Below are positions 1 to 40,332 of a stretch of 40,332 bases of DNA, piece after piece. Where the stretch lies: assembly GCA_017472305.1 (NCBI GenBank), contig JAFUQP010000014.1, positions 1 through 40,332 of the forward strand, given 5' to 3'. A program made the position numbers and the translations under genes. This DNA is from Clostridia bacterium. GTDB taxonomy: Bacteria; Bacillota; Clostridia; Oscillospirales; CAG-272. How positions within the stretch are numbered: position 1 is the first letter of the stretch; each line of letters begins with the position of its first letter. The notes under the pieces are model-generated. The model had not been told where the DNA came from and did no database searches. It saw nothing but the letters and a program-made list of their open reading frames with translations.

Positions 1-1714
<1,714 letters not shown>

Positions 1715-1739
1715 TTACACGGATTACGCAAAGGCTTGA

Positions 1740-4700
1740 TTATTCCTCGTCTTCGTAGCCGTCGCCCTCATCAAAGGCGTATTCGTCATCTTCCTCGTCT
1801 GCGAAGTCCTCGTCGGACTCGTCAAACTCTCCGTCGTACTCGCCGTCGTCCTCGTCTTCCTTATCGGCCTCAGAGTCAACCGAGCGCTCAACCTCCTCAA
1901 TGTTGTTGAAGGCGGGAGTGTCGTCATCGCAGAGTCCCGAAATGTCTATATCGGAGCCGTCCTCGTCAAGAACGCGAACGTCAAGACAGAGAGCCTGAAG
2001 CTCCTTAACGAGCACCTTGAAGGACTCGGGAATTCCGGGTGTGGGAATGTTCTGGCCCTTAACGATAGCCTCGTAGGTCTTGGTACGGCCTGCGATATCG
2101 TCGGACTTGACGGTCAGAATTTCCTGAAGGGTGTATGCTGCACCGTATGCCTCGAGCGCCCAAACCTCCATCTCTCCGAAACGCTGTCCGCCAAACTGCG
2201 CCTTACCGCCGAGAGGCTGCTGAGTTACGAGAGAGTAAGAGCCGATGGAACGCGCGTGAATCTTATCGTCTACGAGGTGGTGAAGCTTGAGGTAGTACAT
2301 TATACCTACGGTTACGGGGTTGTCGAAGGGGTCGCCCGTACGTCCGTCGTAGAGGGTAACCTTACCGTCGATAACCTTGAGAGTCTGTGTCTTCATGAGG
2401 TTCTTGAGCTTCTCGTCGTCGTCAACTATTGACTGGTCAACGCGCTGAAGGTCGGTTTCTCCGTCCTCGCGGATAACCTCCATGAATACTGCCTTACCGC
2501 GTACGCTCTCGTCGGGGCGTATATCACGGGTGTACTTGGCTCTGCGAAGAAGCTCGAGTATGTCGGTCTCCTTTGCACCGTCAAATACGGGTGTCATAAT
2601 CTTTATGCCGAGCTTACGGCAGGCAATACCGAGGTGAACCTCAAGCACCTGACCGATGTTCATACGCGAAGGAACGCCCAGCGGGTTAAGAACTATATCG
2701 AGAGGAGTACCGTCTGCAAGGAAGGGCATATCCTCGGGGGGAAGTATACGCGATACGACACCCTTGTTACCGTGACGGCCCGCCATCTTATCTCCGACGG
2801 ATATCTTTCTCTTCTGTGCAACGTATACGTGAACGACCTTGTTTACGCCGGGAGCAAGCTCGTCGGAGTTGGTACGGTCGTAAATCTTAACGTCAACTAC
2901 CACGCCGTATTCGCCGTGGCGCATCTTGAGCGAGGAATCCTTAACCTCACGCGCCTTCTCACCGAAGATTGCGCGAAGAAGTCTTTCCTCAGGGGTAAGC
3001 TCGGTCTCTCCCTTGGGAGTTACCATACCGACGAGGATATCGCCGGGGCGAACCTCTGTACCGATACGGATAATACCGTCCTGGTCAAGGTTCTTGAGTG
3101 CGTCCTCACCTACGTTGGGAACCTCACGGGTGATTTCCTGCGCGCCAAGCTTTGTGTCGCGGGCTTCCTTCGTGAACTTCTCAATGTGGATAGAGGTGTA
3201 CATATCGTCGCGTACAAGGCGCTCGTTAAGAAGAACTGCGTCCTCGTAGTTGTAGCCCTCCCAGGTCATAAAGCCGATAAGTGCGTTCTTACCGAGCGAA
3301 ATCTCACCGTTGGAGGTTGCGGGACCGTCTGCTATAACCTGTCCTGCCTCTACTCTGTCGCCCTCCTTAACTATCGGGCGCTGGTTTACACAGGTGCCCT
3401 GGTTGGAGCGCTTGAACTTGATAAGGTAATAGGTGTCCTTTCTTCCCGAGTCGGAGAGCACTACTATCTCGGAGCCCGAGGCGCGCTCAACAATACCGCC
3501 CTCGCGGGCAACTACTACCGCGCCCGAGTCAACCGCTGCCTTGTACTCCATACCGGTAGCAACGATAGGCGAGTCGGTAATCATAAGCGGAACTGCCTGC
3601 TTCTGCATGTTCGAGCCCATGAGCGCACGGGTGTTGTCGTCGTTCTCGAGGAAGGGGATACAGCCTGCCGCAACAGATACTGCCATCTGGGGGCAAGCGT
3701 CCATAAGGTCAACGTCGGTGGGCTCAACCTCAATGAACTCGGTGTTGAGTCTTGCGATAACCTTCTTGTTAACGAAGTAGCCGTTCTCGTCGAGCGCTTC
3801 GTTAGCCTGTGCAACTACGTTGTTATCCTCTTCGTCCGCGGTGAGGTAACGAACCTCGTCGGTAACGCGGCCGGTAGTCTTGTCAACTACTCTGTAGGGA
3901 GCCTTGAGGAAGCCGTAATCGCTGATTTTCGCATAAGATGCAAGGTAGGAGATAAGACCGATGTTCGGTCCCTCGGGAGTCTCTACGGGACAGATTCTTC
4001 CGTAGTGAGTATAGTGAACGTCACGCACCTCAAAGGACGCACGGTCTCTCGAAAGACCGCCGGGACCGAGTGCCGAAAGACGGCGCTTGTGGGTAAGCTC
4101 AGCCAGGGGGTTGTTCTGGTCCATGAACTGGGAAAGAGGCGAGGAGCCGAAGAACTCACGGATTGCCGTAGCAACGGGACGCGTGTTGATAAGCGCCTCG
4201 GGACGGAGGTCGTCGGTATCGTGGATAGCCATTCTCTCCTTGATGTTCTTGTCCATTCTCGACATACCGATACGGAGCTGGTTCTGGAGAAGCTCTCCGA
4301 CACAGCGGAGTCTTCTGTTACCGAGGTGGTCGATATCGTCTGTGGAGCCTATGCCGTGGGTAAGGCAAAGGAGATAGTTAATAGAGGCGAAGATATCCTC
4401 TTTGGTTATATGCTTGGGGCAAAGGAGCATAACTTTCTCGCCCGCAACTCTCTTGATGTATCTCTCGCGTGCCTCGCCCTCAAAGCCCTCGCTGTCTGCC
4501 TCGGCGATGATTTCCAGAAGCACGGAGTATCTTACCTTCTCGCCTGCCTTGACTCCCGCCTCGGAGAGGTCGTAGCCGAGCACAAGCTCTGGGCGAACGG
4601 TATTGTTGCCGAATACCTTGACCTCACGTCCGGTCTCGGTTCTTACGGTAACACTGTTTACAAGGCTGTCCTCAATTGCAATAGCAAGCTCGCGTGTGAT

Positions 4701-5663
4701 GGGCGCGTCTGCCTCTGCAACAATCTCGCCGGTGAGAGGGTTGACAACCGTCTCTGCGAGGGTATGTCCCTCAATTCTCGCCCCGAGAGCAACCTTCTTG
4801 TTATACTTATATCTACCAACAGGTGCAAGGTCGTACCTCTTGGGGTCGAAGAACATATTGTTGACGAGAATCTCGGCACTCTCCACGTGAGGGGGCTCAC
4901 CGGGACGGAGCTTCTTGTAAATCTCCTTAAGCGCCTCTTCGCGGTAGGAGGTTCCGTTCTCCTCTGCAAGAGCCGCGCACTCGTCCTTCTGCATAGTAGC
5001 AAGGAGCATCTCCTCGGTACCGAACATCTCGGTTATCGCATCGTCTGTGTCCTGTCCCGCGGGGCAAAGAGCACGGATAAGAACGCTAATCGGAATCTTG
5101 CGGTTCTTGTCTATCTTAACGTAGAATATTCCGGCAGAGTCGGTCTCATACTCGAGCCATGCGCCTCTGTAGGGAATAACGGTAGCAGTGAAGTTATGCT
5201 TACCCTGCTTGTCAACCTCGTCACCGTAATACATACCGGGCGAACGAACGAGCTGCGATACGATAACGCGCTCCGCACCGTTGATAACGAAGGTTCCGTT
5301 CTCGGTCATAAGCGGGAAGTCGCCAAGGAATATCTGAGCAGTTTTAAGCTCACCGGTAGCCTTGTTTACAAGACGCACGCCAACCTTCATATGAGCGTCA
5401 TAGGTAACCGACCTGTCCTTGCACTCCTCAACCGGATATCTCGGCGTGGGGTCAATAGTGTAGTCGGTGAACTCTATGGAAAGATTGCCGGTATAGTCGA
5501 CTATAGGAGATACGTCGCGAAGAACCTCGTTAAGTCCCGCTCTGAGGAACCACTCGTACGAGTCCTTCTGCACCTCGATAAGATTCGGCATTTCGGTTGC
5601 TGCTTCAATCTTGGAAAAGCTCATTCTGACGTTAGTGCCGAGCTTCCTGGGTTTAAGCATCAT
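1740..5663 (-). CDS. rpoB: RNA polymerase beta subunit RpoB, with acidic C-terminal tail
   Basis: Beta subunit of the core RNA polymerase, 1307 residues from the ATG at 5663. I chose this start because GGAG lies 11 bases upstream and [20 protein letters not shown] is the normal beginning; an upstream in-frame extension to 5714 has no family support. The rifampicin region is recognisable ([17 protein letters not shown] then [14 protein letters not shown], about residues 505-535). The residues equivalent to E. coli D516, H526 and S531 are the sensitive-type D, H and S; the position equivalent to Q510 is P. After the conserved C-terminal section ([19 protein letters not shown]) there is a tail of about 65 residues made mostly of D and E, longer than I expect for this family. 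It heads the rpoBC operon. Confidence 0.97.
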
Positions 5664-5834
5664 AGATAGAATCACTCCATTCCTAAAATTTTCTCTGGTC
5701 GCCTCGCAAGACACTTCTGCCCATCACAGCAAAAATGCCAAATCAAAGGTGGATTTTTTGTTCGTTTTGACGAAGTCACCCTCAAAAAAGGGCAAAAATC
5801 CCCTAAAGAAAATGCGAGTATAATGCATTTTAAT
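5664..5834 (-). other. rpoB 5' leader, no recognised element
   Basis: About 165 bases of untranslated leader between the rpoB promoter and start codon. It is A/T rich with several short A and T runs. I found no known riboswitch or L10 leader pattern and no convincing small ORF in it. Confidence 0.4.
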
Positions 5835-5862
5835 ATTATAACACATTTTTGGGGTTTGTCAA
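5835..5862 (-). promoter_or_regulatory. SigA-type promoter of rpoBC
   Basis: On the minus strand TTGACA (5862-5857), a 16-base spacer and TATAAT (5840-5835), both hexamers perfect. Transcription would begin near 5828, giving a leader of about 165 bases before rpoB. I see no ribosomal protein gene just upstream: the next gene on this strand is a DUF554 membrane protein closed by a terminator, so rpoBC appears to be uncoupled from rplJL here. Confidence 0.85.
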
Positions 5863-5943
5863 GTATTTTTTTCAAATTTTTCCGAAAATTTTCCTTCGCT
5901 TTTTCACTCCCGAATACGGGTTATTTTCAGGCAGAACGAAAGA

Positions 5944-5982
5944 AAGACGGCAGATGCCCGTCCCGCGGAGCTCTGCCGTCTT
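5944..5982 (-). terminator. Terminator of the prfC-DUF554 operon
   Basis: AAGACGGCAGA and TCTGCCGTCTT form an 11-bp perfect stem around a 17-base loop. On the minus strand it is followed by TCTTTCTTTCGTT, a U-rich tail. It lies 27 bases after the DUF554 stop codon and separates that operon from rpoBC. Confidence 0.8.
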
Positions 5983-6009
5983 AAATAATAATGTAGATTG
6001 TTTTCGAAA

Positions 6010-6738
6010 TCAGCCTATGAAGAAGCCAAAAACAGCCGCTATGAGGATTGCGGGAATCATATTCGCCGTCTTGACCTTGGTGCAGCCGAGAACGTTCGTT
6101 CCGATTAGCATAATAATCAGCGAGCCGGTGACCGAAAGATAGGTAATCGATGCCGCGGGAAGGAAGCTTGCAAGGAAGAGCCCGAGCAGTGCGACAAGTC
6201 CCTGATAGACGAGCACCGCGACAGAGGAAAAAGCACAGCCTATTCCAAGCGTTGAAGCCATAATAAAGCAGCTTATTCCGTCTATGACGGATTTCGCAAG
6301 AAGGATATCGGGGTTGCCTATCGCGTCCTGGATTGCGCCGTTAATCGCCATTGCTCCGACGCAGAAAAGAAGCGTGCAGGAAACAAATCCCCGAGCAAAA
6401 TTGCCTGCCTCGCCTTCCCTTGCGAATTTCTTCTCGAGAAGCTCCCCGAGTCTTGAAACGAAGCCGTCTATATCGACAAGCTCGCCAACGAGCGTGCCGA
6501 CGCCCATTGAGATAATCATAACCAGGACCTTCATAAGTCCCGCTGATATAAAGAAGCCCTCGGGCACTGCGGGTGCCGCTTCAAGAATACCGTCTATTCC
6601 TATGTAAATTACGCATATCGCCATCGCCGACATAACCGAGTCGGCAATCTTCTTCGGTACTCCGCGCTTGACAAGCGAGCCAAGCACCCCCGCAACGAGA
6701 ACTACCGCAAAATTTACAATTGTTCCTAAAAATGGCAT
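6010..6738 (-). CDS. DUF554 family integral membrane protein
   Basis: A 242-residue hydrophobic protein with about seven predicted membrane segments, matching the DUF554 (YdfK/YqgA) family in length and pattern: LGTIVNFAVVLVAGVLGSL at the start, IYIGIDGILEA, ISMGVGTLVGE, then a cytoplasmic charged stretch (GELLEKKFAREGEAGNFARG), FCVGAMAINGAIQDA and KSVIDGISCFIMASTLGIG. The family's function is unknown; transport is often assumed. The start is preceded by AGAAAGGGA. It is the last gene of the prfC operon and is separated from the RadC-like gene by a 119-base gap containing a structured RNA element, so its expression may be set separately from the genes upstream. Confidence 0.88.
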   Translation of the reverse strand: MPFLGTIVNFAVVLVAGVLGSLVKRGVPKKIADSVMSAMAICVIYIGIDGILEAAPAVPEGFFISAGLMKVLVMIISMGVGTLVGELVDIDGFVSRLGELLEKKFAREGEAGNFARGFVSCTLLFCVGAMAINGAIQDAIGNPDILLAKSVIDGISCFIMASTLGIGCAFSSVAVLVYQGLVALLGLFLASFLPAASITYLSVTGSLIIMLIGTNVLGCTKVKTANMIPAILIAAVFGFFIG

Positions 6739-6777
6739 ACTTTCCCTTTCTGTAAGTTTCAGTCAAAAGTCAAGTGC

Positions 6778-6856
6778 GGCAGCTGTTATTTTGAAACCGT
6801 GACAGACGAGGCTACCACCCGTCGGATTTCACTCCCGAGCATTGCCGACAGCTGCC
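6778..6856 (-). ncRNA. Candidate structured RNA / riboswitch-like element upstream of DUF554 gene
   Basis: On the minus strand GGCAGCTGT (6856-6848) pairs perfectly with ACAGCTGCC (6786-6778) and encloses 61 bases. Inside, GAAA-CCG pairs with CGG-UUUC (one bulged U), and within that ACGGG pairs with CUCGU around a 7-base loop. The element begins two bases after the RadC-like stop codon and ends about 40 bases before the DUF554 start. I do not recognise it as a known class; no U-run follows the closing stem, so it is not a simple terminator. A regulatory leader is inference from structure and place. Confidence 0.5.
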
Positions 6857-6857
6857 T

Positions 6858-7520
6858 TTAATCGGTAACAAGCTCCTCGGAGCGGCTCACGTAGCATACG
6901 CTCTGCCCTGCGACCACGTAGTGCGCTGTAAGGCTAACGCCGATTTCTCTGAAGGCAGAGGTCATCTTCGCGGTAAGGCTTATATCGTCAGACGACATCA
7001 CAGCCTCTCCGAACGGGTGGTTATGCGCGAGGGCTACGTAAGCGGCACCCGACTTAAGCGCCACCTCCATAAGCATTCTCGGCAGAACGTCCGACGCTCC
7101 AACCGTTCCCGAGGCGACAAGGTCGCAGGAGAGAAGCCTCTCCTCGGAGTCGAAGGATAGAAGATATACCTTCTCCACCGACTCGCCGATAAACAGTGCC
7201 TTCAGGTATTCGGAAATCTCCGACGGAGAATAAAATTTGCCGAACGTAATATTGTCGGTGACTCTTCTCGAGTTCAGATATCCAAGCAGCTTAACAAACA
7301 CCGCCGCGCGCTCACCGAGAAGCTCGGCAAGCTCGGATACGTCGGCGCTCACGGTATTTTCGACGGTTCTGTATCTTTGGAGCAGTCGCCTTGCTGTCTT
7401 TTCCGGCTCCTTCAGCTTCGCAAAGGATAGAAGCGAGGAAAAGAGGTCGAGGTCATGCACGTTGTAGCGCTCCTCGATAAGCTCTGGGTCTTCTGCAAAA
7501 GTTAATTTGTACGAATTCAT
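6858..7520 (-). CDS. RadC-like JAB/MPN protein with intact metal-binding motif
   Basis: A 220-residue protein whose C-terminal half is a RadC-type JAB domain. The JAMM metal site is complete: AHNHPFG with H166 and H168, then S176 and D179 (HxHx7Sx2D), and a candidate catalytic glutamate at E116 in VEKVYLLSFD. The N-terminal half is only loosely like the UPF0758 helix-hairpin-helix region. RadC proteins carry a name from an old link to DNA repair; their real activity is unproven, though the fold is that of zinc isopeptidases. Its ATG overlaps the stop of the second RadC-like gene upstream (ATGA at 7520-7517), so the two are translationally coupled and their products may work as a pair. Naming it radC would be premature. 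Confidence 0.85.
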   Translation of the reverse strand: MNSYKLTFAEDPELIEERYNVHDLDLFSSLLSFAKLKEPEKTARRLLQRYRTVENTVSADVSELAELLGERAAVFVKLLGYLNSRRVTDNITFGKFYSPSEISEYLKALFIGESVEKVYLLSFDSEERLLSCDLVASGTVGASDVLPRMLMEVALKSGAAYVALAHNHPFGEAVMSSDDISLTAKMTSAFREIGVSLTAHYVVAGQSVCYVSRSEELVTD

Positions 7521-8275
7521 ACTCCCTTCGCCTCTCTTTCCCTGCTTTCAAGAAAAGCCGAAACCTCAGGAAGCTCCGAGCGCAGTGTCGGCAGTCTGCC
7601 GAGCATCGAAGCAAAGCTCTTCCCGCTTACCGCGAAATGCTCCATGTGGAAAATTCCGACCGACGAGAAGGCGTTGTTAATCATTTTGGTGGTCATTCTC
7701 TCGGCATCGGTGGAATAGGACACGCCGAGCTTCGAGTTGTTTGCGGTTATCGCAACCGTCGCACCGCAGGAAAGCGCGAGGTCTATAAAGAATCTCGGCT
7801 TGAAGGCTGCCGAGCCGTAGGAAGAACCCGAAATCATTCTTGCCTCTATGAGGTTCATTCCGTTATCGAAAAGCATAACCGCACAGGCGGAGTCGGGATA
7901 CTTCTCAAAGCAGGAGCAAACGTAGCGTCCTGTGCTGCTGTAGCTTGAGAATTCCACACGCCTCTCGGGCAAAATTTCCGCGCCGAAGATATCTCCCAGC
8001 CTGCCGACAAGCTCTATAAGCTCTGCGGATTTTTCGCCGACTCCGACAGTTGAGGTAAGCTCCTCGCGGGACGCCGACAGAACTCCGTCAAGTCCGCCGA
8101 AGCGGTGGAGCAGCTGCTTTGCCGTCGGGTTGGTGTCCTTGTACGGGGTGGTGTAATACAAAAGCATCTCGAGAAGCTCGTAGGTATCGAATATCGCTTT
8201 TCCGTGAGTAATCAGCTTTGAGCGCATTCTCTCACGGTGGCCTGCGTGAATTTGTGAGTCCTTAATCTCTGCCAT
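7517..8275 (-). CDS. RadC-like protein with degenerate (probably metal-free) JAB domain
   Basis: A 252-residue RadC/UPF0758-type protein. The N-terminal part is the typical one (GHRERMRSKLITHG, then YELLEMLLYYTTPYKDTNP) with a helix-hairpin-helix-like VGVGEKSAELI at 77-87. The JAB domain has lost its site: where active relatives have HNHPxG, this one reads ANNSKLG (178-184), so both histidines are replaced, S188 is kept, and the aspartate position is A191. It should not bind catalytic zinc. The start at 8275 (MAEIKDSQIHAG) fits the family and has AGG ten bases upstream; it overlaps the end of trmB by 14 bases. It overlaps the active-looking paralogue downstream by 4 bases, suggesting an active/inactive pair. 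Confidence 0.85.
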   Translation of the reverse strand: MAEIKDSQIHAGHRERMRSKLITHGKAIFDTYELLEMLLYYTTPYKDTNPTAKQLLHRFGGLDGVLSASREELTSTVGVGEKSAELIELVGRLGDIFGAEILPERRVEFSSYSSTGRYVCSCFEKYPDSACAVMLFDNGMNLIEARMISGSSYGSAAFKPRFFIDLALSCGATVAITANNSKLGVSYSTDAERMTTKMINNAFSSVGIFHMEHFAVSGKSFASMLGRLPTLRSELPEVSAFLESREREAKGV

Positions 8276-8987
8276 TGAGATACCTGCGTCTTCCGTCCTC
8301 GGTAAAGTCGTAGGGCAACTCAACCGAGAAGCCCTCTGGCTTTTTGAGGGTGAGCATATTAATTTTCATTCCCTGCTCGGAGAAGCTGCGCTCGTACTCG
8401 GTCATAACGTTACCCGCGTTATACTCCGAGGCATGAAGATCGCGCGTTACAACCTCGGGGGTGAGTCCAAGCGAGGAAATCTCCTCGAGGGTAAAGTCAA
8501 ACAGCCCGACGTTATCGGTCTTGAAGCGTATCTCACCGCCGTCGGAAAGAAGGTTTAAGTAGAGTGCAAGATAGCGTCTGTGAGTAAGGCGGCGCTTTGC
8601 GTAGCCCTTCTTCGGCCAGGGGTCGGAGAAGTTGAGGAAAATTTTGTCAACCGTACCGAGGGCAAAGAGCGAAAGAAGGTTATCAGCCGTGTCGTTAATG
8701 AATTTGAGATTGGGAAGCTCTCCATACTCGCCCGACTCCGCGCGCTCGGCACAGAGGACTACGCAGTCGGTTACGCGCTCCATTGCGAAATAAGCGGCAG
8801 ACGGCTCGCGCCTTGCCATCTCGCAGGCAAACCCGCCCTTTCCCGCGCCTATCTCGAGATAGACTCTGTCAGCCTCTGCCGACACCTCGCGGGCGGGATT
8901 TTCCATAGGCAGAGAGCTTTCCGAAAGAAGTCGGTTGCGGCAGGCGTCAAGTCTTGCCTGTCCGTTTTTCTTTTTTCTCATTCTCAT
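8262..8987 (-). CDS. trmB: tRNA (guanine-N7)-methyltransferase
   Basis: TrmB uses S-adenosylmethionine to make m7G46 in tRNA. The 241-residue protein shows the SAM-binding EIGAGKGGFACEMA motif and the family signature NFSDPWPKKGYAKRRLTH, followed by KTDNVGLFDFTLEE. I take the ATG at 8987 (MRMRKKKN), which has GAGG eight bases upstream and is the common beginning of the family; an ATG seven codons earlier lacks this support. It lies 102 bases after prfC and overlaps the RadC-like gene that follows, so it is part of the same operon. Confidence 0.95.
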   Translation of the reverse strand: MRMRKKKNGQARLDACRNRLLSESSLPMENPAREVSAEADRVYLEIGAGKGGFACEMARREPSAAYFAMERVTDCVVLCAERAESGEYGELPNLKFINDTADNLLSLFALGTVDKIFLNFSDPWPKKGYAKRRLTHRRYLALYLNLLSDGGEIRFKTDNVGLFDFTLEEISSLGLTPEVVTRDLHASEYNAGNVMTEYERSFSEQGMKINMLTLKKPEGFSVELPYDFTEDGRRRYLNGRD

Positions 8988-9089
8988 AGTTTTGTCCTCG
9001 CAATGCACGCTATTTGTAAAGTTAAGTTTGCTTTTTGCGGCTATTCTATATATTTCCAGCCGTTTTCATTAGACGTTCCGAACAAAAAA

Positions 9090-10688
9090 TCAGTCGTCGT
9101 TCTTGCTGAATTCCGCAAGGCGAAGCTCGGGGTTATCCTCAAGAACCCAGCGAATAGCCCACTCGCTTGTGAAGATAAGAAGGTCGCGGCCTCTGAAGTC
9201 CTTCACCCACTTTGTGTCATGCGAGAGCTTTAAGGTCTTGGGGTCGAGTCCCTCGTTTTCTATCCATCTTATCTGACTGTAGTTCATATTCGAGCGGCGA
9301 AGGTCGCAGCCGTACTCATTCTTAAGTCTGTACTCAAGCACCTCAAACTGAAGCACGCCGACAACTCCGACGATAACTCGTTCAAGTCCCGAGTTAGGCT
9401 CGAAGAATATCTGTATAGCACCCTCTTGGGCAATCTGGTTCATACCCTTTGCAAACTGCTTACGCTTCATAGAGTCAACCTGCTCAACGAGAGCAAAGTG
9501 CTCGGGTGCGAAGGTGGGTATACCCTCGAATTTTATCTTCATTCCCTTCTCGCAGACGGTGTCGCCTATCGAGAAGATACCGGGGTCGAATACGCCGATA
9601 ATATCGCCTGCGTACGCCTCGTCTATTACTTCGCGCTCCGATGCCATCATCTGCTGCGGCTGGGAGAGCTTGAACGCCTTCTGTCCCTGAACGTGGTAGT
9701 ATTCCTTCTGACGCTCGAACTTGCCCGAGCAAATTCTCATAAAAGCAATTCTGTCGCGGTGCGCCTTGTTCATATTCGCCTGAATCTTAAAGACGAACGC
9801 CGAGAATTTCTCGTCGAAGGGATTGATTTCGGTGCTTTCAGCAACCCTCGGAAGGGGCGAGGTTGTCATCTTAAGGAAATGCTCGAGGAAGGGCTCGATA
9901 CCGAAGTTGTTGAGAGCCGAGCCGAAGAATACCGGCGAGAGCTTTCCGTGTCTTACTGCCTCGAGGTCAAAATCGAAGGACGCACCGTCGAGCAGCTCAA
10001 CCTGCTCACAGAGCTCGGCGCGCTGATACTCGCCGATAAGCTCGTCAAGCTTTGCTATATCGGTGATGTCGCAATCAATTCCGTGAATTTTATCTCTTCC
10101 GCGGTGGGCGTCGTCAAAGAACAGAATAGAACGCTTGTCCCTGTCGTAAACTCCCCTGAACTTCTGTCCGCAGCCGATAGGCCAGTTCATAGGATAGGTG
10201 CCTATTCCGAACTCGCGCTCGAGCTCGTCAATAAGGTCGAAGGGGTCGCGCGCCTCGCGGTCGAGCTTGTTTATGAATGTGAAGATGGGAATATCTCGCA
10301 TAGCGCAGACCTTGAAGAGCTTTCTCGTCTGCGGCTCGATACCCTTTGCCGCGTCGATTACCATTACCGCCGAGTCTGCCGCCATAAGCGTACGGTAGGT
10401 GTCCTCGGAGAAGTCCTGGTGACCGGGGGTATCAAGAATGTTGATGCAATAGCCGTCGTATTCAAACTGCAAGACCGACGAGGTAATCGAAATACCTCTC
10501 TGCTTCTCAAGCTCCATCCAGTCGGAAACCGCGTGCTTGTCGCTCTGCTTTCCCTTGACCGAGCCCGCCGACTGAATAGCTCCGCCGTAAAGAAGAAACT
10601 TCTCGGTAAGTGTGGTCTTACCTGCGTCGGGGTGAGATATTATCGCAAAGGTCCTGCGTCTATTGATTTCAGATGCAAAATCAGCCAT
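9090..10688 (-). CDS. prfC: Peptide chain release factor 3
   Basis: RF3 is the GTPase that removes RF1/RF2 from the ribosome after termination. The 532-residue protein is full length, with the P-loop SHPDAGKTTLTEK near the start, the switch I region RGISITSS, DTPGHQDF (G3), NKLD (G4), and the RF3 C-terminal domain (EPFLEHFLKM, QANMNKAHRDRIAFMRICSG, GVVGVLQFEVLEYRLKNEYG). It is the first gene of the prfC-trmB-RadC-RadC-DUF554 operon and has its own promoter about 100 bases upstream. No anomaly is seen. Confidence 0.97.
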   Translation of the reverse strand: MADFASEINRRRTFAIISHPDAGKTTLTEKFLLYGGAIQSAGSVKGKQSDKHAVSDWMELEKQRGISITSSVLQFEYDGYCINILDTPGHQDFSEDTYRTLMAADSAVMVIDAAKGIEPQTRKLFKVCAMRDIPIFTFINKLDREARDPFDLIDELEREFGIGTYPMNWPIGCGQKFRGVYDRDKRSILFFDDAHRGRDKIHGIDCDITDIAKLDELIGEYQRAELCEQVELLDGASFDFDLEAVRHGKLSPVFFGSALNNFGIEPFLEHFLKMTTSPLPRVAESTEINPFDEKFSAFVFKIQANMNKAHRDRIAFMRICSGKFERQKEYYHVQGQKAFKLSQPQQMMASEREVIDEAYAGDIIGVFDPGIFSIGDTVCEKGMKIKFEGIPTFAPEHFALVEQVDSMKRKQFAKGMNQIAQEGAIQIFFEPNSGLERVIVGVVGVLQFEVLEYRLKNEYGCDLRRSNMNYSQIRWIENEGLDPKTLKLSHDTKWVKDFRGRDLLIFTSEWAIRWVLEDNPELRLAEFSKNDD

Positions 10689-10788
10689 TTTCTATCCTTT
10701 CGTCGCGCGTTTATGCCGCCGCAATAGCACCGCAAAGCACAGTGTCCTGTGCGCTCGCGCATATTACCCATTATAATTTAACCGTAAT

Positions 10789-10817
10789 ATTTTATCATAT
10801 TACAAGGCTTTTGTCAA
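10789..10817 (-). promoter_or_regulatory. SigA-type promoter of prfC operon
   Basis: Minus strand TTGACA (10817-10812), 17-base spacer, TAAAAT (10794-10789). It lies just after the greA terminator and about 100 bases before the prfC start. Confidence 0.8.
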
Positions 10818-10847
10818 GAGTTTAAATTCAATGCCCTAAAAACAGCA

Positions 10848-10868
10848 AAGGGAGCAAAAAGCTCCCTT
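10848..10868 (-). terminator. Terminator of the PAP2-ackA-greA operon, displaced from greA
   Basis: AAGGGAGC and GCTCCCTT form an 8-bp stem around AAAAA; on the minus strand it is followed by TGCTGTTTTTAGG. The first strand of the stem runs directly out of a second copy of the greA stop codon (10869-10867), while the real greA stop is 393 bases further upstream. So the terminator appears to have been separated from greA by inserted repeat DNA. Confidence 0.75.
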
Positions 10869-10896
10869 AATAGCCGCTGATAGTCAGGTCCTCGTT
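10867..10896 (-). pseudogene. Second copy of the last 30 bases of greA
   Basis: On the minus strand this reads as the codons for NEDLTISGY and a stop, against NEDLPISGY-stop at the true greA end (11289-11260). About 27 of 30 bases agree. It is a remnant, not a gene: the 30 bases directly precede the terminator, and the two copies flank the 155-bp repeat array exactly. Confidence 0.8.
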
Positions 10897-10897
10897 C

Positions 10898-11259
10898 TAC
10901 GTCGAGCCTGGTCGAAAACGCGGAAATATGCCGCCCTTCACTCCCCAACGCGGGAATTTTTCAGAAGAGCTTCGGGTTTTCGCCTCAAAAAGCCCGCGGG
11001 CGAGGAAAATTCGAGAATAGTTTCGCGCTTGCGACCCGAAGGTGTAGTTACCTACGTCGAGCCTGGTCGAAAACGTGGAAATATGCCGCCCTTTACTGCC
11101 CGACGCAGGAAATTTCCATGAGAGCTTCGGGTTTTCGCCTCAAAAAGCCCGCGGGCGAGGAAAATTCGAGAATAGTTTCGCGCTTGCGACCCGAAGGCGT
11201 AGTTACCTACGTCGAGCTTGGTCGAAAACGCGGAAATATGCCGAATTTTACCGCCCGAC
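10898..11259 (-). repeat. 155-bp tandem repeat array (2.3 copies) inserted after greA
   Basis: Units begin with TACGTCGAGC (plus strand) at 10898, 11053 and 11208, an exact 155-base period; the third is cut off after about 52 bases. The first two units differ mainly in their middle. Each contains the palindrome GCCCGCGGGC and the blocks GGTCGAAAACG, TCGGGTTTTCGCC and GCGCTTGCGACCCGAAGG. Short reading frames across it have no start signal or family and I regard them as noise. Together with the prfC promoter region this accounts for the 571-base space between prfC and greA. Confidence 0.85.
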
Positions 11260-11763
11260 TTAATAGCCGCTGATGGGCAGGTCCTCATTATCGGTGCCCT
11301 TGGTTATTTTTCTAATTTCGACGTAGTACTCCATATTCTCGTTAACCTTTACGAGAACTCTGTCGCCGACACGCTTTCCCATAAGCGCCGAGCCGAGCGG
11401 CGACTCCTTGCTGACGTAGCCGAGCAGCGCGTTCTGACGGAGAGTCGTGACTATCTCGATTTCCTTCTCCGCCTTCATTCGCTCGTTGAAAATCAGCACC
11501 CTGTCAAAGAGGCATATCTCGTCCGCATCTCCCTCGATATCTATGACGTTTGCCGTCCTTATCATATTTTCAAGATAGCGAATTCTGCCCTCGTTCTTTC
11601 TTTTCAGCCGCTTTGCTTCCTTGTATTCGGCATTCTCCGAGAGGTCGCCGAACTCACGCGTTCTGCGAAGCTCCGCGCCGAGCTCAGGCGCTAGGACATT
11701 CTTTCGGTAGGAGATTTCCTCCTCCATTTTCTTAATATCTACCTTGGTTAATTCGTCGTACAT
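11260..11763 (-). CDS. greA: Transcription elongation factor GreA
   Basis: GreA enters the RNA polymerase secondary channel and helps cleave the RNA of backtracked complexes. The 167-residue protein has the N-terminal coiled coil with the acidic tip motif EFGDLSENAEYKEAKRL (family GDLSENAEY) and the C-terminal FKBP-like domain with SPLGSALMGKRVGDRV. The start (MYDELTKVDIKKMEEEI) fits the family, yet I see no clear ribosome binding site before it; a strong hairpin ends 13 bases upstream. It is the last gene of the PAP2-ackA-greA run. Its stop codon is followed by repeat DNA rather than its terminator. Confidence 0.95.
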   Translation of the reverse strand: MYDELTKVDIKKMEEEISYRKNVLAPELGAELRRTREFGDLSENAEYKEAKRLKRKNEGRIRYLENMIRTANVIDIEGDADEICLFDRVLIFNERMKAEKEIEIVTTLRQNALLGYVSKESPLGSALMGKRVGDRVLVKVNENMEYYVEIRKITKGTDNEDLPISGY

Positions 11764-11776
11764 TTCTAACTAATAC

Positions 11777-11805
11777 AGCGTCGCCGCATCATCTGCGGCG
11801 ACGCT
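11777..11805. other. 12-bp hairpin directly upstream of greA
   Basis: AGCGTCGCCGCA and TGCGGCGACGCT pair perfectly around TCATC. The U-rich tail (TTTCCTTTTG) is on the plus strand, where there is no gene to terminate; on the greA strand the hairpin sits in the 119-base ackA-greA gap, 13 bases before the ATG. It might be an ackA 3' end, a translational control of greA, or an antisense terminator. The pairing is certain, the role is not. Confidence 0.55.
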
Positions 11806-11882
11806 TTTCCTTTTGTTATTTCAGAGATTACGGTACTGAAAAACAGCCGTCCGAAAGCCGTTTTTCCGCGATTTTGTAAATA

Positions 11883-13085
11883 TTACTTTACAAGTCCCTC
11901 AACGATTTCCTTAGTATCTCTTGCGATAACGAGCTCCTCGTTGGTGGGGATTACGAACACCTTAATCTTCGAGTCGGGTGTGGAAATCTCGACCTCCTCG
12001 CCTCTTATCTTGTTCTTTTCCTCATCGAGCTTAACGCCCATAAACGCAAGCTTCTCGCAGAGCTCTGCTCTGTACTTGCCCGCGTTCTCACCGATACCGC
12101 CGGTGAATACTATTGCATCGGTACCGCCCATACAAGCTATGTAGGAGCCGACGTTCTTTGCAATCTGGTGAGAGTACATCTTCTCGCAGAGAATAGCTCT
12201 CTCGTCGCCTGCCGCTGCAAGCTTGCCAATCTCCTGGTTGTCGCTGGTCTTGCCAGATACGCCGAGCATACCCGACTTTTTGTTCATCATCTTGTCAATC
12301 TCGTCAGCGGTGGTAACCTCACCCTTACGCATAAGGTAAGGAATGATAGCCGAGTCGATGTTACCGCATCTGGTACCCATCATAATACCCTCAAGAGGAG
12401 TTACGCCCATCGAGGTGTCGTAGCACTTGCCGTTCTTGACTGCCGCAAACGACGCACCGTTACCGAGGTGACAGGTTACAACGTTACACTCAGAGGCAGG
12501 CTTTCCGAGCATTGCAATCGCTCTCTCGCTTACGTATCTGTGAGAGGTACCGTGGAAGCCGTAGCGGCGAATCTTGTACTTCTCGTAGTACTCATAGGGG
12601 AGCGCGTACATATACGCGTAGTCAGGCATTGTCTGGTGGAAGCTGGTGTCGAATACCGCTACCTGGGGAACCGACATAATCTTCTCGCACTCAACGATAC
12701 CCTTAAGGTTTGCAGGGTTGTGAAGTGGGCCGAGGTCGCAGCACTCCTCAATAGTAGCCTTAACCTCCTCGGTAACGAGAACCGAGCCCGAGAGCTTGTC
12801 ACCGCCGTGGAGAACTCTGTGTCCTACAGCGCCTATCTCGTCAACCGACTTGATTACTCCGAGCTTTTCGTCTACGAGAGTGTCAAGCACGAGCTTAAGT
12901 GCCTCTGCGTGAGTGGGCATGGAAACAGCGAGCTTATAATCCTCTCTGCCGGGAACCTTGAACTTGAAGCCCGACTTGCCGCCTATCTCCTCGCAAATAC
13001 CCTTTGCGATAACTGCTTCGTTGTCCATATCAATAAGCTGGAACTTAAGCGAAGAGCTGCCTGCGTTGATAACCAATACTTTCAT
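11883..13085 (-). CDS. ackA: Acetate kinase
   Basis: AckA converts acetyl phosphate and ADP to acetate and ATP, the energy-yielding last step of acetate fermentation. The 400-residue protein has the family's opening MKVLVINAGSSSLKFQLI, GHRVLHGG, FDTSFHQTMP, RRYGFHGTSHRYV, HLGNGAS and IVFTGGIGEN. I take the ATG at 13085, with AAGGA nine bases upstream, rather than an in-frame start 33 bases earlier. No pta lies next to it. It is 36 bases after the PAP2-like gene and shares its promoter. Confidence 0.96.
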   Translation of the reverse strand: MKVLVINAGSSSLKFQLIDMDNEAVIAKGICEEIGGKSGFKFKVPGREDYKLAVSMPTHAEALKLVLDTLVDEKLGVIKSVDEIGAVGHRVLHGGDKLSGSVLVTEEVKATIEECCDLGPLHNPANLKGIVECEKIMSVPQVAVFDTSFHQTMPDYAYMYALPYEYYEKYKIRRYGFHGTSHRYVSERAIAMLGKPASECNVVTCHLGNGASFAAVKNGKCYDTSMGVTPLEGIMMGTRCGNIDSAIIPYLMRKGEVTTADEIDKMMNKKSGMLGVSGKTSDNQEIGKLAAAGDERAILCEKMYSHQIAKNVGSYIACMGGTDAIVFTGGIGENAGKYRAELCEKLAFMGVKLDEEKNKIRGEEVEISTPDSKIKVFVIPTNEELVIARDTKEIVEGLVK

Positions 13086-13121
13086 TTTTCTATATCCTTC
13101 CAAATTTATTATTGTCAAAAT

Positions 13122-13595
13122 TTAAATGTTGAAAATCCAAAAATATCCAAGCGCCACAAGTAATCCGAGAATAGCTCCGCATACTACCTGCAGGTGAGTA
13201 TGTCCGACGAGAATCTTAAGCTTCTCGGTCTTAAGCTCCTCGTCCTTCTCAACGAGGTAGTTGTTGATAACCGAAACTATGCTTATTATAGACTCCGCCT
13301 GCTTACCCGTTTCGCGGCGAACTCCCGTCGCGTCGTGCATTACGATAACCGCAAGCACCGCGGCAATAGCGAACTCCACGCTGGCAAAGCCGCACTGAAT
13401 ACCGCACATAGCGGCAAGCGAGGTAACCGTCGCCGAGTGACCGCTCGGCATTCCGCCGTCACCGACGAGCCTTGATATAGTGAACCTTCTGTTCATTAAG
13501 GAATTAATAATCAGCTTCAATACCTGCGCTACGAGCCACGCGATTATAGGCACGAGCAGCACGGGGTTAAGAAAAACGTCAAATACCGTTCCCAC
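13122..13595 (-). CDS. Divergent PAP2 family membrane protein (DUF212, YuiD-like)
   Basis: A 157-residue membrane protein of the divergent PAP2 family, related to acid phosphatase/vanadium-dependent haloperoxidases. Family motifs are GGMPSGHSATVTSLA, IVMHDATGVRRETGKQAE and VGHTHLQVVCGAILG. The GxPSGHS and the distal GHT..Q..CG region are those expected to form the phosphatase site, but no activity is established for this group. The start has GGAGG upstream. It is the first gene of the operon with ackA and greA and is transcribed divergently from the sugar kinase. Confidence 0.9.
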   Translation of the reverse strand: MGTVFDVFLNPVLLVPIIAWLVAQVLKLIINSLMNRRFTISRLVGDGGMPSGHSATVTSLAAMCGIQCGFASVEFAIAAVLAVIVMHDATGVRRETGKQAESIISIVSVINNYLVEKDEELKTEKLKILVGHTHLQVVCGAILGLLVALGYFWIFNI

Positions 13596-13627
13596 GAAAA
13601 TCCTCCATAAAGCTTCGTTACTTTATT

Positions 13628-13656
13628 ATTCTACCACTTTTTCCTAAATATTGCAA
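13628..13656 (-). promoter_or_regulatory. Promoter of the PAP2-ackA-greA operon
   Basis: Minus strand TTGCAA (13656-13651), 17-base spacer, TAGAAT (13633-13628). The 12-base sequence AATAAAGTAACG follows immediately, in the initially transcribed region. Confidence 0.65.
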
Positions 13657-13692
13657 GGGGATTTTCAAATCTTACCAAAATAATTTAAAGCA

Positions 13693-13721
13693 TTGACTTA
13701 TTGGGAAAAATAATATATAAT
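13693..13721 (+). promoter_or_regulatory. Promoter of the PfkB sugar kinase gene
   Basis: TTGACT (13693-13698), 17-base spacer, TATAAT (13716-13721). The leader holds a small hairpin, GTCGCC and GGCGAC around GGGG (13742-13757), and then AAGGGAG seven bases before the ATG. Confidence 0.8.
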
Positions 13722-13770
13722 TAAAATAAAGTAACGTTAAGTCGCCGGGGGGCGACGGAAGGGAGAATTT

Positions 13771-14808
13771 ATGGTATCTGAACTAAAAAAAGGCGACTTC
13801 GGTGTTCTCGGAATTGGTGAGGTAATGCTCAGGCTGTCACCCGTCGGCAAGGAGAGAATATCCTACTGTGAAACCTTCGAGAAGCGCGCGGGCGGCTCTG
13901 AGCTGAACGTTGTTTCGGGTATTTCAATGCTAGGTATTCGCACAGGTATGATAACCAAGCTCCCAAAAAATGAGATAGGCAAATTTGCAAAGCACAAGAT
14001 ACGCTACTCGGGTACGAGCGACGACTACGTTATCTACGACGAGTCACCCGAGATGAGGCTTGGAATATACTATTACGAGAGCGGAGCCTATCCCAGAGTT
14101 TCGGTTGTTTCCTACGACAGAAGGGCGTCGTCCTTCACCCGCTTCAAGAAAGAGGAGCTGCCCGAGAAAATATACTCCTCTGCGAGCATCTTCCACACAA
14201 GCGGCATCACCCTCGCGCTCGGCGAGGAGCTGCGCGAGAACGTTATTGATATGATGGAGCGCTTCCACAACGAGGGGGCTCTTATTTCCTTCGACGTAAA
14301 CTACCGTGCCGCACTCTGGGACGAGGACACGGCAAGAGAAACTATAAAAAGAGTTCTTCCCTTCATTGATATTCTCTTCGTTTCAGAGGAAACCTCGAGG
14401 AGAATGTTCGGTATGACGGGAACGCTTAAGGATATCCACAAGGAGTTTTCAAGGCAGTACCCGAACCTTGAGATTATAGCCAGCACCAAGCGCAAGGTAA
14501 TTTCGCCACAGAAGCACACCTTCTCCTCTCTCGTATACGACTGCAAGGAGGATAAGCACTTTGAGGAGAGCCCCTATGAGAATATCGACGTCGTTGACAG
14601 AATAGGCTCCGGAGATGCCTACGTTGCAGGCGCGCTCTACGCGCTCTTACGCTTCGGCTCGATTGAGAAGATGGCAGAATACGGCGACGCTATGGCGGCG
14701 CTCAAGAACACCGTCCTCGGCGATACCACTCAGTGCGATATAACCGATATCGAAAGAATTATTAAGAACCACAACACCACCGGCCCGAAAAACGAGATGG
14801 TAAGGTAG
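13771..14808 (+). CDS. PfkB family sugar kinase, 2-keto-3-deoxygluconate kinase-like
   Basis: A 345-residue ribokinase/PfkB-fold kinase. GGSELNVVSGISMLG (sugar-binding N-terminal signature) and DRIGSGDAYVAGALYALL (C-terminal signature with the catalytic GxGD aspartate) are both intact. The start GEVMLRLSP and the SELNVVSGISMLG stretch resemble 2-dehydro-3-deoxygluconokinases (KdgK), which act in uronic acid breakdown, but related kinases for other sugars cannot be excluded. It is a single gene read divergently from the PAP2-like gene. No KDPG aldolase is next to it. If it is KdgK, a link with the nearby toroid/jelly-roll operon (uronate-containing polymers) is possible, but that is inference only. 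Confidence 0.85.
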   Translation: MVSELKKGDFGVLGIGEVMLRLSPVGKERISYCETFEKRAGGSELNVVSGISMLGIRTGMITKLPKNEIGKFAKHKIRYSGTSDDYVIYDESPEMRLGIYYYESGAYPRVSVVSYDRRASSFTRFKKEELPEKIYSSASIFHTSGITLALGEELRENVIDMMERFHNEGALISFDVNYRAALWDEDTARETIKRVLPFIDILFVSEETSRRMFGMTGTLKDIHKEFSRQYPNLEIIASTKRKVISPQKHTFSSLVYDCKEDKHFEESPYENIDVVDRIGSGDAYVAGALYALLRFGSIEKMAEYGDAMAALKNTVLGDTTQCDITDIERIIKNHNTTGPKNEMVR

Positions 14809-14974
14809 GCAGCTCCAACCAAAACCGAACTCACCGCAAGCGCAGAAAACTCGCGCAGCTTTTGGAAAGCTCACTTGTAAGGCGCAGCCGTAGCAGAGTA
14901 AAACGCAATCCACTGTTGTTTGGCAACGCCCAATATTTTCTGACCGAAAATCGGCTCAAAATTTTACAAGCCCC

Positions 14975-15003
14975 TTGATTTTAATGCTCGGGTATGCTAA
15001 AAT
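14975..15003 (+). promoter_or_regulatory. Promoter of small membrane protein gene
   Basis: TTGATT (14975-14980), 17-base spacer, TAAAAT (14998-15003), about 34 bases before the start codon. The preceding 14809-14974 holds only a weak CCGA/TCGG hairpin and nothing else I can name. Confidence 0.65.
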
Positions 15004-15036
15004 AAATTTAGAATACTTAAAAAGGAGATTTTCATT

Positions 15037-15288
15037 ATGGCAAAGAAAAAGACACTCACAAGACAGTATGACGAGCTTCCTTTTATTCTCAGACTCCTCA
15101 TACAGATTATCGGAGGCATCGTGGTTGGCGGTATTTACCGTCTTGTTCGCTACACCGAGTCGAAGAACACCGTAACCCTCGTTTTCGGTATTCTCTTCAC
15201 CTTCACCGGAGTACTCAATATATTCGCTTGGGTTATCGACGTAGTATCCCTCATTCTCTACAAGAAGTACACGATTCTCGTAGACTAA
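15037..15288 (+). CDS. Small two-helix membrane protein, unknown function
   Basis: An 83-residue protein starting MAKKKTLTRQYDELPF with two hydrophobic segments, about residues 17-37 (ILRLLIQIIGGIVVGGIYRL) and 46-75. The long hydrophobic runs, a basic N-terminus, its own promoter, a good AAAAAGGAG ribosome site and a perfect terminator all say it is a real, monocistronic gene. I do not recognise the family. It sits between the sugar kinase (same strand) and the convergent toroid-protein operon. Confidence 0.8.
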   Translation: MAKKKTLTRQYDELPFILRLLIQIIGGIVVGGIYRLVRYTESKNTVTLVFGILFTFTGVLNIFAWVIDVVSLILYKKYTILVD

Positions 15289-15313
15289 AACCAACCGCCT
15301 TACATAGGCGAAA

Positions 15314-15353
15314 GCCGCATTTTGCAAAGCTTTGCAAAATGCGGCCTGTTTTT
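15314..15353 (+). terminator. Strong terminator of the small membrane protein gene
   Basis: GCCGCATTTTGCAAAG is followed directly by its exact complement (15330-15345), then CTGTTTTTTT. The stem shares the GCATTTTGCAAA arm with another terminator at 24986-25023. It may also stop the convergent operon ending at 15386. Confidence 0.85.
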
Positions 15354-15385
15354 TTATTATTAGCTCGTGAAAAGAATTTTTATAT

Positions 15386-16744
15386 TTAACCTCTATCCTT
15401 TGCAATGAGCATTTTCAAGTATCTCTCTCCGTCAAGCTCAGAAAAGAGAGTTGGCATTTTCGAGGTAATGCCGAGTGACTCGGCAAGTCTTGTGATAAGT
15501 CCTACGGAGGCAAGTCCGTTTCCGTTGACGTCGCCCTCGTAAGAGCCTCTTATTGCCACAGGCATATCCTGCGAGGTGGGCGAGGACATCTTCGGGCAGT
15601 AGGAGAAGGAGCCGTCGGGCTTCTTGAAGGGTGCGGCCTTCAAGCGAGCCGCGTTAATGAGCTCGGGCGCTCTTCCGAGAAGGTGGTCCTTGATAGCCTT
15701 CGCCCTCTTCTCTCCGTTCTCAAAGCCGCAGTTACGAAGGTTATAGCAAACCTGGTTAACCGCCCAGAAGGTGTTGAAGATGTCAACTATTCCCGAAAGC
15801 TCCTCGGTAGAGGTCATTGCGTCGATTGCCGACTTAGCCGCCGCCTCGGGGTATAGAAGCTGTCTTCTCGCGGTATTATAGAAGGATATAGTTTTTAAAA
15901 GACCGTTTACTCCGTAGTAGTTTGCCTCTTTATTCCAGTGACCTGTGTTGGGGTCCAGCTGGGAATCAAGCCAATCGACCGTGAGGTCGAGAATTCTGTA
16001 GTCGGCGCCCTCTGCCTCGAGCTGTCTGTCGCGCGCGGTAATCTGTGAGAGCTGAGTGACGAGGAGATTTCCGTGGTGGTAGGACTGGGTTTTCATATCA
16101 AGTCCCGAGAGATACTCAAGGAACCTTTCCTTGCTGCGGAAATGCTCGGCTATGTACGGTCCGTCAGGTGCCACGGAAGCCTCTCCGTCAGCCGAGGGTA
16201 CGCTCTTCGCTCTCTTCTCGCCTACCATTCCGTTCGGGGTATCGTAAATCGGAGCTCTGTTCATTGCGGTAAGGAACTTCGAGCACCAGACGAGGTCGCG
16301 CGAGCGGCGGTTCACCTGATTGTCTATAGCCTCCTTGCCCCACTGCGGGTGATAGAAGAAGCCGTTCTCGTCCTGTATTCCTCTGACGAAGTTAACCGAC
16401 TTTTCGAGTATATTCGCGGGAAAGAATTTTCTCCAATCGCTGCAAAGCCCGAGAGAAACCGCGTGACCGTGCGCCTGGCACATACTTTCGACGTCAGGAA
16501 GAAGCTTAAAGACTTTCCCCTTATGCGTTACGGTATCGTTGTCGCGCGCACTCTTTGAGTAATAGAACGCGCCTGTTTCTCTGTCATAAAGCTCAATATA
16601 CCAATCAAGCATATCCTCGGTGTATAGGTCGTAGAGCTTCTTGAACTCCTCTACCATCTCACCTCCAAGCTTGCCGCCCACTTCATCGCGTATTGCTTGC
16701 CAAAAGGGCTCTCTTCTGTTTTCTCTGTATTCCTTGAGATTCAT
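15386..16744 (-). CDS. Cytosolic alpha/alpha-toroid-like protein, unknown function (paralogue B)
   Basis: A 452-residue protein with no signal peptide or membrane segment. It is homologous over its length to the gene just upstream and to residues 200-660 of the giant lipoprotein. Conserved blocks: GAFYYSKSARDN, LPDVESMCQAHG, IQDENGFFYHPQW, NRRSRDLVWC, DTPNGMVGE, LDMKTQSYHHGN, DPNTGHW, YYGVNGLLK, PFKKPDGSFSY, SSPTSQDMPVAIRG and EGDVNGNG. The repeated DxxGxW/F pieces and the helical pattern suggest an alpha/alpha-toroid as in terpenoid-cyclase-like, lyase or glycosidase families; this is inference. Invariant H, D, R and W residues imply an active site. Its start overlaps the upstream stop by four bases (ATGA), with AAGGAG eight bases before it. 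I do not recognise a named family. Confidence 0.82.
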   Translation of the reverse strand: MNLKEYRENRREPFWQAIRDEVGGKLGGEMVEEFKKLYDLYTEDMLDWYIELYDRETGAFYYSKSARDNDTVTHKGKVFKLLPDVESMCQAHGHAVSLGLCSDWRKFFPANILEKSVNFVRGIQDENGFFYHPQWGKEAIDNQVNRRSRDLVWCSKFLTAMNRAPIYDTPNGMVGEKRAKSVPSADGEASVAPDGPYIAEHFRSKERFLEYLSGLDMKTQSYHHGNLLVTQLSQITARDRQLEAEGADYRILDLTVDWLDSQLDPNTGHWNKEANYYGVNGLLKTISFYNTARRQLLYPEAAAKSAIDAMTSTEELSGIVDIFNTFWAVNQVCYNLRNCGFENGEKRAKAIKDHLLGRAPELINAARLKAAPFKKPDGSFSYCPKMSSPTSQDMPVAIRGSYEGDVNGNGLASVGLITRLAESLGITSKMPTLFSELDGERYLKMLIAKDRG

Positions 16745-18105
16745 AATTCTTTCTCCTTACACCTTGCGTCGAGCAGGTCGACGAATATATTTTTTTCCAC
16801 CGCAGTAAATAGCGGAGGGGTAAATCTATCAAGTCCCATAGACCTGAGCATACGGTCACGGGTGCCGTTAACAGCAATTCCCGTCGCGTTTATATCGCCC
16901 TCGCGCGCGCCGCGTATCGCTACGGGCATATCCTGCGAGGTAGGCGAGGAGCAGTCGGGAAGATAGGAGAAGGAGCAGCCGGGCTTTGAAAATACCGATA
17001 GCTTTGCCTTCGTTTTTTCAATCATCTCGGGCGCCTTTTCTATTATTTCTGCAATCAGCGCCTCGGCGCGTATTTTGCCGTCATCTCCGCCGAAGAGCCT
17101 CAGGTTGCCGAGTATTATAGATATCGCGTACCAGGTGTTATAAATGTCGGTTATCGACTTTACCGGCTCGTTTGAAAGCACCGCGCGGATAGCCGACCTC
17201 GCCGAAGCCTCGGGATACGGCATTATCCGCCTTGCGTCGGAATACATCGAGCCCGCCTTAAGGAAGCCCGATACTCCGTAATAGCTATCCTCGCTCTCCC
17301 AGTGTCCCGTTTCGGGATTTAGCGTTTCACTCATCCAGTCGCAAAGAATATCCATAAGCGAATAGTCCTTGCCCTCGGCACGCAGAATCCTGTCGCGCTC
17401 GAGAATAATACCCGTTTGGGTAGTTATCTCGTTGCCCGAGTGATACGAGGTTGACTTCATATCGAAGCCTGACAGATATTTTACGAAATGCTCTTTGTCG
17501 ATAAGATGCTCCGGAAGCTCAGCCTTTGATTCGGGCTTTGCCGCCTCGCAAGGCGCGGAGGAGCGCCACTCTCCGCGAAGTCCGTCGGGAGTATCGAAAT
17601 TAGGCCGCTCTCCGACAGCACGCAGAAAGGTTGAGCACCAATGCAGGTCCCTTGCCCTTCTGTTGGTTTGCGAGTCAATCCATTCCTTATCCCACTGAGG
17701 GTGATAGAAGAAGCCGTTCTCGTGCTGAATACTCTTTATAAAATCTACAACCCGTCTGTAAATCCTGTCGGGATAGATATCCTTCGGCGGTATGTTGTCC
17801 CCTGCCCTGATTGCCCTTGCTACAAACCCGAGCGCCTGGCAGGTCGACTCGACGTCAACCCCGAGAGAAACTCTTCTTCCCTTGAATTCAACAAACTCGT
17901 TATCACGTGCGCTCGGCGAATAGTAGAACGCGCCCGTCTTGCCGTCGTAAAGGCGCGAGAGCCAGAGTATTACGTCCTCGCTGTAAATTGAGTAGAGGTC
18001 TGCTACCGCCTCGGCGGTATTTCTTCCGAGAGCGCCGCCTATATGCTCGCTTATCGCCTTATAATAAGGAGAGCGCTCTCTTTCAAACAAATTCGTCTTA
18101 CTCAT
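16741..18105 (-). CDS. Cytosolic alpha/alpha-toroid-like protein, unknown function (paralogue A)
   Basis: A 454-residue soluble protein without signal peptide, paralogous to the downstream gene and to the N-terminal domain of the giant lipoprotein. It keeps GAFYYSPSARDNEF, DVESTCQALGF, IQHENGFFYHPQWDKE, NRRARDLHWC, DTPDGLRGE, LSGFDMKSTSYHSGN, NPETGHWESE, YYGVSGFLK, SFSYLPDCSSPTSQDMPVAIRG and a weakened last loop, EGDINATG instead of EGDVNGNG. The usual DGSFSY is GCSFSY here. It is the second gene of the operon, 73 bases after the lipoprotein gene, with AAGGA seven bases before the ATG and a 9-bp hairpin just upstream. Two cytosolic copies beside one exported copy suggest the same kind of substrate is handled on both sides of the membrane. 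Confidence 0.82.
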   Translation of the reverse strand: MSKTNLFERERSPYYKAISEHIGGALGRNTAEAVADLYSIYSEDVILWLSRLYDGKTGAFYYSPSARDNEFVEFKGRRVSLGVDVESTCQALGFVARAIRAGDNIPPKDIYPDRIYRRVVDFIKSIQHENGFFYHPQWDKEWIDSQTNRRARDLHWCSTFLRAVGERPNFDTPDGLRGEWRSSAPCEAAKPESKAELPEHLIDKEHFVKYLSGFDMKSTSYHSGNEITTQTGIILERDRILRAEGKDYSLMDILCDWMSETLNPETGHWESEDSYYGVSGFLKAGSMYSDARRIMPYPEASARSAIRAVLSNEPVKSITDIYNTWYAISIILGNLRLFGGDDGKIRAEALIAEIIEKAPEMIEKTKAKLSVFSKPGCSFSYLPDCSSPTSQDMPVAIRGAREGDINATGIAVNGTRDRMLRSMGLDRFTPPLFTAVEKNIFVDLLDARCKEKEL

Positions 18106-18116
18106 TTTTCCTTTCT

Positions 18117-18138
18117 CGGGCGCAGTTTTCTGCGCCCG
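18117..18138 (-). other. Intercistronic hairpin next to the ribosome binding site of paralogue A
   Basis: CGGGCGCAG and CTGCGCCCG pair perfectly around four bases, ending a few bases before the AAAGGA ribosome site of the gene at 18105. There is no U-run, so it probably stabilises or tunes the downstream message rather than ending it. Role inferred. Confidence 0.6.
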
Positions 18139-18178
18139 TTTGCCGTTAAATGTAAATTTTAGTTGACTTTTTGAGCGA

Positions 18179-21100
18179 TTATTCCCCAGACTCAGTAACG
18201 GAAGCGTTCTCCGCTCCTACGTAGACGTTATCAAGTGTATAATCTGCGCCCGTTCTGATACCGATGCTCACACCGACGAGCTCGTAGTCTGCGCCCTTGC
18301 CTCTTTGGTTGCTCTCGGTAAGGAGAGAGCCGTTCAAGTAGATTCTTACGGAGCGCGAATAGGTATAGCCCGTTACGGCGCCCTCACCGTCGGTTATCTC
18401 GGTCTTTGTTATCTCGACCTCGTAGCGGACGGTCGCCCATTCTCCGCACGCGAGTGCCGCAAGCGCTCCGTCGCAGAAGCCGTCGCTGTTCTCGTCCTTG
18501 TAGTTATAGAGGCCGAGCCCCAGATAAGCCGTGCCGTCGCCGTCATAGACTACAGTGAGCCTTTCGCCCTGGTCGGTTATGGTTACAGTGTTGCCGCCAG
18601 AGCTTCCCTGCAGATAAATCATAGTTGACCAGTTAGGATTAGAGGAGCCCGACACCTTCATATCGTTCCAACGGATATCCGCCTCAAATACGTAGAGGTT
18701 GCCGATAGTATTCCCCTCGGCAGGAGCAAAAGACGTACTCGTCTTCACAGTCGTACTGCCCGTTGCCTTGTCAGAATAGGTCATAGTTTTTTCGTTATCG
18801 GCGTATTTACCTGCCGCCGGTCCCTCGTCAAGCACGGGCACGGGAGTATATGCGCCAACGTATACGTTATCGAAGTCAAACGAACCGCTCGTTCTTACGT
18901 TGAATTTGCCAACACTATAGGGAGTAAGTCTTGCCGACGCAGCTGTTCTCTCAACGAGTGAGCCGACCGGAATGCCGTCAAGAAACACCTTAAGCTCGCG
19001 GTAAATTGTGCCGTCCTCGTTTTCGGTCTGATGCACCTCGTAGCGGATATTGTACCACTTGCCGTGCTCGAGAGTCGCAATGCTTCCGTCGGCAACGCCG
19101 TCGCCGTCGTTGTCCTTATAATCCGCGCCGCCAATAGTCAGAAACGCGTTGAGCCCGCCGTTGTATACAAGCATAAGCCTTCCGCTCTGCGTAGTTGCAA
19201 GAGTATCGGTGCCCGCATTGTCGTAGAGAAGGTTCCAGTGTGCAACCCACGTAGGATTTGAGCCTGCACCCTTATAAAGCTCCGTCCAGCGGAAATCGTG
19301 CTCGAACACGAACACGTCACCCGCCGAGAGGCTCTCGGGAACCTCAAAGCTCTGTGACACCGTGCCCGAGAGATATCCGTTCACCGTAGAGTCGTAGCCC
19401 TCTGCGGTAGCCTCGTCTGCATAAGCTCCAAGGCCTGGGCCGTCCTCTATAACCACAGGTGGCTTATAGTCGCTCGTGTGGTCGGTGCATACCCCGTTAT
19501 GCTCCTTAAGGCTGACGTTGTCGAGAAGCATTCTGCCCGAGGCAGAGCTGAGCGAGGAAATTCTGACCGCGGACAGTTTCTCGTTCGGAGTCGCGCCGTC
19601 GATATTATTGCCGTAGAAGTTGTTGCTTATGTATACGCACTCGCCGTCAAGGTAGAACTTCATTCTCACGCTATCCCTGTCGCCGCGGAAGAACTCAAGC
19701 TTGAAGTTAAACCACTCGCCAACAGAAACCGACTTTTCTGAAATCCAATTAACCTTCAGAGAGCTCGTGCTGCTTGCGCGTTCAAGGAAGCTGACCTTTC
19801 CGTCCGATGAAAGCTCTAGCTGTATCATATAAACGGCATCAAGGTTGCCGTCATCACGCTCCGCACCGAAGAATATCTGCCAGATAGCTCCTGTCATCTC
19901 GGACGTAACATTCATATCCGCCGTGAAGATTGCGCCGTTATTTACCTCGAGAGGCTTCGTCGTGCTGACTACGACTCTGTCGTTTGCGCCGGCGCCCGTG
20001 AGGAACTCGAGCACCTTTGACGGAGTACCGTATACCGAGTCCTCAATAACGTCTATCGCACCGCCGCCGCTCTTTAAGCTATAGGTGACGGTCTTCGGTA
20101 CGCTGTTGGTGCTGCTCGACTCAAAGGTCAGGGTTTCTGCCGCGTCCTCTGCGTTCGGTGCCTTGCCGACCTCGTCCTCACACGTGCCGCGCAGCTGCTC
20201 GAATTTCACGTTATCGAAGGCTATCGTGGCAATAGACGCGTTAAGCGCGCTGAAGCGCACCTTTGAGATATTCTGCCCCGGCTTTGCAGCGTTGTCGTGG
20301 CTGTTATAGAAGTTATCGCTTATGTAAAGAAGCTCGCCGTTAACGGTTATTTTTATTCTCACCGTATCTCTCGTGCCCTCGTAATACTCAAGCTTGAGCC
20401 TGAACCACTCGCCCTCTTCAATCGAGTTCTGGCAGAGAATCCGCTGCTTCTTATTGCCTGCCGTGGTATGCGAGGTTTCCTGCAGAGTTACCGTGCCTTG
20501 TGCGGTGAGGTTTACGTTTATCATATACGCCGCCGCGCCGTCCTCACCGACGAATGCAAGCTGGTAGAGCGTGGTTGCAAGAGAGGAGTCGATTTTAATA
20601 TCCGACTCGAACGCGAAGTAATTCGCGCTCGAAAGCGTCTTTGCGGGAAGGAAGCAAACCATATCTCCCGAGCCCGTCGAGGTATCAAAGGCAAGTGCCT
20701 TGGAGAACACTCCGTCGACGTAGCTGCCGACTATTCTCGCGTCCGCTCCGTTTGTAACGAGAGTAGGCTCTGCAAGGACGGGAATATTGCCCGTGAAGCT
20801 GTCCTCGAAGGTCAGAACCTCTGCCTTGTCCTCGTCGTTTTTACCTTCTATTTCGGGACGGGTGTGCTCTCGGACGTATCTTCCTTCTGAGAGCACGTTG
20901 TCAACCGAGGCGCTTATCGGGGCGAGCGCTTCAATCCGCAGATACGCCGCAGGAGCGCTGAAGCTCGACTCGGAGTAATAGATACCCGATACCGACTGCG
21001 CCTTGCCGCCGACGTACAGAACGGTTTCGCCGTCCACGGTGTAGAAGTCAAATGCCAGCTTTATCTTATTGCTGATAAGGCATATCGGCTTTGGAGTCCT

Positions 21101-24100
21101 GCCGTGCTCGCTTAAGTCATAGAGATAGGCTCTGCCCCCCTCGCCAACAATTCTGAAGGCGACAATCTTATTGCCTTGAGAGTCTACGAAGCTTATATCC
21201 ATAAGCTCTCCCTCTCCGACAGACGAAAGCTGAAGATTCATCTCAGCCGAGTAAACCGAGGAGAGTACCATTCTTCTGTTCACGGGAATACTGAGAGCAC
21301 CCACGCCGCCTGTAAATTTTGCAGCACCGCCGCCGACCGCAACCGAGCCCGAGGCAACAGCCCCCTCGGGAAGCCCATTTGCGAAGGTGTGGATTATGCT
21401 CGAGCTGTGCGCACCCGTAAGGCTATCAAACGAGGAGGGTATCTTTTCGGCTGTGAGATTATCTACACGAAGCTCACATTCCGCGCCCTTCACCGTCTTG
21501 ATTTCGAGAAGCGCCGCCTTGTATTTTATTGCTCCCTGAGAGGAAGCCGAGCTTATCGTAAGTGCCTCACCGTTCAGATATATAGCCGAGGTTTTCATCT
21601 TCTCGTAATATTCTATACGGAGCCTCACGTGCTCGCCGAGAGCCAGCTTAATACCGCCAAGCGAGGAGCCGAGAATTCCGTCGGGAGCCTCGTGAAGCGA
21701 CACGTATTTCTCTCCGTCCACCTCGCTCACGGCAAGGCGATAGCTCATAAGGTCGTTATCAAATCTGTTATCCTCGCGGAAGCTTAGTTCAGCTATAGCT
21801 CCGACCGATGCGCTCGCGACCGATATATCAGCCTCGAAAACGTCGACCGATGCCATCTCTCCGCGCCACTGAAGCGGAGCTCTGACCGACGCGGAGTCAC
21901 CCGACTTATTGCCCACAATCGAGAGGTAGCCGTTATTTACCGCGACGCTTCCGCCGCCTGCGCTTGCCGATATGCTCTCGGGAAGAGTCGCCGAGGAGTC
22001 GAAGTCGTATAGCGCCTTACCGTTGTCGGCTGCATCAATATTTATCGCGGGATTTTCCTCTGCCGTTGCCTTCTCATAACGGGCAACGTCCCTGTAGGAA
22101 TAAACGTTGTCTATAAGTAGATGCGCGCTTGCAGACCTTCTTACGAATATCTCGGTATAGTTGAAGGTCGAAAGAACGTTATATTTGAGTCCTCGTACCT
22201 TGTGTCCGTTCTCATTACCGAAGTTGTCCGTTACCGCTATAAGCTCACCGTCTACGTAGAACTTTATTCTTACGGTGTCCTCGTCACCGAGATAATAAAC
22301 CGCCTTGACGTTGAACCACTCGCCGATAGGAATTCCATCCTTTAAGCAGACCTGCATTGAATAGCTGTTGTGAGTAGAGGAGTTCTCCCATATCTCTACC
22401 GTATTCGTCTTTTTATTAACCAGCAGTGAGAATCTGTAGGACAGACCCATATCTATGAATATCGAGAAATCCTCGCTGTTACCGAGTACCGCAAAATCGG
22501 CGGAGAATACGAAGGACGAGGGATTTTTAACAGAAGCGGGGTTATCTATTCTCAACGTATCGTTGCCCGTAGTAGAGGTACCCGATATGAATTCAAGAAC
22601 CTTGCCGTCATAATCTCTCGGGTCCACTATAACCTTTGCCGAGCCCTCTGAGTACATTTCGGTCACGAGCATAAGCGACTCACTGCCTACGGCGTCGTTT
22701 TCAAAGTCTATAGTCTCGATAATAACGTCGCTTTCGTCCTTGATAACGCTTTCAAGCGAGTCGATGACGTCAAAGAACTTGCGCCTATCGTTATCGGTAT
22801 ATATCGGCACTCTGTAGTCGCCAAGACCAAAGGCGCTGTAAAGATGCTCCGTAACGCCGTTTATCGCGATACCGTTTCCGTTTACGTCACCCTCAACCTG
22901 CTTCGGAAGAGTTACGGGCATTCCCTGCGAAATCTCCGAGGAATAATACCGTCCGTAGGAAAATGAGCCGTCCGGCTTCTTAAAGGGAGCTATCTTTTGC
23001 GTTGCTATCCTTATGGACGTAGGGGCAGACTCGAGCATCATTTTACTGATGGCATCTGCCTTCTTATCTCCGTCGGCGGCAAACTTTCTTACGTTGGAGC
23101 GAACGTTGCTGAGCGCCCAAAACGCATTGTATATATCCACTATTCCTGAGATTGGCTCGGTTGAATTTATTGCCTTAAGACAGGAATCTATTGCCCTCTC
23201 CCAATTAGGAAACAGTCTCTCTGCAGTGGTTATCGTACCAACAATCTTAAGCACTCCGTTTACGCCCTCATAATCGGAATATCCGGCATCGGTAGGCTTC
23301 TTTAAATCCCACGTTCCGGTTTCAGGATTCTGATGCTCGAATAACCAATCGCAAATTACGTCAAGCACTCGCCAATTCGCTCCTTGCTCAGAGAGGGTTT
23401 TGTCTCTCGAAGTAAAATCTCCAAGCTGAGTCGACAGAAGGTTACATACGTAATAAGAGTTTCCGTTTATGTCAAGCCCCGCAAGGTACTCGACGAGCGC
23501 TTCCTTGGTCAGAAGGTGCTCGGGAACGCTTGCCGACGATTCAACCGACACGACCTTCGATACCGCAACGACCGAGTTCGAGCATTTAAGCGGTCTGCAG
23601 CTTGTCAGCGAGGGCGCGCCCTCTCCTGCCATGCCTCTCGGGGTATCGTAGTACGGGGCTACCCCAACCTCTCGAAGCCAATCCTGACACCAGACGAGGT
23701 CGCGCGCACGACGGTTAGTGGTCAGCTCATCCTTGTCCCACTGCGGATGGTAAAACCATCCGTCCTCATCCTGCAAGCTTCTTACGAAATGAGTGATTTT
23801 ATTCTCCATCTCTTCAGAAATCGCATTATGGAAGTTTCCGCCGTAATACTGGTCAAGAGCGCCTGTGTTCGCAAGGAAGGCAAGCGCCTGATATGTAGAC
23901 TCAACGTCAGGCAGGAAGCCGTAGTTATCGCGCGCCGCGTTGGAATAATAGAAAGCCGCGCCGCCGCACTTCTGCGAGCCGGTGCACACGTCCGTACCGC
24001 AGTAGCATACGTACGGCTCGTAGAGATTTGCAAGCCATGTCAGAGCATCGGAGGAATAAAGAGAATAATGGTCACGGAATGCCGCAACTATCTCCTCGCC

Positions 24101-24751
24101 AAGCTCACCGCCCACGTGCTCCGCAAGTCTTTGCCACTTTTCCTCGCGCCACTCCTCGTCCTCTGCCTGATAGTATGCGTCCATATCGAAGGTACCCTTG
24201 TAGAGCACACCGACGCCGGGCTTGATAGCACCCTGAGCCAGTCTTTCAACGAGCCGTCCTGCCCCCGTAAGTGCCGCCGCGTGGCGCTCGTCAATATCAT
24301 AGGCTATAGCGAAATTCTCGCCGTCGGAATACACAACGTAGGCGAGGAAGTCATCGCTGGTTTTCTGAAGGCGCGAGAGCCTTCTGTACGCTGCAACCGA
24401 GGCGGGGTGAGTGCTCTCACCGAGAATAACCGATACGTCATATTCTCCCGTGCCGTTTTCCGAGGGGGAAACACCCGTAGCGGTATAAATCGCCGAGTAA
24501 AGCTTGTTTGCCGAGCTCTTTGCGTTTTCCTCATCATTATATATTATATTAACCCTGCAGCCCTTGCCAAAAAGACCGTCGAAGGAGCCGTTGCCTGTTG
24601 CATCACCGCCGCCCGAGGTATCCCCCGAGCCACCGCCCGAGGTATCGCCGCCGCCCTGTGACGAATCGCCACCGTCATCGCCGCAGGAAACGGCAAGCGT
24701 AAGCGAGAGCATAAGAGCCAGCATTAAAAGTAATAGCTTCTTAACCTTCAT
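18179..24751 (-). CDS. Giant surface lipoprotein: toroid-like domain plus seven jelly-roll repeats
   Basis: A 2190-residue exported lipoprotein. Residues 1-23 are a signal peptide (KVKK, a long leucine-rich core) with lipobox LAVSC and lipid cysteine C23, then a Gly/Ser/Asp linker to about 56. Residues 65-190 resemble the small alpha/beta domain found before some glycosidases (YDVSVILGES, FAIAYDIDE). Residues 200-660 are the toroid-like domain shared with the two downstream genes (FLPDVESTYQALAF, DEDGWFYHPQWDK, NRRARDLVWC, DTPRGMAGE, KKPDGSFSYG, EGDVNGNG). Then come seven concanavalin/LamG-like units, about 680-885, 912-1098, 1118-1288, 1309-1517, 1538-1749, 1769-1966 and 1974-2180, most ending in a DNV motif. 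Units 6 and 7 contain calcium-loop-like inserts (DNDGDGVADG, DENSDGFCDG). No sortase or S-layer signal is present. Surface polymer binding and processing is inferred; the substrate is unknown. Confidence 0.85.
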   Translation of the reverse strand: MKVKKLLLLMLALMLSLTLAVSCGDDGGDSSQGGGDTSGGGSGDTSGGGDATGNGSFDGLFGKGCRVNIIYNDEENAKSSANKLYSAIYTATGVSPSENGTGEYDVSVILGESTHPASVAAYRRLSRLQKTSDDFLAYVVYSDGENFAIAYDIDERHAAALTGAGRLVERLAQGAIKPGVGVLYKGTFDMDAYYQAEDEEWREEKWQRLAEHVGGELGEEIVAAFRDHYSLYSSDALTWLANLYEPYVCYCGTDVCTGSQKCGGAAFYYSNAARDNYGFLPDVESTYQALAFLANTGALDQYYGGNFHNAISEEMENKITHFVRSLQDEDGWFYHPQWDKDELTTNRRARDLVWCQDWLREVGVAPYYDTPRGMAGEGAPSLTSCRPLKCSNSVVAVSKVVSVESSASVPEHLLTKEALVEYLAGLDINGNSYYVCNLLSTQLGDFTSRDKTLSEQGANWRVLDVICDWLFEHQNPETGTWDLKKPTDAGYSDYEGVNGVLKIVGTITTAERLFPNWERAIDSCLKAINSTEPISGIVDIYNAFWALSNVRSNVRKFAADGDKKADAISKMMLESAPTSIRIATQKIAPFKKPDGSFSYGRYYSSEISQGMPVTLPKQVEGDVNGNGIAINGVTEHLYSAFGLGDYRVPIYTDNDRRKFFDVIDSLESVIKDESDVIIETIDFENDAVGSESLMLVTEMYSEGSAKVIVDPRDYDGKVLEFISGTSTTGNDTLRIDNPASVKNPSSFVFSADFAVLGNSEDFSIFIDMGLSYRFSLLVNKKTNTVEIWENSSTHNSYSMQVCLKDGIPIGEWFNVKAVYYLGDEDTVRIKFYVDGELIAVTDNFGNENGHKVRGLKYNVLSTFNYTEIFVRRSASAHLLIDNVYSYRDVARYEKATAEENPAINIDAADNGKALYDFDSSATLPESISASAGGGSVAVNNGYLSIVGNKSGDSASVRAPLQWRGEMASVDVFEADISVASASVGAIAELSFREDNRFDNDLMSYRLAVSEVDGEKYVSLHEAPDGILGSSLGGIKLALGEHVRLRIEYYEKMKTSAIYLNGEALTISSASSQGAIKYKAALLEIKTVKGAECELRVDNLTAEKIPSSFDSLTGAHSSSIIHTFANGLPEGAVASGSVAVGGGAAKFTGGVGALSIPVNRRMVLSSVYSAEMNLQLSSVGEGELMDISFVDSQGNKIVAFRIVGEGGRAYLYDLSEHGRTPKPICLISNKIKLAFDFYTVDGETVLYVGGKAQSVSGIYYSESSFSAPAAYLRIEALAPISASVDNVLSEGRYVREHTRPEIEGKNDEDKAEVLTFEDSFTGNIPVLAEPTLVTNGADARIVGSYVDGVFSKALAFDTSTGSGDMVCFLPAKTLSSANYFAFESDIKIDSSLATTLYQLAFVGEDGAAAYMINVNLTAQGTVTLQETSHTTAGNKKQRILCQNSIEEGEWFRLKLEYYEGTRDTVRIKITVNGELLYISDNFYNSHDNAAKPGQNISKVRFSALNASIATIAFDNVKFEQLRGTCEDEVGKAPNAEDAAETLTFESSSTNSVPKTVTYSLKSGGGAIDVIEDSVYGTPSKVLEFLTGAGANDRVVVSTTKPLEVNNGAIFTADMNVTSEMTGAIWQIFFGAERDDGNLDAVYMIQLELSSDGKVSFLERASSTSSLKVNWISEKSVSVGEWFNFKLEFFRGDRDSVRMKFYLDGECVYISNNFYGNNIDGATPNEKLSAVRISSLSSASGRMLLDNVSLKEHNGVCTDHTSDYKPPVVIEDGPGLGAYADEATAEGYDSTVNGYLSGTVSQSFEVPESLSAGDVFVFEHDFRWTELYKGAGSNPTWVAHWNLLYDNAGTDTLATTQSGRLMLVYNGGLNAFLTIGGADYKDNDGDGVADGSIATLEHGKWYNIRYEVHQTENEDGTIYRELKVFLDGIPVGSLVERTAASARLTPYSVGKFNVRTSGSFDFDNVYVGAYTPVPVLDEGPAAGKYADNEKTMTYSDKATGSTTVKTSTSFAPAEGNTIGNLYVFEADIRWNDMKVSGSSNPNWSTMIYLQGSSGGNTVTITDQGERLTVVYDGDGTAYLGLGLYNYKDENSDGFCDGALAALACGEWATVRYEVEITKTEITDGEGAVTGYTYSRSVRIYLNGSLLTESNQRGKGADYELVGVSIGIRTGADYTLDNVYVGAENASVTESGE

Positions 24752-24785
24752 TAGAATTAATCCTTTCGCGCTAATATATTTGGTT

Positions 24786-24801
24786 AGCCGTAAAAACGGC
24801 T
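24786..24801 (-). other. Small hairpin in the leader of the giant lipoprotein gene
   Basis: AGCCGT and ACGGCT pair around AAAA in the roughly 60-base leader. GGTTAGCC next to it resembles half of an iron box, but the other half does not fit, so I count it only as a hairpin. Confidence 0.4.
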
Positions 24802-24819
24802 GAACAGTTTTACACTTTA

Positions 24820-24848
24820 ATTATATCAAAACGGCGTTTGCTGTTCAA
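24820..24848 (-). promoter_or_regulatory. Promoter of the lipoprotein/toroid operon
   Basis: Minus strand TTGAAC (24848-24843), 17-base spacer, TATAAT (24825-24820). The -35 box is imperfect and is touched by an upstream direct repeat, the layout expected of an activator-dependent promoter. Confidence 0.8.
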
Positions 24849-24850
24849 TT

Positions 24851-24885
24851 GACAAATCGCCGATTGTTTATGGACAAATCGCCGA
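24851..24885 (-). promoter_or_regulatory. AraC-type operator: two 13-bp direct repeats with 22-bp period
   Basis: GACAAATCGCCGA occurs at 24851-24863 and again, identical, at 24873-24885 (plus strand). The near copy ends two bases from the -35 box. Tandem half-sites about two helical turns apart abutting -35 are typical for AraC-family activators, and two such genes lie 4-6 kb away. Which of them binds here is unknown. The rest of 24886-24985 shows nothing I can name. Confidence 0.65.
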
Positions 24886-24985
24886 CCGCAAAGGTCTTTT
24901 CTGCGCACGTGAGTAGGCAACGCTTAGCAAAGCGAAAGAAAAAACAAGTGCCAATTAAGCGATAATCAAGTTCAAAGCGCAAAAA

Positions 24986-25023
24986 GAGCGCATTTTGCAA
25001 ACCAAAGTTTGCAAAATGCGCTC
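24986..25023 (-). terminator. Terminator of the feo operon
   Basis: GAGCGCATTTTGCAAAC and its exact complement (25007-25023) form a 17-bp stem with a 4-base loop, followed on the minus strand by TTTTTGCG. Its GCATTTTGCAAA arm is the same as in the terminator at 15314. Confidence 0.85.
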
Positions 25024-25042
25024 AAAATGGAGGATTGACTAT

Positions 25043-25069
25043 CGAGGGGCTCATGGCTTCAGCCCCTCG
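25043..25069. other. 9-bp hairpin after the Cys-rich protein gene
   Basis: CGAGGGGCT (25043-25051) and AGCCCCTCG (25061-25069) pair around nine bases, seven bases beyond the stop codon at 25076. It stands before the main terminator and probably protects the 3' end. Confidence 0.5.
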
Positions 25070-25075
25070 ACCTGC

Positions 25076-25267
25076 TCACGGGCAGGTGTTCTGCCCATCT
25101 TCACCGTGGCATTTACCGCTGTACGGACAGCCGCTGCATCCGCCGCCGCACGAGCTCTTGCCTGATTTTCTGTCCCTTATCATAACGGCTATGACAGCCC
25201 CTACGATAAGCGCAACAATCAGTGCCACACTTATTGTACCAATATTGTTAAGAATATATTCAAGCAT
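25076..25267 (-). CDS. FeoB-associated Cys-rich membrane protein
   Basis: A 63-residue protein with one membrane helix (about residues 8-29) and a cytosolic cysteine-rich tail, SSCGGGCSGCPYSGKCHG and a last cysteine near the end. This is the pattern of the FeoB-associated Cys-rich family found after feoB in Bacillota, thought to play a FeoC-like or iron-handling part. It follows feoB by nine bases and is the last gene of the cassette. Confidence 0.9.
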   Translation of the reverse strand: MLEYILNNIGTISVALIVALIVGAVIAVMIRDRKSGKSSCGGGCSGCPYSGKCHGEDGQNTCP

Positions 25268-25276
25268 TTTGAAAAA

Positions 25277-27463
25277 TTATTTGGTCACGGTTTCGTTAAG
25301 AGATGCACTCTCCCTTGCCTCTACGGTAAGTCTTGTTGACTCGTTGTAGGGCTTGAAAAGCATCCAGCACACAAATCCTATTATGAGAAGCGAAAGTATC
25401 GCGCCGAGTATATGTCCTCCGAAGTTGCCCGTAAAGAGCATACCGAGCTGATAGATACAGAACGAGGTAGCGTATGCAAATCCGCACTGATAGCCTATCG
25501 CGAACATCGTCCACTTCGTATTGTTCATCTCTCTCTTTATAGCGCCCATAGCCGCAAAGCAGGGAGCGCAAAGAAGGTTGAATATGAGGAACGAGAAGGC
25601 CGCGAGAGGAGCCATACCGCCAAAGTCAAGAACACCGAGAACCGCTACAATTTCTTCCTTTGCAACAAGTCCCATTATGGTTGCTATAGCGGTTTCCATT
25701 CCCGAGAAGCCGAGAGGAGCGAATATCCAGCCTATAGTCGCGCCGAGTCCCTCAAGAATTGTTATCTCAAGCTCCACGCCTTCGGGAAGCGAGCCGCTGA
25801 AGGCATACGCGCCGTCAACGATACCGAAGTTATCGCCAAACCAGATTATAATTGTCGAAACAAGGATTATAGTTCCCGCCTTCTTGATAAACGCCCAGCC
25901 GCGCTCCCACATAGAGCGAAGCACGTTTGAAACGGTAGGAAGGTGATATGCGGGTAGCTCCATTACGAAGGGGGCGGGGTCGCCCGCGAACATCTTGGTC
26001 TTCTTAAGCATGATGCCCGAGATGATTATTGCCGCGATACCGATAAAGTAAGCGAGGGGAGCGAGCCACCACGCGCCGTCGAATATCGCGCCTGCAACGA
26101 GGGCGATAACAGGAAGCTTTGCGCCGCAGGGAATGAAGGTTGTGGTCATTATCGTCATTCGTCTGTCGCGCTCGTTCTCGATAGTACGCGAAGCCATAAT
26201 GCCGGGAACGCCGCAGCCCGTGCCGATAAGCATAGGAATGAAGGATTTGCCCGAGAGTCCGAACTTTCTGAAGATACGGTCCATAACGAAGGCGATACGC
26301 GCCATATATCCGCAGGACTCAAGGAACGCAAGAAGAATAAAGAGAACGAGTATCTGAGGAACGAAGCCGAGAACCGCACCGACACCGCCGACGATACCGT
26401 CAATCACGAGGCTCTGAAGCCAGGGCGCGCAGTTGATAGCGGTAAGCGCCCTCTCAACAAGCACCGGTATACCCGGCACCCATACGCCGTCTATTCCGAA
26501 TAGAAGGAAGCCGTCGCCGAAGAGTCCGTCGTTAGTCCAGTCGGTAACCCAAGTACCTACGGTAGTAACCGAAATGAAATATACAAGGAACATAATCACA
26601 GCGAAGATAGGAAGTGCCGCCCATCTGTTGGTAACAACCTTGTCTATCTTGTCCGATACGGTGAGCGAGCCCGCCTTGTGCTTCTTATATGCGCCCTTAA
26701 GCACCGACGCTATGTATATGTAACGCTCGTTTGTAATAATGCTCTCGGAATCGTCGTCCATTTCGCTCTCGGCAGCGATGATGTCTGCCTCAATGTGGTC
26801 TACGACGTCCTTCGGGAGATTGAGCTTTTCAAGCACCTTCTCGTCGCGCTCGAAGATTTTGATAGCGTACCATCTCTGTCTTTCCTCTGGGAAGTTGTGA
26901 AGAGTGAGCTCCTCAATATGCGCGAGCGCGTGCTCAACTCCGCCGGAAAACCTGTGCTTCGGAACGCTTCTCTCGCCCTCGGCTGCACGGACCGCAGCCT
27001 CTGCCGCTTCCTTTATGCCGGTGTTCTTAAGCGCGGATATCTCGAGCACGGGACAGCCGAGCGCACGCGAGAGCTCCTCTATATTGATTTTGTCGCCGTT
27101 TCTTCTGACGACGTCCATCATATTGATGGCAATTACGACGGGAATTCCAAGCTCGGTGAGCTGTGTTGTGAGATAGAGGTTTCTCTCAAGGTTAGTTCCG
27201 TCTACGATATTAAGTATAGCGTCGGGACGCTCGTCGATAAGGTAGTTTCTCGCAACGACCTCCTCAAGGGTGTAGGGGGAGAGGGAATAAATGCCGGGAA
27301 GGTCGGTTATGATTACGTCGCTGTGTCCCTTCAGCTTTCCTTCCTTCTTCTCTACCGTAACGCCCGGCCAGTTTCCTACAAACTGGTTAGAGCCGGTAAG
27401 CGCGTTGAAGAGCGTCGTCTTACCGCAGTTAGGGTTGCCCGCGAGGGCAATTTTGATTTCCAT
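25277..27463 (-). CDS. feoB: Ferrous iron transport protein FeoB
   Basis: FeoB takes up Fe(II) across the cytoplasmic membrane and carries a GTPase domain. The 728-residue protein has G1 GNPNCGKTTLFN, G2 WPGVTVEKKEG, G3 DLPGIYSL, G4 NMMD and G5-like SALKNTG in the first 150 residues, a helical spacer to about 270, then a membrane domain with the two gate motifs (GTGCGVPGIMASRTIE and CAPCFAAMGAIKRE) and conserved cysteines. The start has GAAAGGA nine bases upstream. It follows feoA by 94 bases, a gap that holds an iron box. Full length and apparently intact. Confidence 0.97.
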   Translation of the reverse strand: MEIKIALAGNPNCGKTTLFNALTGSNQFVGNWPGVTVEKKEGKLKGHSDVIITDLPGIYSLSPYTLEEVVARNYLIDERPDAILNIVDGTNLERNLYLTTQLTELGIPVVIAINMMDVVRRNGDKINIEELSRALGCPVLEISALKNTGIKEAAEAAVRAAEGERSVPKHRFSGGVEHALAHIEELTLHNFPEERQRWYAIKIFERDEKVLEKLNLPKDVVDHIEADIIAAESEMDDDSESIITNERYIYIASVLKGAYKKHKAGSLTVSDKIDKVVTNRWAALPIFAVIMFLVYFISVTTVGTWVTDWTNDGLFGDGFLLFGIDGVWVPGIPVLVERALTAINCAPWLQSLVIDGIVGGVGAVLGFVPQILVLFILLAFLESCGYMARIAFVMDRIFRKFGLSGKSFIPMLIGTGCGVPGIMASRTIENERDRRMTIMTTTFIPCGAKLPVIALVAGAIFDGAWWLAPLAYFIGIAAIIISGIMLKKTKMFAGDPAPFVMELPAYHLPTVSNVLRSMWERGWAFIKKAGTIILVSTIIIWFGDNFGIVDGAYAFSGSLPEGVELEITILEGLGATIGWIFAPLGFSGMETAIATIMGLVAKEEIVAVLGVLDFGGMAPLAAFSFLIFNLLCAPCFAAMGAIKREMNNTKWTMFAIGYQCGFAYATSFCIYQLGMLFTGNFGGHILGAILSLLIIGFVCWMLFKPYNESTRLTVEARESASLNETVTK

Positions 27464-27501
27464 TTCAGTTTTCCTTTCGGTTTTTAATCGGGTGACTTTT
27501 T

Positions 27502-27519
27502 GGTTAGCCTACGCTAACC
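27502..27519. promoter_or_regulatory. Iron box (DtxR/IdeR-type) between feoA and feoB
   Basis: GGTTAGCCTACGCTAACC is an inverted repeat of the same form as the two boxes upstream of feoA. I find no good promoter beside it, so it may act on read-through transcription or as an mRNA hairpin (7-bp stem, 4-base loop). Confidence 0.65.
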
Positions 27520-27537
27520 GCAGCTTAAAGACATAGT

Positions 27538-27564
27538 GGAGTATTCCCTCGGGATAATTACTCC
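27538..27564 (-). other. Hairpin overlapping the end of the second feoA gene
   Basis: GGAGTA and TACTCC arms enclose a G/C-rich centre (CCCTCGGG), and the stem includes the feoA stop codon. No U-run follows. It may adjust the amount of feoB message relative to feoA. Confidence 0.4.
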
Positions 27565-27779
27565 ACCTCAATAGTCTCGGCATCAGCTTTTCTGAGCGAA
27601 AGCTCATATCCGCGCACGGTCACCTCAATGGGGTCTCCGAGCGGTGCAACCTTACGTACGTAAACCTCGGTGCCCTTGGTAATGCCCATATCCATAATGC
27701 GGCGCTTGACAGCACCCTCACCGTGGAGCTTGACAACCCTTGCGGACTGACCGATTTTAACATCTCTTAAAGTAGCCAC
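27558..27779 (-). CDS. feoA: FeoA domain protein (second copy)
   Basis: A 73-residue SH3-like FeoA protein (ARVVKLHGEGAVKRRIMDMGITKGTEVYVRKVAPLGDP, then GYELSLRKADAETI). FeoA is a small cytosolic partner needed for FeoB activity. The glycine/methionine pattern MDMGITKGTEV is the family core. It lies 42 bases after the first feoA and before feoB. Two consecutive feoA genes before one feoB is a known Bacillota layout, and the two differ clearly in sequence. Confidence 0.93.
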   Translation of the reverse strand: MATLRDVKIGQSARVVKLHGEGAVKRRIMDMGITKGTEVYVRKVAPLGDPIEVTVRGYELSLRKADAETIEVE

Positions 27780-27821
27780 TGACTCTCCTCCTGTTCTGAA
27801 GAATAAATATAGACAAAAAAA

Positions 27822-28034
27822 CTAAACCATAATTTTCTGCGCCATCTCGCGGCTTATAGCAATTCTCGAATCCTTGACGTTAACGATAACGTTTCCGCCA
27901 ATCTCGGATATGATAGTAACTGCCGACCCCGGGGCAAAGCCAAGGTCCTCAAGATGCTTCTTGACAGCAGGCGAGCCGCCTACGCGCTTAACGATATTTT
28001 CCTCACCGACCTCGGCAAAAATAAGAGGCATCAT
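27822..28034 (-). CDS. feoA: FeoA domain protein (first copy)
   Basis: A 70-residue FeoA protein (VKRVGGSPAVKKHLEDLGFAPGSAVTIISEIGGN, ending RIAISREMAQKIMV), first gene of the feo cassette. Two ATGs in a row (28034 and 28031) could start it; AAGGAG sits eight bases before the first. It lies directly behind a perfect promoter whose start site is covered by an iron box, so the whole cassette should be shut off by iron-loaded DtxR/IdeR. Confidence 0.93.
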   Translation of the reverse strand: MMPLIFAEVGEENIVKRVGGSPAVKKHLEDLGFAPGSAVTIISEIGGNVIVNVKDSRIAISREMAQKIMV

Positions 28035-28070
28035 AGCTTGTGCTCCTTCCTGACAGACGCTTACCGCGCA

Positions 28071-28086
28071 GTTAGCCTATGCTAAC
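28071..28086. promoter_or_regulatory. Iron box at the feo transcription start
   Basis: GTTAGCCTATGCTAAC is a 6+4+6 inverted repeat 10 bases downstream of the feo -10 box, close to the DtxR/IdeR consensus core GTTAGSCTAAC. A repressor here would block transcription initiation. Confidence 0.8.
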
Positions 28087-28096
28087 CAGCATATAT

Positions 28097-28125
28097 ATTG
28101 TATGCTTTTTCGCACTGTTTGTCAA
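28097..28125 (-). promoter_or_regulatory. Promoter of the feo operon
   Basis: Minus strand TTGACA (28125-28120), 17-base spacer, TACAAT (28102-28097), followed at once by the iron box. Confidence 0.85.
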
Positions 28126-28174
28126 TAGCTTTTCCAAAAAAAATTCAAATTTGGATAAATTATCCTCAAGACAA

Positions 28175-28190
28175 GTTAGCGCGAGCTAAC
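28175..28190. promoter_or_regulatory. Distal iron box upstream of the feo promoter
   Basis: GTTAGCGCGAGCTAAC is the third box with identical half-sites, about 50 bases upstream of the feo -35 box. It may allow looping or cooperative repression, or mark a second start site. Confidence 0.65.
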
Positions 28191-28219
28191 CGTTTGTAAA
28201 AAATGACGGCAAAGCATAG

Positions 28220-28318
28220 CATATTCACGCGCGCAGCGCATATCGCGTCCGAAGAACATATCACGTTGCAGATAAATCAAGGCTTCCATTGGCAATATAT
28301 CACGCGCATAGCGCATAT
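28220..28318. repeat. Short CACGCGC-type palindromic repeats after the first AraC gene
   Basis: CATATTCACGCGCGCAGC-GCATAT at 28220-28243 and ATATATCACGCGCATAGC-GCATAT at 28295-28318 are near-copies, with related pieces (GCATATCGCG, ACATATCACG) between. Each copy can pair with itself (ATATGCGC with GCGC...ATAT). They fill the space between the feo promoter and the AraC stop codon and look like an interspersed repeat family. Confidence 0.55.
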
Positions 28319-29179
28319 TTATCCCTGTCTTTCCCTATATTCCCCGGGCGTCATACCTACGTATTTCTTGAAAACGCGCTGGAAATACAGCCTGTCGCGG
28401 TAGCCTACTCTGTCGGCTATCTCGGCTATTGCAAGACTTGGTTGGGTAAGCAAGTCCTTCGCCTTCATAATACGAAGCCTTACGATATATTCGCTTGGCG
28501 AGCAGCCCATAACCTCGCGAAACAGCTCTCTGTATCGGCTCACCCCGAGGAACTCCATAGCGGCAAGGCTCTCAACCGAGAGATTATCACGAAGGTGACT
28601 GTGGATATAGCTCACCGAAACGTCAAGGCGCGGAGAGGTGTCCTCGTATCTTGCGCGTCCAAGTCGCAGAAATGCGTTGCGAAGCTCCACAGAGAGAACG
28701 TACTCAAGGTTCTTTCTGCAGGTTCTCGACTCGTAGAAGAGCTTCTCGTATTGGTCAAGTACGGATTTTGAGTTCTTTAGCTTGTAGACGGTGTTGGTCA
28801 TAATATCCGACTTCTGAAGCGCATCACGCGCACCGTAGCCCGTGAAGTGAATCCAATAGTAGCGAAGTATTCTATCCTCGGGTGCCACCGGATAAAATGA
28901 GAACGGCGTATGCTCGCTGATACAAATAAAATTGTCCTTACGGAGAATCTGCTCGTCACCGCTAAGAAAGAGCTTTATCGCTCCCGAGGTTACGTGAATG
29001 ATATAAAAATCGTTTCTTCCGCGGCGACTGTAATCCTCCTTGAAATAGTAGTCGGTAACCGACTCTCCGCAGCAGTTGACCTGTAGGTCGGTTTCCTTGT
29101 CGTCACTATTGTTCAGTGCGGGCGAGGCGTTCTTGAAGTAGCTTACCGAGCTACCTGCTTCCATGCTTTTCTTGTTCAT
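28319..29179 (-). CDS. AraC family transcriptional regulator (copy 1)
   Basis: A 286-residue regulator. The N-terminal half is a cupin-like sensing domain (DFYIIHVTSGAIKLFL, then FYPVAPEDRILRYYWIHFTG) and the last 100 residues are the double helix-turn-helix of AraC/XylS proteins (LSVESLAAMEFLGVSRYREL, IAEIADRVGYRDRLYFQRVF, GMTPGEYRER). Its ATG has AGGGAG five bases upstream. It is paralogous to the AraC gene at 29870-30781, including a shared LQVNCCGE motif near residues 33-40. It may control the lipoprotein/toroid operon, whose promoter has an AraC-type operator; that link is inference. It is divergent from the DtxR gene. Confidence 0.92.
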   Translation of the reverse strand: MNKKSMEAGSSVSYFKNASPALNNSDDKETDLQVNCCGESVTDYYFKEDYSRRGRNDFYIIHVTSGAIKLFLSGDEQILRKDNFICISEHTPFSFYPVAPEDRILRYYWIHFTGYGARDALQKSDIMTNTVYKLKNSKSVLDQYEKLFYESRTCRKNLEYVLSVELRNAFLRLGRARYEDTSPRLDVSVSYIHSHLRDNLSVESLAAMEFLGVSRYRELFREVMGCSPSEYIVRLRIMKAKDLLTQPSLAIAEIADRVGYRDRLYFQRVFKKYVGMTPGEYRERQG

Positions 29180-29234
29180 AAGCGCTCCCTTGTATTTTTT
29201 CGAAAATCGGCTTTTCGTCCATATGTTTTCCTTT

Positions 29235-29263
29235 ATTTTACTATATTTTTACACACTAGTCAA
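29235..29263 (-). promoter_or_regulatory. Promoter of AraC copy 1
   Basis: Minus strand TTGACT (29263-29258), 17-base spacer, TAAAAT (29240-29235). Confidence 0.75.
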
Positions 29264-29304
29264 GCATATTTTCCGACGATTTTTTCATATCAGATATTTT
29301 TTAC

Positions 29305-29333
29305 TTGATTTTTTTGTAAAAGTGTGCTAGACT
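29305..29333 (+). promoter_or_regulatory. Promoter of the DtxR-family gene
   Basis: TTGATT (29305-29310), 17-base spacer, TAGACT (29328-29333). No GTTAGC iron box is seen here, so the regulator may not control itself through that site. Confidence 0.6.
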
Positions 29334-29350
29334 ATTATTAATGAAGAAAA

Positions 29351-29431
29351 GTGCGGGGCAATGAATTTTTGCCGCGAGGGTTGACCGCCCTTGCCGAAGG
29401 GTGAATACCCTAGCCGAAAGCCACGAACAAG
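29351..29431 (+). other. Structured leader of the DtxR-family gene
   Basis: The leader of about 105 bases can form GGCAA/TTGCC (29357-29361 with 29369-29373), and then either CCCTT/AAGGG (29388-29401) or GGGT/ACCC (29399-29410). The last two share GGG and exclude each other. I do not recognise a known riboswitch class. Confidence 0.35.
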
Positions 29432-29444
29432 GAAAGGAGCATCT

Positions 29445-29813
29445 ATGCAGCTGCTTGAATCGGGTCAGATGTACCTTGAAACAATACTCGTTTTGTCAAA
29501 GGAAAATTCAAGAATACGCTCTATCGACATTTCGGAGCATATGGGCTTCTCAAAGCCAAGCGTATCAAGAGCCATAGGGCTTCTTAAGAAGGGTGAGTAC
29601 ATCACCGTTGACCCCGACGGCTACATCACTCTCACCGAGTCGGGCGCCGAGGTCGCGCACAAGATGTACGACAGGCACAGACTCCTGACAAGCTTCTTCT
29701 CCTCTCTCGGAGTTCCCGAGGACATCGCCTCAAAGGATGCATGCAAGATTGAGCATCATATCAGCGACGAAACATTCGAGGCTATGAAGCGCCACATCGA
29801 CGAAAAACAATAA
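29445..29813 (+). CDS. DtxR/MntR family metal-dependent regulator
   Basis: A 122-residue regulator with the DtxR winged helix (MYLETILVLSKENSRIRSIDISEHMGFSKPSVSRAIGLLKKGEYI) and the dimerisation/metal-binding part (GAEVAHKMYDRHRLLTSFF, then DACKIEHHISDETFEAMKRHI). It is the short form without an SH3 domain, as in MntR-like proteins. I chose the ATG at 29445, with AAGGAG five bases upstream; an upstream in-frame extension has no family match. Given the iron boxes 1-2 kb away, iron-dependent repression of the feo operon is the likely role; manganese sensing cannot be ruled out from sequence. Confidence 0.92.
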   Translation: MQLLESGQMYLETILVLSKENSRIRSIDISEHMGFSKPSVSRAIGLLKKGEYITVDPDGYITLTESGAEVAHKMYDRHRLLTSFFSSLGVPEDIASKDACKIEHHISDETFEAMKRHIDEKQ

Positions 29814-29818
29814 ATAAT

Positions 29819-29858
29819 AGCGGATTTTGTAAGCTATACTTTACAAAATCCGCTTTTT
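29819..29858 (+). terminator. Terminator between convergent DtxR and AraC copy 2 genes
   Basis: AGCGGATTTTGTAA and TTACAAAATCCGCT form a 14-bp stem with an 8-base loop, followed by TTTTGC. It may serve both convergent genes, though the U-run is better on the plus strand. Confidence 0.8.
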
Positions 29859-29869
29859 GCGTTCACAAA

Positions 29870-30781
29870 TCACTTGTTCGAATTGCCGCTTATGCTCTTG
29901 GTTCTTCGAAGGCCTCGCCTGTACTCTCCGGGGGTTACCCCCTCCGAAAGCTTGAAAACGCGTTGAAAATACGGCCCGTCCTGATAACCCGTGAGCAGAG
30001 CAATCTCCGCAACCGTTGAATTCGTTTCGGAAAGAAGATCCTTTGCCCTCGCCATTCGGAGCGCCGTAATATACTCGCTCGGGCTCATTCCTGTTATTTC
30101 TCTGAAAACCTCTCGGAAGCGGCTGACACCGAGAAATTCCATTGAAGCCAGCCTCTCAACCGACAGCTCCTCTCCGACGTGCGCGTGAATGTATTTCAGC
30201 GAGGCGTCGAGCCTTCCCTCGCGCGAATTGGCGAGCGCCTTGCCGATAAGGTGAAGAATATACCGAAGCTCCACGCCCGAGGAGTAATCAAAGCTCTCGG
30301 ACTGTCTGTTCAGACGGAATTCCTCGAATAGCTTGGAAAAATGAGATATCACATCGGTTAATATCCCGATGCTTCGTACCTCGCCCGGGCTTATGCCCGC
30401 AAGACTTACCGCCGACTCTGCCTCCGAACCCGTGAAATGTATCCAGTAATAGACAATAGGCTCACTCGCATTGACTGACGCCCTGAAGGTGCAGGGTGTT
30501 CTCGGGCTCATACATACAACACTTCCGCGCTCAAGACATACAGCCTTTCCGTCAATCGTACCGAGCATCTGCCCGCCCTGCATATAAATCAAATAAAAAT
30601 CGCGCCTGCCCGAGCGATAGCCGCCGCGATAGTCCTTGTTATCAACGAATGCCTCACCGCAGCAGTTGACCTGAAGGGCAGAAGTCGTGTCCTCGACGTT
30701 GTTATTTGTGCCAAGGTTTTTCGATGCAATTCTGTAATAGCACTCCCTGTCGGTTGGGGTGCTGTAAACCGTATGCTTCAT
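29870..30781 (-). CDS. AraC family transcriptional regulator (copy 2)
   Basis: A 303-residue paralogue of the regulator at 28319-29179. The N-terminal cupin-like half keeps SALQVNCCGEAFVDNKDYRG, RRDFYLIYMQGG and YYWIHFTGSEAE; the C-terminal 100 residues are the AraC helix-turn-helix pair (LSVERLASMEFLGVSRFREV, VAEIALLTGYQDGPYFQRVF, GVTPGEYRRG). AGGAG precedes the ATG. It stands convergent to the DtxR gene and has its own promoter with an adjacent direct repeat, so self-control is plausible. Effector unknown; sugars or oligosaccharides are the common choice for this architecture. Confidence 0.92.
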   Translation of the reverse strand: MKHTVYSTPTDRECYYRIASKNLGTNNNVEDTTSALQVNCCGEAFVDNKDYRGGYRSGRRDFYLIYMQGGQMLGTIDGKAVCLERGSVVCMSPRTPCTFRASVNASEPIVYYWIHFTGSEAESAVSLAGISPGEVRSIGILTDVISHFSKLFEEFRLNRQSESFDYSSGVELRYILHLIGKALANSREGRLDASLKYIHAHVGEELSVERLASMEFLGVSRFREVFREITGMSPSEYITALRMARAKDLLSETNSTVAEIALLTGYQDGPYFQRVFKLSEGVTPGEYRRGLRRTKSISGNSNK

Positions 30782-30837
30782 AGCCTTCTCCTATAAAACG
30801 GTTGTTATCGGCGAATTATACACATTATCGCTTTTTT

Positions 30838-30867
30838 ATTTTACACCGATTAGCGGGGTTTTGTCAA
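30838..30867 (-). promoter_or_regulatory. Promoter of AraC copy 2
   Basis: Minus strand TTGACA (30867-30862), 18-base spacer, TAAAAT (30843-30838). Confidence 0.75.
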
Positions 30868-30870
30868 TAG

Positions 30871-30901
30871 TTATTTGTATTTTTGCAAAATTATTTGTAT
30901 T
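30871..30901 (-). promoter_or_regulatory. Direct repeat next to the AraC copy 2 promoter
   Basis: TTATTTGTATT occurs at 30871-30881 and 30891-30901, a 20-base period, just upstream of the -35 box. It may be an operator for self-regulation. The DNA is AT-rich, so chance is possible. The rest of 30902-31020 shows nothing I can name. Confidence 0.4.
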
Positions 30902-31024
30902 ACGTGCTTGACTGCTAACATACGATTCCGTTGATTTGTGCATAAAAATCTCATCTGCTCCCAAATAATAATGCTTTTGTAAATTAAATATTTTGACAAG
31001 TTTTAGTTTTTTTCTAAAAACGTC

Positions 31025-31053
31025 TTTACAAACCGAACAAATTTTGATATAAT
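31025..31053 (+). promoter_or_regulatory. Promoter of the F420-ligase-like gene
   Basis: TTTACA (31025-31030), 17-base spacer, TATAAT (31048-31053). The short leader holds GTCCG/CGGAC arms before the AAGGAG ribosome site. Confidence 0.75.
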
Positions 31054-31107
31054 ATTATGCGTGAATTTAGGGTGTCCGTATTTTTCGGACCAAAAGGAGA
31101 ATTTATT

Positions 31108-32301
31108 ATGAGTCGTATGGTAGGAACAGTATCAAGGGGCGTGCGCGCTCCCATCATTCGTGCAGGAGATAATCTTGCAGAGATTGTTACCGCCTCCGTC
31201 ATTTCCGCGGCAGAGTCCGAGGGATATGAAATACGCGAGCGTGACGTCATTGCTATGACCGAGGCTATCGTTGCACGTGCACAGGGCAACTATGCGTCTA
31301 TTGACGATATTGCAGCCGACGTTAAGGCTAAATTCGGCGACAGCGCAGTAGGCGTAATCTTCCCCATTCTCAGCCGTAACCGCTTCTCTGTCTGCCTCAA
31401 GGGTATTGCCAGGGGCGCAAAGAAGGTTGTTCTTATGCTCTCTTATCCCTCCGACGAGGTAGGAAACCACCTCGTGAGCCTCGATGCTCTTGACGAGAAG
31501 GGTATCAATCCTTACAGCGACGTTCTGACTCTTGAAAAATACCGCGAGCTTTTCGGCTACGAGAAGCACCGCTTCACCGGAGTTGACTACGTTCAGTATT
31601 ACGAGGAGCTCATTCGCGGCGAGGACGCGGAGTGCGAGATTGTATTCGCAAACGACCCGAGAGCCGTTCTCAACTATACCAAGGCAGTTCTTAACTGCGA
31701 TATACACACGAGAGTCCGCACCAAGAGAATTCTCAGAAACAGCGGCGCGGAGATTGTTTACGGTCTTGACGAGATACTCACCGCACCCGTAAACGGCAGC
31801 GGATATAACGAGCATTACGGACTTCTCGGCTCTAACAAGGCAACCGAGGAGCAGGTTAAGCTCTTCCCCCGTGACTGCCAGTCGCTCGTTGATGACATTC
31901 AGGCAAGAATTCTCGCCGCAACCGGCAAGAGAGTTGAGGTTATGGTATACGGCGACGGCGCCTTCAAGGACCCCATCGGCAAAATCTGGGAGCTTGCAGA
32001 CCCCGTTGTTTCCCCCGCATACACAGGAGGCCTTGAGGGAACTCCCAACGAGCTTAAGCTCAAGTATCTTGCAGACAACGACTTCTCCGAGCTCTCGGGC
32101 GATGCGCTCAAGGCGGCAATCAAGGAGAAGATTCTTGAGAAGGACGCCGACCTCGTCGGACAGATGGTGTCTGAGGGCACGACTCCGAGAAGACTCACCG
32201 ACCTTATCGGCTCGCTCTGCGACCTTACCTCGGGCTCGGGCGACAAGGGCACGCCTATTGTCCACATTCAGGGATATTTCGACAACTACACTACAGAGTA
32301 A
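31108..32301 (+). CDS. Coenzyme F420-0:L-glutamate ligase-like protein (CofE fold)
   Basis: A 397-residue protein related to the CofE/FbiB domain that adds glutamate to F420-0 in actinobacteria and archaea (VRAPIIRAGDNLAEIVTASVISAA, ERDVIAMTEAIVARAQGNYAS, HTRVRTKRILRNSG). Such proteins occur widely in Clostridia that are not known to make F420, so the true substrate here is open. I take the ATG at 31108, with AAGGAG eight bases upstream, over an earlier in-frame start. Single-gene unit with its own promoter and terminator. No other F420 gene is in the window. Confidence 0.82.
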   Translation: MSRMVGTVSRGVRAPIIRAGDNLAEIVTASVISAAESEGYEIRERDVIAMTEAIVARAQGNYASIDDIAADVKAKFGDSAVGVIFPILSRNRFSVCLKGIARGAKKVVLMLSYPSDEVGNHLVSLDALDEKGINPYSDVLTLEKYRELFGYEKHRFTGVDYVQYYEELIRGEDAECEIVFANDPRAVLNYTKAVLNCDIHTRVRTKRILRNSGAEIVYGLDEILTAPVNGSGYNEHYGLLGSNKATEEQVKLFPRDCQSLVDDIQARILAATGKRVEVMVYGDGAFKDPIGKIWELADPVVSPAYTGGLEGTPNELKLKYLADNDFSELSGDALKAAIKEKILEKDADLVGQMVSEGTTPRRLTDLIGSLCDLTSGSGDKGTPIVHIQGYFDNYTTE

Positions 32302-32313
32302 TTTACAAAAGGG

Positions 32314-32341
32314 CCAAAGCAGATTTTGCTTTGGTTCTTTT
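32314..32341 (+). terminator. Terminator of the F420-ligase-like gene
   Basis: CCAAAGCA and TGCTTTGG form an 8-bp stem around five bases, followed by TTCTTTTTG. Confidence 0.85.
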
Positions 32342-32422
32342 TGTTTCTGAAATTCAAGCAAACAAACTTCTTTTGCTGCACAATCTTAACCGCATTAAAA
32401 CCGAGGCAAAGACGGTGCATAC

Positions 32423-32450
32423 TTGACAATTCTGTATTTTTGAGTATAAT
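32423..32450 (+). promoter_or_regulatory. Promoter of the trkA-trkH operon
   Basis: TTGACA (32423-32428), 16-base spacer, TATAAT (32445-32450), both boxes perfect. Confidence 0.85.
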
Positions 32451-32487
32451 AATACTTGCACCATTATTTTGTTATATATTTAATTGT

Positions 32488-32528
32488 TTTAGAATACATC
32501 AAATTTACCTGCTTTAGAATACATCAAA
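32488..32528 (+). repeat. 16-bp perfect direct repeat in the trkA leader
   Basis: TTTAGAATACATCAAA occurs at 32488-32503 and 32513-32528, a 25-base period, between the transcription start and the trkA ribosome site. It could be an operator or RNA-level element; the regulator is unknown. Confidence 0.65.
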
Positions 32529-32548
32529 ATTCACAAAGGAAAAGCTTT

Positions 32549-33913
32549 ATGAAAATAATAATCGTAGGCTGCGGCAAGGTTGGCCGCTCCCTCGCCGCAA
32601 AGCTCAACGAAGAGGGGCACGACGTTGTCGTCGTTGACCAGAACCGCGAGAAGGTTACCGACGTATGTAACAAATACGATATACTCGGCGTAATAGGAAA
32701 CGGCGCGACACGCGAGGTGCAGATGGAGGCGGGCATTGACTCAGCCGACCTGCTTATCGCGGTCACAGGCTCGGACGAGCTTAATCTCTTATCCTGCGTT
32801 ATGGCAAAGAAGAAGGGCAACTGCCACACCGTTGCAAGAGTAAAGAACCCCGTCTATGCCACCGATGCATCATACCTTCGCGACGAGCTTGGACTTAATA
32901 TGGTTATAAATCCCGAGTATGCGGCGGCAAAGGAGATAAGCAGCATCTTAAGCTTCCCCACTGCCATTAATATCGAGAGCTTTGCCAAGGGCAGAGTTGA
33001 GCTTCTGACCTTCAAGCTTCCCCAAGCCTCTCCCCTCATAGGGCTCTCGGTCAAGGAAACGGTAAGCAAGTATAAGCTAAAGAACAAGGTGCTCTTCTGC
33101 GCCGTTGAGCGCGCGGAGGAAGCGAACATTCCGCACGGTGACTTTATGTTTGCCGAGCGCGACCTTATCTCGATTATCGCCTCTCCAAAGTCCGCGCTCG
33201 ATTTCTTCAGCAAAATAGACTACAGAATCCAGCCTGTAAAGAACGCAATCGCGGTAGGCAGGGGAAATCTCGTACATTACCTCTGCGAAAGACTTATCGG
33301 CTCGGGAGTCAATCTTACCGTCATTGACGACAATGAAAAGGAATGCGAGGAGCTGTCTGTAAAATACGGCGAGGTCAAGGTTGTCAAGGCCACCCCGAGC
33401 GACAAGGATACCCTTATGGAAGAGGGAATAGAGAACTCCGACGCGTTTATATCGCTGACAGAGCAGGACGAGGAGAACATTCTTCTTTCGCTCTTCGCCG
33501 CCGAAAAGGGCACAAAAAAGCTCGTTACCAAGATAAACAAGCCCGAGTATGACGGCATTATCCAAAAGCTCGAGCTTGGCTCTTTAATATATCCCGCAAG
33601 CATTACGACCAATATGATTACCCGATATATAAGAGCTATGAGCAACACCCTCGGAAGCAATATGGAGGCTCTGTACTATATTGTCAAGGGAAAGGTGGAG
33701 GCAGCGCAGTTCACCGTTGGCGAGGGCTCGCCAATCTCGGGCGTTCCGCTGTCAAGCCTGAAATTCAAGAGCGGAGTTCTTATCGCGGCAATTCTGCGCG
33801 GCCGCTCGCTTATAATCCCGACGGGCGACGCAGTCATAAATCCTCACGACAGCGTTATTGTTGTATCGAAGCAGCAGAAGCTCTACGACGTGTCAGACGT
33901 GCTTGCCAAATAG
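32549..33913 (+). CDS. trkA: Trk system potassium uptake protein TrkA
   Basis: TrkA is the cytosolic NAD(H)-binding gating subunit of the Trk/Ktr potassium uptake system. The 454-residue protein has two RCK halves. The first starts MKIIIVGCGKVGRSLA (GxGxxG) with the acidic VVVDQN at the end of strand 2; the second starts AIAVGRGNLVHYL, where the GxGxxG pattern is weakened (GRGNLV), followed by LTVIDDNEKECEEL. Both have C-terminal RCK-C sections (SPLIGLSVKETVSKYK; SPISGVPLSSLKFKSG). The ATG at 32549 has AAAGGA nine bases upstream; a longer reading to 32456 would run through the leader repeats. trkH follows after 72 bases. Confidence 0.95.
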   Translation: MKIIIVGCGKVGRSLAAKLNEEGHDVVVVDQNREKVTDVCNKYDILGVIGNGATREVQMEAGIDSADLLIAVTGSDELNLLSCVMAKKKGNCHTVARVKNPVYATDASYLRDELGLNMVINPEYAAAKEISSILSFPTAINIESFAKGRVELLTFKLPQASPLIGLSVKETVSKYKLKNKVLFCAVERAEEANIPHGDFMFAERDLISIIASPKSALDFFSKIDYRIQPVKNAIAVGRGNLVHYLCERLIGSGVNLTVIDDNEKECEELSVKYGEVKVVKATPSDKDTLMEEGIENSDAFISLTEQDEENILLSLFAAEKGTKKLVTKINKPEYDGIIQKLELGSLIYPASITTNMITRYIRAMSNTLGSNMEALYYIVKGKVEAAQFTVGEGSPISGVPLSSLKFKSGVLIAAILRGRSLIIPTGDAVINPHDSVIVVSKQQKLYDVSDVLAK

Positions 33914-33985
33914 GCCCGATGATTAAATTGCTTTCGCAAAATGCAACCCACGGTTTACAAAATAAGTAAAAACAAGGTAGTTTAA

Positions 33986-35437
33986 ATGAATTATTCAATG
34001 ATAAGATACACCCTCGGGTGGCTGCTCTTATTCGAGGCGGCGTTCTTTCTCGTTCCTCTTATAACCGCTATTTGCTACCTCGAGAGCGCCGCCTTCGGCT
34101 TCCTTTTTGTGATGCTTATTTCCTGCGGAGTCGGTGTACTGTTCACATATAAAAAGCCCAAAAACACGGCGCTGTACGCGCGTGACGGCTTCGTCATAGT
34201 CGCGCTCAGCTGGATTGTTTTAAGTCTTTTCGGCGCGCTTCCCTTCCTCTTTACGGGCGCAACGAGCTCCTTTATTGACGCGCTCTTTGAGTCGGTTTCA
34301 GGCTTTACCACAACCGGCTCGAGCATTTTTACAGAGGTTGAGTCCTTGCCGAAATCCATCAATATGTGGCGCTGCTTCACTCACTGGGTAGGCGGTATGG
34401 GAGTGCTCGTCTTTATTATGGCGTTCCTTCCTCTCGGCGGCGGACACAATATGCATATTATGCGTGCGGAGAGCCCGGGTCCCTCTGTATCAAAGCTCGT
34501 ACCGAAGGTGAAGAACACCGCAATAATCCTCTATACAATCTACTTCGTGCTCACCCTTATTCAATTTATCGCATTGCTTATCTCGGGTATGAGCGTATAC
34601 GACGCCACAGCAACCGCTTTTGCTACTGCGGGCACGGGCGGCTTTGGAGTTCATAACGACAGTATGGCGTCAGCGAGCGCCGCTCAGCAAATTATCGTAA
34701 CTGTGTTTATGCTTCTCTTCTCGCTCAATTTCAACTCCTACTATCTCGTTCTGCGCGCGAAATTCAAGGATGCATTCAACTCCGAAATCAAGGCGTTTCT
34801 GATTATTGTGGCGGTAGCAATCACTCTTACAACCTTCAATATTGTCGGCTCGTCTTATGCGGTTGAGAATATTTGGGACGCGCTTCGTCACGCTGCCTTT
34901 TCGGTTGCCTCTATAATTTCAACCACAGGCTTTGCAACGCTTGACTTCAACCTCTGGCCCGAGCTGTCAAAAACTCTGCTCGTTCTTGTTATGTTTATCG
35001 GCGCGTGCGCGGGCAGCACCGGCGGCGGTATCAAGGTATCGCGTATTATTATACTTGTCAAGGGCTTCCTTCGCGAGCTCGGTATGCTGATAAGCCCGAA
35101 GCAGGTAAAGAAAATTTCAGTTGACAAGCGCCCTGTTGAAGGCGAGGTTGTTCGCTCGGTCAACGCATATATTGCCTGCTATATTCTGCTGTTCGTTGCC
35201 TCGCTTCTGTTAGTTTCCTTTGACAGCTTCGACCTTGTGACAAACTTCACTGCCGTTACGGCAACTCTTAACAATATAGGACCCGGACTCGGTGCCGTCG
35301 GACCGACCTCAAACTTCTCGGCATTCAGCCCTCTCTCGAAGCTTGTCCTAATCTTCGATATGCTTGCGGGAAGGCTGGAGCTCTTCCCTATGCTGCTTCT
35401 CTTCTCCCCTGCAACCTGGAAAAGAAAAAGAGCGTGA
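33986..35437 (+). CDS. trkH: Potassium uptake protein TrkH
   Basis: The membrane channel subunit that pairs with TrkA. The 483-residue protein has the four pore repeats expected: SVSGFTTTGSSIF, AFATAGTGGFG, SIISTTGFATLD and TLNNIGPGLGAVG, each with the selectivity glycine, and the gating loop GACAGSTGGGIKVSRI. The C-terminus RLELFPMLLLFSPATWKRKR is typical. The ribosome site is modest (AAGGTAG). It is the second gene of the operon, followed after 6 bases by a DMT transporter. Confidence 0.96.
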   Translation: MNYSMIRYTLGWLLLFEAAFFLVPLITAICYLESAAFGFLFVMLISCGVGVLFTYKKPKNTALYARDGFVIVALSWIVLSLFGALPFLFTGATSSFIDALFESVSGFTTTGSSIFTEVESLPKSINMWRCFTHWVGGMGVLVFIMAFLPLGGGHNMHIMRAESPGPSVSKLVPKVKNTAIILYTIYFVLTLIQFIALLISGMSVYDATATAFATAGTGGFGVHNDSMASASAAQQIIVTVFMLLFSLNFNSYYLVLRAKFKDAFNSEIKAFLIIVAVAITLTTFNIVGSSYAVENIWDALRHAAFSVASIISTTGFATLDFNLWPELSKTLLVLVMFIGACAGSTGGGIKVSRIIILVKGFLRELGMLISPKQVKKISVDKRPVEGEVVRSVNAYIACYILLFVASLLLVSFDSFDLVTNFTAVTATLNNIGPGLGAVGPTSNFSAFSPLSKLVLIFDMLAGRLELFPMLLLFSPATWKRKRA

Positions 35438-35443
35438 CCGAAT

Positions 35444-36370
35444 ATGAGAAAGCATTTATCATCATTACTGTTTTTAATTGCCGCTATGCTGTGGGGCTTC
35501 GCCTTCTCGGCGCAGAAGGCGGCAGAGGCGCTCTCGCCCTTCGTTATCGGAACGGTGAGAAACTTCATCGGGGCTCTGTTTTTGCTCCTCGTTATTCCCG
35601 CGCTTGACAAATTCACCAAAAACGGCAGACGCCTGCTTCGTGAAAACCGCCGTCCCGACTTTACCGCAAGCGAGCTGATAGGCGGCGCCGTATGCGGCGT
35701 AATACTTGCGATTGCCTCGGTGTTCCAGCAGCTCGGCATAAGCGAGGGCACAGACGCAGGAAAGGCGGCGTTCATTACCGCCCTCTACGTCGTTATGGTG
35801 CCGATAATCTCGCTCCTATTGAAGAAAACAGCGCCGATAAACGTCTATATCAGCGTGGCCTTTGCAGTTGTTGGCTTCTATTTCCTGTGCATCAAGGATG
35901 ACCTTACCCTTGAGCTTTCAGACACGCTCGTTCTCATCTGCGCGCTCATTTTCGCTCTACATATTATAGTTATTGATATATTCTCGCCAAGATGCGACGG
36001 AGTCAGAATGTCCTGCGTACAGTTTGCCGTTGCGTTCGTTTTAAACGGTGTGCTTATGCTCGTATTCGATATGCCGCTCGACCTTCGCGCTATCGGCTCG
36101 GCGCTCCCTGCCCTTCTCTATCTCGGCATCTGCTCAAGCGGTATTGCCTACACGCTGCAAATTGTCGGGCAGCGCGACGCAAACCCTGCCGTCGCCTCGA
36201 TAATTCTCTCGCTTGAATCGGTGTTCGGCGTAATCGGCGGCGCTATCGTATTCGGAGAGGTGCTTTCGCTTAGGGAGTATGTTGGCTGCGCTATCGTATT
36301 CCTTGCGGTAATACTCTCACAGCTGGACCTTAAGGTCGGTAAGAAACCGAAAAAAGACGCGAAGGATTAA
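35444..36370 (+). CDS. DMT superfamily (EamA) transporter
   Basis: A 308-residue drug/metabolite transporter with two EamA repeats (about residues 6-140 and 150-290) and ten predicted helices: MLWGFAFSAQKAAEALSP and FIGALFLLLVIP in the first half, CSSGIAYTLQIVGQRDANPAVASIILSLE and GEVLSLREYVGCAIVF in the second. Substrate unknown; amino acids or metabolites are common. It starts six bases after trkH and depends on the trk promoter, although no functional link with potassium is evident. Confidence 0.9.
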   Translation: MRKHLSSLLFLIAAMLWGFAFSAQKAAEALSPFVIGTVRNFIGALFLLLVIPALDKFTKNGRRLLRENRRPDFTASELIGGAVCGVILAIASVFQQLGISEGTDAGKAAFITALYVVMVPIISLLLKKTAPINVYISVAFAVVGFYFLCIKDDLTLELSDTLVLICALIFALHIIVIDIFSPRCDGVRMSCVQFAVAFVLNGVLMLVFDMPLDLRAIGSALPALLYLGICSSGIAYTLQIVGQRDANPAVASIILSLESVFGVIGGAIVFGEVLSLREYVGCAIVFLAVILSQLDLKVGKKPKKDAKD

Positions 36371-36474
36371 GCGAAAACCAAAACAGACTCATTCGTGACA
36401 TCAGCCTACGCGTTGCCGCGGCATTACACGGCAGTCACAAAAACAATACGTTCCGAATTCGAAAGGACACAAAA

Positions 36475-37026
36475 ATGAAAAATCTCGTCGAAAAGCAGAT
36501 TTCAAGAGAAAAAATATTCAAGGGCAATGTGCTCGAGGTTGTCCGTGACACAGTCGAGCTGCCTAACGGGAAGCCGGCAACGCGGGAGATGTGTCTGCAC
36601 CTCGGTGCGGTTGCCGTAATTCCGATTCTCCCCGACGGAAGGGTCGTTATGGAGAGGCAATACCGCTATCCTATAGAGAGAGTAGTGCTCGAAATTCCCG
36701 CAGGAAAGCTCGACTATAAAGGCGAGGACCCTCTCGCCGCCGCGCATCGAGAGCTGCGCGAGGAAACCGGAGCTATCGCGGGAAAAATGACGCCACTCGG
36801 TGAGCTTGTCGCCTCACCTGCGCTTATCAGCGAGAGAATTCAGCTCTACCTTGCGGAGGAGCTGACCTTTGGCGAGCGTGAGCTTGACGAGGACGAGTTC
36901 CTCGAGGTTGAGTATATCCCGCTCTCCGAGCTTGTAGAGATGGTTATGCGCGGCGAGATATGCGACGGCAAAACGCAGATTGCAGTCTTGAAGGCAGACA
37001 AAATTTTAAGAGAAAGAAAGCAATGA
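36475..37026 (+). CDS. Nudix hydrolase, ADP-ribose pyrophosphatase-like
   Basis: A 183-residue Nudix protein similar to NudF-type ADP-ribose pyrophosphatases (VLEIPAGKLD, then HRELREETGA; RYPIERVVLEIPAG is the typical preceding strand). The Nudix box has REELxEExG intact (R92-G99); the loop after AGK is one residue longer than the textbook form, which I believe is common in Clostridia. AAAGGA lies seven bases before the ATG. It follows the DMT gene by 104 bases with no visible promoter or terminator between, so it may be cotranscribed. Confidence 0.9.
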   Translation: MKNLVEKQISREKIFKGNVLEVVRDTVELPNGKPATREMCLHLGAVAVIPILPDGRVVMERQYRYPIERVVLEIPAGKLDYKGEDPLAAAHRELREETGAIAGKMTPLGELVASPALISERIQLYLAEELTFGERELDEDEFLEVEYIPLSELVEMVMRGEICDGKTQIAVLKADKILRERKQ

Positions 37027-37165
37027 ACGCCCCCTTACAGGAGAAGCCAGGCACAGCACCTCAAAAGGGCTGATTTCAGCCGATTGTCCGAAAGCGAAGC
37101 GATTAATTCGATATCCGACCCGGAGCCTTCTTTGGAGATTTCCTTATAAAAAAAATCAATCAAAA
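37027..37165. other. Spacer after the Nudix gene, nothing recognised
   Basis: I see no reading frame with a start signal, no RNA gene and no repeat here; only an A-rich stretch leading into the terminator. Confidence 0.4.
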
Positions 37166-37200
37166 AAACGGAGATACAGTCAAATGCTGCATCTCCGTTT
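37166..37200. terminator. Bidirectional terminator between Nudix and ECF genes
   Basis: AAACGGAGAT and ATCTCCGTTT pair around 15 bases; A-run before and T-run after (TTTTCTTTGTTTT), so it can serve both convergent genes. Confidence 0.8.
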
Positions 37201-37234
37201 TCTTTGTTTTATAGAATTTTGTAAGCTTTTGTTT

Positions 37235-37792
37235 TCATTTTAAGGATTTTTTATGCCAACAAGGAACATAAGCACCGCTTTTTATCAACACCGAGATAAG
37301 CGTTGGGACAAGAATCAGCTGAAGAATTATTCCCGGGATAGCCTCAAGGAACGCCCCACCAATAAAGAGCGAGAAGCCAAAGCCGTCGCCGAACACTCCG
37401 AGCAGAACAGCCATAACCGCACCCCAAACAGCTCTTCCAACGAGCATAGCGGAAAGCAAGGGAAGATAGTAAGCCGCAAATCTACGCGGCTTCATAACCG
37501 AGAAGCAAATCCCGATGACAAGCCCATAGCTCATAAGCTCAAAGGCCATTGCAATAGCCGTCGGGAAAATCAGCGGCTTCGAGAAAATCAATGAGCGCGT
37601 AAGAGGCAATACGAAACCGAGCGCGCCTCCCCAGATTCCGCCAAAGAGCGCACCGCAAAGAAGCACGGGAATATGCATAGGCAAAAGAAGGTTTCCAATC
37701 TCGGGTATCTGCCCGGTAAGAAGGGGTAAGAGATAACCTACGGCAAGTAATAGCGCTGTGCCGGTCAGCTTTATTAACGTATCTCGCCGCAT
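37235..37792 (-). CDS. ECF transporter substrate-binding (S) subunit
   Basis: A 185-residue, six-helix membrane protein of the ECF transporter S-component group (LLLPMHIPVLLCGALFGGIWGGALGFVLPLTRSL, then AMAFELMSYGLVIGICF and GGAFLEAIPGIILQLILVP). These bind a vitamin or related nutrient and share the EcfA/EcfA'/EcfT module encoded elsewhere. The substrate cannot be read from sequence; FolT/PanT/HMP-type relatives look similar. I take the ATG at 37792 (MRRDTLIKL), with GAGGGG seven bases upstream, over an upstream TTG. Single gene with its own promoter and a structured leader. Confidence 0.85.
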   Translation of the reverse strand: MRRDTLIKLTGTALLLAVGYLLPLLTGQIPEIGNLLLPMHIPVLLCGALFGGIWGGALGFVLPLTRSLIFSKPLIFPTAIAMAFELMSYGLVIGICFSVMKPRRFAAYYLPLLSAMLVGRAVWGAVMAVLLGVFGDGFGFSLFIGGAFLEAIPGIILQLILVPTLISVLIKSGAYVPCWHKKSLK

Positions 37793-37827
37793 ATTTATAC
37801 CCCTCTCCAAAAGTGTTTCCTTCTAAG

Positions 37828-37885
37828 CTCGGTCATTCTTACTTTTTGCGTTTTTCAGAGGTAAACCGAAAGCAAAATGCCCGAG
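37828..37885 (-). ncRNA. Candidate structured leader of the ECF S-subunit gene
   Basis: On the minus strand CTCGG (37885-37881) pairs with CCGAG (37832-37828), and inside TTTTGC (37877-37872) with GCAAAA (37849-37844), with further short pairs around GGT/ACC. The element starts close to the predicted transcription start and ends 36 bases before the ATG. ECF genes are often controlled by vitamin riboswitches, but I could not match this to THF, preQ1, TPP or cobalamin patterns. Confidence 0.4.
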
Positions 37886-37894
37886 TAGTAATTT

Positions 37895-37923
37895 ATTTTA
37901 CCACATAATTATACAAAGGTCAA
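37895..37923 (-). promoter_or_regulatory. Promoter of the ECF S-subunit gene
   Basis: Minus strand TTGACC (37923-37918), 17-base spacer, TAAAAT (37900-37895). It faces away from the CvpA-like gene's promoter, 30 bases off. Confidence 0.75.
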
Positions 37924-37953
37924 TGATTTTGTTCACAAATAATATAAAATATA

Positions 37954-37982
37954 TTGACAAAGTGTTAAAAATGATGTAATAT
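37954..37982 (+). promoter_or_regulatory. Promoter of the CvpA-like gene
   Basis: TTGACA (37954-37959), 17-base spacer, TAATAT (37977-37982). Confidence 0.75.
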
Positions 37983-38025
37983 ATTGTTATAACAAAATTT
38001 TTAATAAAGGATGGATATATCTATT

Positions 38026-39708
38026 ATGGGCGCTATCACAGGCATCTTCGGATATGCCACGGAGCAGCTTGAGGCAGGTACTCCTATGAGCTACGTTGCT
38101 CTCGGAATTCTCGGACTCTTCGCTTGGCTTATTCTCTACCACCTTCTCCACGGTCTTCGCCGCGGAGTCTTCCGCCAGATTGCTCACACCGCTATTATGC
38201 TTCTTGCAGCGGTTGTAGCATTCTTCGCAACCAAGTACGCAGCAGGCTACCTCTTTGACACGCTTATGGAAACCTCGCTCGAGGAGCTTCTTGCACAGGC
38301 AGGCGTCGGCGAGATGGACGAGGCAACTATGGGTATCCTCAACTCGCTCGGCAACGAGACTCTCGTATACCTTCTTGCTCTCCCCGTCGGAGTTATGGTT
38401 ACTCCTCTCGTATTTATGCTTCTGTTTGCAGTTCTTAACGTTCTCTTCAGAATCATATACCTTATCGTTCGCGGTATTTTACATATTGGCAAGGGCCACG
38501 GCGCAGTTCAAAGACTCACCGGTATGCTCCTTGGCGCATGCGAGGGACTTATCATAGCATCTATTCTTATGCTTCCCTTCGCTGCTATAATTGGCTCGGC
38601 TGACGAGATGATGGCAGCAGCCTCAACCGCCGCTGACGATGCCGACGGCGCAGACGACGGTGCAAACGATGACGCAGATGACTCGGCAGACGCAGGCTCG
38701 GATATGGATATGGACGCAATGTACGAGGAGTACCTCAAGCCCCTTGCGGCTCACCCCGTATTTGCTATCACAAAGAGCATCGGCGGCGAGCTAGTTCTCG
38801 ACGGACTTGCAACCTTCAAGCTTGACGGCGAAAACTCCATAAATACCCGCGAGGAATTCGCAAGCATTATGGGACTCATTCTTGTTGACGGCTCGAAGCT
38901 TATGGAAGCCGACTTCAACAACCTTACCGACGACGATAAGACTGCAATGAGCGCAATTATCGACTACGTTGATGACTCCGACTATATGGCTACCATTATG
39001 GCAGGTCTTCTTAACGTTATGGGCGACATTCTCGAGGACCAGATGGCTGAATCCGGAGCAGGCGACGAGGGTGGAATTGACTTCGTAACTCCTATGTTCT
39101 CTGTCTTTTCTGACATCACCGCCGACGAGGTTGGCGGAGTTCTCGTAACCTTCAAGGACTTCTACTTCCTTATCTCTGACGAGGGCGTGCTTGAGGCTAT
39201 TTCCTCGGGCGACAACACCGCGCTCTCCGAGGTATTCACCAAGAAGGTTGAGGGCGATCCCGAGAACAGAACCGTTCTTTCCAAGGCTATCTCCATTCTT
39301 AACGGCAACAGCCGCACCGTTGTGCTCGTTACCACTCTTACCAAGATGACCTTCGCTATGATGGCGGAGAGCGAAGAGATGGGTGATGAAATCGAGGCAG
39401 TTTACGACGACGTTAAGGATAAGGTTAACACCACCGTTGCTAAGCTTGACGAGTGCGATACCCGTGAGGAGAAGGTTGAAACCGCAAAGACCGATATTGC
39501 GGCAGCTCTCACAGAGAACGACATCGAGCTTGAGGACGAAATAGTTGAGCAGCTTGCAGACGAGCTCGTTAACGTTGTCGAGGCAGAGGGCTTTGACGGC
39601 AACCTCACCGAGGCTCAGTTCAACGAGGTAATGCTCAAGTATTACGATGCTTTCATGGAGCAGATGGAAGAGGAGAATAACAACGGCGGCGCAGGCGACG
39701 CACAGTAA
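38026..39708 (+). CDS. CvpA-like membrane protein with long acidic extension
   Basis: A 560-residue protein. Residues 1-190 hold four membrane segments (about 22-42, 53-77, 113-150, 166-190) with the arrangement of the CvpA family (GLRRGVFRQIAHTAIML; RLTGMLLGACEGLII). Then comes an Asp/Ala linker (about 200-230) and some 330 residues of acidic, alpha-helical, mostly soluble sequence that I do not recognise, much longer than a usual CvpA (about 160-200 residues). The start at 38026 (MGAITGIFGY) has AAAGGATGG at a good distance; an ATG at 38011 directly abuts that site and is less likely. Single gene with its own promoter and terminator. A role at the envelope is likely, its nature unknown. Confidence 0.78.
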   Translation: MGAITGIFGYATEQLEAGTPMSYVALGILGLFAWLILYHLLHGLRRGVFRQIAHTAIMLLAAVVAFFATKYAAGYLFDTLMETSLEELLAQAGVGEMDEATMGILNSLGNETLVYLLALPVGVMVTPLVFMLLFAVLNVLFRIIYLIVRGILHIGKGHGAVQRLTGMLLGACEGLIIASILMLPFAAIIGSADEMMAAASTAADDADGADDGANDDADDSADAGSDMDMDAMYEEYLKPLAAHPVFAITKSIGGELVLDGLATFKLDGENSINTREEFASIMGLILVDGSKLMEADFNNLTDDDKTAMSAIIDYVDDSDYMATIMAGLLNVMGDILEDQMAESGAGDEGGIDFVTPMFSVFSDITADEVGGVLVTFKDFYFLISDEGVLEAISSGDNTALSEVFTKKVEGDPENRTVLSKAISILNGNSRTVVLVTTLTKMTFAMMAESEEMGDEIEAVYDDVKDKVNTTVAKLDECDTREEKVETAKTDIAAALTENDIELEDEIVEQLADELVNVVEAEGFDGNLTEAQFNEVMLKYYDAFMEQMEEENNNGGAGDAQ

Positions 39709-39751
39709 TTTATCTTATATTAATATTTAATTATTACGCAAGTTAAATAGC

Positions 39752-39785
39752 AAAAGAGCGTTGGTTTTTCCAACGCTCTTTTTTC
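39752..39785 (+). terminator. Terminator of the CvpA-like gene
   Basis: AAAAGAGCGTTGG and CCAACGCTCTTTT form a 13-bp stem around TTTTT, with a further T-run. Confidence 0.85.
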
Positions 39786-39797
39786 GTTATACAAAAA

Positions 39798-39825
39798 GCT
39801 CTCCCCTGCTTTCGCGGGGGAGAGC
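39798..39825 (-). terminator. Terminator of the right-edge gene, copy 2 (distal)
   Basis: GCTCTCCCC (39798-39806) pairs with GGGGAGAGC (39817-39825), extended inside to about 12 bp; TTTTTGT follows on the minus strand. It is the same sequence as the terminator at 40175-40202. Confidence 0.75.
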
Positions 39826-39837
39826 CAAATTATTTTG

Positions 39838-39860
39838 CTTGCAAAATTAAACGTTGTTAC
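39838..39860 (-). repeat. Short third copy of the right-edge gene's tail
   Basis: CTTGCAAAATTAAACGTTG (39839-39857) repeats the stop-codon region of the two longer copies (TTTGCAAAATTAAACGTTG). It directly precedes, on the minus strand, the distal terminator copy. Confidence 0.6.
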
Positions 39861-39952
39861 AGCGAATTAATTTTGATAAAGCGCGAGGCTTTGCGAGGCG
39901 CAGGCGTACAAGGGTACGTCGCGACCGATGCAAACCGATGCGATTTGCAAAA

Positions 39953-40045
39953 TTAAACGTTGTAGAACTCTACAAGCTTCTTGAGTCTTTCATACTTAGC
40001 CTTTGCAGTTTCCTCTGCCTTTGCAAAGAGCTCCTTTGCTCTCTC
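39953..40045 (-). pseudogene. Duplicated last 30 codons of the right-edge gene
   Basis: On the minus strand this reads ERAKELFAKAEETAKAKY-ERLKKLVEFYNV and a stop, identical to 40240-40332. Upstream of it the frame runs into repeat spacer (GGGGTAGCGAAGCGC on the plus strand), with no start signal, so it is a tail fragment rather than a gene. Confidence 0.8.
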
Positions 40046-40088
40046 GGGGTAGCGAAGCGCTTTAGTGCGTAGCGGCGCGAGGGTATTA

Positions 40089-40113
40089 GAAAACAGTCCG
40101 GTGGACTGTTTTC
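40089..40113. other. 11-bp perfect hairpin in the repeat spacer
   Basis: GAAAACAGTCC and GGACTGTTTTC pair around GGT. It is symmetrical enough to work as a bidirectional terminator-like element, and lies between GC-rich stretches unlike neighbouring coding DNA, so it may belong to an interspersed repeat. Confidence 0.6.
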
Positions 40114-40174
40114 CCCCGAGCGTGACCGAGCCGCAGCGAGAGGCCTGTGCAAGTCTTGTATATCTATCTAAAAA

Positions 40175-40202
40175 GCTCTCCCCTGCTTTCGCGGGGGAGA
40201 GC
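40175..40202 (-). terminator. Terminator of the right-edge gene, copy 1 (proximal)
   Basis: GCTCTCCCC (40175-40183) with GGGGAGAGC (40194-40202); TTTTTAGAT follows on the minus strand. It stands 38 bases after the stop codon at 40240, the normal place for this gene's terminator. Confidence 0.8.
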
Positions 40203-40239
40203 CAAATGTTTTTGATGCAAACCGATGCGATTTGCAAAA

Positions 40240-40332
40240 TTAAACGTTGTAGAACTCTACAAGCTTCTTGAGTCTTTCATACTTAGCCTTTGCAGTTTCC
40301 TCTGCCTTTGCAAAGAGCTCCTTTGCTCTCTC
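40240..40332 (-). CDS. C-terminal end of an unidentified protein (truncated by window edge)
   Basis: Thirty codons and a stop, ending ERLKKLVEFYNV. It is rich in Lys, Glu and Ala and would be helical, probably a C-terminal helix. Too short for me to name the family. The same 30 codons recur at 39953-40045. This copy is taken as the real gene end because it continues past the window edge and is followed by a normally spaced terminator. Confidence 0.6.
   Translation of the reverse strand, partial: ERAKELFAKAEETAKAKYERLKKLVEFYNV

Follow-up and report, generated by a model that had tools for sequence, protein, structure and literature searches.

Exported and cytosolic copies of a predicted α/α-toroid domain at putative glycan-utilization loci of a gut Clostridium

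Results

Gene organization of the window operon

The window (the whole stretch of 40,332 nucleotides analyzed, from a Clostridia bacterium) carries three consecutive genes on the minus strand, the last two of which overlap by 4 nt, as an earlier note on this DNA had described. The first encodes a giant surface lipoprotein of 2190 amino acids (18179..24751; ORF and profile match), which contains the exported copy of the domain studied here. It is followed by two cytosolic copies, A (454 amino acids; 16741..18105; ORF, domain alignment, and predicted structure) and B (452 amino acids; 15386..16744; ORF and domain alignment). The N-terminus of the giant, MKVKKLLLLMLALMLSLTLAVSC, is a signal peptide with a lipobox (residues 1–23, ending AVSC; 24683..24751, minus strand). 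A sequence comparison showed that A and B are signal-less paralogues of residues 193–674 of the giant, and neither has a hydrophobic leader, which bears out the earlier reading of one exported and two internal copies. The toroid domains of A and B share 46% sequence identity, and those of A and the giant share 40%; a search with A as the query retrieved copy B and the giant with E values of 1.7e-129 and 1.3e-87, respectively, far above chance. The motif blocks previously listed as common to the three proteins are present, but with slight deviations (WFYHPQW in the giant and DTPDGLRGE in copy A).

Behind the signal peptide, the giant comprises three regions, all encoded on the minus strand: an α/β N-domain (residues ~66–190; 24182..24556), weakly similar to the N-terminal domain of GH84 NagJ; the toroid domain (residues 193–674; 22730..24175), located by profile match and alignment, with a predicted fold; and approximately seven LamG/ConA-like jelly-roll repeats (residues 690–2190; 18182..22684), recognized by segment comparison, with the repeat ends set by a DN(V/L) motif. 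Among the six jelly-roll segments compared (all but the last), four are mutually related and two match only themselves. The Pfam families LamG_3 and PF14099 were detected in 7 and 5, respectively, of the 21 giants in the genome to which the window belongs (hereafter the own genome). A profile of 43 N-domains gave the GH84 NagJ N-domain as its best match, at a marginal E value of 0.048, and no Pfam family occurred in more than one of the 43; the predicted model of the giant's N-domain was of low confidence (pLDDT 52).

Regulatory elements and flanking genes

The operator-like repeat that had been noticed before the giant is real: an unstranded direct repeat (24848..24885), approximately 100 to 130 nt upstream of the gene, consists of two 16-nt copies (24848–24863 and 24870–24885) that are 22 nt apart and 94% identical; when the 300 nt upstream of the gene were shuffled 100 times, no repeat as good arose. 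The stretch separating FeoB from the giant also contains a perfect, unstranded inverted repeat of 17 nt (24986..25023), which may end FeoB transcription. A Pfam scan identified two AraC-type regulators on the minus strand, a candidate cassette regulator (28319..29179) and a second one (29870..30781), both beyond FeoB and at least 3.5 kb from the giant. Of the 20 toroid loci of the own genome, 11 have AraC-type genes in the surrounding sequence analyzed (raw count). Direct repeats at 20 to 23 nt with a shuffle p ≤ 0.05 were found in 8 of 67 upstream regions, with 3.4 expected; we therefore rejected the idea that each giant is preceded by an AraC-type operator, this modest excess being carried by single loci.

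A Pfam scan of 20 ORFs of the window detected neither a GH nor a carbohydrate transporter. The idea of a uronate glycan, drawn from a nearby sugar kinase gene, was rejected because this gene (PfkB) lies on the opposite strand within a conserved GreA–AckA–PfkB housekeeping stretch. This stretch is 81 to 96% identical in a sister genome, whereas the adjoining toroid genes are 31 to 37% identical (four comparisons). Most GH families found beside toroid loci are presumably not uronate-specific. UxuA adjoins one toroid locus (L089).

Fold and conserved residues of the toroid domain

The toroid domain gave nothing above the cut-off in searches of Pfam, NCBIfam, and PDB sequences, in agreement with the earlier statement that no named family was known to have this set of motifs, and literature listings yielded no description of the family. 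The predicted structure is an α/α-toroid, as had been guessed, and prenyltransferase β subunits are its nearest fold matches; no lyase is among the 50 fold matches listed. The fold by itself provides no catalytic assignment. With the Pfam family Prenyltrans (PF00432), 13 of 65 toroid members matched at E values up to 1 (best, 0.0075), and the giant of the window scored 11.8 bits, below the curated cut-off of 26.5.

In an alignment of 135 members (68 exported and 67 cytosolic, without L069:11344, a divergent member, and the two rows of the outgroup), K283 and N323 are invariant and R152 is present in 134, in both compartments. Toroid polysaccharide lyases (PL8/12/15/17/21/35 type) use a Tyr/His base–acid and an Asn neutralizer; of these residue types, Asn323 and Tyr134 are conserved here, and the one widely conserved His (90% of the members; His135, in 93% of the exported and 84% of the cytosolic copies) is Asp in the outgroup. 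Of seven conserved residues, one or more are absent in 10 of 68 exported versus 18 of 67 cytosolic copies, indicating that the cytosolic copies are somewhat less conserved. In sequence, the invariant Arg, Lys, and Asn and four largely conserved acidic residues look like an active site.

The Asp, Cys, and His zinc ligands of prenyltransferase β subunits and the DxDD motif of class II terpene cyclases are hallmarks of these enzymes. No Cys column of the toroid alignment exceeds 64% (n = 135), and any DxDD occurs in 17 of the 135 members. Because the family motifs are absent, we rejected the toroid as a true prenyltransferase or cyclase.

Copy number and distribution

The own genome, from a gut Clostridium, contains 43 toroid copies in 20 loci, which occupy 136 kb of 2.03 Mb (6.7% of the assembly). 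Exported and cytosolic copies occur together in 19 of these loci; homologues that never co-occur, the finding that the earlier note had named as refuting its reading, were thus not what we observed. A lipobox is present in 62 of 66 exported copies from the own and other genomes, and a hydrophobic leader is missing from 20 of the 21 cytosolic copies in the own genome; the exception, at L043, probably reflects the choice of an upstream start. A single-sequence scan of a genome-contig database found one locus. The earlier note had seen a single operon; the window operon is one of the 20 loci.

Within the genus, the distribution is patchy, with the domain in 20 of 69 genomes. A phage, plasmid, or viral origin was rejected, as no toroid match was found in the collections of these types searched. 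A third exported protein, C3, is encoded at 18 of the 20 own loci; L028:11079-13877 and L084:2049-5801 are fusions of C3 with the toroid. C3 is present in 12 of the 20 genus genomes with the toroid and in 21 of the 49 without it (E 1e-10 for the toroid and 1e-5 for C3); C3 is thus not strictly co-distributed with the toroid, and its role as an obligate partner was rejected.

Matching of exported and cytosolic copies

In G000, 10 of 21 exported copies had their nearest cytosolic counterpart at the same locus (1.1 expected; permutation p < 5e-5), and the corresponding values were 6 of 11 in G030 (1.15 expected; p = 0.0016) and 4 of 13 in G075 (0.88 expected; p = 0.003). In this test, members with fewer than 250 model positions and exact duplicates were left out. 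Copies were labeled as exported if more than 150 residues precede the toroid, with four labels set by hand in this test (L080:457, L084:12802, L099:1407, and L102:8097). L047, which is the same gene pair as L070, was left out of this test, the own-genome copy count, and the phylogenetic tree.

The tree comprised 93 rows; two members with fewer than 320 model positions were left out, and the signal-less fusion L080:457 was counted as exported. Starred branches carry at least 11 switches between the exported and the cytosolic label. The window trio forms its own clade (support 96), and exported and cytosolic copies at L043, L036, L029, and L040 also group by locus. For 16 loci whose two copies fall in separate clades, which were hand-picked from the tree and include orthologous cassettes of related genomes, the same-locus excess was small (0.361 versus 0.351, p = 0.006), with a mirror r of 0.31 (p = 0.036). 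The locus-wise pairing could partly result from local duplication or gene conversion.

Genes neighboring the toroid loci

The glycan context proposed earlier gains support from GH genes beside other members of the family. Across three genomes, 14 of 25 GH20 and GH43 genes are found no more than 10 kb from a toroid locus (p = 2.5e-4, against a background of 22% of the own genome lying within this distance), although these counts are not independent because the genomes are related; in the own genome alone, the count was 4 of 8. In G075, 26 of 38 first-look candidates were scored, and some loci may be missing from the proximity counts. GH20, GH39, GH92, GH2, DUF4838, GH20C, and SASA genes are directly linked to toroid genes at single loci, and a GH or DUF4838 gene was recognized at 4 of the 20 own loci (L030, L033, L041, and L045). 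G000 and G075 have in common genes for GH1, GH43, AraC, exported toroid, cytosolic toroid, GH4, and C3 with 65 to 87% identity (L045/L091), including 71% for the exported and 79% for the cytosolic copy; as the GH1–GH43 pair is inverted in L091 relative to L045, this is a cluster rather than an operon. A tally of 82 neighbors showed mostly unrelated families among the best 25 of 119 listed. Since no GH adjoins the operon in the window, a glycan role for this locus rests on its relatives.

Of 32 ABC permeases (PF00528) in the three genomes, none is closer than 10 kb to a toroid locus, and GPH carriers (PF13347) lie near toroid loci in 3 of 16 cases, judged by eye, with one strong case at L089. 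These results indicate that the cassettes are not generally accompanied by an importer of either type.

Discussion

A role of the cassettes in glycan utilization is probable, and the loci are most likely modular glycan-utilization loci whose core, a new carbohydrate-active domain, works on both sides of the membrane; neither this domain nor its inside–outside pairing matched any family found. We lean slightly toward a catalytic rather than a purely binding toroid. The window operon would then be one of approximately 20 glycan-specific cassettes in the genome. The giant, presumably anchored in the membrane through its lipobox, would bind a polysaccharide or glycoprotein glycan with its tandem jelly-rolls, and its toroid domain may act catalytically on the bound glycan. 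After uptake, the cytosolic copy might act on the same sugar motif in the imported product, while AraC-type regulators would turn on single cassettes and linked glycosidases would complete the breakdown. This scheme as a whole, with specific cassettes and toroid action at the surface and in the cytosol, has a little under an even chance of being right. A more novel reading is also more tentative: a new class of carbohydrate-active domain with a prenyltransferase-type toroid may serve each of approximately 20 glycans, an outer copy on a giant lectin-like lipoprotein having co-evolved with an inner copy of the same specificity, so that outer capture is matched to inner processing or sensing locus by locus, with no dedicated importer.

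The toroid might instead be a non-catalytic glycan receptor, with the surface copy capturing its ligand and the cytosolic copy sensing it for transcription, and we regard this as rather unlikely. Such a receptor would suit the cytosolic partner L080:457-2520 of G075, which overlaps its exported gene by 4 nt and carries, as a fusion, an XRE helix-turn-helix plus an SRA-like domain; the AraC-type genes at about half of the own loci and the locus-matched pairing, which fits a shared ligand, are also consistent with it. However, a single such fusion, a minimum count, was noticed among the 67 cytosolic copies, separate AraC genes could already provide sensing, and the residues resembling an active site point to catalysis. 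That neighboring copies are alike through tandem duplication and gene conversion, with no functional need, would explain why the window trio and the pairs at four other loci group by locus. This neutral origin is improbable, as both compartments persist in nearly all own loci despite the repeated label changes in the tree, and exported and cytosolic copies also adjoin at the 16 loci where their clades differ.

Equally improbable is a function in surface recognition or competition, in which the giant would serve as an adhesin, as an antigen, or as a contact-dependent effector, with self-recognition or protection provided by its cytosolic partner. Locus-matched partners outside and inside, the patchy presence in the genus, and toroid genes far more divergent than their chromosomal neighbors are all in line with it. 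Nevertheless, the C-terminal parts of the 21 own giants gave a single toxin-named Pfam row (RnlA_toxin_N, one member, E 0.072), which is at chance level; GHs cluster with the toroid genes, one GH-rich cluster with toroid genes is conserved between two species, and the phage, plasmid, and viral collections gave no match. A true prenyltransferase or class II terpene cyclase acting on lipids or peptides is very improbable given the Cys, DxDD, and His patterns described above, and likeness of fold says nothing about function.

Should the toroid prove to be an enzyme, it would found a new carbohydrate-active family in which dozens of natural specificities could be compared, and the neighboring GHs would narrow some substrates (GH1/GH43/GH4, GH20/GH39, and GH92). 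One uncharacterized domain, in inside–outside pairs, takes up nearly 7% of this small gut genome, and the preferred reading, if true, would reveal how a Gram-positive gut bacterium can organize glycan use in a manner missed by PUL definitions requiring a linked transporter.

The fold predicted here resembles the α/α-toroid of prenyltransferase β subunits and class II terpene cyclases, and we take DGYFYHPQW and TGLW to be QW-like turns of the same kind; in contrast to these enzymes, conserved zinc ligands or DxDD are absent, and the sequence score is below every cut-off. Gram-positive polysaccharide utilization loci (gpPULs; PMC5320581) resemble the cassettes, which are dispersed and patchy between species and have AraC-type regulators near about half and linked GHs at some loci. 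Of the gpPUL components, namely a transcriptional regulator, a polysaccharide-degrading enzyme, and a carbohydrate transport system in the locus, the last was not found at the window operon, and the toroid may itself be the enzyme. The cassettes differ from gpPULs in the lack of PF00528 permeases within 10 kb in three genomes, in a new core domain whose exported copies are matched by cytosolic ones, and in the many loci without a recognized GH. The (α/α)n toroid polysaccharide lyases such as PL35 (PMC12088678) likewise combine a helical toroid with a β-rich part, a glycan setting, and an invariant Asn; unlike in these lyases, the conserved His of our family is Asp in the outgroup, and there is no sequence match. 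The giant's N-domain is comparable, by its marginal profile match, to the N-terminal α/β domain of GH84 and GH20 enzymes such as NagJ. That domain precedes a TIM barrel, whereas in the giant the helical toroid follows.

Organization of the window locus

The giant lipoprotein (2190 residues, 18179-24751, minus strand) and two signal-less proteins, copy A (454 aa, 16741-18105, minus strand) and copy B (452 aa, 15386-16744, minus strand), were identified by ORF reading and share a domain of approximately 450 residues, which confirms at 15386-24751 the three genes described in the earlier note. Relative to copy A, identity is 46% for copy B and 40% for the domain of the giant. In the giant, a signal peptide with a lipobox and a low-complexity linker lead into an alpha/beta N-domain; the shared domain follows at residues 193-674 by profile match, and about seven jelly-roll repeats complete the protein, with four of six tested segments being mutually related. 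A perfect inverted repeat of 17 nt with a 4-nt loop lies between FeoB and the giant gene (24986-25023), and two adjacent RadC-like genes (6858-7520 and 7517-8323) overlap by 4 nt.

Pfam and NCBIfam searches with the shared domain gave zero matches above the cut-off, and PDB sequences gave no credible match (best E 0.3). This domain, with a predicted alpha/alpha-toroid fold (hereafter toroid), is undescribed within the libraries searched, in agreement with the earlier note, which knew of no named family with this set of motifs.

Copy number and distribution

The operon is real, but its scale had been understated. A tblastn search of the window's own assembly (2.03 Mb, 86% complete) returned 57 matches to the domain, and reading the surrounding stretches yielded 43 copies (22 exported and 21 cytosolic) at 20 loci, amounting to 136 kb of coding sequence, or 6.7% of the assembly. 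Both exported and cytosolic copies occur at 19 of these loci; an AraC-type gene occurs in 11 of the 20 stretches. A third exported protein, C3, is present at 18 loci and absent from the window locus; it has its own N-domain, measures 471-720 aa in full copies, and carries one or two jelly rolls in each copy read. The C3 N-domain and the toroid are fused in one exported protein at L028:11079-13877 and L084:2049-5801 (locus stretch: gene coordinates). At L090:8215-11052 in the congener G075, a 945-aa lipoprotein without a toroid match occupies the place of the exported partner, and the cytosolic copy next to it shares 85% identity with the one at L031.

Of 69 genomes belonging to the genus, 20 carry the domain, the own genome included; across 295 genomes of the order, it was found in no second genus. 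Among 398 genomes of the phylum, it was found in two further genomes, both of one other family, whose order has it in three of ten genomes. Searches of plasmid, phage, and viral collections gave no match; one named relative, RGIG4040, is a MAG from roe deer cecum. Similar ORF fragments and short repeats recur in the flanks of low-copy loci of other congeners (L098, L099, and L102).

Pairing of exported and cytosolic copies

The exported/cytosolic label requires 14 changes across a tree of 93 rows, at least 11 of them forced by starred branches, against an average of 31 for shuffled labels. A single clade contains many of the cytosolic copies, and their exported partners come from other clades; at other loci, including the window locus (support 96), the inner and outer copies are mutually closest. 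In three genomes, each taken separately, exported copies had their best match in the cytosolic copy of their own locus more often than expected by chance (10/21, 6/11, and 4/13; expected 1.1, 1.15, and 0.88). For 16 hand-picked loci with partners in separate clades, same-locus resemblance was slightly higher (0.361 versus 0.351, p 0.006) and the mirror-tree correlation was weak (r 0.31, p 0.036), the excess and the correlation both being inflated because related genomes share some loci. We read this pairing as selection keeping one copy per side with the same target; part of the signal could come from duplication and gene conversion.

Between window positions 11260-16744 and the same chromosomal site in the congener G030 (L068), GreA, AckA, and PfkB are 81-96% identical, whereas the toroid genes are only 31-37% identical (four comparisons); the site shows turnover. 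Separately, both partners at L043:3153-4760 and L043:4773-9188 carry identical unusual changes of conserved acids (E86 to Q and E402 to C).

Carbohydrate-related neighbors and accessory domains

Of the 25 GH20 and GH43 genes counted in three genomes, 14 are no more than 10 kb away from a toroid locus, a distance that takes in 22% of the own genome (p 2.5e-4 for 14 of 25); in the own genome alone the count is 4 of 8. Linkage is clearest in a cluster of seven genes, GH1, GH43, AraC, exported copy, cytosolic copy, GH4, and C3, present in two species (L045 and L091) with 65-87% identity and with the GH1-GH43 pair inverted in L091. Other neighbors of toroid loci include GH20 with GH39 (L070), GH39 (L078), GH43 (L093), GH20C (L095 and L096), GH92 (L041), DUF4838 (L033 and L105), GH2 (L083, and L089 with UxuA), and a GH20-like protein with a sialic-acid-specific acetylesterase (L092). 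A tally of 82 neighbors in the own genome consists mostly of unrelated housekeeping families, as judged from 25 of its 119 families.

The accessory parts of the giants likewise point, by sequence, to carbohydrate. An N-domain profile from 43 giants matched best, among PDB sequences, the N-terminal domain of the GH84 enzyme NagJ, marginally (E between 0.048 and 0.11 for nine NagJ sequences); this likeness was confirmed neither by Pfam on the N-domains, where one member matched another family, GAPES2 (1.5e-4), nor by a low-confidence structural model (pLDDT 52). Of the 21 own giants, 7 have C-terminal repeats matching LamG_3, and 5 have repeats matching a polysaccharide-lyase jelly roll. The C-terminal end of the L045 giant resembles, by eye, a putative polysaccharide deacetylase. 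The proposed fold and glycan context hold in outline; the suggested uronate specificity is unsupported.

Proposed function and comparison with gpPULs

We propose that the surface lipoprotein would hold and attack one glycan, that the matched inner copy would work on material entering the cell, and that AraC-type regulators would choose which cassette. In the principal alternative, the toroid would do no more than bind, and the inner copy would be a sensor; the best evidence for this is L080:457-2520 in G075, a cytosolic protein in which an XRE helix-turn-helix, an SRA-like domain, and a toroid are fused and whose gene overlaps the exported one by 4 nt.

Uptake is the main gap in the proposed scheme: no importer belonging to the cassettes was found among ABC (PF00528) and GPH carriers. 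Toroid loci have 0 of 32 PF00528 permeases (three genomes) and 3 of 16 GPH carriers no farther than 10 kb away, and a Pfam scan of 20 window ORFs gave no linked carbohydrate transporter. The definition of gpPULs includes a linked transporter (PMC5320581), which was not generally found with the toroid cassettes among the ABC and GPH carriers tested, nor among the 20 window ORFs; because of this, we file the system as a variant form of glycan-utilization loci rather than as a gpPUL. Judged by eye, L083:17138-18575 (genome G012), beside one toroid locus, encodes an ABC ATPase and an amino-acid-type permease, and L086:9959-13405 (G075), beside another, a large ABC-type protein.
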